Program-made: the position numbers and the translations under genes
Source: Sulfurihydrogenibium sp. YO3AOP1
GTDB taxonomy: Bacteria > Aquificota > Aquificia > Aquificales > Hydrogenothermaceae
Assembly: GCF_000020325.1 (NCBI RefSeq)
Contig: NC_010730.1
Coordinates: 670,001-734,000, forward strand
Length of the DNA: 64,000 nucleotides
Reading direction: 5' to 3'
The notes under the pieces: model-generated
Database searches by the model: none
The model's input: the letters and a program-made list of their open reading frames with translations, nothing else
Told to the model about the DNA's origin: nothing
In this document: in pieces, positions 1-64,000 of the stretch
How the letters are laid out: the number at the start of each line of letters is the position of its first letter
How positions within the stretch are numbered: position 1 is the first letter of the stretch

Positions 1-20
1 TTTCACTTCCTTGCCTAAAA

Positions 21-1916
21 TCAAGCAGTATTTAAAACTGCTTTTTTAACTTTTAAAAATTCTTCTATCTTGTTTACCATGCTGTTTACATCTAAACCTA
101 AATCTCTTTCTAATAGCTCTACCTTTCCATGCTCAATAAATTTATCCGGAATGCCAAATCTTAAAACTTTGTTAGAATAACCATTATCAATTACAAACTC
201 AGCAACGGCTGAACCAAAGCCACCGTTTAACACTCCATCTTCAGCGGTTATCACAAATTCATGAGTTTTTAAAAGTTTATTTAATAAATTTTCATCCATT
301 GGTTTAATGAATCTTGCATTAACTACTGTTGGATTAAACCCTTTAAGTCTTAATTGTTTTTTAACTTCCAATGCTCTGTAAACATACTTTCCAACTGCAA
401 GAATTGCTATATCTCTTCCTTCGTCTAAGATTTCCCAGCTTCCTATTTCAATTGTATTAAAACCTTCAATTTTTACACCGTATCCCGTACCTCTTGGGTA
501 TCTTAGGGCAAATGGTCTTTTGCTGTTTAATCCTATATAAAGTAAATCTCTAAGTTCTTGCTCATCTTTTGGAGAAGCTATAATCATGTTTGGAATTGGT
601 CTTAAAAAAGCAATGTCAAAAACGCCGTGATGGGTTGGACCGTCATCACCAACTAAACCGCCTCTGTCAATCGCAAAAAATACAGGTAGTTCTTGAAGTG
701 CTATATCGTGTATTACTTGGTCGTAAGCCCTTTGTAAAAAGGTTGAGTAGTAAGCTGCAACAGGTTTAAAGCCTTCAAGTGCAAGTGCTCCTGCAAATGT
801 TGCTGCATGCTGTTCTGCTATTCCTACATCAAAAAATCTATCCGGAAACTTTTCTGCAAACTTTACAAGTCCAGAACCTTCCTTCATTGCAGGTGTAATG
901 GCAACGATCTTATCATCTTTTTCTGCAAGCTCTACTAACGCATCACCAAAAACCTTGCTGTAAGTTGGCAAGTTTGATGATTTATTAAATACGCCAGAGA
1001 TTTTGTCAAAAGGAGATACTCCGTGGAATGTGGTTGGATTTTCTTCTGCATATTTATAGCCTTTTCCTTTTTGAGTAATCACATGAAGTAAAATCGGACC
1101 TCTCATCTGTTTTATATTTTCCAAGGTTTGCTCCAAATCAAACAGACTGTGTCCATCTATTGGACCAACGTATGTAAACCCAAGCTCTTCAAATATAAGT
1201 CCCGGAGCAAAAAGCCCTTTTGTATATTCTTCTATCTTTCTAAATATTTTTACACCTTGCTCTCCAAAGATTTTATTGATAGCTTCTTTTAATTTTTGTC
1301 TTGGTTTTTGGAAAACCTGCTTTGTAATTATCTTATTAAAGTAAGTATATATAGCACCAACGTTTGGAGATATAGACATTTGATTGTCGTTTAAAATTAC
1401 TATAAACCTTGATGGGTCAAGCCAGCCAGCATTGTTTAATCCTTCGAAAGCCTGACCAGCAGTCATAGCCCCATCGCCAATAACAGCAATGGTATAAACA
1501 TCATCTTTTTTTAAATCTTTTCCAACTCTAAAACCAAGTGCTGCTGAAATAGATGTACTGCTATGTCCAGTGCCAAAATGGTCATACTTACTTTCTTTTA
1601 TCTTAGAAAATCCAGAAATTCCTTTATACTGTCTTAAAGTTCTAAACTGCTCTTTTCTATCTGTAAGAATTTTATAAGCATATGTTTGATGTCCTACATC
1701 CCATACAATTTTGTCTTTTTCAGGGTCAAAAGCCATAAGTAGAGCAACAGTCAATTCAACAGTTCCAAGGGATGGTCCAATATGCCCGCCATTTAAAGAT
1801 GTAACATCAATAATATAGCTTCTTATATCCTCACAGAGTTTTTCGATCTCTTCTTTATTTAAATTTTTCAAATCTTTATAGTTATTTATTTTTTCTAACA
1901 TAGGATAATCTTTCAT
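21..1916 (-). CDS. dxs: 1-deoxy-D-xylulose-5-phosphate synthase
   Basis: Thiamine-diphosphate enzyme that condenses pyruvate and glyceraldehyde 3-phosphate, the first step of the MEP isoprenoid pathway. Visible motifs are the N-terminal GHIGPSLGTVELTVAL block, GDGAMTAGQAFEGLNNAG (ThDP/Mg binding), and the transketolase pyrimidine and C-terminal domains with GIAEQHAATFAGALA. The frame is open further upstream to 2063, but the ATG at 1916 gives about 631 residues, usual for the family, and has an AGGTG ribosome-binding site just upstream; the extra 49 residues are AT-rich and unconserved in look. ispD of the same pathway lies at 59286 in this window. The gene is monocistronic as far as visible. 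Confidence 0.96.
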   Translation of the reverse strand: MKDYPMLEKINNYKDLKNLNKEEIEKLCEDIRSYIIDVTSLNGGHIGPSLGTVELTVALLMAFDPEKDKIVWDVGHQTYAYKILTDRKEQFRTLRQYKGISGFSKIKESKYDHFGTGHSSTSISAALGFRVGKDLKKDDVYTIAVIGDGAMTAGQAFEGLNNAGWLDPSRFIVILNDNQMSISPNVGAIYTYFNKIITKQVFQKPRQKLKEAINKIFGEQGVKIFRKIEEYTKGLFAPGLIFEELGFTYVGPIDGHSLFDLEQTLENIKQMRGPILLHVITQKGKGYKYAEENPTTFHGVSPFDKISGVFNKSSNLPTYSKVFGDALVELAEKDDKIVAITPAMKEGSGLVKFAEKFPDRFFDVGIAEQHAATFAGALALEGFKPVAAYYSTFLQRAYDQVIHDIALQELPVFFAIDRGGLVGDDGPTHHGVFDIAFLRPIPNMIIASPKDEQELRDLLYIGLNSKRPFALRYPRGTGYGVKIEGFNTIEIGSWEILDEGRDIAILAVGKYVYRALEVKKQLRLKGFNPTVVNARFIKPMDENLLNKLLKTHEFVITAEDGVLNGGFGSAVAEFVIDNGYSNKVLRFGIPDKFIEHGKVELLERDLGLDVNSMVNKIEEFLKVKKAVLNTA

Positions 1917-1949
1917 ATTAAAGCACCTCATGTAGGTAGTGAAGTATAT

Positions 1950-1955
1950 ATTATA
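1950..1955 (-). promoter_or_regulatory. putative -10 element of dxs
   Basis: On the minus strand this reads TATAAT, about 34 bases before the dxs ATG. A TTGAAA lies only 14 bases upstream, too close for a standard -35, so only the -10 is proposed. Confidence 0.3.
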
Positions 1956-2295
1956 CATATTTATATAGTTTTCAAATATGCTTAACGTGATGTGTGATAA
2001 ATGATAGATGATTTGAGTAATTAACTTTTTAATTTTATTATTAATTTTAATGACGCATTCCAAAATTAATGTATGGGTAAAATGAGTTTGTTTTAATCGT
2101 CATCCCGAGGGCTTTAGTCAGAAGGATCTCCTTTAAAAAAGGTAAGAAAATGAGTAGAGGCAATTCATGAATTACCATTACAGAAGAGGGGGCGAGAACT
2201 TGAAAGTAAAGTATTATTATTCTGCAGTCGGTGAAAAATTTCGTACTTTTACCCAATTTCTCATCCAACGTGTTATTATCTTTATTTAACTTTGA
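1956..2295. other. gap with dispersed repeats, no gene seen
   Basis: Between dxs and the CRISPR ancillary operon. It holds one arm of the GTCATCCTGAGG-type repeat (2099-2131) and a GGCAATTCATGAATTACC near-palindrome (2159-2176). An open frame on the minus strand (2047-2268) is made largely of these repeats and I do not consider it a gene. Confidence 0.6.
2159..2176. repeat. near-palindromic dispersed repeat (TTCATGAA family)
   Basis: GGCAATTCATGAATTACC. Related copies occur at 13166, 34696 and 59961; the last three also share a flank reading about CAACATCCATCAACC. Confidence 0.6.
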
Positions 2296-2325
2296 TTGAC
2301 AAATCTACATCTAATAATCTAAAAT
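2296..2325 (+). promoter_or_regulatory. sigma-70-type promoter of the CalpL/Cmr operon
   Basis: TTGACA at 2296-2301 and TAAAAT at 2320-2325, spacing 18. Transcription would start near 2332. This puts the in-frame TTG at 2292 upstream of the transcript and supports the GTG at 2358 as the first start codon. Confidence 0.6.
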
Positions 2326-2357
2326 TTTCTTATCAAATAAAGGGATGGGGAATAGTT

Positions 2358-2837
2358 GTGTTTAGATTTTTTGATCTTTTTAACGAAGACCAAAAAGAAA
2401 AGCTTGTTCAGTATAAATCATTTCATTCAGGTGATTTCCTAATTGTCAGAGTAAAAGAATTCTACCAAAAAAGCAATATTCCCTTAACTACAGACATTGA
2501 TAATGTATGCCCTTTAAAACAAAGACCAATTATAATCATAAGAGACAACAACGGAACTATTTCTTTTGTTGCTACATCTACTAATATATTGTTTAAGCAT
2601 AAACGACCAAAGATAAATCTATCAAAATGCTTCTTCCAAAAAAGAACAAAAGAAGAATGTTTAGACCTAGACATAAAAGATGAAGTATTTTTATTCACAA
2701 AAGATGGCATTTCTTTTGATTTCTATGTAGATAGGCAAGTGTTAATAGACTTTTACAAAGAAGGCAAACTTAGAAAGTGCGGAAACTGTTCAATGATATT
2801 GCCGCTAATAGAAAAATACATAGATGGAGCAGGATAA
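2358..2837 (+). CDS. uncharacterised MazF/PemK-like protein, first gene of the CalpL operon
   Basis: A 159-residue protein I do not recognise by name. The stretch SGDFLIVRVKEF followed by LKQRPIIIIRDNNGTISFV resembles the N-terminal part of MazF/PemK (GD..LV..F....KxRP.(V/I)(V/I)I), so a MazF-like fold is plausible; I infer no RNase activity. A CGNC pair lies near the C-terminus. The frame is open back to a TTG at 2292, but the GTG at 2358 has GGGATGGGG upstream and lies after the promoter. Its stop overlaps the ATG of the sigma-factor gene by one base (TAATG), so the two are translationally coupled. Position suggests a role with CalpS/CalpT. Cytoplasmic; no signal or membrane segment. Confidence 0.7.
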   Translation: MFRFFDLFNEDQKEKLVQYKSFHSGDFLIVRVKEFYQKSNIPLTTDIDNVCPLKQRPIIIIRDNNGTISFVATSTNILFKHKRPKINLSKCFFQKRTKEECLDLDIKDEVFLFTKDGISFDFYVDRQVLIDFYKEGKLRKCGNCSMILPLIEKYIDGAG

Positions 2838-3511
2838 TGTCAGGAAATGATTTAATCTTTAATTTTTTTTCAGAAAACGACCCAAAAGGCTTAGAAGTTA
2901 TAAAAAATATTTTTTTCAAAATCATCAGCAGTCCTACCTATCAACTCATACTTAATTACTACGATAAAGAAGATGTATTTCAAGAATTCTTAGCGACCAA
3001 AATCTTGCCACATAGAAATCACATAGTAGATAAGTTTTTTGAGCAACAAAGCGGATTGGTTAGCTACATTCAAAGAATGACAAAAAACTTTTTAGCCGAT
3101 GTTTACGCATCGGTCAAATTGATGTCAGAAAACGAAATATCTGAAGTTATTATTAGTAAAGAGGAAGATGATGAAGATGAAGTTAAAAGTTATTTTGACC
3201 TAATTGGAAAGAGAGAAAATTATACTCTAAGCATAGAAGTTGAAGAGCTAAAAATAGCTTTTACAAAGCGTCTGTCAGACAACGAGATGTTAATGTTTTG
3301 CTATCAAATATCTGATAGTAAAGAACTTTATAAAAGTAAGTATTTTAATGACCTATCCGACGATGCATTGTATAAAAGAGTAGAAAGAATGAAAACAAAA
3401 ATAAAAGAAATTTTAAAAGAATATTCATTTTCAGCAGAAGCTTTTGAAAAGTTTTTAAAAGAACAATCTTATGAAATTTGTAAAAAATTTGAGGTAAATA
3501 GCAATGGCTAA
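2837..3511 (+). CDS. calpS: CalpS-like ECF-type sigma factor
   Basis: A 224-residue protein. Its first half (YYDKEDVFQEFLATKIL through SYIQRMTKNFLADVYA) looks like sigma region 2. An acidic linker (KEEDDEDEVK) follows, and then a helical segment with ALYKRVERMKTKIKEIL that fits region 4. In the published CalpL system the sigma factor CalpS is held by CalpT and freed when CalpL cuts CalpT; the gene order here (sigma, MazF-like, SAVED-Lon) is the same. Start chosen at the ATG at 2837, with GGAG upstream and one-base overlap with the preceding stop; a longer frame to 2777 lies inside the previous gene. Sequence alone would give only a weak sigma-factor match; context makes the call strong. Confidence 0.85.
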   Translation: MSGNDLIFNFFSENDPKGLEVIKNIFFKIISSPTYQLILNYYDKEDVFQEFLATKILPHRNHIVDKFFEQQSGLVSYIQRMTKNFLADVYASVKLMSENEISEVIISKEEDDEDEVKSYFDLIGKRENYTLSIEVEELKIAFTKRLSDNEMLMFCYQISDSKELYKSKYFNDLSDDALYKRVERMKTKIKEILKEYSFSAEAFEKFLKEQSYEICKKFEVNSNG

Positions 3512-4319
3512 GTGGTTAAAAGATCTTTATAATGAATATATAGAAGAAGAGTTGGAAGAAGACTTAACCTCTCACATCTCACGTTCAACGTTTCCAGTAA
3601 TAGGTGGAGTATACTTTGGAAGCTTAAAATCTTTAAATAAAGAAAAACCAAACAAACCTTTATATTTCTTAGTATTAAGGAAAATAGATAATAATTTGTA
3701 CGAAATTATGAAGGTTTCAGATTGGCATCATTTTGCATCTAATACAGAAATATTTATAGAATTGCCAACAATGACTTTAATAATAGAAACTACAAATAAT
3801 TTTTATTTAACTTCAGAAGAAATATCTAAATTCATATTAATAGACATATTAAGCAAAGAAGATTTAACAAACATACTAAAATTCCGTCGTGGTCATGAAA
3901 TACCAGGACTAAAAAAAGGCTTTACTCCAATATTTGAAGATGATATCAGAAACAAATTTAAAAAAGAAGAGTTTAATCAAATAAAAGAATTCCACACAAG
4001 AATTTTTGAGATTTTGGCAGAGCCTGAAGAGCAAGTGATAGAAATAGCGCCCGAGAGAATTAGCGAATTTGTATTAAGACATGTTGCATCTACTTCACAA
4101 AAAGCTACATATACAGATGATTTTGTTTTATATCGTGGGGATGATTTTATAGAGATAATTATAGACGAGAAATATTTAAATAAAAAAGTAAAAATACTTT
4201 TAGACAACGATACTATTTTCAACGGCATCTTAAAAGATACAAGCATATTTATTCCTGTGAAAGAACAGATAGACCTAGAAGAACTTGCAAAACACATTAG
4301 TATTTTACCTGAGGGGTGA
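3504..4319 (+). CDS. calpT: CalpT-like MazF-homologous sigma partner, protease substrate
   Basis: A 271-residue soluble protein (about 32 kDa). Residues 34-75 (GGVYFGSL ... KPLYFLVLRKIDNNLYEIMKVSDW) fit a MazF-like beta barrel, as reported for CalpT. CalpT is cut by cA4-activated CalpL into about 23- and 10-kDa parts; I recall the cut between Ala195 and Ser196, and this sequence has RHVA-STSQK exactly there, in a loop-like stretch, giving fragments of 195 and 76 residues. The gene overlaps calpS by 8 bases and ends 3 bases before calpL. Odd: residues 22-30 (TSHISRSTF) are encoded by CTCACATCTCACGTTC, a copy of a repeat that is otherwise intergenic. Confidence 0.87.
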   Translation: MAKWLKDLYNEYIEEELEEDLTSHISRSTFPVIGGVYFGSLKSLNKEKPNKPLYFLVLRKIDNNLYEIMKVSDWHHFASNTEIFIELPTMTLIIETTNNFYLTSEEISKFILIDILSKEDLTNILKFRRGHEIPGLKKGFTPIFEDDIRNKFKKEEFNQIKEFHTRIFEILAEPEEQVIEIAPERISEFVLRHVASTSQKATYTDDFVLYRGDDFIEIIIDEKYLNKKVKILLDNDTIFNGILKDTSIFIPVKEQIDLEELAKHISILPEG

Positions 4320-4322
4320 TTT

Positions 4323-5813
4323 ATGCATATAAAACAGTTATTAAAAAACAAAAGGTTTGAAGTAATCAAAGCATTAGTAGAATCAAAGAAAATAAAACAA
4401 GAATGGTTAGAAGATTTATACTCTATACTTCTTAAGCAAGATACAGATGTTGAAATCACGCAAGCAAAATATGAGATAATAAAATTACTGCTAACAGAAA
4501 AGAAATATTTAAATTTTGAACTGCTTACCAAAACCCTAAACCTTGACCAGCAAACAGCCATAGAGATAATGAGAAATCCATTTAAAGAAGTATATTTCCC
4601 TACCTACAATATAGAAAACCCTGAAGAATCAAGATTAAATAAAGCATTAATAATACCTTTATCAAACCAAACTTTCACACTAAACACATTTGTTAATAGT
4701 CAAGATTTAGAAACTATAAAAGAAGCCACAAATAAAAACTTTTTTGTGATTTTTGACAACATTTTTAGCGGAAAATCTTACCAATTAGCCGTTGCAGCAG
4801 GTTTGATAGCAAAAGAAAAAGAAATTTTAGATAATGTTGCTTTTACAGGAGAAGTTTCATCAAATGGGTTTATAATACCGGTTAATCATTTAGAAGAAAA
4901 GAAGGAAATAACTGAAAAAGCTAAAAAAGTTTTAATAACTCCGGAAGACATAGAGAACTTAGAAGAGCTTAGCTTTTGGCTCAATCCAGAGCATTTGCCT
5001 GTAATATTTATACATATAAATAAACCAGAGTTAGCTTTACAATCTCTAAAACAAATGGAAGATGCAATCAAGAAAGATGAAAGATTTAAGTATTTCAAAT
5101 TAGAAAATCTAAAGAAATTCTACAGGTTGGAAGACCAAGATATGTATCTAATAACACCAAGTGTAGATTTTTCAAACAGAGAAGAGCTTATAAAAATTTT
5201 AAACGAGTTTAGAGAAAAAGTTAGTAAACTTTTGACATTAGAAGGGGTAATAAAAGATCACAATAAAGTAGTTCTAAATATCTCAGCGGGAATATCTACA
5301 TTGGCTTTGTATTTTGGCGTTATTCTTGGAAACAGACAGGCAAGCATAATTTATCATTATCAAAAAGAATATCACAAAGTTATAGACTTAACAGATAATC
5401 CAAGAAAGATAAAAGAGAAAAAGTCAGAATTTGAAAAAATTTCTGTTAATAAAAATATACAAGATCCGTTGATGATAATTATTTATCTTGCAAGCCATAA
5501 TCCGATAGAAAAAGGATTAGAGCTTAAAGAAAAGTTAAGAGCTAAAGGGGAGTTGATAATACAAAGTAAAGAGCATCAGGGCAATTTAGAGATTGGGGAT
5601 TGGAGCGATATTGTTTCTGAGATTTACACAGCAATAGATGATAATAAGCAAAAAGAAAACTATATGGTATTTTCAGCGCCTGTTGCAATAATGCTTGCTC
5701 TTGGTATGGCTCTTGGCTACTTTTTACCGATAAAAGTCTTTCACTATAACAGAGATGAATATATTGAAGTTCCTATAAAGTTAAATGAAGAGATTTTAAG
5801 AAGTCCATTTTAA
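4323..5813 (+). CDS. calpL: CalpL, SAVED-domain Lon protease
   Basis: A 496-residue effector of type III CRISPR. The middle (about 105-260) is a Lon-type protease domain: FDNIFSGKSYQLAVAAG contains Ser152 and TGEVSSNGFIIPVNHLEEKKE contains Lys193, the positions I recall as the published catalytic dyad. The C-terminal part (about 290-490, including NKVVLNISAGISTLALYFGV and the MVFSAPVAIMLALGMALGYF block) fits a SAVED domain, which binds cyclic tetra-adenylate. No AAA+ ATPase is present, unlike housekeeping Lon. Model: Cas10 makes cA4, CalpL oligomerises and cuts CalpT, releasing CalpS. It starts 3 bases after calpT (GGGGTG ribosome site) and is followed by cmr1. Confidence 0.95.
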   Translation: MHIKQLLKNKRFEVIKALVESKKIKQEWLEDLYSILLKQDTDVEITQAKYEIIKLLLTEKKYLNFELLTKTLNLDQQTAIEIMRNPFKEVYFPTYNIENPEESRLNKALIIPLSNQTFTLNTFVNSQDLETIKEATNKNFFVIFDNIFSGKSYQLAVAAGLIAKEKEILDNVAFTGEVSSNGFIIPVNHLEEKKEITEKAKKVLITPEDIENLEELSFWLNPEHLPVIFIHINKPELALQSLKQMEDAIKKDERFKYFKLENLKKFYRLEDQDMYLITPSVDFSNREELIKILNEFREKVSKLLTLEGVIKDHNKVVLNISAGISTLALYFGVILGNRQASIIYHYQKEYHKVIDLTDNPRKIKEKKSEFEKISVNKNIQDPLMIIIYLASHNPIEKGLELKEKLRAKGELIIQSKEHQGNLEIGDWSDIVSEIYTAIDDNKQKENYMVFSAPVAIMLALGMALGYFLPIKVFHYNRDEYIEVPIKLNEEILRSPF

Positions 5814-5838
5814 AAAAATCAAAAGAGAGAGGTTAAAG

Positions 5839-6735
5839 ATGGAGGAAGCTATTTTTAAAGTAGAAATCATAACTCCAACCATCATGGGCGGAGCAAATAG
5901 TGGAAAATTAGACTCTATTTTTATAAGACCAACAGAAATAAAATCTACAATGAGACAGGCTTTTAGATTAGTTGCCGGCAAGTATGTAAGGCACGATAAT
6001 GAAAGAGTTGAAGATTTATACAAATTAGAAAGCGAAGTTTTTGGTAATACAGAAGGAAAAGGAAAGTTTAGATTGATTGTTGATATTCCAAACAATCTAA
6101 AAACTGAAAAAATCAAATTACTTCCACATAAAAATGATTTTTCTAAACTTGCCATATTGCCAAACCAAACTTTTGATTTAAAAATCATTTCTTACAAATA
6201 TCCGGTAGAATTCTATAAAGCACTGATAAACATTGCTTTTCTGCTTGGAGTAGGACATAGAAGAAACAGACTATTTGGAAATATGCAGATAGAACAATTT
6301 AAATTACCGGATGAAGTAGGAAAAATTGATAAATTCTTTTTAGATGAAGGATATAAAGAAATAAAAACAGACAACCCTTTATTTGCTTGTTTTTCTAAAA
6401 GAGAAGATGGCGATAATAGAAATTTTTCAGTTTTTGGTATGCCTCTAAAAGATGAATATATACCAATAAATAAACAAAATTTTGAAAAAGCTTTAGAAAA
6501 TCTCTACGAAAAAGTAATCCATGGAATAAAAGGAGAAAAGTTAGACTTTATTCTTGGGGGAGTAAATCCAAGAAGACAAGCATCTTTCGTAAACTTTTCT
6601 ATTTTAAAAGTTGGTCAATCTTACAGATTGTTTGTTATTGGCTTTTATTACAAGAATGAAAAATTTAAATATAATGATTGGAAAAATGCAATAGAAAAAG
6701 CTAAAGAACTAACAGAAAAACTTTTAAAAAAATAA
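5839..6735 (+). CDS. cmr1: Cmr1, type III-B RAMP subunit
   Basis: A 298-residue Cas7-group RAMP of the Cmr effector, which sits at the head end of the complex near the 3' end of the crRNA. The N-terminus ITPTIMGGANSG ... IRPTEIKSTMRQAFRLVAG and LESEVFGNTEGKGKFRL are typical of Cmr1. A second RAMP-like half follows with GVGHRRNRLFGNMQI and FILGGVNPRRQASFVNF. AGAGAGAGG upstream serves as ribosome site, 26 bases after calpL; cmr2 follows 14 bases later. Part of one long operon. Confidence 0.93.
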   Translation: MEEAIFKVEIITPTIMGGANSGKLDSIFIRPTEIKSTMRQAFRLVAGKYVRHDNERVEDLYKLESEVFGNTEGKGKFRLIVDIPNNLKTEKIKLLPHKNDFSKLAILPNQTFDLKIISYKYPVEFYKALINIAFLLGVGHRRNRLFGNMQIEQFKLPDEVGKIDKFFLDEGYKEIKTDNPLFACFSKREDGDNRNFSVFGMPLKDEYIPINKQNFEKALENLYEKVIHGIKGEKLDFILGGVNPRRQASFVNFSILKVGQSYRLFVIGFYYKNEKFKYNDWKNAIEKAKELTEKLLKK

Positions 6736-6749
6736 GAGAGGGCTAAAAG

Positions 6750-8459
6750 ATGGCTAAGTATTTAGTAAAAATAACCATTCCATCTATACAAGATACAATT
6801 GTAAGGTCAAGAAAACTTAAAGATTTGACAGGTGGTAGTGAGCTTATTCCAAGGATTATGCAATCAGGATTAAAGTCTCTTGAAAATGATGACAAAGTAG
6901 AGTTTATAATTCCAACAGCTGATGTTGTAAAAGAAGATAGCCTAAACATAACAAACGTAGCATATCTTACAATAGAAGGAGAGAAAGAGCAGGTAATCGA
7001 AAAAGTTAAACGCATAAAAGAAGAAATGTTAAAAGAATTAAACACTCTTGAAGAAGCGGTTAGACGTAAAATTTCAGATAATGAAGAATTTAATAAGTAT
7101 AAAGATTTAATTGCCTATCAAATCAGAAATGCTATCAATATAGTTTGGGCTATTAGTGAGATTAAAGATAACGATATTGTAAAAGCAAAAAATGATGTAG
7201 ATATTGCAGTAGCTAATGCAAAATCATCAATAGAACCTGATGATAAATTTATTGAAGGATTTAATCTTTTTCAAAAGCAAAAGAATCAGTATTCAGCTTT
7301 TGAAAATTATCAAGATTTTATGGAAAAAGCATATCAAATCAATCCAGAGCTTATAAGAGGAGCTTATCTTTGTGATGTATGTGGAAAAAGAGTAATACTT
7401 GGAGCAACAAAAAATAACTTTAAAAGCTCAATCACAGAAAAAGATGAAGATGACAGACTCTGCGCATTTTGTTATGCAAAGAGACATTATCATGGAGAAC
7501 ATAAAAAATCCGTTGTTGATGTAGCTTTAAAAAAATATCTTGCAGAACATGAAAGTAGAATACAAGAAATCTTTAAAAATCATGGAAAAGCAGACTTATT
7601 TGAAAAAGACAAACAAAACATATACATAGAGGTATTGGAAAATAACAAAGAAGACCAAGCTTTGATTGAATCTTTAAAAAAATTATACAAAGAAATTGGC
7701 AAAAAACCACCTGTTTATTATGCCATCGTTGTAATGGATGGGGACTCAATGGGAGAAAAAATATCAAAAGCATTTGAAGAGAATAAGATTATAGATATAA
7801 CTGAAAAGTTATCAGAATTTAGTAAAGAGGTTAAAGGTATAGTAGAAAAATACTCCGGAATGGCTGTATACTCGGGTGGTGATGATGTTTTAGCATTGTT
7901 CCCGTTAGAAACGGCTCTAAAAGGATATATGGAAATAATAAGTCAATTTAAAGATAAATTTAAAGATATGAAAGATACAGAATATAACTTTACAGCAAGC
8001 GCAGGTTTGGTAATATCCCATTACAAAATACCTCTTAGCTATGTATTACAAGAAGCAAGGTCTGCAGAAAGCAAAGCTAAAAAAGTTGATGGAAAGGATG
8101 CAGTATGCATAAAATACATAAAACACTCGTTCTCATCAGCAGAAGCACCGATAAAAAACGATCATTTACAATTATTTAAAGAGCTAATAAGCTTTCTATC
8201 CGATGAAGATTTTCCGTTTGGTTTTATCTATCAACTGCAAGAGCTTTTACTTCCATACCTACCAAAAACAGAAGATGAAGAACCTGTTAAAGAGCTAACA
8301 AAATATCTAATTGATAAGAAGCCTTACAAGAGAAAAAAAGAGTTTATTGATTTTATGTTAAACGCCCACATTAATGATAAGAAGTTTTTTGACTTCAAAG
8401 AACCGGAAAAAATAATCAACACTTTAAAAGTAGCTAAATTTATAGCAAGTGGGGTGTAA
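6750..8459 (+). CDS. cmr2: Cas10/Cmr2, cyclic oligoadenylate synthase, no HD domain
   Basis: Large subunit of the type III-B complex, 569 residues. It begins directly with the first Palm-like domain (KITIPSIQDTIVRSRKLKDLTGGSELI). A zinc finger is formed by Cys208/Cys211 and Cys238/Cys241. The second Palm domain has VVMDGDSMG (about 328-335) and YSGGDDVLALFP with the intact GGDD at 376-379, needed for cyclase activity. The N-terminal HD nuclease domain found in many Cas10 proteins is absent, and the length is short for the family. So defence should rely on cOA signalling and target RNA cleavage by Cmr4, not on DNA cutting by Cas10. This fits two predicted cOA receptors in the same operon. Confidence 0.96.
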   Translation: MAKYLVKITIPSIQDTIVRSRKLKDLTGGSELIPRIMQSGLKSLENDDKVEFIIPTADVVKEDSLNITNVAYLTIEGEKEQVIEKVKRIKEEMLKELNTLEEAVRRKISDNEEFNKYKDLIAYQIRNAINIVWAISEIKDNDIVKAKNDVDIAVANAKSSIEPDDKFIEGFNLFQKQKNQYSAFENYQDFMEKAYQINPELIRGAYLCDVCGKRVILGATKNNFKSSITEKDEDDRLCAFCYAKRHYHGEHKKSVVDVALKKYLAEHESRIQEIFKNHGKADLFEKDKQNIYIEVLENNKEDQALIESLKKLYKEIGKKPPVYYAIVVMDGDSMGEKISKAFEENKIIDITEKLSEFSKEVKGIVEKYSGMAVYSGGDDVLALFPLETALKGYMEIISQFKDKFKDMKDTEYNFTASAGLVISHYKIPLSYVLQEARSAESKAKKVDGKDAVCIKYIKHSFSSAEAPIKNDHLQLFKELISFLSDEDFPFGFIYQLQELLLPYLPKTEDEEPVKELTKYLIDKKPYKRKKEFIDFMLNAHINDKKFFDFKEPEKIINTLKVAKFIASGV

Positions 8460-8460
8460 T

Positions 8461-9471
8461 ATGATAGGAATTAAACCGTTTGATGTATTAACCTTTGGAG
8501 ATGGAAAGCCGTTTAATGCAACAGAAAGAGTTTTTAGAGAATCAGATTTCTTTATAAATCCAATCCCGGTTGTCAGCGGACTAAACAAAGCCACGGGTAA
8601 AAAACTAAACTTAGAGTTTATATCCCTTGCAAAAGGAGAAAATCTATACTTTAAAGCACCAATAGATATAAAAGTCGCAAATAGCAGAGTAATCAAACCG
8701 GTTGTCAGAAAACTTGACAATGTAATTACAGAAGAAAATTTAGAATATTTTTTAGATTATCAAACCAGCGAGAAGATGGAGGATTTAAACGGCTATTTAA
8801 AAGATGAGGAGTATATAAAATACTTAAAAGACGAAGAAATGTCGGTTAATACAGAGCTTTTAAGACCACATAAAGAATTAAGAACAGGTATAGCAATAGA
8901 TAGAAGCACGAGAACCACAAAGGAAGGGTACTTATTTACTCAAACATTTAACAGATTTGAAGAAGATGTTTATTTTTATGTAAAACCATCTAAAGATTTA
9001 AATATCGATACTGTAATCATTGGCGGAGAAAGTAGGCTATCGGTCGTAATTAAAAAAGACAGGGATTTAACAGAAAGACTTTTAAAAGAAAAGGAAAATA
9101 TAAAGAACATTGTCAGAAAGACAGGATTTTTCAAGTTAATATTACTATCACCTACAAACAAGGTATTAGAAATAGAAGGAGCAAAAATCATAGCTAAGGT
9201 TTTAGGAAAACCATTTATTTACAGCAGTTGGATAAAATTGCCAAATGACAAAACAGGATTTCCAAGCAGAATATTTAGACTAATTCCTGAAGGTTCGGTT
9301 GTTTACTACAAAGTAGAAGACCAAAGCAAAATTGATGAAATATTTGATAAATACTATCTAAAGCCGGCTTATTATGAGCTTGAATATCCATACTTTGATA
9401 CTAAAAATCCAACAGGATTTGGATTAAGCATAATAGGAGCTTTAAATTTAAATAAAGGAGGTCAAGGATAA
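8461..9471 (+). CDS. cmr3: Cmr3, Cas5-type subunit of type III-B
   Basis: Cas5-like RAMP that holds the 5' handle of the crRNA next to Cmr2. The start MIGIKPFDVLTFGDGKPFNA and the region STRTTKEGYLFTQTFNRFEED are typical; a glycine-rich end (NPTGFGLSIIGALNLNKGGQG) is present. The ATG at 8461 is preferred over an in-frame start 12 bases upstream because it follows GGGGTG and the cmr2 stop. 336 residues. The stop shares a base with the cmr4 start. Confidence 0.93.
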   Translation: MIGIKPFDVLTFGDGKPFNATERVFRESDFFINPIPVVSGLNKATGKKLNLEFISLAKGENLYFKAPIDIKVANSRVIKPVVRKLDNVITEENLEYFLDYQTSEKMEDLNGYLKDEEYIKYLKDEEMSVNTELLRPHKELRTGIAIDRSTRTTKEGYLFTQTFNRFEEDVYFYVKPSKDLNIDTVIIGGESRLSVVIKKDRDLTERLLKEKENIKNIVRKTGFFKLILLSPTNKVLEIEGAKIIAKVLGKPFIYSSWIKLPNDKTGFPSRIFRLIPEGSVVYYKVEDQSKIDEIFDKYYLKPAYYELEYPYFDTKNPTGFGLSIIGALNLNKGGQG

Positions 9472-10247
9472 TGAAAAAAGTTTTCTATCATGTTTTAACA
9501 CCAATGCACATAGGCAGTGGAACAACGTTAAGTTTAATAGACTTACCAATACAAAGAGAAGCACATACAGATTTTCCGGTGATGCCATCATCAGCAATCA
9601 AAGGTGTTATAAGAGCTTCATTTAACGAGCAAGAACAAGAAGATATCTTTGGAAAAGGAGATGAAGAAGGAAAAGTCATATTTACAGATGGAAAGATTCT
9701 TTTGTTTCCGGTAAAATCTCTAAAAGGCGTTTTTGTATGGATAACTTCTCCTTACGTTCTCGAAAGGTTCAAAAGAGATACAGAAATAAACGTCGAAATT
9801 CCAAAAGTAGAAAAAGACAATGCGGTAGTATCTTCAAATAAAGTCCTGATGAATAATAACAAGCTTGTTTTAGAGGAATTTACATTTAATGCCACAATAA
9901 ACGAAAATCTAAAAAAACTCAAAGAAATCACAAAATGCGAAATAGATGAAGACAAAATAGCAGTAGTAAGCGATGATGTATTTAAATTTTTTGTTAAAAA
10001 CTATACAGAAGTAAACGCAAGAATTAAAATCGACCAAACGAAAGGAACAGTTGATAAAGGTGGACTATGGTACGAGGAGTTATTACCTGCAGAAACAGTG
10101 TTCTACGGGTGTATAGATGCAAGAAAAAAATCTGAACATGAAGAACAGCTAAATAAAGTAATAGAAAAAATAAACAATCAAATCCTTCAATTTGGAGGAG
10201 ATGAGACCTTAGGAAGAGGATTTACAAAAATAGTAATGGAGGCGTAA
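9471..10247 (+). CDS. cmr4: Cmr4, Cas7-type backbone subunit
   Basis: 258 residues. The repeated backbone RAMP that forms the filament along the crRNA and cleaves target RNA at 6-nt steps. The motif block HVLTPMHIGSGTTLSLIDLPIQREAHTDFPVMPSSAIKGVIR is diagnostic, as is the C-terminal LQFGGDETLGRGFTKI. Asp29-equivalent chemistry is expected from the loop around SLIDLP, by family knowledge. AGGAGG lies upstream. Overlaps cmr3 by one base and precedes cmr5 by 3 bases. Confidence 0.95.
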   Translation: MKKVFYHVLTPMHIGSGTTLSLIDLPIQREAHTDFPVMPSSAIKGVIRASFNEQEQEDIFGKGDEEGKVIFTDGKILLFPVKSLKGVFVWITSPYVLERFKRDTEINVEIPKVEKDNAVVSSNKVLMNNNKLVLEEFTFNATINENLKKLKEITKCEIDEDKIAVVSDDVFKFFVKNYTEVNARIKIDQTKGTVDKGGLWYEELLPAETVFYGCIDARKKSEHEEQLNKVIEKINNQILQFGGDETLGRGFTKIVMEA

Positions 10248-10250
10248 GAG

Positions 10251-10664
10251 ATGAAAACATTAGAACAAGAGAGAAGTAATTATGCTTTTGAATGTGTTTC
10301 TAAGATAAAAGGTAAACCTTTTGAAAAAGATGCAAGCTCGTTAATATCTAAGCTTGGCACACTTATTTTAACAAACGGACTTGGAAATACTTTAGCTTTT
10401 TTATTTGCAAAAGGAAAAGACCATCATCTTGAAGTTATAGCGATTATTTCAAATTGGTTGTTTAGACAAGAAGGTCAAAAAGAACCCGGTTTTAAGAGAG
10501 ATAATGTAAAAGTTAAAATTGAAGAAATAATGAAAAAACTCGTTCTTGATGCAAGCGTTGAGCAGTATATGTACTATACAGAGGAAACTTTAAGACTTGT
10601 AAATTGGTTAAGAAGATTTTCTGATGCGATTTTAGAGTCCGGAGGCGAAAATGAACAAGGATAA
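10251..10664 (+). CDS. cmr5: Cmr5, small subunit of type III-B
   Basis: 137-residue all-helical small subunit that lines the filament opposite Cmr4. Recognised by the N-terminal LEQERSNYAFECVSKIKG and NGLGNTLAFLFAKGKDHHLEVIAIISNWLF. It overlaps the next gene by 14 bases, consistent with coupled translation of the two subunits. Confidence 0.9.
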   Translation: MKTLEQERSNYAFECVSKIKGKPFEKDASSLISKLGTLILTNGLGNTLAFLFAKGKDHHLEVIAIISNWLFRQEGQKEPGFKRDNVKVKIEEIMKKLVLDASVEQYMYYTEETLRLVNWLRRFSDAILESGGENEQG

Positions 10665-11484
10665 ACATAATCCAGGACAAGATGCAATATTAGTTATTCC
10701 AAAAGGAAATGATATAAAACTTTCATTAAAAAGTGCATCAAATTTAAAGTTGATTTTAGAAAAGTATATCCCATTTTATAATATGCAAAACAAAAGGATG
10801 CTTGATATATCTAAAGCTAAAGAAAAGGTTTACGAATTAAAGCCAAAAAATTTCCAAGAAGCTGACAATTATATAAAAAAACTAAATGAAAGGCAAAGAC
10901 AGATAGCAGATAAAAGCTTTACGCTTACTACAAAATCAAGATTGATAGTTGGACTTGGCGGTGGTTCTGCTTTGGAAGTTTCTATTAAATTACATTTTAT
11001 TTACGGTTTTCCTTACATTCCATCAAGCGCAATTAAAGGCGTTTTAAGGGCTTATAAGATTTTAAAAAAGGTAAATTTTGATTTTGAAAAGTATTCAGAT
11101 CTTGAAAAAAGGATTGAAAGCGGAGATGGAGAAGACAAAGAGATAGGAGCGTTTGTAAGGGTTTTTGGAAATCAGCAATACAAAGGAGATTTAATCATTC
11201 TTGATGCTATTCCAGAAAACTTTCCAAGATTAGATGAAGATATCATGAATCCACATTATCCAAAATATTACAATGATAAAGAGCCACCAACTGATGACCA
11301 AAATCCAAATCCTATAAAATTCTTAACAGTAGCAAAGGGAGAAAAATTTAACTTCTATTTTAAAAACAGTGAGGTTTATAAAGAAGCTTTTAAAACAGAT
11401 TTAAAAGAAGATTTAATACAAGCGTTTAACTATCTTGGCATTGGAGCAAAAACCGGCATAGGTTATGGAGTGTTAGATGGGTAA
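10651..11484 (+). CDS. cmr6: Cmr6, Cas7-type terminal subunit
   Basis: 277-residue RAMP located at the 3' end of the crRNA, next to Cmr1. RLIVGLGGGSALEVSIKLHFIYGFPYIPSSAIKGVLRAY and the glycine-rich end FNYLGIGAKTGIGYGVL identify it. Starts inside the end of cmr5 and itself overlaps the following membrane-CARF gene by 8 bases, so that gene is tied to the Cmr operon rather than merely nearby. Confidence 0.94.
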   Translation: MNKDKHNPGQDAILVIPKGNDIKLSLKSASNLKLILEKYIPFYNMQNKRMLDISKAKEKVYELKPKNFQEADNYIKKLNERQRQIADKSFTLTTKSRLIVGLGGGSALEVSIKLHFIYGFPYIPSSAIKGVLRAYKILKKVNFDFEKYSDLEKRIESGDGEDKEIGAFVRVFGNQQYKGDLIILDAIPENFPRLDEDIMNPHYPKYYNDKEPPTDDQNPNPIKFLTVAKGEKFNFYFKNSEVYKEAFKTDLKEDLIQAFNYLGIGAKTGIGYGVLDG

Positions 11485-12481
11485 GTGGTTTAAAAAGTAC
11501 AAATATTCTGCAAGTCTAATAGAATTTATAATAATCGTATTTTTAAGTTATGTTCCGTTTATTATTGCCGAAAGTTTAAAGGATAATCCATTAATTCCTT
11601 TCAGTCTTTTGGCAATTTCATCCTTAGTGTTTTCTTCTATTTCACTTTTATTGTACCATCAATGCTTTTATAAAAGAACAGCTAAAGAATTTTCCGGCGT
11701 TTTAAGATATTTGCTAATTGGAGAAGTTGGTGGATTGATTGGTCTTATAGGCTTTTTGTCTGAGTTTGTTTTATCAAGCTTATTGGCAGAATATATAAAG
11801 AATATGATAGCTAATGAAGATTTAATGAAGAATGCAGGATTGGCAATTACTACATTTTTTAACATGTTTTCTGTTGGCTTTGTTTTTGTCTATTTCTTTG
11901 ACAAACAATTACAAACTAAACCATCTAAAGGCAGAGAACCAAAACCTGTATTGATTTTTGGTTTATCAATACCTAATAAACCAACAGAAAGAGATAAATA
12001 TAAGAACATCATCAGTGATTTGCCTCAGAACTACGAACCCATATATGAACTTTTAGAATTTCATAAGGATGTTTTAAAAGAGATACACGTTCTGTATACT
12101 CATGAAACTATAGAAAACGATATGAAAAAAAATGGATTAGAGTACTTAGATAAAATTTTAATCAGTCTTGGAATATATCATAAAATTAAAATTTACAAAT
12201 ATGAATGTGATTTTGATAATGAAAATAGTATGAAAGAAAAGATAGCAGAAATAAACACCAAAATAAAAAAATATGAAGACAAAGATATTTCAATTTATAT
12301 TTCTAGTGGAACAAGCTTAGTATCACCATTATTAACGCTTTTAGGTTTGGAAAAAGATAGGCAAATAGAATATGTAAATCAGAAAGAACTTAAAGACCTT
12401 ACTAAATTACCAGAAATAAAAGCAATAGAAATATCAAAAGATGATGCTTTACTATTTCTTAAGACTTTGGCTTTAAAATGA
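11477..12481 (+). CDS. four-TM membrane protein with C-terminal CARF-like domain, probable cOA effector
   Basis: 334 residues. Four hydrophobic helices are visible at about 13-31, 40-60, 78-105 and 120-141. A soluble domain from about 157 to the end begins with a beta strand (KPVLIFGLSIPNKPTERD), has a middle strand LKEIHVLYTHET, and carries DISIYISSGTSLVSPLLTLLG, which matches the CARF signature (strand, then GGT/SGT-like turn and helix). By analogy with Cam1, a CARF protein with a membrane anchor, ligand binding could open or disturb the membrane. Cam1 has one helix; the four helices here make this a different architecture, and I do not know a name for it. It overlaps cmr6 by 8 bases. CARF assignment is by eye. 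Confidence 0.75.
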   Translation: MGKWFKKYKYSASLIEFIIIVFLSYVPFIIAESLKDNPLIPFSLLAISSLVFSSISLLLYHQCFYKRTAKEFSGVLRYLLIGEVGGLIGLIGFLSEFVLSSLLAEYIKNMIANEDLMKNAGLAITTFFNMFSVGFVFVYFFDKQLQTKPSKGREPKPVLIFGLSIPNKPTERDKYKNIISDLPQNYEPIYELLEFHKDVLKEIHVLYTHETIENDMKKNGLEYLDKILISLGIYHKIKIYKYECDFDNENSMKEKIAEINTKIKKYEDKDISIYISSGTSLVSPLLTLLGLEKDRQIEYVNQKELKDLTKLPEIKAIEISKDDALLFLKTLALK

Positions 12482-12508
12482 AGTAAATTAAAAAAAGAGG
12501 AGGTTAGG

Positions 12509-13039
12509 ATGAATTCACAGAAATTAAACTTAAGCACGCCAAACATACTTGGTGGTATTGGTGGTATTTTTTGGTAATAGGATTTTTGTTTAACCTGCTT
12601 GGTCTTGTTGGTTTAATTCTTGTTTTGGTTGCTTTTTATCAGTATTCACAAATTCTAAATAAACCGTCCATATTTCAGTATGGATTAAGATGGGGTATAT
12701 TTCTCTTCGTTGCAGAAATTTTGCTTATTTTCTTTGTGATAGCTGCAATTATCGGAGACGGTAATACATTTTTGGCCGTAGTTGGTGCTTTATTGGCTTA
12801 TGGATTGGCCATATTTGCAGTTATTAATCTTAAAAAAAGCTTTAACAGAATTATCAATTACTTTAAACTAAAACCTTTTTGATATATCTGGAAAGTTTAT
12901 TTTCTGGGGAACTTTGCTAATTATAATATTAATTGGACTTTTAGAGATATTTATAGGCTATATACTGCTTACAATTGCATTCTTCACCGCACCTAAGGAA
13001 ATACAATTAAATAATGTAGAAGAAACGAACGTAATGTGA
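12509..13039 (+). pseudogene. frameshifted DUF996-like membrane protein gene
   Basis: Three consecutive segments in frames 2, 1 and 2 form one DUF996-like protein. The first, MNSQKLNLSTPNILGGIGGIF from 12509, has a strong GAGGAGG site. The second, 12571-12879, is VIGFLFNLLGLVGLILVLVAFYQYSQIL and so on. The third, from 12881, is DISGKFIFWGTLLIIILIGL and ends at a TGA near 13039. The first break is in a T6 run (12567-12572; one T short) and the second in a T5 run (12876-12880; one T extra). The product would be a four- to five-helix membrane protein. It could be a decayed gene, a slippage-controlled gene, or sequence error in homopolymers. Located after the Cmr operon; role unknown. Confidence 0.65.
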
Positions 13040-13317
13040 GAAATTGAAATTTTGATAAAATTAAAAAAGATATCCTTTGGACTGAAGCTATCAGAATAAA
13101 AAAAGAGTGATAGACAGCAGATTAAATAGACATCTAACTTCTCACCTTTTACTCTTCTTAAGTAAGGGCAGTTCATGAACTGCCCCCCAACATCCATCAA
13201 CCTCTCATTTTCTTACTTTTAACATCCGCAGCTAAGATCTTTAAAAATCTTTTGAATTTCTCACTCCTACAAAGCACATATCATATAATATTATAAAACA
13301 GCAAAATTTGCTATTTT
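13040..13317. other. gap with repeat remnants
   Basis: No gene seen. It contains a degenerate copy of the GATCCTTCGGACT repeat near 13070 and a perfect 20-base palindrome at 13166-13185 with its CAACATCCATCAACC flank. Confidence 0.5.
13166..13185. repeat. perfect 20-bp palindrome (TTCATGAA family)
   Basis: GGGCAGTTCATGAACTGCCC, followed by CCAACATCCATCAACC. Sister copies are at 34696-34713 and, inverted, at 59946-59981, with a looser one at 2159. Confidence 0.75.
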
Positions 13318-13800
13318 ATGATGAATAATAAATTAATTCCCATTTTTTTATACATAGCTTTAATCATAAGCACGGCAATTTATAAAATTACCAATCTTCC
13401 ATACTTTGTATATTTTGTTGTACTTTCCCCGATTCTTTTTATTGATTTTAAGTCTGTTTTTTCTTACTCGATAAAGTATGATTTATCAATAATTTTTATA
13501 CTACCATTTTTATTTATCCATGAACCACTTCAAGCATTAAACAATCTGTTTGTAGCTTTTTCAGAAGAGCTTTTCTTTAGAGTTTATTTACTAAGTTATT
13601 TTTCTAATCTTTTAACTTCTATACTTTTTACCATCCCCCATATAATCATCTACCAAGACCTACACTCAATTTTAACGTTTTTTCCATCGTTATTTTACGG
13701 CTTTGTGTATCAAAAAACAAAATCTTTTTCTTTAGCCATAGTTTTACATTTTCTTTCTAATGAGTTTTATGTAGTGTTTTTGTCAGAAATCTTTAAATAG
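13318..13800 (+). CDS. CPBP-family intramembrane metalloprotease
   Basis: 160 residues, very hydrophobic, with about five membrane helices. The family motifs are all present: EExxxR as FSEELFFR (Glu83, Glu84, Arg88), a histidine in FTIPHIII (His108), and HxxxN as LHFLSNEF (His144, Asn148). CPBP (CAAX/Abi) proteases cleave within or next to membranes and include phage-resistance and bacteriocin-immunity proteins. It sits between the two CRISPR modules. There is no clear ribosome site and two adjacent ATGs (13318, 13321), so expression may be weak. Substrate unknown; a link with CRISPR signalling would be guesswork. Confidence 0.8.
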   Translation: MMNNKLIPIFLYIALIISTAIYKITNLPYFVYFVVLSPILFIDFKSVFSYSIKYDLSIIFILPFLFIHEPLQALNNLFVAFSEELFFRVYLLSYFSNLLTSILFTIPHIIIYQDLHSILTFFPSLFYGFVYQKTKSFSLAIVLHFLSNEFYVVFLSEIFK

Positions 13801-13843
13801 CAGGTTTATAATAAATAGAAAAATAAAAAGGAGTTAGAAATTG

Positions 13844-14602
13844 ATGAGGGTAAAAATTCCTATAACTACAGAAAAAGTTCCAATTATTTTCAGGCAGAGG
13901 GTTTTAGCTTTCATAAAAGAAGCTTTGGCACAAGCAGACAAAGATTATAAAGAAAGTATGTATAGCGTAAGAATGCCAAAGGCTTATACCTTTAATCTTG
14001 TTTTTGATAGAACTAATCCAAAAGAAGAAGAAATTTCTCTTGATGAAAAATTTAAAATCAAAGATAAAGTCTTTTACCAAGATAGACCTGTATTTTTGTA
14101 TATTTCATCAAACGATTATCAGTTTTTAATAAATCTTTTTAATGGTATGAAAAAGATAAAAATTTTTGATTTTAATAAGTTTGATAACATCTATTGGCAA
14201 GTTGGAAAGCCTGTAATACTAAGAGAAAAAATTATTTTCAATGATGAAATTATATTTAAAACCAATGCACCGTTTATTATTGAAACAAAAGATGATAGAC
14301 CTGTGGTTTTTAGCGATGAAAACTTTCAAACCGAACTAAACAACGTAATGGAAAGAATTTTTAGAAAGCTTGACAACAGAGGCTTAAAACAGCCGCTTGA
14401 ATTCTATCCTATAAAGATGAAAAAAGAAGTGATTAAGCACACGTTAAGAGGTTTTAGAGAAAAAACAGGGAAGCCAATCATGTATATCACAGGAAACAGC
14501 GGAATTTTTCGATTAAAAGGTCATCCTGAGGATTTACAGACAATTTACCAAATAGGACTTGGAAATAGAACAGGACAGGGATTCGGTATGGTTAGTACGT
14601 GA
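13844..14602 (+). CDS. cas6: Cas6 crRNA endoribonuclease
   Basis: 252 residues. Cleaves the CRISPR transcript within each repeat to give crRNAs with a repeat-derived 5' handle. The duplicated ferredoxin-like fold is suggested by its length and the C-terminal glycine-rich loop IGLGNRTGQGFGMV, the Cas6 hallmark. It is the only Cas6 in the window, so it probably serves both the Cmr and the type I-B complex. The ATG at 13844 is preferred to a TTG three bases upstream; AAGGAG at 13829-13834 fits either. A TATAAT at 13807-13812 may be its -10, but no -35 at normal spacing is visible. Confidence 0.92.
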   Translation: MRVKIPITTEKVPIIFRQRVLAFIKEALAQADKDYKESMYSVRMPKAYTFNLVFDRTNPKEEEISLDEKFKIKDKVFYQDRPVFLYISSNDYQFLINLFNGMKKIKIFDFNKFDNIYWQVGKPVILREKIIFNDEIIFKTNAPFIIETKDDRPVVFSDENFQTELNNVMERIFRKLDNRGLKQPLEFYPIKMKKEVIKHTLRGFREKTGKPIMYITGNSGIFRLKGHPEDLQTIYQIGLGNRTGQGFGMVST

Positions 14603-14702
14603 AACGTTTAACGTGAGACGTGAGACGTAAATAATTAGTTAGAAAAGGTTTTTTGACGTTTCATGTTCAACTTTTCACGTCTCACGTAAAAGGAGGTGTA
14701 AT
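14603..14702. repeat. CTCACGT-type repeat cluster, inverted pair
   Basis: Between cas6 and the four-helix-bundle gene. It has AACGTGAGACGTGAGACGT near 14612 and, about 50 bases on, TTTCACGTCTCACGT in the opposite sense, forming a possible hairpin. Related copies lie in calpT, in cas8, at the cas7 end, before the array and at the array end. Confidence 0.7.
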
Positions 14703-15062
14703 ATGAAAACGCACAAAGATTTGGATGTATGGAAAAACGGGATTGAATTGGTTGAGAAAGTTTATATAGTAACATCAAGCTTTCCAAAAGAAGAGATATA
14801 TTGTTTAACATCGCAGATAAGAAAAAGTGCTATATCTATTCCAAGCAATATTGCTGAAGGGTCGGCAAGGAATAGCACAAAAGAGTTTATACAATTTCTT
14901 TATTTTGCATTAGGATCTACTGCAGAATTAGAGACACAACTTATAATATCAAGAGAATTAGGCTATCTAAAAGATTTAAGTATATTTGAAGATTTAGAGA
15001 AAATAAAGGCTCAGTTGATAAATTTAATACGAACTTTGAAAAATAAAATGAATAGTAAGTAA
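14703..15062 (+). CDS. four-helix-bundle protein, S23/IVS-encoded family
   Basis: 119 residues. The block HKDLDVWKNGIELVEKVY ... LTSQIRKSAISIPSNIAEGSARNSTKEFIQFLYFALGSTAELETQL is typical of the family first seen in intervening sequences of 23S rRNA genes and related to the Avd accessory protein of diversity-generating retroelements. Function is not established; the family forms basic pentameric bundles. AAAGGAGGTG gives a strong ribosome site. It is preceded by an inverted pair of CTCACGT repeats and interrupts the usual cas6-cas8 order, so it may have been inserted there. No rRNA, reverse transcriptase or variable repeat is present nearby. Confidence 0.88.
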   Translation: MKTHKDLDVWKNGIELVEKVYIVTSSFPKEEIYCLTSQIRKSAISIPSNIAEGSARNSTKEFIQFLYFALGSTAELETQLIISRELGYLKDLSIFEDLEKIKAQLINLIRTLKNKMNSK

Positions 15063-15073
15063 GGAGTAGAACT

Positions 15074-16693
15074 ATGGAACTCTTTAATAGAAAAGATTCT
15101 CACGTTTCACCTCTCACCTCTCACGTCTCACGTATATACCTTGGCGATTGGCTTTACAATGCAGGTATCGTAGGATTTCTAAGAATTAATAACCATCTTT
15201 GGGATGTAAAAGATAAAAAATTAATTTCAAAAGACGAAAATCTTTTAAAAATTGGAGATAACTATATAGAGATTGACAGAAAAATTTTTGATGGCTTTAC
15301 CGATAGGTTTTTTGATTATGCTTTTAATCTCTATGGCAGGTACGATAGAAAATTAAAAAGATTTAGAGAATTGCTTGAAAATCTAAATGATGGAACATTT
15401 AAAGATGTCTATAAAGACTTCAAAGAAGAAGTCAACGGTTTTACACTTTTAAAAAATAAACTTGGAGATATAAAAGCTAAAAACTCTCAAGAACTTAAAC
15501 ATCTGATTGAAAAAGCAATAAGAATTTTGGAGCAGGACAAGGAGGAGTTTGTAGAAAGCGACGTTCAGATATTTTTAAGGAGTTTTAACGGTCAAAAAAG
15601 CTTTTTAAATAAAACTATAACAAAAGATAGAAAAAAGAAATTTTATGAAGACTTTGAAGAGCCTTTAAAAACGGATAACAATCAAAAAGATAAAAAATTC
15701 ACTTGCGTAATCTGTGGAGAAAGACCGGCAAAAAAAGACACAAATTATGATACAGGATTTTCGCCGATATTTGGATTAAATAAAGACGCAGTTAACTTTG
15801 CTTGGAATTTCAATACAAAACTGCCATCCTGTGATATCTGTGAAATTGTTTACTTTTGCTATTTTGCAGGACTTACAGAGTTAAATGGAAAATATTACTT
15901 TGTAAATTTAGATGATTCTGTTGAATCTTTGATGCTTGCAAACAACTTGTTTAAAGAAGAGATAGAAAAATCTCCTGAAAATCCATTTGTAGACTTCTTT
16001 ACCGAGTACTTATTAAGAATAAAAAAATCGCAAGCTAAATACACCTTGTCAAATATAAACTTCTTAGAAACAGAATTAAAGGAAACACTTCCAAAAGTTT
16101 TTAGCTTTAACATCGATTATAAAACTGCTGAATTTATAGAAGAAAATCATGAAAATCTTAAGTTATTGTCAAAATCATTTTTTATACTACCAGATAAAAA
16201 TAAAACAAGAGTCTATATTCTCACCGAGTTTTTAAACTTGATTTTGAAGAAAGATTTAAACTATGGGCTTTTATATAAAATCTTTAAAAGTGCTACACAA
16301 GATAAAGCTTATGTCAGTAATTATAATTTACAAAGGTTAATAATTATGTATCTTCTTTATAAACAAAAAGTTGGAGGTAAAGAGATGGGCTTAGAAGAAA
16401 AAAGTTTATGGGCTATGTACATGCAAGGGAAAAATCTTCTTGAAAGGCTAAAAGATGGAGATGCAGAAAACAAAATCCAATCTATAGCATATAAGCTTTT
16501 AAATGCTTTAAAGATTGGAGATGTAAACCAGTTTATGGATGTGATGATGAGAGTTCACATGGCTTATGATTTGGAAGTTCCAAGTTTGTTAATAAAGGCA
16601 CTGCAGGATAAAGATAACTTTTATCTCCTTGGATACAGCTTTTTAAATGGACTACTTGGAAAAGAAAATAAATTACAGGAGGAAAACCAATGA
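15074..16693 (+). CDS. cas8: Cas8 (Cst1/CXXC-CXXC type), type I-B large subunit
   Basis: 539 residues. Large Cascade subunit, expected to recognise the PAM. IYLGDWLYNAGIVGFLRI begins the conserved part; a zinc finger follows as CVICGERPAKKD and CDICEIVYFC (two CxxC pairs), the Cst1 signature. The C-terminal third is helical and probably acts as small subunit. AAGGAG lies 7 bases before the ATG. Odd: residues 8-21 (KDSHVSPLTSHVSR) between the start and the conserved core are encoded by tandem CTCACCTCTCACGTCTCACGT-like repeats, so a dispersed repeat has been accepted in frame. Start overlaps of the next genes make this an operon through cas2. Confidence 0.9.
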   Translation: MELFNRKDSHVSPLTSHVSRIYLGDWLYNAGIVGFLRINNHLWDVKDKKLISKDENLLKIGDNYIEIDRKIFDGFTDRFFDYAFNLYGRYDRKLKRFRELLENLNDGTFKDVYKDFKEEVNGFTLLKNKLGDIKAKNSQELKHLIEKAIRILEQDKEEFVESDVQIFLRSFNGQKSFLNKTITKDRKKKFYEDFEEPLKTDNNQKDKKFTCVICGERPAKKDTNYDTGFSPIFGLNKDAVNFAWNFNTKLPSCDICEIVYFCYFAGLTELNGKYYFVNLDDSVESLMLANNLFKEEIEKSPENPFVDFFTEYLLRIKKSQAKYTLSNINFLETELKETLPKVFSFNIDYKTAEFIEENHENLKLLSKSFFILPDKNKTRVYILTEFLNLILKKDLNYGLLYKIFKSATQDKAYVSNYNLQRLIIMYLLYKQKVGGKEMGLEEKSLWAMYMQGKNLLERLKDGDAENKIQSIAYKLLNALKIGDVNQFMDVMMRVHMAYDLEVPSLLIKALQDKDNFYLLGYSFLNGLLGKENKLQEENQ

Positions 16694-17604
16694 AAGGTTT
16701 AACTTTAACAGTAATCTTTGAAGCTTCAAGCTTAAACTATGGTGAATCTATAGGAAACATTTCAGAGCTAAAAAAACTTACAAGAGATGGTGAAGTATAT
16801 ACCTATATGTCAAGACAGGCTTTAAGGTACGAGGTCTTCAGAAAATTAAGAGAGCTTTTTAACGTAGATGCTGATAAAGAAGTTCCGTTATCAGATGAAA
16901 AAGGAACAATCCAGTTTAAACCAACAGCAAACATAAAAGATTATGTAGAAGTTGACCTATTTGGTTATATGAAAACTGATAAAGGTAAGGGTTCTTTGAC
17001 AAGGTCAGCGGTTGTTAGATTTTCTCCTGCTATATCATTATCTCCAATGGCTTTTGATGTAGAGTTTGGAGCTAATCATGACTTTGCAAAAAGAGCAAAA
17101 ACAGACCCTAATCCATTTCAGTTTGAAGTTCACAGTTCTTTGTATACCTATACAGTAGCAATAGATTTAGACAGGGTAGGAGTAGACCCAAACGATGGTA
17201 TAGAATTAGATGGCACTGAAAAAGCAAGAAGAGTAAATATGGTTCTTGATGCTTTAAAAATCTTAGATAGAGAGATTAAAGGAAGGACAGAAAATTTAAG
17301 TCCGTTGTTTGTAATTGGTGGACTTTATCCTGTTAAAAATCCATTCTTCCTTGGAAGGATAAAAGTAAACTACGATAGAAATCAAAGAAAGTACAGCTTA
17401 AACACAAAAGAAATAGAATCTGTTCTTAGCTTAAAGCTAAATGGTAATTCTGTAAAAGATTATACTTCTTGCGGGCTTGTAGAGGGCTTTTGGGCAAATG
17501 AAGACTATATTATACAAAATCTAAATGGAAAAACTATTAGCGATTTCTTTGAAGAGTTGAAGTCTAAGGTAAATCAGCACTATAACGTGAGACGTGAGAC
17601 GTGA
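16690..17604 (+). CDS. cas7: Cas7 (Cst2/DevR family), type I-B backbone
   Basis: 304 residues. Backbone subunit of Cascade that binds the crRNA spacer. The start KGLTLTVIFEASSLNYGESIGNISELKKL and the RDGEVYTYMSRQALRYEVFRKL block are typical of Cst2/DevR. ATGA overlap with cas8. Odd: the last residues NVRRET and the stop are made by AACGTGAGACGTGAGACGTGA, another copy of the CTCACGT repeat, so the original C-terminus appears to have been replaced or extended. Confidence 0.92.
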   Translation: MKGLTLTVIFEASSLNYGESIGNISELKKLTRDGEVYTYMSRQALRYEVFRKLRELFNVDADKEVPLSDEKGTIQFKPTANIKDYVEVDLFGYMKTDKGKGSLTRSAVVRFSPAISLSPMAFDVEFGANHDFAKRAKTDPNPFQFEVHSSLYTYTVAIDLDRVGVDPNDGIELDGTEKARRVNMVLDALKILDREIKGRTENLSPLFVIGGLYPVKNPFFLGRIKVNYDRNQRKYSLNTKEIESVLSLKLNGNSVKDYTSCGLVEGFWANEDYIIQNLNGKTISDFFEELKSKVNQHYNVRRET

Positions 17605-17628
17605 AACGTTGTTTATAGGAGTTAAATT

Positions 17629-18321
17629 ATGAGCATTTTAAGAGTAAGGCTATATCAAGAGTTTGCATGTTATAGAAAACCAATAACGTATGGATTTTGG
17701 GAGACCTATCCTCTCCCGCCGCTATCAACTGTAAAAGGATTTTTTCATAATGTAGTAGAGGCAAAAGAGTATATGCCCGCAAGATACGGCATTCAAGGAA
17801 AGTTTAAATCTGTTGTTCTTGACATGCAAAGTATGTACAAATTTGGTAGAAAAGACTCAGAAAACAAAGGAATTATCATAGAAGGTTTTAACAAGCCACT
17901 TTTAAAATCTCCAATATACGTATCTAATCTTTACGCAGTTGAGCTTACAATCTATATAGAGTCTAAATTAGAGTATTTAGAAAAGTTTAGAGAGAATCTT
18001 TTAAATCTTGAGTATCCATCACTTGGAAGAAAAGAAGACCTTGTAAGGGTTGACTCGGCAGATATAGTAGAGCTTATAGAAAGGGATTTGTTTGAAGACA
18101 GCTATCCATTAGAAAACGGAATCTATTTTTCAAAAGAAAAAGCAAAAGAGCTTGAAGTAAATGGAATAAACTACAGAATGAATTTTTACTACGAAAGTAA
18201 AAACGGCATAAGATTTTTTAAGAAAAAGGACGTTGTGTATGTTGATAATAAAAATTTAGAAATTGGAAGCATTCTATATGATAAAGAAGAGGATAAAGTT
18301 GTTGATTTAATCGGAGATTAA
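17629..18321 (+). CDS. cas5: Cas5 (Cas5t type), type I-B
   Basis: 230 residues. Caps the 5' handle of the crRNA in Cascade. Recognised by the N-terminal LRVRLYQEFACYRKPITYGFWETYPLPPLSTVKGFFHNVV, where the LPPLSTVKG-type stretch is conserved in Cas5. TATAGGAG precedes the ATG by several bases. The 24-base gap after cas7 is filled by the CTCACGT repeat. Followed one base later by cas3. Confidence 0.92.
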   Translation: MSILRVRLYQEFACYRKPITYGFWETYPLPPLSTVKGFFHNVVEAKEYMPARYGIQGKFKSVVLDMQSMYKFGRKDSENKGIIIEGFNKPLLKSPIYVSNLYAVELTIYIESKLEYLEKFRENLLNLEYPSLGRKEDLVRVDSADIVELIERDLFEDSYPLENGIYFSKEKAKELEVNGINYRMNFYYESKNGIRFFKKKDVVYVDNKNLEIGSILYDKEEDKVVDLIGD

Positions 18322-18322
18322 C

Positions 18323-20512
18323 ATGAATCAGTATATAGCCAAATTATCAGGAAATAACCAACAAACACTACAAGAACACACAGAAAAGCTTTTAGAGAAC
18401 TTTGAGATTTTAAAAAAATACATTCAATTAGACAAAGAAACAGAAAAAGCCGTTTATTTAGCTTGCTTATTTCATGATATTGGAAAAGCATCAAAAGAAT
18501 TTCAAGCAAAGATAGCAAAGCAAAAACCACAACCAAAGCAAGAAATACCTCACAATCTTCTATCTGCAGTAATTTTTTACTTTCTTAGAAAGCATTTCAA
18601 AGACAATATAGACTTATTCAGAAAAATACAGTATGCTGTAGCATACCACCATGACAGATATGATACAGATATTAACAAATCAAAGCCGATTTTAGAAGAT
18701 TTTGCCGTCAGAGTAGAAAATGACCTAAAAGATTGGATATTAGAAAAGCTAAAAATCTATGAAATTACTCAGCTAAACATTGATAAATCAAAACTGATTG
18801 ACGGATTACGTTCTGCATTAGAATTTAAAAAGCAGATTTTAAGAAATGAAAATTTTCTAAAAGATAAAAAAACAATTCTTTTAAAGGGCTTACTTCACAG
18901 GTTAGACCATGCAGCAAGTGCAGATGTAGAAGTAGAAAAGGGTTTAATAGAAGATTATCAAAGCATATTTATCAAAGGACTTTCAAAAAAGGGCATTAAT
19001 AAGCTGAAAGACTTTCAGAAAAAAGCTTTAGATTATAAAGATAAATCTGTTATTTTAACAGCATCAACAGGTATGGGAAAAACCGAATTTGCTTTAAATT
19101 GGGTAGCAGGAGATAAAGCTTTCTATACTTTACCTGTTCGTGTCTCTGTAAATTCAATGTATGAAAGAATATCAAACATTTTTGGAAAAGATAATGTAGG
19201 AATTCTCCATGCCAATACAACAGATTTTTATCTTAATCAATTTAAAAACTTAGAAGACAACGGAATAGAAGTTTTGATAAATCAAGTCCAATCAGTAAGA
19301 CAGTTATCTATGCCAATCACGGTTTCAACAGCAGACCAGATATTCTTAGCAACGCTTAAGTATTCAGGCTTTGAAAAAATATACGCAACACTTACCTACT
19401 CAAAAGTAATCGTAGATGAACCACAAGGCTATTCTCCCGACACTTTGGCGGTAATTTTAAAAGGACTTGAAGAAATATATAATCTTGGCGGAAAATTTTG
19501 CTTAATGACAGCAACAATGCATCCGTTCATAAAAGAGTATCTAAAAGACAAAGCAGAGATATTAGAGCCGGTATTTAATCCAGAGAAAAAACACAAGATC
19601 AAGCTTGTAGACAAAACAGTTGATGAGATGGTAGATTTTGCCATAAAAGAATACCAAAAAGGCAAAAAAGTATTAATACTTACAAACACAGTAAGAAAGG
19701 CACAGGAAGTTTACAAAGCCTTAGAAAATCTAAAACAGCCGATACAATTTCATCTTTTACACTCTCTATACATTCAAAAGACAAAAAGAGAAAAAGAAAT
19801 GCAGATACAAAACACAACCGAGCCGGTGATTTGGATTTCTACTCAGATAGTAGAGGCATCCTTAGACATTGATTATGATTTATTAATTACCGAACTTTCT
19901 ACAGCCGACAGCCTTATACAGAGAATGGGAAGAGTTTACAGAAAAACAGGAAGAACTATCACTCCAGACAACCAACCAAACATAATCATCTGCACAAAAG
20001 AACCATCAGGCAAAGGTAAAGTTTATGACAAAGAGATTGTAGATTATACTCTCAAAGAACTTGAAAAATACGATGAAAAAATTCTTACAGAAGAGATAAA
20101 GCAAGAGATTGTCAGCACTGTTTTTGACCTAAAAAGAATTGAAAACACAAACTTTTACAAAAAATTTGATAAAAATATAAAGCTTTTAGACTATGGCTTT
20201 ATGGCAGATAGTAAAAAAGAAGCACAGGATATATTTAGAGATATTATGAACTTATCAGTCATTCCAAAAGTGATTTTTGATAAAAATCAAGAAAAAATAA
20301 ACACTCTTTTAGAAAAGATTAATCAAAAAGACAAAATAGAAAGAATAAAAGCTATGCAAGAGTTAAACGATTTTACAGTGTCAGCACAGTTTTACAGAAT
20401 AAAAAACATAATTCCATACAAAGAAATTCTCATTTCAGACATTCCATACGATGATAAACTTGGCTTCAATCTTTTAGATAAAGACTATAAAGAGATTGGA
20501 GAAATTCTGTAA
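18323..20512 (+). CDS. cas3: Cas3 HD nuclease-helicase
   Basis: 729 residues, HD nuclease fused to a superfamily 2 helicase; degrades DNA marked by Cascade. HD motifs: His51-Asp52 in CLFHDIGKAS, His77 and the HHD at 109-111. Helicase motifs: Walker A as TASTGMGKTEF (about 246-256), DEPQ at 365-368 in place of the more usual DExH, and LMTATMH (motif III) near 394-400. The C-terminal helicase half has ISTQIVEASLDIDYD and QRMGRVYRKTGR (motif VI). All domains look complete, so DNA interference should be functional. One base separates it from cas5, none from cas4. Confidence 0.95.
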   Translation: MNQYIAKLSGNNQQTLQEHTEKLLENFEILKKYIQLDKETEKAVYLACLFHDIGKASKEFQAKIAKQKPQPKQEIPHNLLSAVIFYFLRKHFKDNIDLFRKIQYAVAYHHDRYDTDINKSKPILEDFAVRVENDLKDWILEKLKIYEITQLNIDKSKLIDGLRSALEFKKQILRNENFLKDKKTILLKGLLHRLDHAASADVEVEKGLIEDYQSIFIKGLSKKGINKLKDFQKKALDYKDKSVILTASTGMGKTEFALNWVAGDKAFYTLPVRVSVNSMYERISNIFGKDNVGILHANTTDFYLNQFKNLEDNGIEVLINQVQSVRQLSMPITVSTADQIFLATLKYSGFEKIYATLTYSKVIVDEPQGYSPDTLAVILKGLEEIYNLGGKFCLMTATMHPFIKEYLKDKAEILEPVFNPEKKHKIKLVDKTVDEMVDFAIKEYQKGKKVLILTNTVRKAQEVYKALENLKQPIQFHLLHSLYIQKTKREKEMQIQNTTEPVIWISTQIVEASLDIDYDLLITELSTADSLIQRMGRVYRKTGRTITPDNQPNIIICTKEPSGKGKVYDKEIVDYTLKELEKYDEKILTEEIKQEIVSTVFDLKRIENTNFYKKFDKNIKLLDYGFMADSKKEAQDIFRDIMNLSVIPKVIFDKNQEKINTLLEKINQKDKIERIKAMQELNDFTVSAQFYRIKNIIPYKEILISDIPYDDKLGFNLLDKDYKEIGEIL

Positions 20513-21022
20513 ATGGATTTAGAAACTCTAAAAGAGATAAGAATCACAGGCTTAAAGGTAAATTATTACTACATATGCAAAAGAAAATTATGGCTTTTTT
20601 CTAAAAATCTTAACTTTGAGAAAAACAATGATAAAATCATTCTTGGTCAAATACTTCATGAAAATTATTATAAATCAGAAAAAGAGAGGGATATTTTAAT
20701 TCAAGAGTTAATATCGATTGATATCGTTGATGATGATTACATAAGAGAGGTTAAATCTTCTGATAAAATGGAAAAAGCAGATACAATGCAGGTTGTATAC
20801 TATCTGTACGTTTTAAAACAGCTCGGAATTGAAAAAGTTGGACTTATAAACTATCCAAAGCAGAAAAAGAAGAAAGAAGTTTATCTAACAAAACAGTTGG
20901 AGCAAGAGCTTTTAGAATCTTTAAAAGATATAGAAAAAATCATCAATCAGCCTAATCCACCAAAATTAGAAAAACTTCCTTACTGCAAAAAATGTTCATA
21001 CTTTGAATTTTGCTTTGCATGA
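20513..21022 (+). CDS. cas4: Cas4 adaptation exonuclease
   Basis: 169 residues. RecB-like nuclease that trims prespacers and sets PAM-dependent orientation together with Cas1-Cas2. Four cysteines for an iron-sulfur cluster are seen: one in YYICKRKLWLF and three in the C-terminal YCKKCSYFEFCFA. Nuclease residues fit IREVKSSDKM and ADTMQVVYYLYVL. Directly abuts the cas3 stop. Confidence 0.93.
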   Translation: MDLETLKEIRITGLKVNYYYICKRKLWLFSKNLNFEKNNDKIILGQILHENYYKSEKERDILIQELISIDIVDDDYIREVKSSDKMEKADTMQVVYYLYVLKQLGIEKVGLINYPKQKKKKEVYLTKQLEQELLESLKDIEKIINQPNPPKLEKLPYCKKCSYFEFCFA

Positions 21023-21034
21023 GAGGTTTTTTAT

Positions 21035-22015
21035 ATGTCAAGAAGGTATTATATAAACAACAGTGGAAGGCTAAAAAGAAAAGAAAATACAATATTTTTT
21101 GAAATCAGTGAAAAAGAAAGAAAAATAATTCCAATAAACGATATAGACAGTATTTACATTTTTGGAGAAGTGGATTTAAACACAAAAGTTTTAAACTACT
21201 TAGCACAAAACGATATCCCTGTTCATATATTTAACTATTATGGCTACTATTCAGGATCATTTTTACCAAAAAAGAAAAATGTCTCAGGAATTTTGCTTGT
21301 AAGTCAAGTGAGTCATTACACAGATTATAGCAAACGTCTGTACTTGGCAAAAAGTTTTATAGAAGGAGGAGTTTATCATATCCTTAGAAATCTAAAAACC
21401 AATCAAGCAGAAGAAGAGGTTGAAAAAATCAATGAATTTTTAAAGCAATTGCCCGATGCAAACACAATAGAAGAGGTCATGGCGGTTGAAGGAAATATTA
21501 GAAATATTTATTACCAAGCATTTAATAAAATCATAAAAAATCAGGACTTTAAGATAGATAAAAGAGAGTACAACCCACCAACCAATCCTATCAACGCTTT
21601 AATTTCCTTTGGCAACTCTGTATTGTACAGTGTTATATTATCAGAGATTTATAAAACACATTTAGAGCCAACCATTAGCTACTTACACGAACCATCAGAA
21701 AGAAGATTCTCTTTAAGCTTAGATATATCAGAAATCTTTAAACCGTTAATAGTGGATACGGTGATTTTTAATCTTCTAAACTATGAAACGATAAATCTTT
21801 CTCATTTTAATCAGGATTTGAATTTTAGCTATCTAAACGATGAAGGAAGAAAGATTTTTTTAAAATATTTAGAGGATAAGCTAGAAACAACGATTAAGCA
21901 TAAAACATTACAGAGAAATGTAAGTTATAGAACATTAATAAGGCTTGAATGTTATAAGTTGATTAAGCATCTGCTTGATGAAGAGGACTATAAACCATTA
22001 AAGGCTTGGTGGTAA
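21035..22015 (+). CDS. cas1: Cas1 integrase
   Basis: 326 residues. Metal-dependent integrase that inserts spacers at the leader end with Cas2. N-terminal beta domain RRYYINNSGRLKRKENTIFF. Catalytic residues are visible as Glu in VMAVEGNIRNIYYQAF and His plus the following acidic residues in YLHEPSERRFSLSLDISEIFKP. AGAGG ribosome site. Sequence type fits I-B. One base before cas2. Confidence 0.95.
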   Translation: MSRRYYINNSGRLKRKENTIFFEISEKERKIIPINDIDSIYIFGEVDLNTKVLNYLAQNDIPVHIFNYYGYYSGSFLPKKKNVSGILLVSQVSHYTDYSKRLYLAKSFIEGGVYHILRNLKTNQAEEEVEKINEFLKQLPDANTIEEVMAVEGNIRNIYYQAFNKIIKNQDFKIDKREYNPPTNPINALISFGNSVLYSVILSEIYKTHLEPTISYLHEPSERRFSLSLDISEIFKPLIVDTVIFNLLNYETINLSHFNQDLNFSYLNDEGRKIFLKYLEDKLETTIKHKTLQRNVSYRTLIRLECYKLIKHLLDEEDYKPLKAWW

Positions 22016-22016
22016 G

Positions 22017-22283
22017 ATGTTTGTGATTATTTGCTACGATATTACAGACGATGGAAGACTTAACAAGGCAAGAAAGGTTTTGAGAAAGTATTTAAATTGG
22101 GTTCAGTATTCTGTTTTTGAAGGTAATATTAGCTATGGAAATTTAGAAAAGTGCTTGGCGGAAGTTAGTGAAGTGATTGATAAAAGGGAAGACAGTTTGT
22201 ATGTTTACATGACTGATTTTGAAAAGAGTATAAGAAAAAAGATCATCGGCAAAGACAAAAATCCATCTGATAATTTTATTTAA
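22017..22283 (+). CDS. cas2: Cas2
   Basis: 88 residues with a ferredoxin-like fold; structural partner of Cas1 in spacer integration. FVIICYDITDDGRLNKARKVLRKYLNWVQYSVFEGNI is the conserved N-terminal half with the Asp after the first strand. The last gene of the cas operon, followed by the leader region. Confidence 0.94.
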   Translation: MFVIICYDITDDGRLNKARKVLRKYLNWVQYSVFEGNISYGNLEKCLAEVSEVIDKREDSLYVYMTDFEKSIRKKIIGKDKNPSDNFI

Positions 22284-22331
22284 ATTTCTGCTGAGGGTGC
22301 TGTAAAAATTTTTGTAAATTTGCCTTTCCTT

Positions 22332-22422
22332 GTCATACTGAGGACGAAGTCCGAAGTATCTCTTTTTTGATTTTTGACTTGAAAAGAAAAAACATGAGAT
22401 TCTTCGCCGGCTGCAGAATGAC
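22332..22422. repeat. dispersed inverted repeat element (GTCATxCTGAG family)
   Basis: Two facing arms: GTCATACTGAGGACGAAGTC at the left and GATTCTTCGCCGGCTGCAGAATGAC at the right (each starting GTCATxCTG on its own strand), around an AT-rich loop. Outside, AAAAATTTTTGTAAATTTGC recalls the outer tails of the copies at 24485 and 30184. Non-coding. Confidence 0.7.
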
Positions 22423-22455
22423 AGTGTGGATTTTTAAAACACTCTCAATTTCTGC

Positions 22456-22485
22456 TTGACAGGTTAAAGATTTTTTTGATATACT
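22456..22485 (+). promoter_or_regulatory. candidate promoter upstream of the CRISPR leader
   Basis: TTGACA (22456-22461), 18-base spacer, TATACT (22480-22485). It faces the array but lies about 600 bases before it. No ORF follows, so it may drive a non-coding or long leader transcript. Confidence 0.4.
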
Positions 22486-22489
22486 TATT

Positions 22490-23081
22490 ACATGATTTTT
22501 AATTTTTAACTGAACCTTGGCAATTGAATAGGTAAACCCGCACAAGCTAATTTTACGTGAGAACGTGAGACGTGAGAAGCGAGACGTTGAAAGTTTGTTA
22601 ATCAATATCTTAGTTATTTTTATCTGATTGCTTGATTTCTTGGTGAGATGACTTAAGAGTCAGTGAAGCTAAGGTATTGGTAATGTGATTTTATTTTTTG
22701 ATGTTTGATTTAAGCTTGTGTAGTAATGGTTTGAAAGGGATTTTTTAAAAAGTAATTGTAAGTGTTTAATGAATTTAGCTTTTTGATTTTGAATTTTTTA
22801 ATTTTTAAGTTTTTGAGAATTTATAATTTTTTATTTTATAATTTTTTCAGATCGGGAAGTTAAGGAGTGATATTTTCCGCCCCTTTCTGAGTTTGGGGTT
22901 TTTGGAAGTCGGCTTGTGATGGGTAGTTAAAGGATAAAATATAATAATATATTTTCTGTATATCGAGGTTTGCGGAAAAAAACTTCAACTTGCCGATTTC
23001 TTAAAAATTTGGTATAATAGTTATCAGAATATTGATAGAGTAAGGTATAAGCGATTTTATTTTTGATTAAAAATTTAACGG
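22490..23081 (+). other. CRISPR leader region, AT-rich, no gene
   Basis: A non-coding stretch between cas2 and the first repeat. It has a CTCACGT-type repeat at about 22555-22588, a T-rich tract at 22740-22850, and a GC-richer block at 22855-22905. The last 100 bases hold the leader promoter. The degenerate repeat at the other end supports this side as the leader. Confidence 0.65.
22990..23018 (+). promoter_or_regulatory. leader promoter of the CRISPR array
   Basis: TTGCCG (22990-22995), 17-base spacer, TATAAT (23013-23018), with TGG just before the -10 giving an extended -10. Predicted start near 23025, about 57 bases before the first repeat. This fixes the direction of the array as plus. 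Confidence 0.65.
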
Positions 23082-24218
23082 GTTACATCTGAACCGTGTG
23101 GGTTATAAAAGTGTAAGAAAGGTATTGTTTTTAAATGTTGGAATGTGTTACATCTGAACCGTGTGGGTTATAAAACTCAAGTAAAGTCTTCATAGCTAAA
23201 ACCTCCTATAAGTTACATCTGAACCGTGTGGGTTATAAAAGTCTTTTTCATCTTTTCTTCTAACTTTAGCAACCTGTGTTACATCTGAACCGTGTGGGTT
23301 ATAAAAATACTTGATAGCGTAGGATTGATTAGAGAGTTGTTAGTTACATCTGAACCGTGTGGGTTATAAAATTTAAAAAATTTGATGTATATTATTATTA
23401 ACAATATAGTTACATCTGAACCGTGTGGGTTATAAAATCTTTTTAATAGGTGGTTTTCTTCTTGGCTCTATCTGTTACATCTGAACCGTGTGGGTTATAA
23501 AATAGCAAAAGCTAAGATAGTATTCATTGTTAAAGCCGGTTACATCTGAACCGTGTGGGTTATAAAACTTTTAACTCATATATAGAATTATTTTTAAATA
23601 TTTCGTTACATCTGAACCGTGTGGGTTATAAAAGTTTTTAAATTAACAAACTCTTCAGTTGAAAGCATGGTTACATCTGAACCGTGTGGGTTATAAAATT
23701 GAAACATACAACAGAGAAGAACATAAATTTGAGCAGTTACATCTGAACCGTGTGGGTTATAAAACTCAAGTAAAGTCTTCATAGCTAAAACCTCCTATAA
23801 GTTACATCTGAACCGTGTGGGTTATAAAAGTCTTTTTCATCTTTTCTTCTAACTTTAGCAACCTGTGTTACATCTGAACCGTGTGGGTTATAAAGTAATT
23901 TTAATCTTTCTTATGTATTAATTTTTAGTTTGTTACATCTGAACCGTGTGGGTTATAAAGGTTTAAAGTTGTTGGCTGGAATATTGAAATTAGCACTGTT
24001 ACATCTGAACCGTGTGGGTTATAAAGTACTTTTTACTCATCACACTTCACTCATCTATTCACGTTACATCTGAACCGTGTGGGTTATAAAGTTGGTCTTC
24101 CTTTTGAAGTAGGTTGACCCATTAAAAGTTACATCTGAACCGTGTGGGTTATAAAGGCAGTATTATGAGATCGGTGTTATGTTTATCTATTTAGTTACAT
24201 CTGAACCGTGTGGGTTAT
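23082..24218 (+). CRISPR. CRISPR array, 18 repeats and 17 spacers
   Basis: Core repeat 28 bases, beginning GTTACATCTGAACC and ending GTGTGGGTTATAAA; position 29 is A in the first twelve copies and G in copies 13-17. Repeats start at 23082, 23147, 23212, 23278, 23343, 23409, 23474, 23539, 23605, 23670, 23736, 23801, 23867, 23932, 23998, 24063, 24128 and 24194, a period of 65-66. Spacers are 36-38 bases. Internal AACC and GGTT can pair into a small hairpin. Layout resembles type I-B repeats of Haloferax (GTTTCAG-GAACC-TGTGGG), which suggests the plus strand is the crRNA strand. The last repeat is cut after GGGTTAT. Spacers 2 and 3 recur exactly as spacers 11 and 12. Confidence 0.99.
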
Positions 24219-24520
24219 GTAAAGTGAGGCGTGAGAAGTGAGATGTGAGACGTTAAATCCACACTGTCATTCTGAGTGAAGCGAAGAATCTCCTCTTTTT
24301 CTTTCTTTTCAAAAAACATTAAAAAATGAGATCCTTCACTTCGTTCAGGATGACAAAAAAGATCAAATAGTGTCATTCTTCAGCCGGCGAAGAATTTCCG
24401 TTCTTTTACATCTCACTTATTCACTTTCTCACCTTTTTAAAAAAGGAGATCCTTCGGCTTACAGCCTCAGGATGACGGACAAGGTAAACTCATAAAAATT
24501 TTGGAACACTCTCCAGCATT
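24219..24520. repeat. repeat-filled segment after the array
   Basis: It begins with a CTCACGT-type repeat (GTGAGGCGTGAGAAGTGAG) fused to the truncated last CRISPR repeat. A full inverted element follows at 24266-24354, with facing arms GTCATTCTGAGTGAAGCGAAG and its near reverse complement ending CGTTCAGGATGAC. A second, more degenerate pair runs 24371-24476. The tail GGTAAACTCATAAAAATTTTGG at 24484 ends in AACACTCTCC, the presumed outer end of the family. No gene. Confidence 0.7.
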
Positions 24521-24584
24521 CCATCTTGAAATTTTTAGTCAAAAAGGTTATCTTATTCAAATCAAATTTAAAATAGAGGCTTAT

Positions 24585-25877
24585 GTGAAAAACTTAAAGA
24601 TAAATTTTATAAGCTTAGGCTGTCCTAAGAATCTTGTAGATACAGAAGTTTTAATTGGAAAGTTAAACCAAGAAAATATAAGCTTTACAGCCAATCCGGA
24701 AGAAGCGGATGTTATATTGATAAATACATGTGGATTTATTGAGCCTGCCAAAGAAGAATCTATTGAAACAATCTTAGAAGCTGTCAAGCTAAAACAAAAT
24801 TCAAACAAAAAAATAATCGTTACAGGCTGTTTGGTAGAGCGTTATAAACAAGAGCTTGAAAAAGAAATTCCGGAAGTAGACTACTTCATTGACCTAAAAA
24901 ATCAATCTCAAATTCCAGTATTATTTGACATAAAACCCAAAGAAAACACAAAAAGAATAATATCGACTCCAAAACATACAGCCTACCTAAAAATCTCTGA
25001 AGGATGCGACCATACATGTAGTTTTTGTGCCATTCCAAACATCAGAGGAAAACATAGAAGTAAGCCAATAGAAGCATTGGTAGAAGAAGCAAAATATCTT
25101 GCAAATTTAGGCGTTAAAGAGTTAAACATTGTATCTCAAGATACAAGCTACTACGGATATGATTTATACGGAAAACCGATGCTGTTTGAACTTTTGCAGC
25201 ATCTTGAAAAAATAGATGGCATAAAATGGATAAGGCTTTACTATCTTTATCCATCAACAGTAGATGAGGATTTCTTTAAGTTCATAAAAGGCAGTGAAAA
25301 AATTCTTCATTATATAGAAATGCCAATTCAACACTCAGAAGATAAAATCTTAAAAGATATGATGAGAGGATATAGGAAGAAAAAACTTTATCAAATCCTT
25401 GAATGGAAAGAAAAATACACGCCGGATATGACAATCAGAAGCTCTGTTATTGTAGGCTATCCTACGGAGACAGAAGAGGATTTTGAAAACATGAAAAATT
25501 TTATACAAGAAGCTCAGTTTGATTGGCTTGGTGTTTTTGTATATTCCCATGAAGAAGGAACACCTGCTTACCAAAAGCATAAAGATAAAATCCCAAAAAA
25601 AGAAAAAATCAGAAGATTAAACGAAATTTCGGCACTGCAAGAAAACATCACAGAACAGAAAAATAAAAGCTTGATAGGAAAAGAATTAGATATAATAATT
25701 GATGGATTTTCAGAAGAATGGGAAACTCTGCCAATAGGAAGAAGTTATAGAAGTGCCTTTGAGATAGACGGCGCTGTATATGTAGAAACAACAGAACCTG
25801 TTAATGTTGGAGATATTATAAAAGTAAGAATAAAAGATACTATCGATAAATACGATGTTGTTGGAGAAGCTGAGTGA
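24585..25877 (+). CDS. rimO: ribosomal protein S12 methylthiotransferase RimO
   Basis: Radical-SAM enzyme that methylthiolates an aspartate of ribosomal protein S12. UPF0004 domain with three cluster cysteines in [22 protein letters not shown] and TGCLVERY; radical-SAM motif CDHTCSFC in [24 protein letters not shown]-terminal TRAM domain. The frame is open from 24501, but the added residues come from repeat-adjacent DNA. The GTG at 24585, with GAGG upstream, gives the expected [13 protein letters not shown] start and about 430 residues. First gene of an overlapping operon with mtnA, yvcK and nadB. Confidence 0.95.
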
Positions 25878-26893
25878 GAAAGCTAAAAGATATAAAGCCG
25901 TTAGAACTTAAAGATGATGTTTTATATGTAATAAATCAGTTAAAACTTCCACACGAGTTAGTATGGGAAAAGCTTGAAACCTTAGCGGACTATGAAAAAG
26001 CAATAAAAGATATGATTGTCAGAGGTGCTCCGTTAATTGGAATAGTTGGAGCATATGGATTTTATACAGGAATAAAAGAAGGCATTGATTACATTCAAGT
26101 TTATGAAAGATTAAAACAGACAAGACCAACAGCAGTAAATCTGTTTTGGGCTCTTGATAGAATGAAATCTATCTATGAAAAATACGGAAATGATTTAAAC
26201 CTGCTTTTAAAAGAGGCAAAGAGAATAGAAGTAGAAGATTACCACGCAAACAGGTCAATTGGTGGATACGGAGAGGTTTTAATTCCAAAGAAAGCAAATA
26301 TTTTAACCCACTGCAATACAGGTGCATTAGCAACTGCCGGATGGGGAACAGCTCTTGGGATCATAAGGTCAGCATTTGAAAATGACAAAGATATAACCGT
26401 TTACGTAGATGAAACAAGACCTTATCTACAAGGTTCAAGATTGACCGCTTGGGAGCTTTTGCGGGAGGGAATACCTCATTATATAATTACAGACTCATCA
26501 GCCGGCTTTTTAATGAAAAAAGGAATGATAGATGTAATCGTAGTTGGTGCCGATAGAATAACATTAAACGGTGATGTAGCAAATAAAATAGGAACTTATA
26601 GCCTTTCAATTCTTGCAAAACATCACAATATTCCATTCTATGTTGCAGCTCCAAGCTCTAGCCTTGATTTTAATTTAGAATCTGGAGATGAAATACCAAT
26701 TGAAGAAAGAAATGAAGATGAAGTAAAAAACTGTCATTGCTGTAAAGTTGCACCGCAGCAGTCGCACGCATTAAACTACTCATTTGACATAACACCTGCA
26801 GATAATATTACAGCTATAATAACAGAAAAAGGTATAATAGAAAAGCCAAATAAGGAAAAAATTTTAAAATTCTTTGGGAGAAAGTTATCGTGA
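25874..26893 (+). CDS. mtnA: S-methyl-5-thioribose-1-phosphate isomerase
   Basis: 339 residues, methionine salvage: isomerises methylthioribose 1-phosphate to methylthioribulose 1-phosphate. [17 protein letters not shown], the catalytic cysteine in [20 protein letters not shown] and Asp in [20 protein letters not shown] are diagnostic. GTG start inside the rimO stop (GTGA overlap). No other mtn genes are in the window. Confidence 0.95.
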
Positions 26894-27882
26894 AAGTTGT
26901 AGCAATTGGTGGGGGAACTGGATTAAGCACACTTTTAAGAGGATTAAAGTATTTTGTCCCGGACATAATACAGGATTTAACAGCTATAGTTACAGTTTCT
27001 GATAATGGCGGAAGCACCGGGATTTTGAGAAAAGAGCTTAACATACCTGCTCCCGGGGATGTTAGAAACTGTATTACAGCTTTGGCTGAAGATGAGGATA
27101 TACTAACAAAAGTAATGCAGTATAGATTTGAAGAAGGGGAAGGTCTAAAAGGTCATAGCTTTGGAAATTTATTTTTGACTGTTTTGACAAAAATTACAGG
27201 AGATTTTTTAGAAGCTATAGAAATAACATCCAAAATCTTAAAAATTAAAGGTCATATAATTCCATCTACAGATTCCATGGTAAATTTGGTAGCAGAATTT
27301 ACAGATGGAAACATTATTAAAGGTGAGGTTGAAATTACCCAGTACGGTAGAAAATTAATCGCAAAGATAAAAAGAATATGGCTTGAGCCGGAGGATGTAA
27401 GAGCTCCACAAAAAGCTGTGGATAGTATATTAGATGCAGATATGATAATACTTGGACCGGGTAGCTTGTTTACAAGTATAATTCCTAACTTGCTTATAAA
27501 AGATATAAGAGATGCCATATTAAACTCAAAAGCTTTCAAGCTTTACATATGCAACGTCATGACACAGTATGGGGAAACAGATGGCTTTACAGCTTCAGAC
27601 CATGTAAAAGTACTAAACAAAATAGTAGCTGGCGATGAAGAAGCATCATTTTTAAATGCAGTACTGCTAAATACAACCATTCCACCGGATGAAGTTCTTA
27701 AAAGATATTTAAAAGAAAATTCAGAGCCTGTCGTGGCAGATGTTGGAAATCTATCAAGAATGGGGCTAACAGTTTATGCAAAAGATTTATTAGATGAAGG
27801 AAACTATGCAAGACATAGTCCTAAAAAATTAGATGCAGCAATTTTAGAAATTATAAATAATTTAAAAGTACATGCAGTTTAA
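26890..27882 (+). CDS. yvcK: YvcK/GlmR-type UDP-sugar-binding protein
   Basis: 330 residues. CofD-like Rossmann protein known to bind UDP-GlcNAc and to affect central carbon and cell-wall metabolism. [52 protein letters not shown] and [16 protein letters not shown] are family marks. GTG start overlaps mtnA by four bases; overlaps nadB by 11 bases. Whether it is regulatory here is unknown. Confidence 0.92.
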
Positions 27883-29449
27883 TAGATATTTAACCTGTTT
27901 TAATACAAAAGAATTATCGGAAGAAAGGGTTGATACGATTATTGTTGGAACTGGACTTGCTGGCATTTCTACCGCTTATTATCTCTTGCAGCTTGGTATA
28001 AAACCACTACTCATAACAAAGAAAAAGCCGGGTATATCAAACTCTTTCTTAGCTCAGGGTGGAATAGCCGCTGCAATCTCTCCGGAAGATTCTACAGAAT
28101 TACACTATGAAGATACATTAAAAGCAGGTAAAGGCCTATGCATAGAAAGAAACGTTAGACTGCTTGTTGAAGAAGGATTAGAAAGGGTCATAGATTTAAT
28201 CAATATTGGTGTAAATTTTGATAGAGATGAAAAAGGTTTTATTAAACTTACAAGAGAAGGGGCACATTCAAGAAATAGAGTCTTACACTCAAAAGACAAA
28301 ACAGGTTACGAGATAGGAAAAACTCTGCTGTCGTATGTAAAAGATAAAGTAAACTTAGCAGATGGCCATTATTTAGAAGAGATTTTAACAGATGAAGATA
28401 GATACGTAGGAATTATCCTATCAGATGGAAATAATCAAAAAGTGATAAGGTCTAAATCTATCGTTTTAGCAACAGGTGGCTATAGTGCAATATATTTACG
28501 AAATACCTCTGCTTACAATGTGGCAGGAGATACAATCTCTGTTGCTTATAGGGCGGGCTGTGAGCTTATGGATTTAGAGTTTGTTCAGTTCCATCCAACA
28601 GCTATTTACTTAGAAGGAAAACCAGGATGGCTTATATCAGAAGCAGTAAGAGGAGAAGGTGCTATACTTGTTGATGAAAACGGGGAAAGATTTATCGATG
28701 AGCTGAAACCAAGAGACGAAGTAGCTAAGGCAATATTTAAAAAATACCAAGAAGGGCATAAAGTATTTTTAGACATAAAACCTTTATTAGAAAAAGGTAT
28801 TGACTTTAAAGAAAGATTTCCTAATGTTTATAGTATGCTAAAAGAATTTGGACTTGAAAACGAGACAAGAATATCGGTAAGTCCATCTGCCCATTATACG
28901 ATAGGTGGCATAAAAGCAGATTTAAACGGAAAAACGGATATAAAAGGACTTTTTGCAGTTGGTGAAACTTCGTCAACAGGCGTTCATGGAGCAAACAGGC
29001 TTGCAAGCAATTCACTTTTGGAGTGCATAGTATCAGGATATAAAACAGCATATACTGTGTATTTACACAATATTTATGCTAATATATTAAATGTAGATAT
29101 TAAAAATGAAACACAAACGAAAGAACAGTTAAACAAAGAAGAAAGGGCCGAAGTTTTAAAGAATATAAAAACTATCATGTGGGAAAAGGCAGGGTTAATT
29201 AGAAGCAAAGAAAGTTTAGAAAGTGCTATTTTAGACTTAGAAAATCTATATAATTCAATAGATAAATTCTGTAATGTTAGATATCTCAAAGATTTAATAA
29301 TTCTTGGAAAAGGTATATGCGAAGCAGCTTTGAAAAGAGAAGAAAGCAGAGGTGTTCATTACAGAATTGATTTTCCGGAGGAAAATGAGGAGTTTAGAAA
29401 ACATTCAATCTTAGAAAAAAATTTTAAAATAAACCATAGGAGGTTTTAG
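27872..29449 (+). CDS. nadB: L-aspartate oxidase
   Basis: 525-residue flavoprotein that oxidises aspartate to iminoaspartate for NAD synthesis. FAD-binding VDTIIVGTGLAGISTAYYLLQLG, SNSFLAQGGIAAAISPEDS, HRVLHSKDKTG-like stretch (SRNRVLHSKDKTG) and FHPTAIYLEGKPGWLISEAVRGEGA, with GETSSTGVHGANRLASNSLLE near the C-terminus. The first start lies in the yvcK end. Its last codons contain the AGGAGG of infC. Confidence 0.95.
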   Translation: MQFNRYLTCFNTKELSEERVDTIIVGTGLAGISTAYYLLQLGIKPLLITKKKPGISNSFLAQGGIAAAISPEDSTELHYEDTLKAGKGLCIERNVRLLVEEGLERVIDLINIGVNFDRDEKGFIKLTREGAHSRNRVLHSKDKTGYEIGKTLLSYVKDKVNLADGHYLEEILTDEDRYVGIILSDGNNQKVIRSKSIVLATGGYSAIYLRNTSAYNVAGDTISVAYRAGCELMDLEFVQFHPTAIYLEGKPGWLISEAVRGEGAILVDENGERFIDELKPRDEVAKAIFKKYQEGHKVFLDIKPLLEKGIDFKERFPNVYSMLKEFGLENETRISVSPSAHYTIGGIKADLNGKTDIKGLFAVGETSSTGVHGANRLASNSLLECIVSGYKTAYTVYLHNIYANILNVDIKNETQTKEQLNKEERAEVLKNIKTIMWEKAGLIRSKESLESAILDLENLYNSIDKFCNVRYLKDLIILGKGICEAALKREESRGVHYRIDFPEENEEFRKHSILEKNFKINHRRF

Positions 29450-29451
29450 TC

Positions 29452-29958
29452 ATTCAAGAGTTAAGAATTAACAATCAAATCAGAGTTAAAGAAGTAAGGC
29501 TAATTGACGACGAAGGTAAAAACTTGGGAGTAGTTCCAATTGAAGAGGCATTAAGATTAGCAAGAGAAAAAAATCTGGATTTAGTGGAAGTATCTCCAAA
29601 CGCAAATCCGCCGGTATGTAAAATCATGGATTATGGCAAGTATAAATTTGAACAGAAGAAAAAAGAAAAAGAAGCAAAGAAAAAGCAACACGTCCAGGAT
29701 GTTAAAGAAATGAAATTTAAGTTAAACATAGAAAAGCACGACTATGAAACAAAGATAAAACATATTAGAGATTTTATACAAGATGGAGATAAAGTAAGAG
29801 TTTGGATATGGTTTAGAGGCAGAGAAAACGTTCATCCAGAGCTTGGAGATAAACTTGCCCAAAGAATCATAGAAGATGTTTCTGATATAGCAGTTGTAGA
29901 AAAGCCACCGGTCAAGGAAGGTAAAAATATGATGTTTACTCTTATCCCTAAAAAGTAG
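29452..29958 (+). CDS. infC: translation initiation factor IF-3 with AUU start
   Basis: 168 residues. Binds the 30S subunit and checks start codons. With the usual ATG/GTG/TTG rule the first start would be at 29524, cutting off the conserved IQELRINNQIRVKEVRLIDDEGKNLG. In frame upstream, ATT at 29452 follows a perfect AGGAGG (29438-29443) by 8 bases, and translation from it gives the full family length. An AUU start is the known autoregulatory feature of infC: high IF-3 represses its own message. The linker KKKEKEAKKKQ and C-terminal domain are intact. The ribosome site lies inside the end of nadB, so it is coupled to it. Confidence 0.92.
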   Translation: MQELRINNQIRVKEVRLIDDEGKNLGVVPIEEALRLAREKNLDLVEVSPNANPPVCKIMDYGKYKFEQKKKEKEAKKKQHVQDVKEMKFKLNIEKHDYETKIKHIRDFIQDGDKVRVWIWFRGRENVHPELGDKLAQRIIEDVSDIAVVEKPPVKEGKNMMFTLIPKK

Positions 29959-30032
29959 TATAATATAAAGCAACGTTTTGACCGGTAGCGTAAGACTAAT
30001 TTTATTGAATCATAACCACTTTCTTCATATTT

Positions 30033-30116
30033 GCCGAAGTGGCGGAATTGGCAGACGCAGGGGACTCAAAATCCCCCGCCCGCAAGGGCGTGCGGGTTCG
30101 ACTCCCGCCTTCGGCA
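30033..30116 (+). tRNA. tRNA-Leu (CAA)
   Basis: 84-base class II tRNA. Acceptor GCCGAAG pairs with CTTCGGC, discriminator A; anticodon loop CTCAAAA between GGGGA and TCCCC gives CAA; a variable arm CGCCCGCAAGGGCG; GGTTCGACTCC T arm. No encoded CCA. It lies 74 bases after infC. Confidence 0.97.
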
Positions 30117-30183
30117 TACTATTCTGATGTTTTGAATTAACATATTGTAAATTCTTGCTTCTTTATGCAAACACAAAAAACTG

Positions 30184-30345
30184 AGAGTGTTCTAAAATTT
30201 TTGCAACTTTACCTTTTCTTGCCATCCTGAAGCCGAAGGCTGAAGGATCTCCTCTTTTAAAGAGGGTGAGAAAGTGAGAAGCGAGAGTTAAAAGCACAGA
30301 GATTCTTCACTTCGTTCAGAATGACACTGCTAAGGAGCTTTTTCA
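30184..30345. repeat. dispersed inverted repeat element
   Basis: Outer tail GAGTGTTCTAAAATTTTTGC at 30184, left arm from 30221 (GCCATCCTGAAGCCGAAGGC) and right arm ending at 30325 (CTTCGTTCAGAATGAC), with a CTCAC-type insert between. Lies between tRNA-Leu and tRNA-Lys; otherwise nothing in this gap. Confidence 0.65.
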
Positions 30346-30421
30346 GCAAGCAACAAAATGGTATCATAGTTTTCATTTTTTATTTTAAATTTTCCCACAC
30401 CGGTATGACTTATACAAAAAC

Positions 30422-30450
30422 TTGCAACAATTTTAATTTTATGCTATAAT
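30422..30450 (+). promoter_or_regulatory. promoter of tRNA-Lys/tRNA-Glu
   Basis: TTGCAA (30422-30427), 17-base spacer, TATAAT (30445-30450); start near 30457, about 19 bases before tRNA-Lys. Confidence 0.75.
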
Positions 30451-30475
30451 ATTAATCTGATTTTTGAATACGGAT

Positions 30476-30548
30476 GAGTCGCTAGCTCAGTCGGCAGAGC
30501 ACCGGTCTTTTAAACCGGTGGTCCTGGGTTCGATTCCCAGGCGACTCA
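30476..30548 (+). tRNA. tRNA-Lys (TTT)
   Basis: 73 bases. Acceptor GAGTCGC/GCGACTC with discriminator A; anticodon loop CTTTTAA between CCGGT and ACCGG gives TTT; T arm CTGGGTTCGATTCCCAG. No encoded CCA. Confidence 0.97.
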
Positions 30549-30560
30549 CTAAAAAATGAT

Positions 30561-31501
<941 letters not shown>

Positions 31502-31641
31502 GGAGTTTTTCCTTGTCTAATTAATCTATCTTAATAATTTGCAACTGGCTTTAAGGTTAACCCTATATTCTTAATAACTTCCAATACTTAAAATTCTTCA
31601 CATAACTTAGAACAGCAATACTATTATTTTTCACTTCTCAC

Positions 31642-32406
31642 TTACAACCAAAGCTTATCTTTGTATTTTTCCTTTAATTGAAGCTCATATAAAAATGCAT
31701 ATTTTAAAAATACATACATTAAAGCTGAAAAAGATATAATTAATCCTCTTTTGCCTTCCAAGAATCCACGTTTTAAGAAATAAAATTTTATAAAAATTAT
31801 GATTGGATTTAACATTAGATTATAAAACTTAAATCTTTTTCCTTCTTGATATAAAATTTCAGCCATCTTTTGGGCGTAGTCTATGGTTTTTTTAAACTGA
31901 TGGTACAGACTTTTATAAGAGTAATGATACAAATCTCCTTTAAGCCTTCCTACTTTTCCTTCGCATACGACCTTTTCATGCAGCTTTCCTTCATACTTAA
32001 AATATTCTTTCTTAAACAGCCTTATAACATACTCAGGATACCAAACATAGTCTAAATATTTTCCTAAGTAGTAAGTTCTTCTTGGAACTTCAAAGCATGT
32101 ATAACTTTCCTCTTTTATAGCATTTAATATGCTCTTTCTAAGCTCTAAGGAGACTTCTTCATCTGCATCTAAAACGAAAATCCAATCATTACTACATAAG
32201 CTTACTCCATAATTTCTTTGAGATGGAAAATCATCAAACTCTCTAAAAAAAACTTTAGCACCAAGAGTTTTTGCAATTTCTACCGTGTTATCCGTTGAAC
32301 CACTGTCTAATACGATTATCTCGTCTGCGATAGGTTTTACGCTTTCAATGGCTCTTTCTATGTTTTTTTCTTCATTTTTTGTAAGGATTAGTACAGAAAG
32401 CCCCAT
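31642..32406 (-). CDS. family 2 glycosyltransferase, probable LPS core type
   Basis: 254 residues. GT-A fold: LSVLILTKNEEKNIERAIESVKPIADEIIVLDSGSTDNT at the start and the metal-binding FVLDADEEVS motif. RRTYYLGKYLDYVWYPEYVIRLFKK and HEKVVCEGKVGRLKGDLYHYSYKS resemble the WaaE/KdtX-type core transferases. A hydrophobic C-terminal stretch suggests membrane association. Its ATG overlaps the rdgB stop by a base, making it the last gene of the yebC-ruvC-rdgB operon. Confidence 0.88.
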   Translation of the reverse strand: MGLSVLILTKNEEKNIERAIESVKPIADEIIVLDSGSTDNTVEIAKTLGAKVFFREFDDFPSQRNYGVSLCSNDWIFVLDADEEVSLELRKSILNAIKEESYTCFEVPRRTYYLGKYLDYVWYPEYVIRLFKKEYFKYEGKLHEKVVCEGKVGRLKGDLYHYSYKSLYHQFKKTIDYAQKMAEILYQEGKRFKFYNLMLNPIIIFIKFYFLKRGFLEGKRGLIISFSALMYVFLKYAFLYELQLKEKYKDKLWL

Positions 32407-33026
32407 TATAAAACCTTTTTCAAAATTTCTACAAGCTTACTTACTGCTTTTCCTCTATGACTTATTTTGTTTTTTTCTTCCGGTGTAAGCTGTGCCATTG
32501 TTTTGTTATAACCTTCCGGTATAAAGATAGGGTCGTATCCAAATCCTTGATTTCCTTCAGGCTTATAGGCAATTTGTCCTTCGCAAACTCCCTCTGTCCA
32601 AATACCATAATCAAAATTATAAAAGACAAGGGCTGTTTTATATCTTGCTTTTCTGTTTGTTTGATTTTCAAGAAGTCTTAAAAGTTTTAAGTTATTCTTC
32701 TCATCTTTTGATAGATTTTCTGGAATTTCTTTTAAAACCTCTTTCCCAAATTCAATATCAAAAAATCTTGCTGAATATATACCGGGCAGTCCGTTTAAAG
32801 CATCCACTTCAAGTCCTGAATCTTCTGCAATAACCGGTAATTTATAAAATTTTGCGTAAGATGTTGCTTTTTTGATTGCATTTTCAAGAAATGTTTCTTT
32901 GTCTTCTTCTACTTCAAGTTTTTTATCCATATCTTTTAAAGATAAAATTTCTATATCTAAATCTTTTAAAAGTTGTCTTAACTCTCTGACTTTGCCTTCA
33001 TTTGTTGTTGCCAGTAGGATTTTCAA
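32406..33026 (-). CDS. rdgB: XTP/dITP pyrophosphatase RdgB (HAM1 family)
   Basis: Cleaves deaminated purine nucleotides (ITP, dITP, XTP) to monophosphates. [40 protein letters not shown] and [39 protein letters not shown] are diagnostic. The frame is open to 33080, but the TTG at 33026 with AAAGAGG upstream gives the classic MKILLATTN start and about 206 residues. It overlaps the end of the small secreted protein gene by 29 bases. Confidence 0.92.
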
Positions 33027-33327
33027 TTTTCTTAACCTCTTTGGAAATAGTTTTCGTACAAAACGTTTCAGAAAATTCATCTTTATTTAATTTTCTTACA
33101 TTTGCTTTTTTATTTAAGCATGCAGATTTGCAGATGCTCGCAAGTTTTTCTGCCACCGGTTTAGATAATCCTGTAGATAAAGCCAAGCTTAAGGTTGAAT
33201 TGTAGCCATCATCACAGTTGTTGATATCAAAACAGCTGTCATAGACGTTAAACATTCCTTCGCAGGTTTGACTATAAGATACAGAAAAGCCAAGAAAAAT
33301 TAAAAATAAGCCAAATAAAAATTTCAT
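32998..33327 (-). CDS. small secreted cysteine-rich protein, unknown function
   Basis: 109 residues. The start [20 protein letters not shown] is a clear signal peptide, with cleavage likely after SYS. The mature part has six to seven cysteines ([30 protein letters not shown]), suggesting disulfides and a periplasmic location. I recognise no family. GGAG precedes the ATG. It sits between ruvC and rdgB with a 29-base overlap into rdgB, so it is a real member of this operon; the overlap may couple its translation to rdgB. Confidence 0.75.
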
Positions 33328-33329
33328 CT

Positions 33330-33794
33330 TTAAACTCCAACTTTATTCAACATATAGCAATGTAAAATGGCAAATGCATCTGCAATGTCGTAATCTTTTA
33401 TATTTAGATTAAAAATTTTATTGACCATTTCTAAAACCTCTTCTTTGCCAGACCTTCCGTATCCTGTTATACTGATTTTAACTTCAGCCGGGCTAAACTC
33501 TTCTACTTTTATATTATAATTTTGTGCCAGTAACAGTATTACGCCCCTAACCTCTCCAAGCTTTATAAGTGTTTGGGCGTTTATGCTGTAAAAAGGTGTT
33601 TCAAGAATTATTTTTTCAATAGTATACTTTAAAATTTTTTCTTCAAGAGCTTGGTATAATTTTTTTAAAGGCTGTTTTTCTTTTTTTAATTCGATCAATC
33701 CATAATCAAGGGACAAGGCTTCGTCTTTTTCAAGCTTTGCAATAACATATCCAGTCTTACTGCTAGAAGGGTCTATTGATAATATTCTTTCCAT
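33330..33794 (-). CDS. ruvC: Holliday junction resolvase RuvC
   Basis: 154 residues. RNase H-fold endonuclease resolving Holliday junctions with RuvAB. Acidic residues appear in ILSIDPSSSKTGYVI (Asp7), IILETPFYSINAQTLIKLGEVRGVI (Glu) and NIKDYDIADAFAILHCY (Asp pair). Slightly short but complete. Start overlaps the yebC stop (TAATG), the yebC-ruvC order common in bacteria. Confidence 0.94.
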   Translation of the reverse strand: MERILSIDPSSSKTGYVIAKLEKDEALSLDYGLIELKKEKQPLKKLYQALEEKILKYTIEKIILETPFYSINAQTLIKLGEVRGVILLLAQNYNIKVEEFSPAEVKISITGYGRSGKEEVLEMVNKIFNLNIKDYDIADAFAILHCYMLNKVGV

Positions 33795-34549
33795 TAGCCT
33801 TCTAATTTTTCAAGTATAGATTCTGGAATATCAAAGTTTGCATAAACTTTTTGAACATCATCATTATCTTCAAGAGCATCTAAAAGCTTCATAAGTTTTG
33901 TTGCCGTCTCTTCGTCAGTTATTTGGACAGTGGTAGTTGGTATTTTTGTAAGCTCTGCTTTTGCTATCTCTACACCCATTTTTTCTAAGTTTTCTCTGAC
34001 TTTATACAATTCTGATGGAGCTGTTCTTATCTCGTAGTATTCTGGGTCATCCATGATTACATCTTCCGCACCTGCTTCAATAGCTTTTTCGAATATTTCA
34101 TCCTCTGAGTATTTATCTTTTGGAACGTTTATTATGCCTTTATCTTCAAATGAGAAAGATACACAACCGGAGGAGCCAAGATTACCGCCGTATTTAGAAA
34201 AAATATGTCTTATTTCTGCTGTTGTTCTGTTTCTGTTGTCAGTTGTTGCCTCTACAACAATAGCAACACCACCGGGTCCATAGCCTTCATACTGAACCTC
34301 TTCGTAATTAACACCTTCAAGCTCACCTGTTCCTCTTTTTATTGCCCTTTCAACATTTTCCATAGGCATGTTTACTTCTTTAGCTTTTTCTATAGCGATT
34401 CTTAATCTTGGATTGGCTTCTGGGTCTCCACCACCAAGTCTTGCTGCAATGGTAATCTCTTTAATAACTTTTGTGAACATTCTTCCTTTTATAGCATCAG
34501 CTTTAGCTTTCTTGTTTTTAATGTTATGCCATCTGCTATGTCCAGCCAT
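33794..34549 (-). CDS. yebC: YebC/PmpR-family protein
   Basis: 251 residues. [50 protein letters not shown] is the hallmark start; the family includes DNA-binding regulators and, for some members, factors relieving ribosome stalling. [23 protein letters not shown] is also conserved. GGAGG lies just upstream. First gene of the ruvC-rdgB operon. Confidence 0.95.
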
Positions 34550-34853
34550 TTAAAAAGCCTCCTTTCTAATAAGATTTAAAACTATTATATTATAATACCT
34601 TGAATGATAAATCGGCAGACTTTATTAATTTTAAGCAGGAGATTTTCAGGATTAAAATCATCAGGGTATGTAATAGGCGACGTGTGATGTGTACTGGCAA
34701 TTCATGAATTGCCTCAACATTCATCAACCCTCACTTTCTCACTTTTTGCAGCCAAGCAGAGGATCTCATAATCTCTTAAATTTCTAACCCGATGTATAGT
34801 ATAGTATATTAAAAAGATCTGATTTTTTACACAAAGAATACTTGAGTTTTTAC
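34550..34853. other. divergent intergenic region with palindrome
   Basis: Separates yebC from the endonuclease gene. An 18-base perfect palindrome with the CAACATTCATCAACC flank is at 34696-34713, and degenerate CTCACTTTCTCAC sequence follows. No gene. Confidence 0.5.
34696..34713. repeat. perfect 18-bp palindrome (TTCATGAA family)
   Basis: GGCAATTCATGAATTGCC, flanked on the right by TCAACATTCATCAACCC, as in the copy at 13166. Confidence 0.75.
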
Positions 34854-35474
34854 ATGACTTTAAAAGATGTGTATAATAAGCTTTTTGAGAAGTACGGATA
34901 TCAAAATTGGTGGCCTGTTCATGAAGGACAAAATAGCATTGTAGAAATAACCTTTGGAGCTGTTTTGACGCAAAACACTTCTTGGAAAAATGTTGAAAAG
35001 GCTATAGAAAATCTAATAAAACATAACATGCTGAATTTTGAAAAAGTCTACTGCTCAGATATAGAATTTTTAAAAGAACTAATAAGACCGGCCGGATTCT
35101 ATAATCAAAAAGCAAAAACATTAAAATCTGTATCAAAACTATTTTTAGAAAAACCTCACAAAGACATTACTAGAGAAGATTTATTAAGCATTAAAGGAGT
35201 AGGAAAAGAAACGGCTGATTCAATACTACTTTATGCACTCAACAAACCATACTTTGTGATAGATGCTTACACAAAAAGATTTTTAAAAAGACTTAGCTTA
35301 GTGAGTGATAAAATAGATTATGATAGTTTGCAAAGTTTTATAACACAAAATATAGAAATGGACTTAGAGATTTACAAAGAATTTCATGCTCTAATAGTAA
35401 AACATTGCAAAGAATTATGCACTAAAAAGCCGAAATGTGAAGTTTGTTTTTTCAAATGCGAAAGGTTATCTTAA
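34854..35474 (+). CDS. endonuclease III-family DNA glycosylase
   Basis: About 206 residues. HhH-GPD base-excision enzyme: GAVLTQNTSWKNVEKAIENL, the helix-hairpin-helix LLSIKGVGKETADSILLYAL and the catalytic Asp in FVIDAYTKRFLKRL. The end CKELCTKKPKCEVCFFKC can bind an iron-sulfur cluster. LTQNTSWKNV is close to MagIII-type 3-methyladenine glycosylases, while the cluster points to endonuclease III; I leave the substrate open. No catalytic Lys of Nth is evident at the HhH (it reads GVGKETAD). ATG at 34854 is preferred over a TTG 12 bases upstream; no strong ribosome site for either. Confidence 0.85.
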   Translation: MTLKDVYNKLFEKYGYQNWWPVHEGQNSIVEITFGAVLTQNTSWKNVEKAIENLIKHNMLNFEKVYCSDIEFLKELIRPAGFYNQKAKTLKSVSKLFLEKPHKDITREDLLSIKGVGKETADSILLYALNKPYFVIDAYTKRFLKRLSLVSDKIDYDSLQSFITQNIEMDLEIYKEFHALIVKHCKELCTKKPKCEVCFFKCERLS

Positions 35475-35666
35475 AAATTTTCCGATAATATATTATCATG
35501 TAATGCTATTAAAAATATCTATCATCTCTTATTTACTCGTTTTTCTAAAGGTCAACCCTATACCAAACTCTTTGGATATTTCCGCTAAATGAATCCTGAT
35601 TTTCCCGCTCAATTTTTATTAAAAAAGTTATAATATTTAATTAATTTTAATATTTTGGAGGATTAG

Positions 35667-36680
35667 ATGAAATCGTATAACGTTGCTATACTTGGAGCCA
35701 CAGGAGCTGTTGGTCAAACAATGATAAAGGTTTTGGAAGAAAGAAATTTTCCGGTAAATGAAATAAAATTCCTTGCATCTGAAAGGTCTGCCGGTAAAGA
35801 AGTTGAATATTATGGAATGAAGTATAAAGTTGAGGCTGTTTGTGAAGAGGCTTTTGAGAATGTAGACATCGCATTATTTTCTGCCGGTGGTGAAAGAAGT
35901 AAAAAATGGGTACCCATCGCAGCAAGTAAAGGAGCTGTTGTTATAGATAATAGCTCTGCTTTTAGAATGGACCCGGAGGTTCCATTGGTTGTTCCGGAAG
36001 TTAATCCGGAGGATGTAAAATGGCATAAAGGAATTATTGCAAATCCTAACTGTTCTACAATACAAATGGTTGTTGCGCTATATCCAATTCATAAAGTAAA
36101 GAAAATAAAAAGAATCATTGTAGCAACATACCAGGCAGTTTCTGGAGCAGGAGCAACTGCAATAGAGGATTTAGAGCTTGAAACAAAAGCAGTTATGGAA
36201 GGAAAATACTTTTATCCAAGGGCATTACCACATCACATAGCATTTAACGTTATACCGAGAATTGATAACTTTGAACCAAACGGCTACACAAAAGAAGAGT
36301 TAAAAATGATCAATGAAACAAGAAAGATTATGCATGAACCGGATATTAAAGTATCTCCAACTTGCGTTAGAGTGCCTGTATACGTAGGACATAGTGAAGC
36401 TGTAACAATCGAGACTCAAGAGCCTATCACTGCTGAAGAGGCAAGAGAGATATTAAAAAATGCACCGGGAGTTGTTGTAGAAGATGACCCATTTAACAAT
36501 GTTTATCCAACTCCGATAGAGGTAGCAGGTAAAGATGATGTATTTGTAGGAAGAATAAGAAAAGACCTTGGATTTGAAAATGGTTTATCTATGTGGATAG
36601 TTGGAGATAACTTAAGAAAAGGTGCAGCAACTAACGCAGTTCAAATAGCAGAATTATTGGTAAAATATGAACTACTCTAA
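35667..36680 (+). CDS. asd: aspartate-semialdehyde dehydrogenase
   Basis: 337 residues. Reduces aspartyl phosphate to the semialdehyde for lysine, threonine and methionine synthesis. NADP-binding ILGATGAVGQTMIKVLEERNFPV, active-site Cys in IIANPNCSTIQMV, and SPTCVRVPVYVGHSEAV with the base His. TTTTGGAGGATTAG gives a strong ribosome site. The stop overlaps dgt by 14 bases. Confidence 0.96.
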   Translation: MKSYNVAILGATGAVGQTMIKVLEERNFPVNEIKFLASERSAGKEVEYYGMKYKVEAVCEEAFENVDIALFSAGGERSKKWVPIAASKGAVVIDNSSAFRMDPEVPLVVPEVNPEDVKWHKGIIANPNCSTIQMVVALYPIHKVKKIKRIIVATYQAVSGAGATAIEDLELETKAVMEGKYFYPRALPHHIAFNVIPRIDNFEPNGYTKEELKMINETRKIMHEPDIKVSPTCVRVPVYVGHSEAVTIETQEPITAEEAREILKNAPGVVVEDDPFNNVYPTPIEVAGKDDVFVGRIRKDLGFENGLSMWIVGDNLRKGAATNAVQIAELLVKYELL

Positions 36681-37707
36681 TATAAGACAACATCTTGAAG
36701 ATTTAGAAATAAAAACACTTCATCCAAAGGCTGCAAAAAGTCTTTATGCAAAAAGAGATGTACAAGAAGAAGAATGTCCGGTAAGGACTAAATTTCAAAG
36801 AGACAGGGACAGGATTCTTCACAGTAAAGCTTTTCGGAGATTAAAGCATAAAACACAAGTATTTTTATCTCCGGAGGGAGACCATTACAGAACAAGACTA
36901 ACCCATACACTTGAAATTGCACAGATATCAAGAACAATAGCAAGAGCTTTAAGACTAAACGAAGACCTTACAGAAGCAATAGTTTATGGTCACGATTTAG
37001 GGCATACTCCTTTTGGTCATGCAGGGGAGTTTATTTTAAAAGAAAATGGTAGCTACCATCATGCAAAACACAGTTTAAGAGTGGTTGAAAAGCTTGAAAA
37101 CGAAGGAAAAGGATTAAACCTTACAGAAGAAGTGAGGGATGGTATTTTAAAGCATAGTAAAGGAAAGTCTCCACTGATTACAGAAGGAAACATGCCAAAA
37201 ACTTTAGAAGGTGAAATTGTTAGAATAGCTGATAAAATCGCATACATAAACCATGACTTAGAAGATGCAATAAGGGCAGGCATCGTATCAGAATCACAAA
37301 TTCCGGAAGATATAGTTAAAGTTCTTGGAAAAAACAAATCCGAAAGGATTTCGACCATTGTTATCAGCGTTATAAATACAACCATTGAAAATGAGTATAA
37401 ACATATAGTAATGGATGAAAAAGTTTATAACGCCATGTACAGCCTAAGAGATTTTCTTTATGAAAATGTATATTTTGCTGAGCCTGTTATAAAAGAGCTT
37501 GACAAGGCAAAAGGCATAGTCAAAGCTTTGTATGAGTATTATGTTGAAAACTATCATCTAATTCCAAACTATGAAAAGTATTTAAAACTTTGGGGAGAAT
37601 ATTCACCAAACCAAGCAGCTGTTGACTACGTAGCCGGAATGACAGACAGATACGCACTAAAAAAATACTCAGAAATCTTTATCCCAAAGGTTTGGGCTGT
37701 TGTTTAG
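36667..37707 (+). CDS. dgt: dGTP triphosphohydrolase-like HD protein
   Basis: 346 residues. HD-domain phosphohydrolase removing triphosphate from dNTPs. RDRDRILHSKAFRRLKHKTQVFLSPEGDHYRTRLTHTLEIAQI and VYGHDLGHTPFGHAGE hold the metal-binding His/Asp set, with a further HD-type Asp in IADKIAYINHDLEDA. Length fits the short dGTPase-like class. Start overlaps asd; the next gene overlaps its stop by 8 bases. Confidence 0.92.
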   Translation: MNYSNIRQHLEDLEIKTLHPKAAKSLYAKRDVQEEECPVRTKFQRDRDRILHSKAFRRLKHKTQVFLSPEGDHYRTRLTHTLEIAQISRTIARALRLNEDLTEAIVYGHDLGHTPFGHAGEFILKENGSYHHAKHSLRVVEKLENEGKGLNLTEEVRDGILKHSKGKSPLITEGNMPKTLEGEIVRIADKIAYINHDLEDAIRAGIVSESQIPEDIVKVLGKNKSERISTIVISVINTTIENEYKHIVMDEKVYNAMYSLRDFLYENVYFAEPVIKELDKAKGIVKALYEYYVENYHLIPNYEKYLKLWGEYSPNQAAVDYVAGMTDRYALKKYSEIFIPKVWAVV

Positions 37708-39163
37708 ATATGTACTGATAACACATCTTTTCTTTGCAATCATAAGAATTTTATACGTACTATATAGAGATATAGACCTATCGACAGAAGAAGCACAGTA
37801 TTGGCTATGGTCTAAGCATTTAGATTTATCCTACTACTCAAAACCACCTTTGATAGCCTACTTTAATTTTATATCCACGTCCATCCTTGGAGATACAGAA
37901 ATCGGCGTAAGAATAAACAGCATCATCTTTGGATTTTTAATAACCATAATCATATACCTTTTTTCAAAAGAAATCTTTAAAGATGAAAAATTAGCATTCT
38001 TTATTTCAGTGTTCATCTATCTAATACCGGCTTACGACATAGCATCTATAATTTTTCTAACAGATACACCCCTTGCTTTTTTCTACTTGCTTTTAAGCTA
38101 TCTATTTTACAAATCAGTTTATGAAAAAAAGCCAAGTTTATGGATTTTAACAGGCATATCAGCAGGCTTGGCTTTTTTGTCAAAGTACTCAGCTGTTTTT
38201 TTCTTTCCAGTGGCAATGATCTTTGTTTTATTTTTTAAAAGAGATATTCTCAAAGAAAAATGGTTTTATATCTCAATATTGATAGCAGGTTTATTTACCT
38301 TACCCGTCATATATTGGAACATAGTAAATGATTTTGTAAGTTTTAAACATGTTGGCAAATTGGCAGGAGCAGATGAAAAGACGCTGAGTATAAACTTAAA
38401 GCATTTTGGAGATTATATACTTGGACAAATAGGTATAAACTCTGTCTTTTTATTTGCGTTTATGGTTTATGGAGTGTTTAGAGCTTTTAAAGAAAAAGAT
38501 GAAAAACTTATATACTTATCCTTATCTCCTACTATAGTTTTTGTATTTTTTGGCGGGATTGCCCTGTTTAAAAACGTTGAAGTAAATTGGCCAGCCTTTG
38601 GATATGCTACGTTATACATACTTGGTGGTTATGTAGTTTATAAAAGATTTTTAAAAATCTCTATCATTTTAATGTTTTTATCAGGACTATCTATCATCAT
38701 TCTTTTTTATACGCCGATACTTGATAAAGTAGGATTAACAAACCTTCTTCCACCGGAAAAAGACCCGATCAAAAGGCTTGTAGGTTGGCAAGAGCTTGGT
38801 AGTTATGTTAAATCTTTAACAGAAAAATATCAAAAAAACTTTATCTTTTCAGACTCTTATCATATCTCTTCTGAGCTTGCTTTTTATGTAAAACCATTTA
38901 GACAAACTTACTGTATCAGAATAGATAGAAGAATGAACCAGTTTGATTTATGGGAAGGTATAGAAAAGTATGAAAATAAAGGATATTACGGCATTTACGT
39001 TACAGACCATCTAATTACTGAAAAAGTAAAGTCAGGTTTTGAAAGCTTAGAGTTTGAATCACAGTATAAGGTAAAATATAGAGGAAAAGAGGTAAAGACT
39101 TATTACATTTACGTACTGAAAAACTACAAACACATTGAAGAAGACCCAATACTTAGCTACTAA
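37700..39163 (+). CDS. GT39/ArnT-like membrane glycosyltransferase
   Basis: 487 residues, with about ten membrane helices and a soluble C-terminal part. [33 protein letters not shown] is the first periplasmic loop with the acidic residue typical of PMT/ArnT-type enzymes, which move sugars from polyprenyl phosphate carriers. [16 protein letters not shown] follows. TTG start inside the dgt end. Acceptor unknown; probably envelope glycan or lipid A. Confidence 0.85.
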
Positions 39164-39176
39164 AGGAGCAAGATGG

Positions 39177-40109
39177 ATGAAAATAAGAATTGGAACAAGA
39201 AAAAGTCAATTAGCTTTATGGCAAGCAAATTACATTGCAGATAGATTGAGAGAAATTCACGGGATAGAAGTTGAGCTTGTTAAAATCACTACCCAAGGAG
39301 ATAAAATCTTAGATGTTCCACTTGCAAAGATAGGCGGAAAAGGATTATTTGTAAAAGAAATAGAAGATGCACTTCTTAGAAATGAAATAGATATTGCCGT
39401 CCACTCATTAAAAGATGTGCCAACAGTACTACCAGAAGGATTAGAGCTTATAGCAATTACAGAAAGAGAAGACCCAAGGGATGCCTTTTTATCTATAAGG
39501 TATGAAAACATCTACCAGCTTCCGGAAAACACAGTTATTGGCACAAGTAGCTTAAGAAGAAAATCACAAATAATGAAAATCAGAAAAGATTTACAGATAA
39601 AAGATTTAAGAGGAAATGTTGACACAAGAATAAGAAAGCTTGAAGAAGGGCAGTATGACGCAATCATCCTTGCCTATGCAGGGCTAAAAAGACTTGGTCT
39701 TGATAGTAAAGTCAAATACATATTTTCTCCGGATGAAATGATACCGGCGGTCTGTCAAGGCTTTCTTGCCATAGAAGGAAGGTCTGATGATGAGAGAATA
39801 AAAAATCTAATAAAACCACTGAACCATTATGAAAGCTATTTGAGAGCAACCGCAGAAAGAAGCTTTCTGAAAACGTTGGAAGGTGGATGTCAAGTTCCAC
39901 TTGGCGCATACTGTGAGATTAAAGAAAACAGCTTTATAATCACAGGCTTCATTGCAGACTTGGAAGGAAAAGAATATTATCAGGAAAAAATGATAGAACA
40001 AATAAAAGAAAATCCACAAGAGCAGGCTATCATTCTTGGAAAAACCTTAGCAGAAAAACTTTTAAACGATGGTGGTAAACAAATTCTAACCAAAATTTAT
40101 GGAAAATGA
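39177..40109 (+). CDS. hemC: porphobilinogen deaminase
   Basis: About 310 residues. Joins four porphobilinogens to hydroxymethylbilane in haem synthesis. [39 protein letters not shown], and the dipyrromethane-cofactor Cys in [13 protein letters not shown]. The ATG at 39177 follows AAAGGAG and gives the conserved [10 protein letters not shown] start; the frame is open upstream inside the previous gene. Confidence 0.96.
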
Positions 40110-40149
40110 TATAATAAAGATTAAACAAAATAAAAACAGCAGGTAAAAA

Positions 40150-40848
40150 ATGAAAATATCCGATAATATTAAATCGGCAAGAATTGGGAGAGGATTAACT
40201 ATAGAAGAATTATCTTCTTTAGCAGGAGTTAGTATAGATATAATAGAAAAAATAGAAAACGATGAAAACTTTGTTTTAAAAGACCCATACGGAAGATTGT
40301 ATGCAAAAAAGCTTTGCCAGTTTTTACAGCTTGACTGCAATCTCCCATCCGAAACAGTAGAAATAAATTTAATAAAAGAAAAGAATCACAACTTTTCTCA
40401 AAAATTATCAAAATTTTTGCCACATCTATTTGCGGGTTTTATATTGATAGCATTTATTTATGCAAACGCAAATCTTAATAAAAATACCACATTTCAAGTA
40501 AATCCAGTCCAGCATAAAGAAGAAACAAAACAAGTTACAATTACATCAGAAAATCAAGACAATAAAATAACTTATATAGTTTTAAAAGCAGACGATGAAG
40601 TATGGATTACAGCCACAATAGACGGAGAAAAGACTATCTTTAACATCAAAAAAGGTGAAGAAAAGACTCTTTATTTTGAAAATAAGATAGTATTAGACAC
40701 TGTAGGAAATGCTGATAAATTAAAAATTATCTACGGCGACCAAGAAGTTAAGATTTCTGATAGAGAAATTATCCATAACGTATTTGTTGATTCAGAAGGT
40801 ATATTTTACAATGGATACAATGTGTTAAGAGGTGCTCCAAAGATTTGA
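40150..40848 (+). CDS. RodZ-like helix-turn-helix membrane protein
   Basis: 232 residues. N-terminal HTH_25 domain (SDNIKSARIGRGLTIEELSSLAGVSIDIIEKIEND ... PYGRLYAKKLCQFLQLD), one membrane helix (LPHLFAGFILIAFIYANAN, about 95-113), and a C-terminal DUF4115-like beta domain (VLKADDEVWITATIDGEKTIFNIKKGEEKTLYF). This order matches RodZ, which links MreB to the wall machinery; mreB is not in the window. CAGCAGGT precedes the ATG. Its TGA overlaps the next TTG start. Confidence 0.85.
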   Translation: MKISDNIKSARIGRGLTIEELSSLAGVSIDIIEKIENDENFVLKDPYGRLYAKKLCQFLQLDCNLPSETVEINLIKEKNHNFSQKLSKFLPHLFAGFILIAFIYANANLNKNTTFQVNPVQHKEETKQVTITSENQDNKITYIVLKADDEVWITATIDGEKTIFNIKKGEEKTLYFENKIVLDTVGNADKLKIIYGDQEVKISDREIIHNVFVDSEGIFYNGYNVLRGAPKI

Positions 40849-41513
40849 TTCCACCAAAAGAGGCTATTTTAAAAGCTATATCTGAAGTTAAGCCATACGT
40901 AGACCAAAGGATAAGTCAGTTTAAATCTCTGAAAGAAAAAGGCTTAACTACTTTCGACTTTAAACCTTTTGTTGATATTAAAGCCTACGAAGCAGATATT
41001 TTTTCTGAAGCTTGTTTTTGTATCCTAACAGCTAATTTTAAAGCAGAAGTAGGAATAAAGATTCAGGCAGAAGTTGGCATTGAAGGATTTAGAAATCATT
41101 CTTTAGAAGAGCTTTACAACATCTTTAAAAAGCATGGGCATAGGTTTGCAATGCAAAGAGCAGAAAGAATAGTAAATCTAAGACCACTTGAAAGCTTTTT
41201 GCAGGAAATTAGATATTATGACAATGGTAAAAAAGCAAGAGAAGAGCTTGTTAAAAAAGTTAAAGGTTATGGATACAAAGAAGCATCACATTTTTTAAGA
41301 AACATAGGATTTGAGGATGTAGCAATCATAGACAGACATATATCAAGATTTTTATTTGAAAACAATCTTGTAAAGCCAAGAAAAACATTAACAAAAAATG
41401 TATACTTAGAATCAGAATCAGCTTTAGAAAACCTATGCCAAGAGCTAAATCTAACCCAGGGAGAGCTTGATTTATATATTTTTTATATCAAAACGAATAA
41501 AGTTTTAAAATGA
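40845..41513 (+). CDS. ogg: 8-oxoguanine DNA glycosylase/AP lyase, Ogg2 type
   Basis: 222 residues. Removes 8-oxoguanine and nicks the abasic site. The HhH and catalytic set reads VKGYGYKEASHFLRNIGFEDVAIIDRHISRF, with Lys in GYKEASHFLRN and Asp in IIDRH, as in the Ogg2 enzymes of Methanocaldococcus and Thermotoga. TTG start inside the rodZ stop (TTGA). Common in thermophiles. Second base-excision enzyme in the window after that at 34854. Confidence 0.92.
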   Translation: MIPPKEAILKAISEVKPYVDQRISQFKSLKEKGLTTFDFKPFVDIKAYEADIFSEACFCILTANFKAEVGIKIQAEVGIEGFRNHSLEELYNIFKKHGHRFAMQRAERIVNLRPLESFLQEIRYYDNGKKAREELVKKVKGYGYKEASHFLRNIGFEDVAIIDRHISRFLFENNLVKPRKTLTKNVYLESESALENLCQELNLTQGELDLYIFYIKTNKVLK

Positions 41514-42115
41514 TGAAGCTACTTAAAGATTTAGCAGAAAAAAACGGCATAATCCTTACCGACAATCAAATTGAACTTTTTGACAAATATATTTCAATGC
41601 TCTTAAAATGGAATAAAGTTTATAATCTAACATCTGTAAGAAAAAAAGATGAAATAGTTATTAAACATTTTCTAGACAGTTTAACCCTTGTAAAACTTTT
41701 TGAAGCCAAGGCAATAAATGTAGAAGACAAAGAAATAGCAGACTTTGGAACAGGTGCCGGTTTTCCGGGAGTACCGCTAAAAATTTACTATCAAGATAAA
41801 ATCAAGCTTTATTTAATTGAATCTATCAATAAAAAATGTATCTTCTTAGAGATGCTGAAAAAAGAGTTAAAGATAGATTATACAGTTTTGTGCGATAGAG
41901 CTGAAAATATAGATAAAAAGTTTGACATAGTAGTAAGCAGGGCAACGGGAGAGACGTTTGAAGTGTTAAAAATAGGCAAAAATCTTTTAAAAGAAAATGG
42001 GATTATTGTGATAATGAAGGGTAAGGATATTGAAGAAGAGTTAAAGCCATACACAACAAAAATGAGCTTTAAAGGTCTTCCGGAAAGAAGTTTTATTGTT
42101 ATGACAAAATACTGA
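41510..42115 (+). CDS. rsmG: 16S rRNA m7G527 methyltransferase
   Basis: 201 residues. SAM-binding IADFGTGAGFPGVPLKIYY and the preceding KWNKVYNLTSVRKKDEIVIKHFLDSL are typical; VVSRATGETFEVL holds the conserved Arg-Ala. The ATGATG start overlaps the ogg stop. Ends an overlapping run from hemC. Confidence 0.94.
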   Translation: MMKLLKDLAEKNGIILTDNQIELFDKYISMLLKWNKVYNLTSVRKKDEIVIKHFLDSLTLVKLFEAKAINVEDKEIADFGTGAGFPGVPLKIYYQDKIKLYLIESINKKCIFLEMLKKELKIDYTVLCDRAENIDKKFDIVVSRATGETFEVLKIGKNLLKENGIIVIMKGKDIEEELKPYTTKMSFKGLPERSFIVMTKY

Positions 42116-42138
42116 GAATGCTTGCAAAAACCAATATC

Positions 42139-42271
42139 GTCATTCTGCAGCCGGCAAAGAATCCTGACCTCAAAGATGTCATTATGAGCGTCAGCGAAGA
42201 ATCTCCGTTTTTCTTTTCATCAAAAAATCAAAAGAGAAAATCCTTCGGACTAAAGCCCTCAGGAGGATGAC
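42139..42271. repeat. dispersed inverted repeat element
   Basis: Arms GTCATTCTGCAGCCGGCAAAG and GTCATTATGAGCGTCAGCG on the left, and CTTCGGACTAAAGCCCTCAGG with GATGAC on the right; tail GGAATTTTAGAACTCTC near 42290. The remaining gap to 42473 shows nothing else. Confidence 0.65.
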
Positions 42272-42473
42272 ACGGAAAAGTAAGCTTGCAGGAATTTTAG
42301 AACTCTCTTTTTTTATCGATATCTTGTATGAGAAATTTAACAAAAGCAATAGATTCTTGTCAGTTGACAAGTAAGATTATCCTTTCCTGATACCTATTAA
42401 TCAATCTGTGACTATTATCCTGAGACTGTAAATTGAAGAATCTTCTCTTACTTAAAATTAGATAATTAAAGTC

Positions 42474-42491
42474 CCCTCCCCTAAGGGAGGG
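42474..42491 (-). terminator. possible terminator of icd
   Basis: On the minus strand CCCTCCC, loop TTAG, GGGAGGG, 14 bases after the icd stop, then ACTTTAATTATC. The stem is strong but the T tract is poor. Confidence 0.45.
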
Positions 42492-42504
42492 AGTGTTGAA
42501 TGTT

Positions 42505-44745
42505 TTATATAGAATCTATTATTCTATTGAATGTTTCGCTTGGTCTCATTGCTTTTTCAGCTTTTGCATCGTCTGGATGGTAGTATCCGCCTATGTCTTG
42601 TGGTTTACCTTCAGAATCTGCTATTTCTTGAAGGATTTTTTGCTCATTTTCTTTTAAGTCGGCAAATACTTTTTCAAATTTCTTAGCCAATTCTGGGTCT
42701 TTATCCTGAGTAGCTAAAGCCTCTGCCCAATACATAGCAAGGTAGAAGTGAGAACCTCTATTATCAAGCTGACCAACTTTTCTTCCCGGTGTTTTGTTAT
42801 TTTCAAGATATTTTTGTACTGCTTTATCTAAGGTTTCTGCAAGAACCAATATTCTTGGATTATCCTTTCCATGCAATGTTTTTAATTGTTTGTAAGCTAA
42901 TTTTAATGATTCAACGAATGCGAGGAACTCTCCAAGACTATCCCATCTTAAGTGTCCTTCTTTTAAGAATTGTTCTACGTGCTTAGGAGCAGAGCCACCA
43001 GCACCTGTTTCAAATACACCACCGCCAGCAATCAATGGAACGATTGATAAAGACCTTGCTGATGTACCTACCTCAATGATTGGGAATAGGTCTGTCAAGT
43101 AGTCTCTTAAAACGTTACCGGTTACAGAAATAGTATTTAAACCAGCTCTAAATCTTTTTAATGTAAATTTCATAGCATCTTCTGGAGATTTGATGTACCA
43201 CTCAACATCGGATAAATCGTATTTTGGAAGCTCCTCTCTTACTTTTTCTATAAGTTCTCTGTCGTGAGCTCTGTATTTATCAAGCCAAAATACTATTGGC
43301 TCACCGCTTTCTTTTGCCCTGTTAACAGCTAATTTTATCCAGTCTCTGATTGCTATATCTCTTGTGATACAGCTTCTATAAATATCTCCTGCTTCAAGTT
43401 CATGTTCGATTAATACATTGCCTTCTTCGTCAACGATTCTGATTTTTCCATCTTCTGGTGGGAAGAATGTTTTGTCGTGAGAACCATACTCTTCAGCTCC
43501 CATTGCCATTAAACCTACGTTTGCAACGCTTCCAATGGTTGCAGGGTCAAACTGCCCGTTAGTTTTAATATCTTCAACTATTTCTTTATACATTCTTGCA
43601 TAGCTTCTATCTGGGATTGTGATTACGCAGTCATCTTCTTCACCTTTTGGACCCCAGCCTTGTAAACCATTTTTAATAACAGCTGGAACGGATGCGTCAA
43701 CGATTACGTCGTTTGGTCTGTGTAAGTTTGTAATTCCTTTGTCTGAATCTACCATATACATTCTTGGTCTTTTTTGGTAGATTTCTTCAATTGTTTTCTT
43801 GATTGCAGCTTGTTTATCTTCTGGCAACTTAGATAATTTAGCTTCTAAATCTGCAAGACCGTTATTTGGATTAAACCCTATTTCTTCAAGCTCTTTTCCA
43901 AATTTTTCAAATAATTCTTTAAAATAAACTCTTATAGCATCCCCAAACATTACAGGGTCAGAAACTTTCATCATTGTTGCTTTTAAGTGTAAAGAGAAAA
44001 GAATATCATCTTCTTTAGTTCTTTCAATTACTTTTTCATAAAAGTCTCTTAACTTTCTTCTGCTTAAGAATGTTCCATCTACAACATCGCCAACAGATAC
44101 CTTAACACCATCTTTTAATACTTTAACTTCTCCATTTTTGTTAACAAATTCATATCTTATTGTTGTATCTTTTTTGATAGTAACTGATTTTTCGTTTTCA
44201 TAAAAATCTCCACCTAACATATGAGCTACATGAGCCTTGGAGTTAGGGCTAACAGCTTTCATTTTATGTGGGAATTTTTTAGCATATTCTTTAACAGATT
44301 TAGAAAGTCTTCTGTCTGAATTTCCTTGTCTTAAAACAGGGTTTACTACAGAGCCAACAGCTTTCATATATCTTTCTCTAATTGCCTTCTCTTCTTCTGT
44401 CTTTGGGTCTTCTGGAAAATCTGGAAGGTTGTATCCTTGAGATTGTAATTCTTTTATTGTTGCTATAAGCTGAGGAACAGATGCAGAGATGTTTGGAAGC
44501 TTCATAATGTTAGCTTCTGGTTTCCAAACGAGCTCTCCTAAATAAGAAAGCTCATCTGGAATTCTTTGGTCTTCTTTTAAATACTCTGGGAATAACGCTA
44601 TAACTCTTCCTGATAAAGAAATATCTCTTAACTCAATTTCAACGTCTGCACCTTTTGTAAAAGCTCTCATGATTGGTAGTAAAGAATAAGTTGCAAGAGC
44701 CGGTGCTTCGTCAATCTTTGTCCAAACAATAGTTGCCTTTGACAT
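42505..44745 (-). CDS. icd: monomeric NADP-dependent isocitrate dehydrogenase
   Basis: About 746 residues, the length of the monomeric IDH family, unrelated in size to the usual dimer of about 420. ATIVWTKIDEAPALATYSLLPIMRAF, NSDRRLSKSVKEYAKKFPHKM, SLHLKATMMKVSDPVMFG and VFETGAGGSAPKHVEQFLKEGHLRWDSLGEFLA are diagnostic. In Aquificota it would act in the reductive TCA cycle, probably carboxylating 2-oxoglutarate, by inference. ATG at 44745 with GGGAGG upstream; 14 further in-frame residues are not needed. Confidence 0.95.
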   Translation of the reverse strand: MSKATIVWTKIDEAPALATYSLLPIMRAFTKGADVEIELRDISLSGRVIALFPEYLKEDQRIPDELSYLGELVWKPEANIMKLPNISASVPQLIATIKELQSQGYNLPDFPEDPKTEEEKAIRERYMKAVGSVVNPVLRQGNSDRRLSKSVKEYAKKFPHKMKAVSPNSKAHVAHMLGGDFYENEKSVTIKKDTTIRYEFVNKNGEVKVLKDGVKVSVGDVVDGTFLSRRKLRDFYEKVIERTKEDDILFSLHLKATMMKVSDPVMFGDAIRVYFKELFEKFGKELEEIGFNPNNGLADLEAKLSKLPEDKQAAIKKTIEEIYQKRPRMYMVDSDKGITNLHRPNDVIVDASVPAVIKNGLQGWGPKGEEDDCVITIPDRSYARMYKEIVEDIKTNGQFDPATIGSVANVGLMAMGAEEYGSHDKTFFPPEDGKIRIVDEEGNVLIEHELEAGDIYRSCITRDIAIRDWIKLAVNRAKESGEPIVFWLDKYRAHDRELIEKVREELPKYDLSDVEWYIKSPEDAMKFTLKRFRAGLNTISVTGNVLRDYLTDLFPIIEVGTSARSLSIVPLIAGGGVFETGAGGSAPKHVEQFLKEGHLRWDSLGEFLAFVESLKLAYKQLKTLHGKDNPRILVLAETLDKAVQKYLENNKTPGRKVGQLDNRGSHFYLAMYWAEALATQDKDPELAKKFEKVFADLKENEQKILQEIADSEGKPQDIGGYYHPDDAKAEKAMRPSETFNRIIDSI

Positions 44746-44774
44746 TTTTAACCTCCCTAAAAATTTTTTGCATA

Positions 44775-44832
44775 AAAAATATAACATTGTTTGATTTTTA
44801 AGTCAAGAAAAATATAACGCTGTTTGATTTAT
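44775..44832 (-). promoter_or_regulatory. two direct repeats at the icd promoter, possible operators
   Basis: Minus-strand AATCAAACAATGTTATATTT overlaps the -10 and spacer, and AATCAAACAGCGTTATATTT lies 33 bases upstream, beyond the -35. The spacing is about three helical turns. A similar ACAATCAAACATTGT stands before the P-type ATPase at 54944. Confidence 0.4.
44778..44806 (-). promoter_or_regulatory. icd promoter
   Basis: Minus strand TTGACT (44806-44801), 17-base spacer, TATATT (44783-44778). Start near 44771, about 26 bases before the ATG. Confidence 0.65.
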
Positions 44833-44932
44833 CAAGGCTAAATTGGATTTTTATAAAAATTTTTTAATATGTTGAAAATTGAATTTTTTGATATAAACTT
44901 TCTTTTAGAGAGTAAAATTTGGAGGGTCTGAA

Positions 44933-45355
44933 ATGTCAATTAAAAGTATTTCCAGAAAAGAGTTTATATCAATTTCTCAAGATGCATCCATTAAAGAGGT
45001 AGCTGGTATTATGGCTTCAAGAAATGTAGGAAGTGTAGTTGTAGTTGAGGATGGAAAGCCCGTAGGAATATTAACAGACAGAGATATTGTGGTTAGATTA
45101 GTTAACAAAGGAATCAATCCTTCAGAAGTAAAAGTTTCTGAATTGATGACAAAAGACCCAATATGTTTACAGGAAGATTTAGGTATTTTTGAAGCTCTTG
45201 AAATAGTTAAACAGGAAGGAGTTAGAAGATATCCTGTGGTAGATAAAGATGGAAAAATGACAGGAATTGTTAGTCTTGATGATATTGTTTATCTAATAGG
45301 TAAAGAGATGTGTGATATCTCAAATATTATTGTAAAAGCAAGTCCAAATTTATGA
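44933..45355 (+). CDS. CBS-domain pair protein
   Basis: 140 residues made of two CBS motifs: EVAGIMASRNVGSVVVVEDGKPVGILTDRDIVVRLV and EALEIVKQEGVRRYPVVDKDGKMTGIVSLDDIVYLIGKE. Such proteins bind adenine nucleotides or related ligands; no effector domain is attached. GGAGGGTC upstream is a strong ribosome site. Divergent from icd and sharing the 44.8 kb regulatory region; overlaps the next gene by four bases. Confidence 0.92.
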   Translation: MSIKSISRKEFISISQDASIKEVAGIMASRNVGSVVVVEDGKPVGILTDRDIVVRLVNKGINPSEVKVSELMTKDPICLQEDLGIFEALEIVKQEGVRRYPVVDKDGKMTGIVSLDDIVYLIGKEMCDISNIIVKASPNL

Positions 45356-45873
45356 AAAAGTTTATATTGGTAATTTTTTTAAGCTTATTTGTTTTGGGTT
45401 TATCTAAAGGAGTAGAAAAGATGAAAGTTTATTCATATTCTTTTAAAGAAGGAGATTTTATACCTACCCAATACACGTGCGATGGGCTTGATATCTCTCC
45501 GCACATATCTTGGAGTAAGGTTGAAAATGCAAAAAGTTATGCAATCATAATGGATGACCCGGATGCTCCAATAGGAACTTTTACCCATTGGATAGTTTAT
45601 GACATTCCATCAAATGTATTGGAACTTAAAGAAAATTTTCCTAAAAAATCGGTTGTTGGAAATATTAAGCAGGGACAAAATGATTTTGGAAAAATTGGAT
45701 ATGGTGGTCCTTGCCCACCAAGAGGAAAGCCTCATAGATACTTTTTCAAAGTATTTGCTTTAGATGTTGAAAGTTTAGGATTGCCGGCAGAATTATCAAG
45801 AGAAGAAGTTGAAAGATATATTAATAAGCATACAATTTCTTATGGTTTCACTTATGGTCTTTATAAGAGATGA
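45352..45873 (+). CDS. periplasmic PEBP-family protein (YbhB/YbcL type)
   Basis: 173 residues with a signal peptide (MKKFILVIFLSLFVLGLS). The PEBP fold is marked by YTCDGLDISPHISW, MDDPDAPIGTFTHWIVYDIP and YGGPCPPRGKPHRYFFKVFAL. Members bind small anionic ligands; no catalytic role is assured. Its ATG overlaps the CBS gene stop (ATGA). Confidence 0.9.
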   Translation: MKKFILVIFLSLFVLGLSKGVEKMKVYSYSFKEGDFIPTQYTCDGLDISPHISWSKVENAKSYAIIMDDPDAPIGTFTHWIVYDIPSNVLELKENFPKKSVVGNIKQGQNDFGKIGYGGPCPPRGKPHRYFFKVFALDVESLGLPAELSREEVERYINKHTISYGFTYGLYKR

Positions 45874-45893
45874 TTTTTAATTAGCAATTAGCT

Positions 45894-47033
45894 TTAATAT
45901 TTATGGTTCAGCTTTATTAAAAAATACATCGAAAGAATCTGGCTCAATAAAGCAAAAATCATTATATAAAAATAGCCAAAATTGTATAGGTAGCCTATAA
46001 AGATACCACCTAAAAGATAGCCAACTCCAAAAATTAGATTAAATAAACCATAAACAGTTCCTCTTTTAGAAATAGAAGTTAAATCAGCTATCGCTGCCCT
46101 CATAACACTTTGATGAAAAGCCATAATAAAACCATATAAAACAATTCCTAAAACTGCTAAAAATTTTGAATCTTGGAATGTAAAAATTGGTAGTACAAAC
46201 GTTGCAATAGGTACTAAAAATAAAACTTTAAATTTCCGTTTGTCATAAAACCTTCCTACCAATAATGAGAAAATTAAATCAAAGACCATAGCAATAGTGT
46301 AAAGTAAAACTATTATTTGTTCGTTAAAAATATTGTGCATTTTTAAATGATAAGAAATTACCGGATATTGCGGAAATGAGATGATAGCAAAAAAGCTAAA
46401 AAGCATGTACATGTAAAGGATTTTTGAGTCATATGGTTTATCTTGTGGCTTTTCCATAACAGAAGGATTGGGTAATATTTTATATGCTAAAATCAAACAC
46501 ATCATTAGCATTATAAAAGGAATAAGCATGACAAGAAAACCTGTTTTATAACTCCCGGTTAATCCAAAGGAAGCTAAGAATATAAGCGGTCCTATAATAG
46601 AACCTAATCTATCAAAAGCTTCATGAATTCCAAATCCTAACCCTCTTCCTATATTGCTTGTTGCAAAAGAGATTATCGCATCTCTTGCAGAACTTCTAAT
46701 TCCTTTACCTATTCTTTCTAACAGAATAAATAAAACTGCTATATCCCATCTATCAACCAGTGCTAAAAGTGGAATAGATGCTATTAATCCATATCCAATG
46801 AATGTAAAAATCCAGTATGTTTTATATTTATCTGAAAAATAGCCAGATATAAATCTCAAAGTATAGCCTAAGAATTCTCCAAGTCCTGCTGTAAAACTTA
46901 CTATAAATAACGATGCTCCAAGACTGTATAGATAAGGTCCAGCTATTCCTTTTGTTCCTTCATATACTGTATCTCCAAACAGACTAACAAAACCCATTAA
47001 AATTATGAATTTGTATATTTTCTTTGTTTCCAT
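45894..47033 (-). CDS. MFS transporter
   Basis: 379 residues with about twelve membrane helices. FGDTVYEGTKGIAGPYLYSLGAS at the start and the loop GKGIRSSARDAIISFATSNIGRGLGFGIHEAFDRLGSIIGPL resemble a group of MFS proteins found beside metal or drug resistance genes; substrate unknown. Runs opposite to the PEBP gene, ends 20 bases from it. Confidence 0.85.
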   Translation of the reverse strand: METKKIYKFIILMGFVSLFGDTVYEGTKGIAGPYLYSLGASLFIVSFTAGLGEFLGYTLRFISGYFSDKYKTYWIFTFIGYGLIASIPLLALVDRWDIAVLFILLERIGKGIRSSARDAIISFATSNIGRGLGFGIHEAFDRLGSIIGPLIFLASFGLTGSYKTGFLVMLIPFIMLMMCLILAYKILPNPSVMEKPQDKPYDSKILYMYMLFSFFAIISFPQYPVISYHLKMHNIFNEQIIVLLYTIAMVFDLIFSLLVGRFYDKRKFKVLFLVPIATFVLPIFTFQDSKFLAVLGIVLYGFIMAFHQSVMRAAIADLTSISKRGTVYGLFNLIFGVGYLLGGIFIGYLYNFGYFYIMIFALLSQILSMYFLIKLNHKY

Positions 47034-47272
47034 TAAATCCTCTAAATTTGTCTTTGTAAGTATTTTAAACCAGAATTTAGTTTATGAAATGCGTGACGTT
47101 ATAGGGATTAAACTTAATTTGCCACTTTGACCAACCTTAGAATGATTTAAGAAAAATAGTCATTACACGTCGGGTGAGAAATTCAGTAAAAACATGAGAT
47201 TCTTCGCCGGCTGCAGAATGACATCTAAGGTTATCCTTCTTCTGGTGCCTATCATTCAACCTTTCTCTAATA
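47034..47272. repeat. gap with a single repeat arm
   Basis: A copy of the arm GAGATTCTTCGCCGGCTGC with AGAATGAC at 47196-47222, then ATCTAAGGTTATCCTTC, which also follows the arm at 63065. ACGTCGGGTGAGAAATTCAG just before it recurs in altered form near 60060. No gene. Confidence 0.55.
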
Positions 47273-47794
47273 TTAACGGTCTTCAAACTTTTTATTTAAA
47301 AGAATCAGCAAACCAGAAATTATATCTATTGGCTCTGGTGGACAGCCTTTTATCCAAATATCTATCGGAAGTTTATCTTTTATTCCATCCATCACTGCAT
47401 AGCTACCTTTAAAGGTTCCACCATCCAATGCACAATCTCCTACAGCAATAATAAATTTAGGATTTGGAACATTTTCGTATGCTTTCATCACTGCTTCATA
47501 CATATTTCTTGTAAGACAGCCGGTAATCATTATAGCGTCTGCATGTTTTGGTGATGCAACAAACTTTACTCCAAACCTTTCTATGTCATAATAAGGATTT
47601 GATAAAGCTGATATTTCATACTCACAGGCATTGCATGAGCCACTGTCAACCTCTCTGATGGCAAAACTTCCTTGAAAGTATTTATCTATTTTTTCTTTTA
47701 ACTGTTTCCCAAGAATTTCAACATTTTCGTCTCTGATTTTAATCTCTTCTGCCTTTATTCCTTCTTTGAGCCTTTCTTTAAAGATTCTAAACAT
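47273..47794 (-). CDS. NuoB/HyfI-like small subunit of an Ehr-type complex
   Basis: 173 residues. Carries the proximal/N2-type 4Fe-4S cluster: cysteines in SGSCNACEYEISAL, MITGCLTRN, VGDCALDGG and IKGCPPEP are all kept. In group 4 hydrogenases and complex I this subunit faces the catalytic or quinone site. Last gene of the six-gene operon; ten bases after the large subunit. No ferredoxin-like (HyfH/NuoI) gene accompanies it. Confidence 0.88.
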   Translation of the reverse strand: MFRIFKERLKEGIKAEEIKIRDENVEILGKQLKEKIDKYFQGSFAIREVDSGSCNACEYEISALSNPYYDIERFGVKFVASPKHADAIMITGCLTRNMYEAVMKAYENVPNPKFIIAVGDCALDGGTFKGSYAVMDGIKDKLPIDIWIKGCPPEPIDIISGLLILLNKKFEDR

Positions 47795-47803
47795 CTTTAC
47801 ACC

Positions 47804-49378
47804 TCACAGATCCGTTCCTGCGTAGCTTAAATTTAAACTTTTATTTACAAGTGGAAAATCTGCAACAATATCTCCTAAAACTGCCCACTGTATAGCCTGC
47901 CAGTTGTTGAAAGATGGGTCTCTGATTTTTAGTCTGTCTATTTTTCCTTCCTTATCTGTTTTAACAAAGTACATAATATTTCCTCTCTGTCCTTCGCTGT
48001 ATCCAAGAGTCCATCTATTGGCTGGCAGTGGATTTGACTGTGTAAAAATCTCTCCATCTGGTAAATCTGATAAAACTTCTTTTATAATAGAAATACTGTC
48101 TTCTATGTCTGATAGCCTGCATTTTAATCTTGCAAAGCAGTCTCCTTCTTCAAAAGTTTGACTTGTAAATGTTAATTTATCGTATATAAGATATGGATGT
48201 TCTTTTCTTATGTCTGATTTTAAGTCAGAAGCTCGTGCAGTATAACCTATGCAGGAAAGCTCTTTGACCGTTTCGTAAAGTATTCTTCCTGTCGTTTCGA
48301 ATCTATCAAGAATAGAAGCAGAATCAAAAATTATTTTTTTATAAAATTCAAACTTATCGGTAATGTAGCCAAGTTTATCTATGATAAGATTTATCTTTTC
48401 TTGGTTTAAATCTACAGATACACCGCCGATTTTAAGAACGTTTTTATTAAATCTATTTCCTGTAAGAGCTTTGTTTAATCTCATCACTTCTTCTTTTAAA
48501 ATAAACATACCTTGTGCACCAAAGCTGTATGCTACATCTTGAAAAAGCCAAGCTACATCGTTTAGATTACACATTAACCTCTCAAGCTCAGCAAATAAAA
48601 CTCTTATATATTTAGCCCTTTTTGGAATTTCTGTATTAGAAAGCTTTTCTATAGCTTGAACATAAGCCAATGTATGTGCGTAAGAATGGTCTCCTGATAC
48701 TTTTGGAACAATCTCTAAAACTTCTTCTGCCGTTTTACCTTCAGCGAGTTTTTCTACTCCTCTATGCTTCCAAAAATGCCTTATTTCAAGCTGTAAAATA
48801 TGTTCACCTGCAAGAGAAAATCTAAAATGTCCCGGCTCTATGATGCCTGCATGAATAGGTCCTACAAGTATATTAAATACTCCCTCTCCTTCAACTTCTT
48901 TGTATTCATACTTTCCATAGCTTTTAAACTCCGGTCTTGTTTTTATATCAAAATCCTTTCTTAAAGGATGTAAATCCGACGGAAAATTTTCCGGAAACAA
49001 AACCAAAGGTCTTGGGTCTGGATGGTTAAGTGGGACAAGCCCAAACATATCTCTAATTTCTCTTTCGTACCAGTTTAAAGCAGGTATTATGTTAGCAAGT
49101 GAATTAAACCTTTCTTTAACTTTATTTTCTACAATAAAAAATACATTCTTTTTATGATAAGAGTAGACATATCTTATAGTAAAACAGCGGTCATCAGAAA
49201 ATCTATCATCATCATCTGTTGCTACTACTGTCGCAAGCTCACAATCCAAATCTCTAAATAAATACTGAGATACTTTAGCTAAGTTAAAATCTGATGTATG
49301 AATAACTATTTCGTTTTCAGTGTTAAAGCTATAATCTGTTATTAAATCTTTTATAGGCTTTAAAAGTTCCTCAACCAT
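47804..49378 (-). CDS. HyfG-like large subunit (NuoC-NuoD fusion) lacking [NiFe] ligands
   Basis: 524 residues: NuoC-like part (about 1-160, NWYEREIRDMFGLVPLNHPDPR) fused to a NuoD/hydrogenase large-subunit part. Where hydrogenases have RVCGICGFAHS this protein has KVSGDHSYAHT, and where they have DPCxSCTD near the end it has NLSYAGTD, so all four metal cysteines are replaced. It cannot bind a [NiFe] centre in the known way. This is the mark of energy-converting-hydrogenase-related (Ehr) complexes, whose reaction is unknown. Overlaps the preceding antiporter gene by 8 bases. Confidence 0.9.
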   Translation of the reverse strand: MVEELLKPIKDLITDYSFNTENEIVIHTSDFNLAKVSQYLFRDLDCELATVVATDDDDRFSDDRCFTIRYVYSYHKKNVFFIVENKVKERFNSLANIIPALNWYEREIRDMFGLVPLNHPDPRPLVLFPENFPSDLHPLRKDFDIKTRPEFKSYGKYEYKEVEGEGVFNILVGPIHAGIIEPGHFRFSLAGEHILQLEIRHFWKHRGVEKLAEGKTAEEVLEIVPKVSGDHSYAHTLAYVQAIEKLSNTEIPKRAKYIRVLFAELERLMCNLNDVAWLFQDVAYSFGAQGMFILKEEVMRLNKALTGNRFNKNVLKIGGVSVDLNQEKINLIIDKLGYITDKFEFYKKIIFDSASILDRFETTGRILYETVKELSCIGYTARASDLKSDIRKEHPYLIYDKLTFTSQTFEEGDCFARLKCRLSDIEDSISIIKEVLSDLPDGEIFTQSNPLPANRWTLGYSEGQRGNIMYFVKTDKEGKIDRLKIRDPSFNNWQAIQWAVLGDIVADFPLVNKSLNLSYAGTDL

Positions 49379-50825
49379 TTTTAACTCCTAAAATTTCAGG
49401 TATGTTGTTAATCAGCATCAAAACTTTTTCAGGAATATAAAAAGATAAAACAAGTGATAGAAAGAGTAAAACAAACGGCGGTAATAGTATCAATAGGTCT
49501 TCTTTGTATCTTTTATCAGTATCTCCCATAAGCATGTTTAAAAAGTGATAGATAAATCCACCAAAGATTAAAACTAACGCTAACATCAAGATGATGGAAG
49601 GAATTATAAAACCAGCTTTAAAAGAAGATATTAAAATAAAAAGCTTAGACATAAAGATGCTAAACGGCGGAGTTCCAGTGATAGCAAACATTGACAAAAT
49701 CAAAGCTATAGAAGTGTAAGGCAACGCTTTAAAAAGCCCTCTTATGCTGAATATATCCCTTGTATGAAAAGAAGTTAAAATACTTCCAACTGTCATAAAT
49801 ATTGAAGTTTTTACAATAGCATGATTTATAAGATGATAAACTCCTGCAAAAATGCTTAACTTAGTATTTACAGAAAATGCAAAAGCAATTATAGCCATAT
49901 GCTCCATAGATGAGTAAGCAAGCAGTCTTTTATAATCAACCTGACGAATGATAAACAACGCTGAAACTACAACAGTCAAAACACCAAAGAACATTAAATA
50001 TTTTGAAGTATTATAACCATAGCCATTGTTGTTTATGATTGCCTGAACTCTAAGTATAGAATAAAAGGCACAGTTTAATAAAACACCAGACATTAAAGCA
50101 CTTATAGGTGTTGGAGCTTGTGAGTGGGCGTCAGGAAGCCAAAAATGTAGTGGAGCAAATCCAACCTTTGTTCCAAATCCAACCAATACAAATATAAACG
50201 CGAGCATTAAAAGTTTTGGATTGAGCCTACTGCTTACATCGTAAATATTAGTCCAGTTTAAAGACTGTAATCCATGTCCCAGTACCGAGAAAGAACTGTA
50301 ATAAAGAAGAATGATGCCAAACAATGCAAGACCTATTCCAATAGAGCAAAGCATTATATACTTCCAACCAGCTTCAACAGCCTCTTTATTTCTATAATAA
50401 CTAATCAAAAATGCTGTCGCTAAGGTTGTACCTTCTATTGCAATCCATAAAATACCAAAGTTATTTGACAGTGTGACTACAAGCATAGCAAAGATAAATA
50501 AATTCATCCAAAAGTAATACTCATTTACCTTTTTTTCTGATATACCACCCTTTAACTCTCTTTTCATATATCCGACGCTGTATACAGAAACAAAAAACGA
50601 GATGGTTAAGATAACTAAAAGCAGTATTGAGTTTAAAGAATCAAGAAACAGCAAACTATTAAGCTCATAAATTCTATCTTGTGGATTGTTTATCTTAGAG
50701 ATTAAGCTGTATCCAAGAATCAAATTTATAAAAGTAATTCCAATTTGAACAAAATACACAAATCTAAGATTTAGAAAGTAGCTAACAACAGCCCAGATAA
50801 GTTGCAAACCAATTATAAATTCCAT
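49371..50825 (-). CDS. HyfF/NuoN-like antiporter subunit
   Basis: 484 residues, about fourteen membrane helices. Mrp-antiporter fold: FVLVGFGTKVGFAPLHFWLPDAHSQAPTPISALMSGVLLNCAFY with the conserved Lys, LLAYSSMEHMAIIAFAF, and a Glu in IAIEGTTLATAFL. Expected to move protons or sodium. AAGGAG site; overlaps the large subunit. Confidence 0.9.
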   Translation of the reverse strand: MEFIIGLQLIWAVVSYFLNLRFVYFVQIGITFINLILGYSLISKINNPQDRIYELNSLLFLDSLNSILLLVILTISFFVSVYSVGYMKRELKGGISEKKVNEYYFWMNLFIFAMLVVTLSNNFGILWIAIEGTTLATAFLISYYRNKEAVEAGWKYIMLCSIGIGLALFGIILLYYSSFSVLGHGLQSLNWTNIYDVSSRLNPKLLMLAFIFVLVGFGTKVGFAPLHFWLPDAHSQAPTPISALMSGVLLNCAFYSILRVQAIINNNGYGYNTSKYLMFFGVLTVVVSALFIIRQVDYKRLLAYSSMEHMAIIAFAFSVNTKLSIFAGVYHLINHAIVKTSIFMTVGSILTSFHTRDIFSIRGLFKALPYTSIALILSMFAITGTPPFSIFMSKLFILISSFKAGFIIPSIILMLALVLIFGGFIYHFLNMLMGDTDKRYKEDLLILLPPFVLLFLSLVLSFYIPEKVLMLINNIPEILGVKNG

Positions 50826-50827
50826 CT

Positions 50828-51475
50828 TTACTCCTTAAGGTCTGATAGTCTTGATGTATCAATGTTTTCAATAGTAGTTTTAATTTGAAATACAAGCACA
50901 CCAGCCATCAAAACACCAACAAAAACGTCAAAAAATACTCCAATTTCGACTATCATCGGCATACCTTTTGTTAGAGAAGTTCCGGCAAGAAGTATTCCAT
51001 TTTCCATTGTCAAAAAACCAATAATCTGAGATAAGGCTTTTTTTCTTGAAATCATGATGAAAATTCCAATAAAGATAATTCCTAAGGATAACGGAAAAAT
51101 CTGTTTTGCTATAACCTCGCCTGTTATATCAATCTTGTTGGAGATATAAAACGAGAATATAACTATTAAAATTGAAAAAAGTAAAGAGTTTGTAATGTTC
51201 AGATACATTGAAACTTCCCTATCAAGCTTAATCTTTTCAACTACTTTAAATAAAAAGAATGGTATAAGAATAACTTTAATTAGAAAGTTTAAAAAGCTTG
51301 AAATATATAATTCAAATTCAGAAGATACAATCCCAATAAACAAGATAGACATTGAAAGAAACACAGATTGAAGCTGATAAATCTTTATAGAAAGATTCAG
51401 TCTATTGCTTGATAACTGAGCTATTGCAAGGAAAAGAGACATAGCCCCGAAAAATTCAACTAAAAATTTAATCAT
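50828..51475 (-). CDS. HyfE-like membrane subunit
   Basis: 215 residues, about six to seven helices with few charges. The C-terminal ISRKKALSQIIGFLTMENGILLAGTSLTKGMPMIVEIGVFFDVFVGVLMAGVLVF corresponds to the NuoK-like half of HyfE. Lies two bases before HyfF and ten after the NuoH-like gene. GAGG upstream. Confidence 0.85.
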   Translation of the reverse strand: MIKFLVEFFGAMSLFLAIAQLSSNRLNLSIKIYQLQSVFLSMSILFIGIVSSEFELYISSFLNFLIKVILIPFFLFKVVEKIKLDREVSMYLNITNSLLFSILIVIFSFYISNKIDITGEVIAKQIFPLSLGIIFIGIFIMISRKKALSQIIGFLTMENGILLAGTSLTKGMPMIVEIGVFFDVFVGVLMAGVLVFQIKTTIENIDTSRLSDLKE

Positions 51476-51485
51476 CTGCCAAACC

Positions 51486-52424
51486 TCACGTGTTGTAAAT
51501 AATCAAAGAAATCAACGAAAGTATGAAAGCCAGTGTAAGAATTTCAGGCACTCTGAAAAATCTAAATTTAGCCATGCTCATCTCAATCAAAGCAACAGGT
51601 ACAGCAAATAGAAGCATCTTTAAAATATATACAACAACACCTAATATAATGAATAAGATTGAAGTATCTTTATAAAATCCAAGAGGAAAGAAAAGATTTG
51701 ACGCCAAAGTTAAAAATATAGTCAGCTTTATGTATGAAGACAGCTCAAAAAGTGCTAAATGTCTCCCGGATGCTTCTAAAATCATAGCTTCATGAACCAT
51801 TGTAAGTTCCAAGTGTGTTTCAGGATTATCAAATGGAATTCTTGCATTTTCAGCCAAAGATACTATCAACAAAGATATCAAAGCAAAGGCTACGGAAACA
51901 GGAACATGTGAGATGCCAAACTGATGAACCTTCTCAAAAATCTCTCCTATATTTGTACTTCCGGTTTGAAGAGCAAAGGTAAAGATTATAAGCATAAAAG
52001 AAGCTTCAGACAATGCAGCTATTGTAATCTCCCTACTTGAACCAAGCCCACCAAATGCACTTGCTTGATCCATACCATACAAAGCTATAAAAAACACACC
52101 AAGAGCCAAAATATAAGCCAAAGCTATTATGTCTCCTGTAAAATTCAGTAAAGTGTACTTATTAATCACAGGTAAAAATGTTGCAGCCCATAATGTAGAA
52201 ACAAAAACTACGTAAGGAGCCATTCTTGATATAAAAGAAGCATCTTTTGAAATCACAACTTCCTTTTTAAAAAGTCTGTAAATATCTTTATAAGCTTGTG
52301 TCAAAGGAGGTCCTTTTTGACCTCTCAAAATGCATTTTATTTTATGAATAAACGTTTTTATAAATGGAGAGATAGCTACTAAAATAACAAACTGTAAAAG
52401 CCCAATAACTATATTTTCCATCAC
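51486..52424 (-). CDS. HyfC/NuoH-like membrane anchor subunit
   Basis: 312 residues, eight helices. RGQKGPPLTQAYKDIYRLFKKE at the first loop and ENARIPFDNPETHLELTMVHEAMILEASG are the standard NuoH/HyfC signatures with the acidic cluster near the quinone/catalytic interface. ATGA overlap with the upstream HyfB-like gene. Confidence 0.93.
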   Translation of the reverse strand: MMENIVIGLLQFVILVAISPFIKTFIHKIKCILRGQKGPPLTQAYKDIYRLFKKEVVISKDASFISRMAPYVVFVSTLWAATFLPVINKYTLLNFTGDIIALAYILALGVFFIALYGMDQASAFGGLGSSREITIAALSEASFMLIIFTFALQTGSTNIGEIFEKVHQFGISHVPVSVAFALISLLIVSLAENARIPFDNPETHLELTMVHEAMILEASGRHLALFELSSYIKLTIFLTLASNLFFPLGFYKDTSILFIILGVVVYILKMLLFAVPVALIEMSMAKFRFFRVPEILTLAFILSLISLIIYNT

Positions 52425-54412
52425 TACCTCACAGCATAGAAAATAAAGGCAATCAAAGTAAGAATGATGTATGCAATGTAAACATGAATAATTCCAGGTT
52501 GAATGAAATACCTTACTTTTAAAACAATCTTGATAAAGATATCTGTAAGAGATAAAGCTAGATCTTCTATTCTATCTATGATTTCCAATTTGTAAGTCTT
52601 CTTTGGAAGAAAATATTTTTTGCCACTGAAAGATAGACTCTCTTTGATTTTATAAACAAAAGATAAAATTCTTCTGATAGGCTGAGAAAATCCGGATGCA
52701 CTGTACTGAGCTTTAACTGTAAGATTGCTTTCTCCAAGACCACAAGCCCAAGTCTCGTATTCTCTCACATTGCCATTTCCTATTTTTCTAATCAAGAAGT
52801 AGGTAATTACAAAAATAACAATTCCGGCTATGGCTAAAATTGAAGTTGAAATTCTTCCAAAGTCGTAATCTGTTGAGATTAGCAGTAAGCCGTTTTTATA
52901 GATTATGTAGTTGTATATAGAAAAAGATGCTGTCTGTTTTAAAACTTCATCAATGACATAAACAGGTAAAATAGGAATCAAGCCTAAGATTACAACCATA
53001 AAAGCCAAAAATCCCATTCCTGTAAGCATAAAACCGTCAGATTCTGAAGCCTTTTTAACTTTGTCTGTTCTTCCTATTCCAAGAAATACAGTTCCATAGA
53101 GTTTAGCAAAGCTACCAAGAGCAAAAGCCCCGGTTAAAGCCAAAACAGAAGCAAACAAAGGCATTGTAAAAGATATAAACTCATAGTTTAACTTACTGCC
53201 AAATAACAAAGATTGGTAGATAAGCCATTCGCTGACAAACCCATTAAACGGTGGTAAAGCGGTTATTCCAAGAATACCAATTAAAAATAAAATTCCAGTC
53301 TTTGGCATAATTTTATTTAAACCGCCAAGCTCTTCCATATTTTTAGTATGTGTTTTAAATAAGACAGAACCAGCCCCTAAGAATAATAAACCCTTAAACA
53401 CCGTATGGTTTAAAGTATGGTACAAGACAGCAATAAAAGATATTCCCATTAAAATCCATACATGGGAAGATTTAAAAATCATAGCAAGACCAACAGCAAT
53501 TAAGATTATTCCGATATTTTCCATAGAAGAGTAAGCCAGCATCTTTTTAATATCTGTTTGTACGTAAGCATACAGAATTCCATAGATTGCAGACAAAGCC
53601 CCAATGAATAAAACAATGTATCCAAAAGCTACAGGCATATCCTTTAAAAACTCAAAATAAAATCTTATGAGCATGTATATAGCCGTTTTTATCATTACCC
53701 CAGACATTAAAGCGGAAACATTAGAAGGAGCAACAGGATGAGCCTTTGGAAGCCAAAAATGAAGCAGAAAAATACCGGCCTTTGTCCCAAAGCCAATCAA
53801 AGAAGTTAAAAATACTAAAAATTTTACATCTTCAGGCAAATTTACATTTACAAAATCTTTAAACTCAAGACTGCCGGAGTAGATATAAAGCAGTATAAAA
53901 GAGATGATTATAAAAGTTGTTCCAAGATGTGTCATAAATATATAAAAAATCCCGGCGTTTAAATTCTCTTGCTTTTTATAGTCAAAAATAACAAGCAAGA
54001 AAGAAACGACGGACATTATCTCCCACCAAATCAAAAAGGTAGGAACGTTTGCAGATAAAATCACCATAATCATAGAAAAAATAAACAAGTTATATAAAAA
54101 CGTTAAAACTTTTTGATTTTCAAATTCTTTAATATAAGAAACAGAATATATTGATGAAGCAAAAGATAACAAAGACACAAGCCCAACAAAAAACAGACTT
54201 AGATTATCCACTTTATAGCTAAATGTTAAGAAAGGAATAACAGATTGAAATGAAACTATAAAATCAGTCCTTGAAAGTATCAAACTTATGGAAATTATAA
54301 GTAATATCAAACTTAGTAAGCTTTGAAGAATTAAAGAAAATCTTGGAATGAATGATAAAATTAATGGTAAAATAAGTATCGGTAGGTAAAATGGTTCTTC
54401 CGAAATCTCCAA
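52424..54412 (-). CDS. HyfB/NuoL-like antiporter subunit
   Basis: 662 residues, first gene of the Ehr-type operon. About sixteen helices. Antiporter motifs SLIGFGTKAGIFLLHFWLPKAHPVAPSNVSALMSGVMIKTAIY and MLAYSSMENIGIILIAVG; C-terminal YETWACGLGESNLTVKAQYSASGFSQPIRRI is typical of HyfB. TTG start with a perfect AGGAGG five bases before it. A minus-strand TATAAT (54446-54451) may be the -10; no good -35 seen. Confidence 0.92.
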   Translation of the reverse strand: MEISEEPFYLPILILPLILSFIPRFSLILQSLLSLILLIISISLILSRTDFIVSFQSVIPFLTFSYKVDNLSLFFVGLVSLLSFASSIYSVSYIKEFENQKVLTFLYNLFIFSMIMVILSANVPTFLIWWEIMSVVSFLLVIFDYKKQENLNAGIFYIFMTHLGTTFIIISFILLYIYSGSLEFKDFVNVNLPEDVKFLVFLTSLIGFGTKAGIFLLHFWLPKAHPVAPSNVSALMSGVMIKTAIYMLIRFYFEFLKDMPVAFGYIVLFIGALSAIYGILYAYVQTDIKKMLAYSSMENIGIILIAVGLAMIFKSSHVWILMGISFIAVLYHTLNHTVFKGLLFLGAGSVLFKTHTKNMEELGGLNKIMPKTGILFLIGILGITALPPFNGFVSEWLIYQSLLFGSKLNYEFISFTMPLFASVLALTGAFALGSFAKLYGTVFLGIGRTDKVKKASESDGFMLTGMGFLAFMVVILGLIPILPVYVIDEVLKQTASFSIYNYIIYKNGLLLISTDYDFGRISTSILAIAGIVIFVITYFLIRKIGNGNVREYETWACGLGESNLTVKAQYSASGFSQPIRRILSFVYKIKESLSFSGKKYFLPKKTYKLEIIDRIEDLALSLTDIFIKIVLKVRYFIQPGIIHVYIAYIILTLIAFIFYAVR

Positions 54413-54540
54413 TTGTTCCTCCTTGTTTTTAAAAACGGGAATACCATTATACTTATTTTACACTATTTTATATAAGTCATGCAAGTTTGAAGGGTACTTT
54501 AAAATTTTAACTAAATCTAAAAATTAATTAACCTTTTGAC

Positions 54541-54764
54541 CGTCATTTTAAAGCCATCTGAAGAATCTCTGCCTTTATGCCTCTACAGCGTCATTCTTGA
54601 GTGTAAGCGAAGAATCTCAACTCAAAGATGTCATTCTGAAGTCGGCGAAAAATCTCCTATTTTTCTTTTCAAAAAAAAATCAAAAGAGGAGATCCTTTTG
54701 ACTAAAGTCCTCATGATGATGGGCAAGGGTAAACTTACAAAAATTTTGGAACACTCTCTGCAAG
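54541..54764. repeat. dispersed inverted repeat cluster
   Basis: Several arms in a row: GTCATTTTAAAGCCATCTGAAG, GTCATTCTTGAGTGTAAGCG, GTCATTCTGAAGTCGGCG, then facing GATCCTTTTGACTAAAGTCC. Outer tail ACAAAAATTTTGGAACACTCTC at 54738-54759. The remaining 54413-54967 holds only promoters. Confidence 0.65.
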
Positions 54765-54905
54765 TTTGAGAAAATTGAAAACTATGATATTCTTCACTTC
54801 TGTGTATATTATGTGTCCATGTTTACAGTAATGACAAACACATAGGTTTATTCATACATATAAAAAATGTAGTTCTCTCGTTTTAAGTTTTAAAAGGTAG
54901 CAAAT

Positions 54906-54935
54906 TTGGTTAAATTTTTCCTAAAATAGTATAAT
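54906..54935 (+). promoter_or_regulatory. promoter of the P-type ATPase gene
   Basis: TTGGTT (54906-54911), 18-base spacer, TATAAT (54930-54935). A short inverted repeat ACAAT-CAAAC-ATTGT (54944-54958) stands just after the start site. No ribosome site is visible before the ATG at 54968. Confidence 0.5.
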
Positions 54936-54967
54936 GAATACAAAACAATCAAACATTGTGATAAAAT

Positions 54968-57565
54968 ATGAAAATAAATGAAGTTTCTAAAGAAGAGGTT
55001 TTTTCATTACTTAAGACCTCGGAAAAAGGTCTTACAGAAAAAGAAGCTAAAAAGCGACTTTCTCAATATGGATATAATGAAATTGAGGAAGTTAAAAAAT
55101 CTCCTATCATTTTTAAGTTTTTACGTCAGTTTACTCATTTTTTTGCAATCATTTTATGGGTTGCTGCAGGCTTAGCATTCCTTTCAGATTTAATTAATCC
55201 TGCGGAAGAAATGAAAAGTCTTGGTTTTGCGATAATTTTGGTTATTGTTATAAACGCTGTCTTTGCTTTTATTCAAGAGTATAAAGCTGAAAAATCTATT
55301 GAAAAGCTTAGACTTTTGGTTCCTCGCCGTTGTAGAGTGATAAGAGATGGTATTGAAAAAGAAATCTCTGCAACGGAGCTTGTTCCAGGAGACATAATTA
55401 TTCTTTCAGAAGGAGATAAAGTTCCGGCAGATGCAAGGGTTATAGAGTCAAATTCTCTCACAGTAAATAATGCACCTCTTACAGGAGAATCTATTCCTAT
55501 AGTTCTTACATGTAAACCTTTCTTTGGAGAATTAATCAAGAGCAATAATGTAGCTTTTGCTGGAAGTATGGTTATTTCAGGAAGTGGTAAAGCGGTTGTT
55601 TTTGCAACCGGCATGAATACTGAGTTTGGAAAAATTGCACATCTTACGCAAACTGTTCAAGCTGAAGAAACACCGCTTCAAAAAGAAATCACAAAAACAT
55701 CAAAAATCATAGCCTTAGTTGCTATTTCAATAGGAATTATCTTTTTTGTTATCGGTAGTTTTATTGGAAGGAATTTTACTGAAAACTTTATTTTTGCGAT
55801 TGGTGTTATAGTTGCTTTGGTTCCTGAAGGGATGCTTCCAACCGTAACACTTTCGCTTGCTATAGGAAGTCAAAGAATGTTAAGAAGAAATGCTCTTGTT
55901 AAAACATTGACAGCAGTAGAAGCTTTAGGGAGTATAACTGTTATATGCACTGATAAAACAGGTACTATAACACAAAATAAAATGGCTGTTAAAGATGTTT
56001 GGATATTTGATGAAAGTTCAAAAGATATGTTAATGAAAATTGCTTATCTTTGCAATAATGCTGAGATTGTAAATAATGAATATAAAGGAGATCCAACAGA
56101 AGTTGCTCTATTGAAATACGTTAGAGAAAAGTATGGGGATATTAATGCAGAAAGGTTTTTAGAAATTCCTTTTGATTATGAAAGAAAAATGATGACAACG
56201 GGAAATATAATAAATGGAAGAAGAATATTTCTTACCAAAGGGGCAGTAGAAAAAGTTTTACCATTATGTAAGTATGCATTAATAAAAGGAGAAAAAATTA
56301 TTTTAGATGAAAGTCTAAAGCAGAAGATTTTAAATAAAAATAATGAATTGATGGACAAAGGTTTGCGTGTTTTGTGTTTTGCTTTTTCTGAAACTTGGCC
56401 TGAAAAAGATATGGTTTTTGTTGGTTTAGTAGGATTAGAAGACCCACCAAGACCGGGAGTCAAAGATGCTATAAAAACAGCCCATGAAGCAGGGATAAAA
56501 ATAATCTTAATTACAGGTGATGCAAGTAGGACAGCATTGGCGATATCAAAAGAAATTGGGCTTGTAAAAAGAAATCCTGTCATTATTGAAAGTGAAGAGT
56601 TTCATAAATTAAGTGATAATGAGCTTAAAAATAAGCTCTCTTCAAAAGAAATTATTTTTACAAGAATGTCTCCAGCAGATAAACTTAGAATTGTTACTCT
56701 ATTACAAGAAATGGGAGAAAGAGTTGCTGTTACTGGAGATGGTGTAAATGATACACCTGCTTTAAAAAAAGCTGATATCGGTATTGCCATGGGAAGTGGA
56801 ACTGATGTTGCTAAAGAAGTTGCTGAAATAATTCTCCTTGATGATAACTTTGCTACTATAATTTCTGCAATTGAAGAAGGAAGAACTATTTATGAAAACA
56901 TTAAAAAATTTATTTCTTATTTCTTTACATCAAATGTAGCCGAATTAATTCCATACATAGCATATGCTATTTTTAGAATACCTCTTCCTTTAAAAATCAT
57001 GCAGGTTCTTGCTATAGACTTAGGAACAGATATACTTCCAGGTCTTGCCCTTGGAGCTGAAAAACCAACCAAAGAAGTAATGAAAAAACCACCAAGGAGT
57101 CACAAAGAAAGGCTTATAGATTCTTTTATTCTTATAAGGTCTTTTTTGATTCTTGGACCTATAGAGGCAGCAGCTGGTTTATTTGGTTTCTTTTATGTCC
57201 TTTATTCAGGTGGATGGCATTGGAACGAACCAATTTCTTCATCAAATATTTTATATATGCAAGCAACCACAGCTTGTTTAACTGGGATTGTAATTACTCA
57301 AGTGGCAAATGGATTTGCTTCTCGGACTTTTAAAGAGCCAGTTTTTAAAATAGGTTTATTCTCAAACAAATTCTTAATTTTTGGAATACTTTTTGAGATT
57401 CTATTGCAAATTTTCATAGTTTACCATCCTTTAGGAAATAAAATATTTTCAACTTACCCAATTCCAATAAAAATTTGGCTGATTTTAATTCCTTTCGCTA
57501 TTTTGTTATTCACAATAGAAGAGTTTAGAAAAAACTTGATTATAAAGGATAATCAAAAACTTTGA
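54968..57565 (+). CDS. P2-type cation-transporting ATPase
   Basis: 865 residues. Order: N-terminal cation-ATPase domain, M1-M4 with VIVALVPEGMLPTVTL (PEG-type M4 site), actuator TGESIP, phosphorylation ICTDKTGTITQNKM, hinge [29 protein letters not shown], and a C-terminal six-helix domain with LIPYIAYAIFRIPLPL and LAIDLGTDILPGLALGAE. The latter resembles Na,K/H,K-type and related prokaryotic pumps; ion not certain (Ca, Na, K or H). Monocistronic. Confidence 0.9.
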   Translation: MKINEVSKEEVFSLLKTSEKGLTEKEAKKRLSQYGYNEIEEVKKSPIIFKFLRQFTHFFAIILWVAAGLAFLSDLINPAEEMKSLGFAIILVIVINAVFAFIQEYKAEKSIEKLRLLVPRRCRVIRDGIEKEISATELVPGDIIILSEGDKVPADARVIESNSLTVNNAPLTGESIPIVLTCKPFFGELIKSNNVAFAGSMVISGSGKAVVFATGMNTEFGKIAHLTQTVQAEETPLQKEITKTSKIIALVAISIGIIFFVIGSFIGRNFTENFIFAIGVIVALVPEGMLPTVTLSLAIGSQRMLRRNALVKTLTAVEALGSITVICTDKTGTITQNKMAVKDVWIFDESSKDMLMKIAYLCNNAEIVNNEYKGDPTEVALLKYVREKYGDINAERFLEIPFDYERKMMTTGNIINGRRIFLTKGAVEKVLPLCKYALIKGEKIILDESLKQKILNKNNELMDKGLRVLCFAFSETWPEKDMVFVGLVGLEDPPRPGVKDAIKTAHEAGIKIILITGDASRTALAISKEIGLVKRNPVIIESEEFHKLSDNELKNKLSSKEIIFTRMSPADKLRIVTLLQEMGERVAVTGDGVNDTPALKKADIGIAMGSGTDVAKEVAEIILLDDNFATIISAIEEGRTIYENIKKFISYFFTSNVAELIPYIAYAIFRIPLPLKIMQVLAIDLGTDILPGLALGAEKPTKEVMKKPPRSHKERLIDSFILIRSFLILGPIEAAAGLFGFFYVLYSGGWHWNEPISSSNILYMQATTACLTGIVITQVANGFASRTFKEPVFKIGLFSNKFLIFGILFEILLQIFIVYHPLGNKIFSTYPIPIKIWLILIPFAILLFTIEEFRKNLIIKDNQKL

Positions 57566-57619
57566 AATAATAAATTTTTCAGTTAAATTTATCAACAACT
57601 AAAACTCGAGGATTTAATC

Positions 57620-57790
57620 ATGGATGATTTCAACATAGAAAAAGTTTATGAAGTTAAACCTATAAGTGATGTTGATTCAAAAAGAGAGTTTATTAGAAAA
57701 AGAAATAAGAAAGTAAATGAAAAAACGCCTCCTATTCCAAAGCCTGAGAAAGAGAATACAGAAGAAGGACATATTGATATTTATGTTTGA
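57620..57790 (+). CDS. small charged ORF, 56 residues, unknown
   Basis: MDDFNIEKVYEVKPISDVDS at the start, then a basic KREFIRKRNKKVNEK stretch, a proline run and an end HIDIYV. CTCGAGG lies about 8 bases upstream. No family known to me. Supported by ribosome site, coding-like composition and placement between two genes; convergent with thiD. Confidence 0.55.
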   Translation: MDDFNIEKVYEVKPISDVDSKREFIRKRNKKVNEKTPPIPKPEKENTEEGHIDIYV

Positions 57791-57793
57791 AAA

Positions 57794-58600
57794 CTATTGA
57801 AAATCTTTATAAAACTGCCACATATGATTTAAAGGTCCATGTCCATGACCAATATCTAAAGAGTGTTTAATTGCATTATGGACGTAGTCCTTAGCATTCT
57901 TTACAGCATCTAAAAGACTGTATCCTTTTGCAAGGTATGAAGAGATTGCGGCAGATAAAGTGCAACCTGTGCCATGTGTATTTTTTGTGTTTATTCTTTC
58001 TGATATAAGATATTCAAATCTGCTTCCATCATAAAACACATCAATAATTTTATCACCCTCACCATGACCGCCTTTTAAAAGCACTGCATTAGCACCATCT
58101 GAGTAGAGTTTTTTACAAGCTTTTTCTACATCTTCTAAGGATTTTATTTTAAATCCTATCAAGCTTTCAGCTTCAGGAATGTTTGGAGTGATTAAAACTG
58201 CTAACGGAATTATTTTTTCTTTTAAAATCTGCTCGTCGGCAACTTTTAACAACGGGTCTCCAGACTTAGACCTCGTCACGGTATCAACCACTAAATTTGG
58301 AATTTTAAAATCTTTTACAGCTTTAGCTACTGCCTCAACTATACCAGCATTTGATAGCATTCCAGTCTTTGCAGAATCAATGCCAATATCTTCTGCAACC
58401 ACTTTTATTTGGTCGTATACTACTTGCGGTGGTAAATCATACACACCAAAAACTCCAACAGTGTTTTGAACTGTGATGGATGTAATGGCAGACATTCCAT
58501 ATACACCCAAAGATGTCATGGTCTTTAAATCTGCTTGAATGCCTGCACCACCACCACTATCAGAGCCAGCAATCGTTAAAACTTTCGGAATTTTTATCAT
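57794..58600 (-). CDS. thiD: hydroxymethylpyrimidine (phosphate) kinase ThiD
   Basis: 268 residues. Phosphorylates HMP and HMP-P in thiamine synthesis. LTIAGSDSGGGAGIQADLKTMTSLGVYGMSAITSITVQNT, DTVTRSKSGDPLL and NTKNTHGTGCTLSAAISSYLAKG (catalytic Cys-adjacent anion hole) are diagnostic. Follows the pentapeptide gene by 3 bases. No TPP riboswitch seen upstream. Its product path feeds the ThDP used by dxs. Confidence 0.95.
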   Translation of the reverse strand: MIKIPKVLTIAGSDSGGGAGIQADLKTMTSLGVYGMSAITSITVQNTVGVFGVYDLPPQVVYDQIKVVAEDIGIDSAKTGMLSNAGIVEAVAKAVKDFKIPNLVVDTVTRSKSGDPLLKVADEQILKEKIIPLAVLITPNIPEAESLIGFKIKSLEDVEKACKKLYSDGANAVLLKGGHGEGDKIIDVFYDGSRFEYLISERINTKNTHGTGCTLSAAISSYLAKGYSLLDAVKNAKDYVHNAIKHSLDIGHGHGPLNHMWQFYKDFQ

Positions 58601-58603
58601 CTG

Positions 58604-59224
58604 TTAATCATCAAAGTTGCTTGGAAGTATTTTTGAATAATTGACTTCTGCTTTTGAACCTTCAAGCCATGGCTTTCTACCATAAACTAAAACCTCTTCC
58701 GCTTCAACATTTTCAAACCAAGTACCAGCTAATTTAGTTTTTCTAAAATCACTAAAGCTAAATTTTGTCATTACAAAAGAAGCTTTTTGAAAATCTGAAC
58801 CTCTTACATTAGAGTGTCTCATATCTACATAATCAAACACAGCTTCTGTAAATTTGCAATCTTCAAGTCTAACGTTTAACATATTGGCATTTTTAAAATT
58901 ACTTTTTGATGCATCGCTTACTAAAATAGCCGTTCTAAATAAGTTAGCATTTTCAAAATTTGCATTTCTTAGATTTACTCTTTGCAAAACTGCTTTGTGT
59001 AAATTTGCATCTTTCAAGTTTGCATTTTCAAAATTAGCATCAGCAATAAAAGCACCTTCTAAATTTGCACCCTCTAAATTTGCATTTTTCAAATTTGTAC
59101 CAGTAAAAGTTGCGTTTGATAAGTCTAAACCAGATAGATTAATACCTTCTAAGTCCATAAAAGAAAAGTCTAAATCTTTCCCTTCTTTTATTAATTTTTC
59201 TATTTCTTCTCTTGTAAGCTCCAT
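58604..59224 (-). CDS. pentapeptide-repeat protein
   Basis: 206 residues, with about 25 repeats of A(N/D)(L/F)xx between residues 20 and 185 (for example FTGTNLKNANLEGANLEGAF and DANFENANLKDANLHKAVLQ), forming a right-handed quadrilateral helix. Function cannot be read from the repeats; some family members mimic DNA. In operon with thiD. ATG about 60 bases from the divergent ispD. Confidence 0.93.
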   Translation of the reverse strand: MELTREEIEKLIKEGKDLDFSFMDLEGINLSGLDLSNATFTGTNLKNANLEGANLEGAFIADANFENANLKDANLHKAVLQRVNLRNANFENANLFRTAILVSDASKSNFKNANMLNVRLEDCKFTEAVFDYVDMRHSNVRGSDFQKASFVMTKFSFSDFRKTKLAGTWFENVEAEEVLVYGRKPWLEGSKAEVNYSKILPSNFDD

Positions 59225-59285
59225 AACTTTACCTCTACTTAATTAATTGATTTATAATTATATTTTAAATCCTTTGGAGTGCAAT

Positions 59286-59951
59286 ATGATAGGATGCATA
59301 CTTTTAGCAGGTGGGAAAGGCAATAGATTTGGTGCAAAAAAACAATTTTTAGAAATAAATGGTTTAAAGATTTTTGAATACTCTTTAAAAACGATAGAAA
59401 AGGTGGAAGAGATAGATTTTGTAGTGGTTGTTTTACCAAAAGAGGATTTGGATATTGAGATAAAATCTTCCAAAAAAATAATAAAGGTCGAGGGTGGTAG
59501 CGAAAGACAGTTTTCTGTATATAATGGCTTAAGAGCAATTGCAGATTGTGATATTGTGGCAATTCATGACTCTGCACGTCCTTTTGCTACTGTAAATATG
59601 TTTAGAGATGGGATTAAAAATGTTAAAGCTGGCTGGGACGGTTCTATTACTGCTTATAGGTCTCCGGATACAATAAAGAGAGTGATAAATAATAAAATTG
59701 TTGAAACTTTAAATAGAGATGAAATTTATATAATTCAAACACCCCAAGTTTTTGATTTTAAAAAGCTCTTAAAAGCTCATGAGTATGCATTAGAGAATAA
59801 TATTTTAGCAACAGATGACTCAGCTTTGATGGAAAAGCTTGGTTATAGAATTACTGTAAATGAGGGCAGTTTTTTTAATTTCAAGATTACTTATTTTAAG
59901 GATTTAGAGATTGTCGAATGTTTTATCAAAAGTGAAAAAGTGAAGGATTGA
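59286..59951 (+). CDS. ispD: 2-C-methyl-D-erythritol 4-phosphate cytidylyltransferase
   Basis: 221 residues. Third step of the MEP pathway, forming CDP-methylerythritol. CILLAGGKGNRFGAKKQFLEING, VEGGSERQFSVYNGLRAI, VAIHDSARPFAT and ATDDSALMEKLGYRI are typical. The ATG at 59286 follows TTTGGAG and gives the conserved start; 13 upstream codons are AT-rich. Confidence 0.95.
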   Translation: MIGCILLAGGKGNRFGAKKQFLEINGLKIFEYSLKTIEKVEEIDFVVVVLPKEDLDIEIKSSKKIIKVEGGSERQFSVYNGLRAIADCDIVAIHDSARPFATVNMFRDGIKNVKAGWDGSITAYRSPDTIKRVINNKIVETLNRDEIYIIQTPQVFDFKKLLKAHEYALENNILATDDSALMEKLGYRITVNEGSFFNFKITYFKDLEIVECFIKSEKVKD

Positions 59952-60192
59952 TGGATGTTGGGGACAGTTCATAAACTGCCCTGTACATATAGTAAAAGGC
60001 AAGAAGTGGGACGTATTAACCCGATATATTTTAATATGGTAGGAAATACAACTATACGTTGTGTGAGAAATTCAATAAAAATATGAGATTCTTCGCTTCG
60101 CTCAGAATGACGAATAAGATTACCTTTTTTTCTAGTGCTTACTATTCAAGATTTCCCTGTCATCCTGAGGACTTTAGTCCGAAGGACCTACT
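59946..60192. repeat. composite repeat region after ispD
   Basis: TTGATGGATGTTGGGGACAG with a TTCATAAACTGCCC half (59948-59981) is an inverted copy of the TTCATGAA family. At 60085-60111 the arm GAGATTCTTCGCTTCGCTC plus AGAATGAC, and at 60159-60192 GTCATCCTGAGGACTTTAG, are placed back to back. The rest up to 60270 shows nothing. Confidence 0.65.
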
Positions 60193-60270
60193 TTTTAAAT
60201 TCTATAAAAATCACTAATTTCTCACCCAAGGTACGGTAGGAAATAATATACAACTATTGTTTGTCTTTTT

Positions 60271-62214
60271 TTAAGCCATCACATAATCTGGTGTTTTGTC
60301 TTCAATCAATCTCTTATTCAATTTTTGTATTGAATAGCAAAACGAAGAATGAGACCATGTTAAAGGACATACAGATAACGGCTCTCCTGTGAATGGATGG
60401 AACTGCTCTGCCAACAATCCAGCCTGAGTTTTTCTCTTTATCACCCAGTTAATCAGCTGAAATGCTCTATCAAACAATCCAACCTGCGTATACCAGTTAG
60501 CAAGCCATAAAGTAGTTATTATCCAAGGATTTCCTGGTGTATCATCAGACACTTTGTGATAGTAATCGTTTTCATATCTTGCAAGACCACCAATCCCATT
60601 TTTTATCCAAAGCCTATCCTCTACTGTCCTTACAGTATTAACCATTCTATAATCTTCTGGGTCTATCACGCCAAATTCATGAACAAGAAGCAAACTACTT
60701 TCTACAGTTTTATCCTTAATGATATTTCCGTTTTTATCTCTGTATATTCCTCTTAAAAATCTTCCTTCTTCTTCATCATAAAGATGTGTCAAAATTCCAT
60801 TTCTGATTTCTTCAGCTTTTTGATTGTACAAAACAGACTCTTCTTTATTTCCTACAAGTATAGCAAGCTTGGATGCAGCAATTAAACCTGCGTATACTGT
60901 TGATGTTGTATAAGTAAAAATACCTCTTCTTTCTTCCCATAAATCATAGCTTTCAAGGGGAAGGTTTAACTGTGGGTCTGTATATTTAACCATAAAGTTT
61001 GCAGCCTTTCTGACAAATCCGTTATACATATAGTCCACAAACTCAATATCTTTGCTATTTAAATAATGATTGTATAAAGCAACCACCACTAAAGCTGTCT
61101 CATCTTCTTGGATTGGAAGCTGATAATTTTCATCATCGTCACACCAAGGATGCCATGATGAACCTGCTGTTCCATCTGGAGAATATTTATGAAGAAGAAA
61201 TCCTTCATCTGTTATATGCTGTTTACAGAATTTAAAAAATCTTTGTGTTAAGTTTGTATATCCTGCATTATCAAGAGACATAACAATAAAAGCACCATCC
61301 CTTGGCCAAAGATAGCTGTAATGGTCTTTGTTGAATTTATAAATTGATGTATCATTTGCGGCAACGATAGCACCGTTATTGTCAAAGTGAGCACGAATGA
61401 TTAAAAGACTTTGATAATATAAGTCTTTTATATTTTTAGATAAAGCTGGTAGTAGCCTGTCTTTTGTCTTTATCCAACCTTGCCAAAACTCTTGTGTCTC
61501 TTCAAGTAAATGCTGTAATCCTTCATTGCTTACTTTATTTTTCAATTTAACTATATCATCATAACGATGACCAACTAAAAGATAGTAGTAAACTGTTTTA
61601 TTTTCCAAAGGTTTTAGATTTTCAACTATTGCCCAAGCACTATCAATCTCTCCTTGAACTATCTTATTTCTGCTTAAATGACCTCTTTCAATCTCTAACC
61701 AAGAGCCGGATGTATGATTTTTCTTTGAGACGGTATATTCAAAATTGCTACTTTGAGACGAGATATAAATATACGTTGCGCCTTTGTAATGAATCAAACC
61801 TTTTAATTTTGGGTCGTAGTATGCAGTATTACCAATTTCAGATTCATTTAATTTAAATCCATGATAAAAAAATATTTTTACTTCCTTTTCTTCCTCTGTT
61901 AGATTTGTAATCTGGATTTGATGGATTAATATATCTGAATATTTATGAATAGCTGATTTAAAGTTTAGTTTGATGCCAAGCTCATCAGATTTAGCTTCTA
62001 AATTCGCAACTAATGAGTTTTCACAGTAGCTAAATTTTTTCTCCCAAGAGTCATCAATCCATTTAAACCTACCGTTTACGTATACACCAATAGAGTTTGC
62101 CTCTGAGTTTAAATGATTATACATTCCAATGTAAGGAAAGTAAAAGTCTCTAATAGCAAAGTTTTTATCTATATTAACAAAAAATTTTCCATTACTCAGC
62201 ACTATCTCTTTCAT
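60271..62214 (-). CDS. GH15 glucoamylase-like glycoside hydrolase
   Basis: 647 residues: an N-terminal beta-sandwich (about 1-260) and an (alpha/alpha)6 barrel. Releases glucose from alpha-glucans or related sugars. DHYSYLWPRDGAFIVMSLDNAGY, the catalytic Glu in LPIQEDETALVVVAL and the second in GLLAEQFHPFTGEPLSVCPLTWSHSSF are visible. No signal peptide, so cytosolic, perhaps for glycogen or trehalose breakdown. Overlaps rluB by 23 bases. Confidence 0.92.
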   Translation of the reverse strand: MKEIVLSNGKFFVNIDKNFAIRDFYFPYIGMYNHLNSEANSIGVYVNGRFKWIDDSWEKKFSYCENSLVANLEAKSDELGIKLNFKSAIHKYSDILIHQIQITNLTEEEKEVKIFFYHGFKLNESEIGNTAYYDPKLKGLIHYKGATYIYISSQSSNFEYTVSKKNHTSGSWLEIERGHLSRNKIVQGEIDSAWAIVENLKPLENKTVYYYLLVGHRYDDIVKLKNKVSNEGLQHLLEETQEFWQGWIKTKDRLLPALSKNIKDLYYQSLLIIRAHFDNNGAIVAANDTSIYKFNKDHYSYLWPRDGAFIVMSLDNAGYTNLTQRFFKFCKQHITDEGFLLHKYSPDGTAGSSWHPWCDDDENYQLPIQEDETALVVVALYNHYLNSKDIEFVDYMYNGFVRKAANFMVKYTDPQLNLPLESYDLWEERRGIFTYTTSTVYAGLIAASKLAILVGNKEESVLYNQKAEEIRNGILTHLYDEEEGRFLRGIYRDKNGNIIKDKTVESSLLLVHEFGVIDPEDYRMVNTVRTVEDRLWIKNGIGGLARYENDYYHKVSDDTPGNPWIITTLWLANWYTQVGLFDRAFQLINWVIKRKTQAGLLAEQFHPFTGEPLSVCPLTWSHSSFCYSIQKLNKRLIEDKTPDYVMA

Positions 62215-62926
62215 AGATTGACCTTACCTCTTTGTCTGTTAAATGTTTAAATTGATGTGGCTTTAAGTTTTCAATAGAAATGCTATCTATTTTAACACGG
62301 ACAAGTCTTTTTACTTTATGATTAAATTTACTTACATATCTTCTTAAGATTCTCTTTTTTCCGCTATGAATTTCAAAAAGTAGCCACGTACTATCTTTTG
62401 TGTGTTTTAAGATTTCAACTTTATCTGGCTTAAAAAAGCCGTCTTCTAAAATAGCTCCTTTTTTCATCTGATTTAGTGTTTCTTCGTCAACTTTTGGAAC
62501 CACTTCTACGTGATAGACTTTTTTGATTTTATGCTTTGGATGGGCAATTTTGTTTGCAAACTCACCATCGTTTGTTAAGATTAAAAGACCTTCGCTATTA
62601 TAATCAAGCCTTCCAACAGGAAATAAGTTTTCTTTGATATTTAATTCTTTAAGCAAATCTGTCAATGTTTTTCTTCCAAACTTATCTTTTCCAACTGCTG
62701 AAAGATAGCCAACAGGTTTGTAGATTTTTATGTAAATCTTTTTCTCTACCGGTTTTATGATATTACCTTCAACTTCTACTATATCTTTTTCTGGATTTAT
62801 TTTAGCTCCTAAGTCTTTGATAATTTCTCCATTTACTTTAACCTTTCCTTCTTTTATAAGCTCATCTGCCTTTCTTCTGCTACATATTCCACTTTGTGCT
62901 ATATATTTATTCAATCTTACTTGCAT
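62192..62926 (-). CDS. rluB: rRNA pseudouridine synthase, RluB/RsuA family
   Basis: 244 residues. S4 RNA-binding domain (RLNKYIAQSGICSRRKADELIKEGKVKVNG) and synthase domain with catalytic Asp in VGRLDYNSEGLLILTNDG. RKTLTDLL and KIHSGKKRILRRYVSKFNHKVKRLVRVKI are also typical. Most like RluB (23S position 2605) but RsuA cannot be excluded. Its end lies inside the glucoamylase start. Confidence 0.9.
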   Translation of the reverse strand: MQVRLNKYIAQSGICSRRKADELIKEGKVKVNGEIIKDLGAKINPEKDIVEVEGNIIKPVEKKIYIKIYKPVGYLSAVGKDKFGRKTLTDLLKELNIKENLFPVGRLDYNSEGLLILTNDGEFANKIAHPKHKIKKVYHVEVVPKVDEETLNQMKKGAILEDGFFKPDKVEILKHTKDSTWLLFEIHSGKKRILRRYVSKFNHKVKRLVRVKIDSISIENLKPHQFKHLTDKEVRSIYERDSAE

Positions 62927-63064
62927 CTTTAACAGCCTTTATAAAATTTTTAATTATATAATATACACGTCAGGTGAGGTAGTTCAAAAATAAAGAGATT
63001 TTTAGTATGGATACAGATTACGTAAGAGATAAGAAAGTGATTTGAATGGGCAAGAAGAGAAAAG

Positions 63065-63170
63065 GAGATTCTTCGCTTCGCTCAGAATGACATCTAAGGT
63101 TATCCTTCCTTTAATGTTTATTATTCAGGCTTTTTCTGTCATCCTGAGGACTTTAGTCCGAAGGATCTCC
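63065..63170. repeat. dispersed repeat arms, back to back
   Basis: Arm GAGATTCTTCGCTTCGCTC plus AGAATGAC at 63065-63091, then GTCATCCTGAGGACTTTAGT with CCGAAGGATCTCC ending at 63170. Same order as at 60085. The gap 62927-63262 otherwise has AT-rich and GTGAGAAGT-type sequence only. Confidence 0.65.
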
Positions 63171-63262
63171 TCTTTTAAAGAAAGTGAGAAGTAAGAAAGT
63201 GAATAAGTAAGATGCGAGATATTGATAAAATTTTTACACATCACCCGTCACTTTTCTAAAAC

Positions 63263-64000
63263 CTAACTTATCTTGACTCTTAAAGAGTTCCCTATTACAA
63301 ATACACTGCTTAATACCATTGCAAGAGCTGCAAAAATTGGGTTTAGATGTCCGGTTATTGCAAGACCCATTCCTATTATATTGTAAATGAAAGCCCAAAA
63401 CATATTCGTATAAATTACTCTTTTAACCTTTCTTGCCAAGATTATAAGCAGTGGAATTTTTCTTAAATTATCACTTATCAGGCTAACGTTGGCTGATTCT
63501 CTTGTTAGGTCTGTTCCACAACCCATAGCAATTCCTATATCTGCCTTTGCTAAAGCCGGAGCATCATTTATACCATCCCCAACCATCGCAACGGTTTTTC
63601 CTTTGTTTTTTTCTTCTTCTATAAATCTTAATTTATCTTCCGGTTTAAGGTTTGCTCTAACATTTTCTATATCAAGAACTTTCTTTAAAACTTTTGCAAA
63701 ATATTCAGAGTCTCCTGTCAAAACTTCTGTCTCTACTTTTAACTTTTTGAGAGCGTCAAATGCTATTTTTGCTTCCGGTCTGATTTTTTGAGAAAATGTC
63801 GCAACTGCAAGAATTTCTTTTCCATCTGTCAAATATGTTATAATCTCTCCATTTTCTAATGCTTGATTGATTAGACTTTTTATATTCTCATCAATTTGAA
63901 CATCTTTTAAAAACTCTTGACTTCCGAGATAGTATTTTTTGCCGTTTATTTCACCAGAAACACCAAGCCCGTAATGGACTTTAAAATTTTCTACTTTCAA
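63263..64000 (-). CDS. copper-type P1B ATPase, C-terminal part (cut by window edge)
   Basis: 245 residues of the C-terminal portion; the frame continues past 64000, so the start is not in the window. It holds the end of the nucleotide-binding domain, the hinge [29 protein letters not shown], and the last two helices with [17 protein letters not shown], where YN is typical of Cu-ATPases. The metal site CPC and phosphorylation DKTGT lie outside. Copper is inferred from the C-terminal helices. Confidence 0.85.

Follow-up and report, generated by a model that had tools for sequence, protein, structure and literature searches.

How many components does the Calp operon have, and what might the least familiar of them do? 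The question is raised by a stretch of 64,000 nucleotides from Sulfurihydrogenibium sp. YO3AOP1 (hereafter the window; G000:C1:670001-734000 within the 1,838,442-base genome), which is the published type locus of the CalpL-CalpT-CalpS antiviral switch, and whose core pathway was already known. Passages of the published work assign CalpL and CalpT to this organism and describe the pathway (PMC11417357). According to these passages, target RNA leads Cas10 to make cA4, which binds the SAVED domain of CalpL; CalpL oligomerises and cleaves CalpT after Ala195 (PMC11417357), and subsequent degradation of CalpT23, the remnant, is believed to free CalpS (PMC11417357). cA4 binding, CalpT cleavage and CalpS release are all published for the YO3AOP1 proteins (PMC11417357, PMC12751052), as is the interaction between CalpS and CalpT.

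The preliminary description of this DNA had read a sigma factor, a MazF-like protein and a SAVED-Lon protease, in that order directly ahead of cmr1-6, as CalpS, CalpT and CalpL. That assignment is correct: CalpL residues 2-496 are 100% identical to PDB 7qda, 8b0u and 8b0r by sequence comparison, and CalpT from S196 onward is identical to the crystallised CalpT10 chain (8b0u_D). These identities also mean that the system is a known one, and because the window matches a published, structurally solved locus, chance is irrelevant to the match. Since the core pathway is published, the earlier reading as stated adds nothing new; the added value lies in a fourth gene, orf0, at the head of the operon. 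The features of the locus are as follows.

2296 to 2325, plus strand: putative housekeeping-type promoter, seen in the sequence (TTGACA 2296-2301, 18-base spacer, TAAAAT 2320-2325)
2358 to 2837, plus strand: orf0 (PADLOC C3a162), 159 aa; predicted PemK/MazF-like fold with Arg56, Ser74 and Cys91/101/141/144
2837 to 3511, plus strand: calpS, ECF-like sigma factor, 224 aa; start from homologues, PADLOC HTH model, published locus identity
3504 to 4319, plus strand: calpT, anti-sigma factor, 271 aa; 8b0u_D identity from S196, PADLOC CRISPR-T, A195 conserved
4086 to 4091, plus strand: CalpT cleavage site between A195 and S196, placed by the start of the CalpT10 chain
4323 to 5813, plus strand: calpL, Lon-SAVED protease, 496 aa; PDB 7qda/8b0u/8b0r identity, SAVED domain, Ser152/Lys193
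5839 to 11484, plus strand: genes cmr1 to cmr6 of the type III-B effector complex, with the GGDD motif of Cas10 (Cmr2) at 7875-7886
11477 to 12481, plus strand: membrane-CARF protein (PADLOC CARF8--CARF_TM, E 4.5e-16), probably another effector in this operon that responds to cyclic oligoadenylate

Most particulars of the earlier description hold. CalpL carries the SAVED domain (PF18145, NF033611), and the Ser152/Lys193 pair proposed for its Lon domain is present and invariant among 18 CalpL homologues, as is R361, a residue implicated in ring-nuclease activity in published passages. CalpT residues 195/196 are A/S as described, and crystallised CalpT10 begins exactly at S196. The GGDD motif is intact at residue 376 of Cas10/Cmr2, as in a cyclase-competent Cas10, and the linked type III complex follows directly downstream, cmr1 starting 25 bases past the end of calpL. 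Other particulars need amendment. The overlapping starts are real for orf0 and calpS (the stop codon of orf0 overlaps the calpS start by 1 nt) and for calpS and calpT (8 nt), but calpT and calpL are instead 3 nt apart; and the range 2358-5813, although it contains the three named genes, begins at the GTG of a separate gene, orf0, which had not been named.

CalpT A195 is found in 18/18 homologues of its family and in 31/36 once other families are added, and a small residue (A/G/S) follows position 195 in 34 of the 36. No CalpL was found in the plasmids, phages and IMG/VR contigs searched. The calpS gene probably starts at ATG 2837 (224 aa), favoured over GTG 2777 because homologues begin there. 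CalpS gave no sigma-factor Pfam match; Foldseek ranked ECF sigmaH-RNA polymerase chains first, with non-significant E, and hhalign against sigma factors of the same bacterial family gave p 8e-4 over region 4 (controls with CalpT and orf0, 0.25-0.73). The position next to calpT and the homologues fit a CalpS-like gene. CalpS is a sigma factor according to published work, to which our analysis lends weak support.

The gene orf0 starts at the GTG at 2358, preceded by a purine-rich, ribosome-binding-like stretch. It lies directly ahead of calpS in 35/35 Aquificota loci whose upstream sequence covers that position, a count that rests partly on position, since some copies of family f1 were admitted by position and their motif was seen only afterwards. 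These loci are the window, G037 (L021, incomplete at the contig end), L023-L038 (in L032 orf0 is split by a frameshift), and 17 loci of other families (L095, L096, L098-L110, L112 and L113); L022, L039, L097 and L111, whose contigs end too soon, were excluded, and L094 has neither calpS nor orf0 within 2.9 kb upstream. Scored by a profile built without them, the 17 copies from other families gave E values of 2e-9 to 0.035 for most and 7e-13 for the best, in a small search. A family profile search of 136 Aquificota genomes, which misses divergent copies, found orf0 in 20 of them, every one with CalpL, and never in a genome without CalpL. PADLOC places orf0 in its model C3a162 (PDLC01080) at E 4e-58, and 16/33 homologues match that model.

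When the window is compared with G037, orf0 shows a dN/dS of 0.30 (139 codons), against 0.10 for CalpS, 0.19 for CalpT and 0.06 for CalpL. That orf0 might be an artefactual reading frame was rejected on the strength of the 35 loci and of its dN/dS; that it might be a recent duplicate of CalpT was rejected as well (hhalign p 0.2-0.29). From this distribution, the Calp operon appears to have four conserved components, not three, the first of them being orf0 as an apparently obligate member kept under selection. Passages of the literature on the tripartite Calp system do not mention orf0, though the primary descriptions may.

With which of its neighbours does orf0 belong? Here the natural recombinant L036 (G009) is informative: compared with L028, its orf0 is 87%, its CalpS 97% and its CalpT residues 1-176 88% identical, while compared with L038, its CalpT residues 177-271 are 87% and its CalpL 93% identical. 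By joining two lineages in this way, L036 ties orf0 to the sigma-factor half of the operon. At the nucleotide level the switch falls at 8368-8370 of the oriented contig, about 15-20 residues before the CalpT cleavage site, which leaves the cleavage segment on the side of CalpT10 and CalpL. A similar but older split is seen when L035/L038 are compared with L037 and L031: CalpT10 and CalpL are 46-58% identical, but orf0, CalpS and CalpT23 only 18-28%. Pairwise identities of orf0 correlate with those of CalpS at 0.92, CalpT23 at 0.89, CalpT10 at 0.50 and CalpL at 0.44 (0.90, 0.87, 0.72 and 0.69 without L036), and the halves no longer separate once all loci of both events are removed; the argument for a module therefore depends on two recombination events, of which one comes from a draft genome that is fragmented. 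As judged from these comparisons, orf0 seems to have been inherited with CalpS and CalpT23, apart from CalpT10 and CalpL. The recombination halves fit the report, in published passages, that CalpT23 stays with CalpS (PMC11417357). CalpT10, for its part, was crystallised with CalpL (8b0u), which also fits these halves.

What kind of protein might orf0 encode? It has no Pfam match, PF02452 was not found anywhere in the YO3AOP1 genome, and orf0 profiles run against Pfam, PHROGs and PDB sequences returned nothing useful. The AlphaFold model has a mean pLDDT of 85.7. A Foldseek search with it against the PDB gave nothing significant; against viral models, the top three matches were a PemK-like protein, an endoribonuclease and a PemK/MazF toxin, with probabilities of 1.00, 0.99 and 0.99 and modest E values of 1.6e-3 to 2.7e-2. 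An hhalign comparison of orf0 with a MazF alignment from the same bacterial family gave p 7.7e-4, at a probability of only 25%; as controls, CalpT, CalpL and CalpS gave 0.026, 0.11 and 0.67. This alignment pairs the R-P of orf0 with that of MazF, and its S/T strand with the MazF LTT. In MazF, the Arg and Thr form the catalytic pair (PMC7354611), and Ser can stand in for Thr (PMC11130411). The orf0 residues R56 and P57 are present in 33/33 sequences, and so is S/T74. MazF-type proteins carry the Arg in strand 2 and the Thr or Ser in strand 3; in the orf0 model, residues 55-64 and 67-74 form predicted strands, the first holding R56 and the second S74. By our own equivalence of positions, the MazF catalytic Arg position is never Arg in 36/36 CalpT sequences, although Ser/Thr is kept. 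Of the two MazF-like proteins that the operon would thus encode, orf0 has the catalytic pair and CalpT lacks its Arg, and orf0 looks like an RNA-cutting toxin with catalytic residues intact, to the extent that model and alignment can say. No evident antitoxin or MazE-like partner for orf0 was found.

These same residues bear on two other accounts. One holds that CalpT23 itself is the toxin, cleavage freeing a MazF-like nuclease and CalpS being secondary. It agrees with an early reading in passages of a 2022 review (PMC9704534), but we consider it very improbable, given the missing catalytic Arg throughout the CalpT homologues and the treatment of CalpT as an anti-sigma factor in passages of later papers (PMC11417357, PMC12751052). 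The other takes orf0 to be non-enzymatic: an adaptor or co-anti-sigma factor of MazF fold with a bound metal, which would attach to CalpS or to the CalpS-CalpT complex, would modulate the release of the sigma factor or its choice of promoter, and would correspond to Csx31 of type III-E Craspase loci. C144 is found in 33/33 orf0 sequences, and C91, C101 and C141 in 32/33 each (L110 has His at the C141 position), and the conservation of these four Cys hints at a metal site. Such a role would suit these Cys, the movement of orf0 with CalpS and CalpT23 and the overlap of its stop codon with the calpS start; CalpT, itself MazF-like and lacking the catalytic Arg, already acts as an anti-sigma factor, and a Csx31-Csx30-RpoE complex has been reported (PMC11106740). 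Yet an adaptor would not need the Arg and Ser/Thr that orf0 keeps in 33/33 sequences, and CalpT has lost the Arg. We regard the adaptor as a real possibility, if short of an even chance.

The sequence ahead of orf0 was examined for signs of its regulation. In the 80 bases upstream at 34 loci, k-mer enrichment found TTGACA 4 times against 0.64 expected and TATAAT 10 times against 2.77, while GGAAC occurred 0 times against 1.45 expected; TCTGAC (5 against 0.37) and GTGATA were also noted, some of the copies coming from related loci. Because the recognisable enriched elements are sigma70-like and GGAAC is absent, nothing here points to ECF autoregulation by CalpS. The enrichment at these 34 loci yielded no CalpS motif usable for a genome-wide search, and the presence of further sigma factors in the genome (five PF04542 matches) means that any motif needs experiment for its assignment. 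That a housekeeping-type promoter alone is seen ahead of orf0, and that direct evidence for a link to cA4 is wanting, would be expected if orf0 were a constitutive RNase or a housekeeping gene sharing the promoter, such as one that modulates the operon's own mRNA, and stood outside cA4 signalling. This seems unlikely to us, however, in view of the failure to detect orf0 away from CalpL in the 136 genomes, its strict order in the 35 loci and its co-transfer with CalpS and CalpT23.

We therefore favour, and with reasonable confidence, a four-component module in which orf0 would be a predicted RNase-type effector or a regulator controlled together with CalpS or by CalpS-CalpT, as its sequence relationships and structural model would have it. 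In the published sequence of events, cA4 from Cas10 binds CalpL, CalpT is cut after Ala195, and CalpT23 is believed to be degraded with release of CalpS; in our proposal, orf0 would work with the sigma/anti-sigma pair CalpS-CalpT, probably as an effector of RNase type that is either restrained by that pair or set free along with it. A more specific version, in which the pathway has two arms, cleavage of CalpT freeing both CalpS and an orf0 RNase of MazF fold that the CalpS-CalpT complex had silenced, is tentative and, on balance, doubtful. Were it true, type III signalling would act both by reprogramming transcription and by cleaving RNA, and a catalytically complete MazF-type protein would share one complex with its catalytically dead cousin CalpT. 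Its constant presence, its MazF catalytic residues and its travel with the sigma half make orf0 a direct, testable candidate for part of what follows the CalpT cut.

How does this module compare with known systems? The CalpL-CalpT-CalpS system of YO3AOP1 (PDB 7qda, 8b0u, 8b0r; PMC11417357) is the same locus, described in published passages as tripartite, without orf0. The CalpL of Candidatus Cloacimonas acidaminovorans (PDB 9eyi-9eyk) is the same kind of protein but a distant homologue (E 4.3e-36 over residues 52-476). PADLOC C3a162, a family of type III accessory proteins, has orf0 as a member, but the entry lists only 'Unknown function' and is silent on fold, active site and any obligate link to CalpS. 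The MazF/PemK mRNA interferases are the best structural matches of the orf0 model, and R-P and S/T at the catalytic positions are common to both, whereas the conserved Cys set is a feature of orf0 and not of MazF, and orf0 lies below Pfam detection. The type III-E Craspase (Csx29, Csx30, CASP-sigma, Csx31) likewise has a CRISPR-activated protease, a cleaved anti-sigma factor and an ECF sigma factor; it differs in using a CHAT protease where Calp uses Lon-SAVED, and in having no cyclic nucleotide step. Csx31 is conserved, unexplained in its role, and found alongside Csx30 and the sigma factor of that module (PMC10028731, PMC11106740). In its place within the operon, orf0 would parallel this unexplained fourth protein of type III-E modules, a notable analogy, and one of layout only.

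At locus L036 (G009:C264), from a related Aquificota genome, we identified a natural recombinant whose breakpoint lies within the anti-sigma factor gene calpT, at oriented position 8368-8370 and just 5' of the CalpT cleavage site. The units swapped are CalpT10 (CalpT after the cleavage site) with the Lon-SAVED protease CalpL, versus orf0 (the gene ahead of calpS), the sigma factor CalpS and CalpT23 (CalpT before the site). An older exchange, its split identical in kind, is seen in L035/L038 when compared with L037/L031. At L094 (G055:C168), calpT and calpL are present without calpS or orf0 in the 2.9 kb of upstream sequence covered.

Apparent terminal repeats of a CRISPR array were also observed immediately 5' of orf0 at L023, L024, L032, L033 and L034. 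With orf0 starting right after these apparent final repeats, the Calp module in several genera lies at the distal end of an array.

Within the window, the following features were recorded besides the Calp and III-B genes:

3564-3602, 14593-14688, 15097-15134 and 17580-17609, short dispersed stretches of type CTCACGTCTCACGT
11477-12481, membrane-anchored CARF protein
12571-13040, DUF996-like membrane gene, apparently shortened by a stop
13841-24223, type I-B cas operon (cas6, cas8b1/cst1, more cas genes) and CRISPR array, downstream of the III-B operon
21035-22015, likely cas1, within the type I-B cas stretch
23080-24223, CRISPR array, 18 repeats

The CTCACGTCTCACGT-type stretches occur in both orientations, in intergenic and intragenic positions, and calpT is among their hosts. 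Further membrane-like coding sequence follows the stop of the DUF996-like gene, which is possibly decayed.

The membrane CARF gene overlaps cmr6 by 8 nt and probably encodes a second cyclic-oligoadenylate effector; relatives of its product are also carried by Calp loci L021-L023, L031 and L037. A SAVED protein lacking the Lon domain (L040:7284-8279) coexists with a complete Calp operon in genome G018, and pieces resembling it are found in G008 and G019. In PADLOC terms, the Lon-less protein matches SAVED4--SAVED_TM, and the membrane CARF protein CARF8--CARF_TM.

Follow-up and report, generated by a model that had tools for sequence, protein, structure and literature searches.

What does the gene at the head of the Calp operon encode, and does it belong to the Calp machinery? 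The Calp cascade (cA4, CalpL, CalpT and CalpS) is usually described as a three-protein system, and the literature searched yielded neither a paper that discusses this gene nor a description of the cascade's transcriptional output. The window analyzed here is a 64,000-nt stretch of the Sulfurihydrogenibium sp. YO3AOP1 genome, with the gene order C3a162–calpS–calpT–calpL, after which come a Cmr1-like RAMP gene and cas10/cmr2 (Table 1); C3a162 is the PADLOC-DB family name of the leading gene. The CalpT encoded here matches the crystallised CalpT10 fragment (PDB 8b0u) residue for residue, which identifies the operon as that of the published SsCalpL/T/S system.

Table 1. Features of the Calp operon and its surroundings in the window.
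Feature	Coordinates	Strand	Remarks
Sigma-70-like promoter, TTGACA-N18-TAAAAT	2296..2325	+	32 nt before the GTG start; consensus match only
C3a162 gene (159 aa); product has a MazF fold and four conserved cysteines	2358..2837	+	heads the Calp operon
K54-Q-R56-P57 motif of C3a162	2517..2528	+	homolog alignment and MazF profile alignment
S74 of C3a162, opposite the catalytic MazF Thr in the alignment	2577..2579	+	T in 42, S in 18 of 60 homologs
Cys91 of C3a162, first Cys of the putative zinc site	2628..2630	+	60/60 homologs
Cys101 of C3a162	2658..2660	+	58/60 homologs
Cys141-G-N-Cys144 of C3a162	2778..2789	+	each 59/60 homologs; one His at 141
calpS, sigma factor	2837..3511	+	start codon shares 1 nt with the C3a162 stop
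calpT, anti-sigma factor, MazF-like N-terminal part	3504..4319	+	residues 196-271 identical to CalpT10, PDB 8b0u
calpL, Lon-SAVED protease	4323..5813	+	family matches
RAMP-superfamily protein, Cmr1-like	5839..6735	+	RAMPs match; Cmr1 name taken from a relative in locus L205
Cas10/Cmr2	6750..8459	+	family match

The initial annotation described this gene as the first after the promoter, overlapping calpS by one base and carrying a MazF/PemK-like pattern. All of this is borne out in the window: the TAA stop of the open reading frame shares one base with the calpS ATG at position 2837, and the pattern reads SGDFLIVRV ... PLKQRPIIIIRD. Across the family the pattern holds in part, since K/R-x-R-P and the later S/T persist and the G-D part is family-specific, G25 being nearly invariant only among 15 Hydrogenothermaceae-type sequences. 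An alternative in-frame TTG lies upstream at 2292 and would give 181 aa; GTG at 2358 appears to be the better start because of the promoter at 2296–2325. That promoter agrees with 11 of 12 consensus positions and is to be read as a consensus match only, the scan having returned 4 promoter-like sites against 2.7 expected. C3a162 is a real gene, beyond chance, because 56 of the 136 Aquificota genomes have a homolog, at the same position and with an invariant R and P, which are retained among homologs whose pairwise identities are as low as 11–25%.

The protein matches PADLOC-DB family C3a162 (PDLC01080) over its full length (E = 4.3e-58, residues 2–159), a family labelled 'unknown function' whose model misses divergent Aquificota homologs found here. 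Searches of Pfam, NCBIfam and PDB sequences gave no convincing match. PF02452 (MazF/PemK) matched neither the protein nor any sequence in the window genome, and it was absent from the top families of 15 homologs. The family name is thus pre-existing, and the fold assignment presented below is new here. Weak thioredoxin matches (E 0.01–0.14) arose from the CGNC stretch only, and the structure model is not thioredoxin-like, so that this identity was rejected. A match in genome G010 (E 9.6e-4) was dismissed as chance, being an unrelated 385-aa ORF with no Calp gene nearby. The existing PADLOC family, the near-invariant four-cysteine set and an attachment to calpS, as opposed to calpL itself, are points that the initial annotation did not contain.

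We then assessed the distribution of the gene in one phylum, the Aquificota, in which Calp loci were annotated with profiles. C3a162 lies directly upstream of calpS in 57 of the 59 loci that carry calpS; the sequence of one further locus (L147) begins 129 nt before calpS and was left out, giving 57 of 58 informative loci, and in the remaining one (L137) calpS is present and C3a162 truly absent. The order C3a162, calpS, calpT, calpL was found in every case. A calpS-frame start codon falls within 32 nt of the C3a162 stop in 57/57 loci and overlaps it in 44/57, these gaps being measured to the nearest start codon, which favours small values. The CalpL loci that have upstream sequence and no calpS (L079, L087, L102) also lack C3a162, which ties the gene to the sigma factor, and the only isolated copy is a truncated gene (L140). 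Where the initial annotation had considered that the gene might be missing from most calpL loci, we found co-occurrence almost without exception. Direct placement before calpS in 57/58 loci, together with co-absence with calpS, therefore marks C3a162 as a core, sigma-linked fourth component of the Calp operon in Aquificota. Beyond these loci, a genome-wide pattern scan with CalpL gave matches in Aquificota only, CalpL scans of plasmids and viral contigs found nothing, and neither did a C3a162 scan of phages.

Several variations on this arrangement were observed. One Aquificaceae genus carries a tandem C3a162 duplicate (L091:5403–6340, L107:5159–6096, L141, L144), and in four loci (L025, L027, L029, L030) the C3a162 protein has an N-terminal extension of about 60–70 aa that is apparently coiled-coil. 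CRISPR repeat-like units stop just before the Calp operon, upstream of C3a162, in L018, L021, L022, L024 and L072, and calpS occurs as two separate ORFs in L094:6647–7314. A CalpL variant of 560–593 aa (L131:3952–5643, L132, L133, L135–L138, L147) combines the Lon part with a weak, partial SAVED match; the C-terminus of the L131 protein bears a STIV_B116-like domain (PF08960) overlapping a Csx16 model, an arrangement suggestive of a protease that carries its own ring nuclease. C3a162 is retained in most of the loci with this variant.

An AlphaFold2 model of C3a162 built from 15 sequences was confident (pLDDT 85, pTM 0.81), and its best two structure matches in the PDB by Foldseek were E. coli MazF (probability 0.97, TM-score to target 0.60) and M. 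tuberculosis MazF-mt3 (probability 0.85, TM-score to target 0.56). In a viral structure library the best matches were PemK-like and MazF proteins. Because the Foldseek E-values were weak (best 0.061 in the PDB and 0.0039 in the viral library), an independent profile comparison was sought. The profile of 60 C3a162 sequences scored 25.65 against that of 20 Aquificota MazF proteins, and the maximum over 200 column shuffles was 14.5. The resulting alignment places the C3a162 K-x-R-P on the R-P strand of MazF, R56 on the catalytic Arg and S/T74 on the catalytic Thr. The MazF-like fold proposed in the initial annotation is thus upheld by both approaches; an unrelated fold was considered, and the fold found is MazF-like.

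The active site is retained in part. R56, P57 and S/T74 are each present in 60 of 60 distinct C3a162 homologs, even though identity drops below 20% among them. Five residues before the catalytic Arg, 19 of 20 Aquificota MazF proteins have a Glu (E24 in E. coli MazF), and C3a162 homologs are acidic there in 12%. In B. subtilis MazF the active residues are R25 and T48, and the Glu is required for toxicity in some MazFs (PMC8160871). The Arg-to-Thr spacing is 17–18 residues in C3a162 versus 22–23 in MazF. Taken together, C3a162 combines a MazF fold with a partly conserved MazF active site and is not a standard member of that family. Its four near-invariant cysteines (Table 1) suggest a structural metal, probably zinc, at a site that MazF does not possess.

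The suggestion that the operon holds two related proteins was examined through CalpT. Its model matched MazF and CcdB structures with a probability near 1.0, the fold lying in the N-terminal part, which independently supports the MazF-like nature claimed for CalpT and agrees with the published description (PMC9704534). Relatedness stands at the level of the MazF/CcdB superfamily and no closer, because the C3a162 and CalpT profiles showed no mutual similarity when compared; direct homology of the two was discarded for that reason. CalpT resembles C3a162 in this fold and differs in having neither the RP arginine nor the cysteines, in being the CalpL substrate and in showing no detectable sequence relation. 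With CalpT MazF-like, its RP motif lost and profile similarity lacking, the operon carries two proteins of MazF fold that did not arise by recent duplication. That the RP motif is kept in C3a162 and lost in an anti-sigma factor of the same fold suggests a retained active-site function.

An ECF-like element, GTCAGA-N16-CGTTWA, came up incidentally. There are about 104 copies of it in the 136 Aquificota genomes (G028, G017, G007 and G135 among them), versus about 17 of the reversed control pattern, and none in the window genome. The element usually lies 20–40 nt before a start codon that has a ribosome-binding site. In loci of several families it sits at the calpS end, 20–35 nt before the calpT start (for example L010), and it is also found before cas6 (L150), cas2 (L025), csm2 (L029), cas10 (L189, L227), cmr1 (L205) and cmr4 (L228); because nearness to cas genes was part of how these loci were picked, this link to cas genes does not amount to a formal statistic. 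The calpT signal could partly reflect conserved CalpS codons (SEICxxFR-stop), although loci L100 and L104 have similar DNA at this point with a different protein reading. In divergent arrangements the element points away from C3a162. An AACG-N18-TGAC sequence upstream of C3a162 was rejected as an ECF promoter of its own: it is the reverse complement of GTCAGA-N16-CGTTWA and faces the divergent gene. These patterns suggest that the element is a candidate CalpS promoter and that calpT and several cas genes may form a CalpS regulon, which gives a direct hypothesis, namely that CalpS switches on the CRISPR machinery itself. By eye, L025 and L071 have a small basic ORF (about 40 aa) divergent to C3a162, behind the candidate element and with a good ribosome-binding site.

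We favour the reading that C3a162 is an RNA-directed partner of the CalpS–CalpT complex. At a probability of roughly 0.45, it would be a fourth core component of Calp: a CalpS-dedicated, MazF/CcdB-derived protein with a four-cysteine zinc site, directed at RNA and controlled by CalpT cleavage. Translation of C3a162 would be coupled to that of CalpS, and the protein most likely becomes part of the CalpS–CalpT assembly, where it would add an RNA-directed activity, either cleavage or tight binding, through its retained Arg–Thr/Ser pair. The resting complex may keep this activity silent until cA4-activated CalpL cuts CalpT and makes it available. Coupling to calpS, loss together with calpS, retention of the Arg–Thr/Ser pair and the parallel with type III-E systems are what lead us to this proposal. 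Against it stand the lack of a PF02452 match, the R-5 Glu that is not conserved, the weak Foldseek E-values and the published CalpL/T/S complex, which was described without C3a162 (PMC11417357) and from which it follows that C3a162 is dispensable for CalpL/T/S assembly.

The main rival takes C3a162 to be a catalytically dead, zinc-stabilised MazF-fold regulator. It would bind CalpS itself, or RNA polymerase carrying CalpS, and serve there as a chaperone, a co-activator or a second anti-sigma factor. Such a protein would show the strict linkage to calpS, the translational coupling and the joint loss observed here, and CalpT, in the same operon, demonstrates that a MazF fold can turn into a sigma binder. 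The invariance of the Arg and Thr/Ser active-site positions in 60 divergent homologs is, however, difficult to account for unless the protein acts on RNA or as a catalyst, and a CalpL/T/S complex described without C3a162 does not favour a sigma-binding regulator either. We consider this rival rather unlikely, and it stays alive through the missing Glu and that same published complex, from which C3a162 is absent (PMC11417357).

The MazF fold and the Arg–Thr pair would also suit a MazF-type toxin in its own right, one that shuts down infected cells and only shares a transcript with the sigma factor, CalpS/CalpT serving as its antitoxin; type III effectors often have toxin-like outputs (PMC11229360). 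No MazE-like gene adjoins C3a162, however; the MazF Glu is missing, its near-constant partner is calpS rather than diverse antitoxins, and ordinary MazF genes occur elsewhere in Aquificota. Nor does C3a162 look like an induced toxin, given that no candidate CalpS promoter lies ahead of it in the sense orientation. We judge a free toxin to be improbable. Far less plausible still is an unimportant leader gene or hitchhiker kept by close linkage: in its favour are the lack of a known function, the single calpS locus without C3a162 (L137) and the genome with nothing but a truncated copy (L140), but the gene is kept in 57/58 informative loci across several Aquificota families, has invariant residues and is duplicated in tandem in one genus.

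A fourth gene consistently attached to the sigma gene, with a MazF fold and an intact Arg–Thr/Ser pair, means that the reconstituted Calp system is probably incomplete. Since CalpT in the window is identical to the crystallised protein, the C3a162 of the organism already studied lies in the window, and the favoured role as an RNA-directed partner is directly testable.

Compared with known systems, C3a162 shares with MazF/PemK (PF02452) the fold, the K-x-R-P strand and a Thr/Ser at the active-site position. What sets it apart is that it lacks a PF02452 match and the conserved Glu at R-5, has a shorter Arg–Thr spacing and four conserved cysteines, and lies next to a sigma gene in place of an (AbrB-type) antitoxin. 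A parallel in context is offered by type III-E loci, which besides a sigma factor and its anti-sigma factor Csx30 carry Csx31, a conserved third protein reported in complex with the other two (PMC11106740, PMC10028731). In its context C3a162 resembles Csx31, a conserved extra protein beside a sigma factor and a protease-cleaved anti-sigma factor, and as an RNA-directed partner it may be comparable to Csx31. A stronger version, which we think has only a small chance of being right, is that type III CRISPR sigma pathways under protease control have a hidden third effector arm in common, with C3a162 of Calp and Csx31 of type III-E functionally equivalent and C3a162 being a zinc-containing, MazF-derived RNase that travels with the sigma complex and is turned on when the anti-sigma factor is cut; transcriptional reprogramming would then be coupled to RNA cleavage. 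On the transcriptional side, the candidate CalpS element before cas genes resembles the control of cas1 by CASP-sigma in type III-E (PMC10028731).
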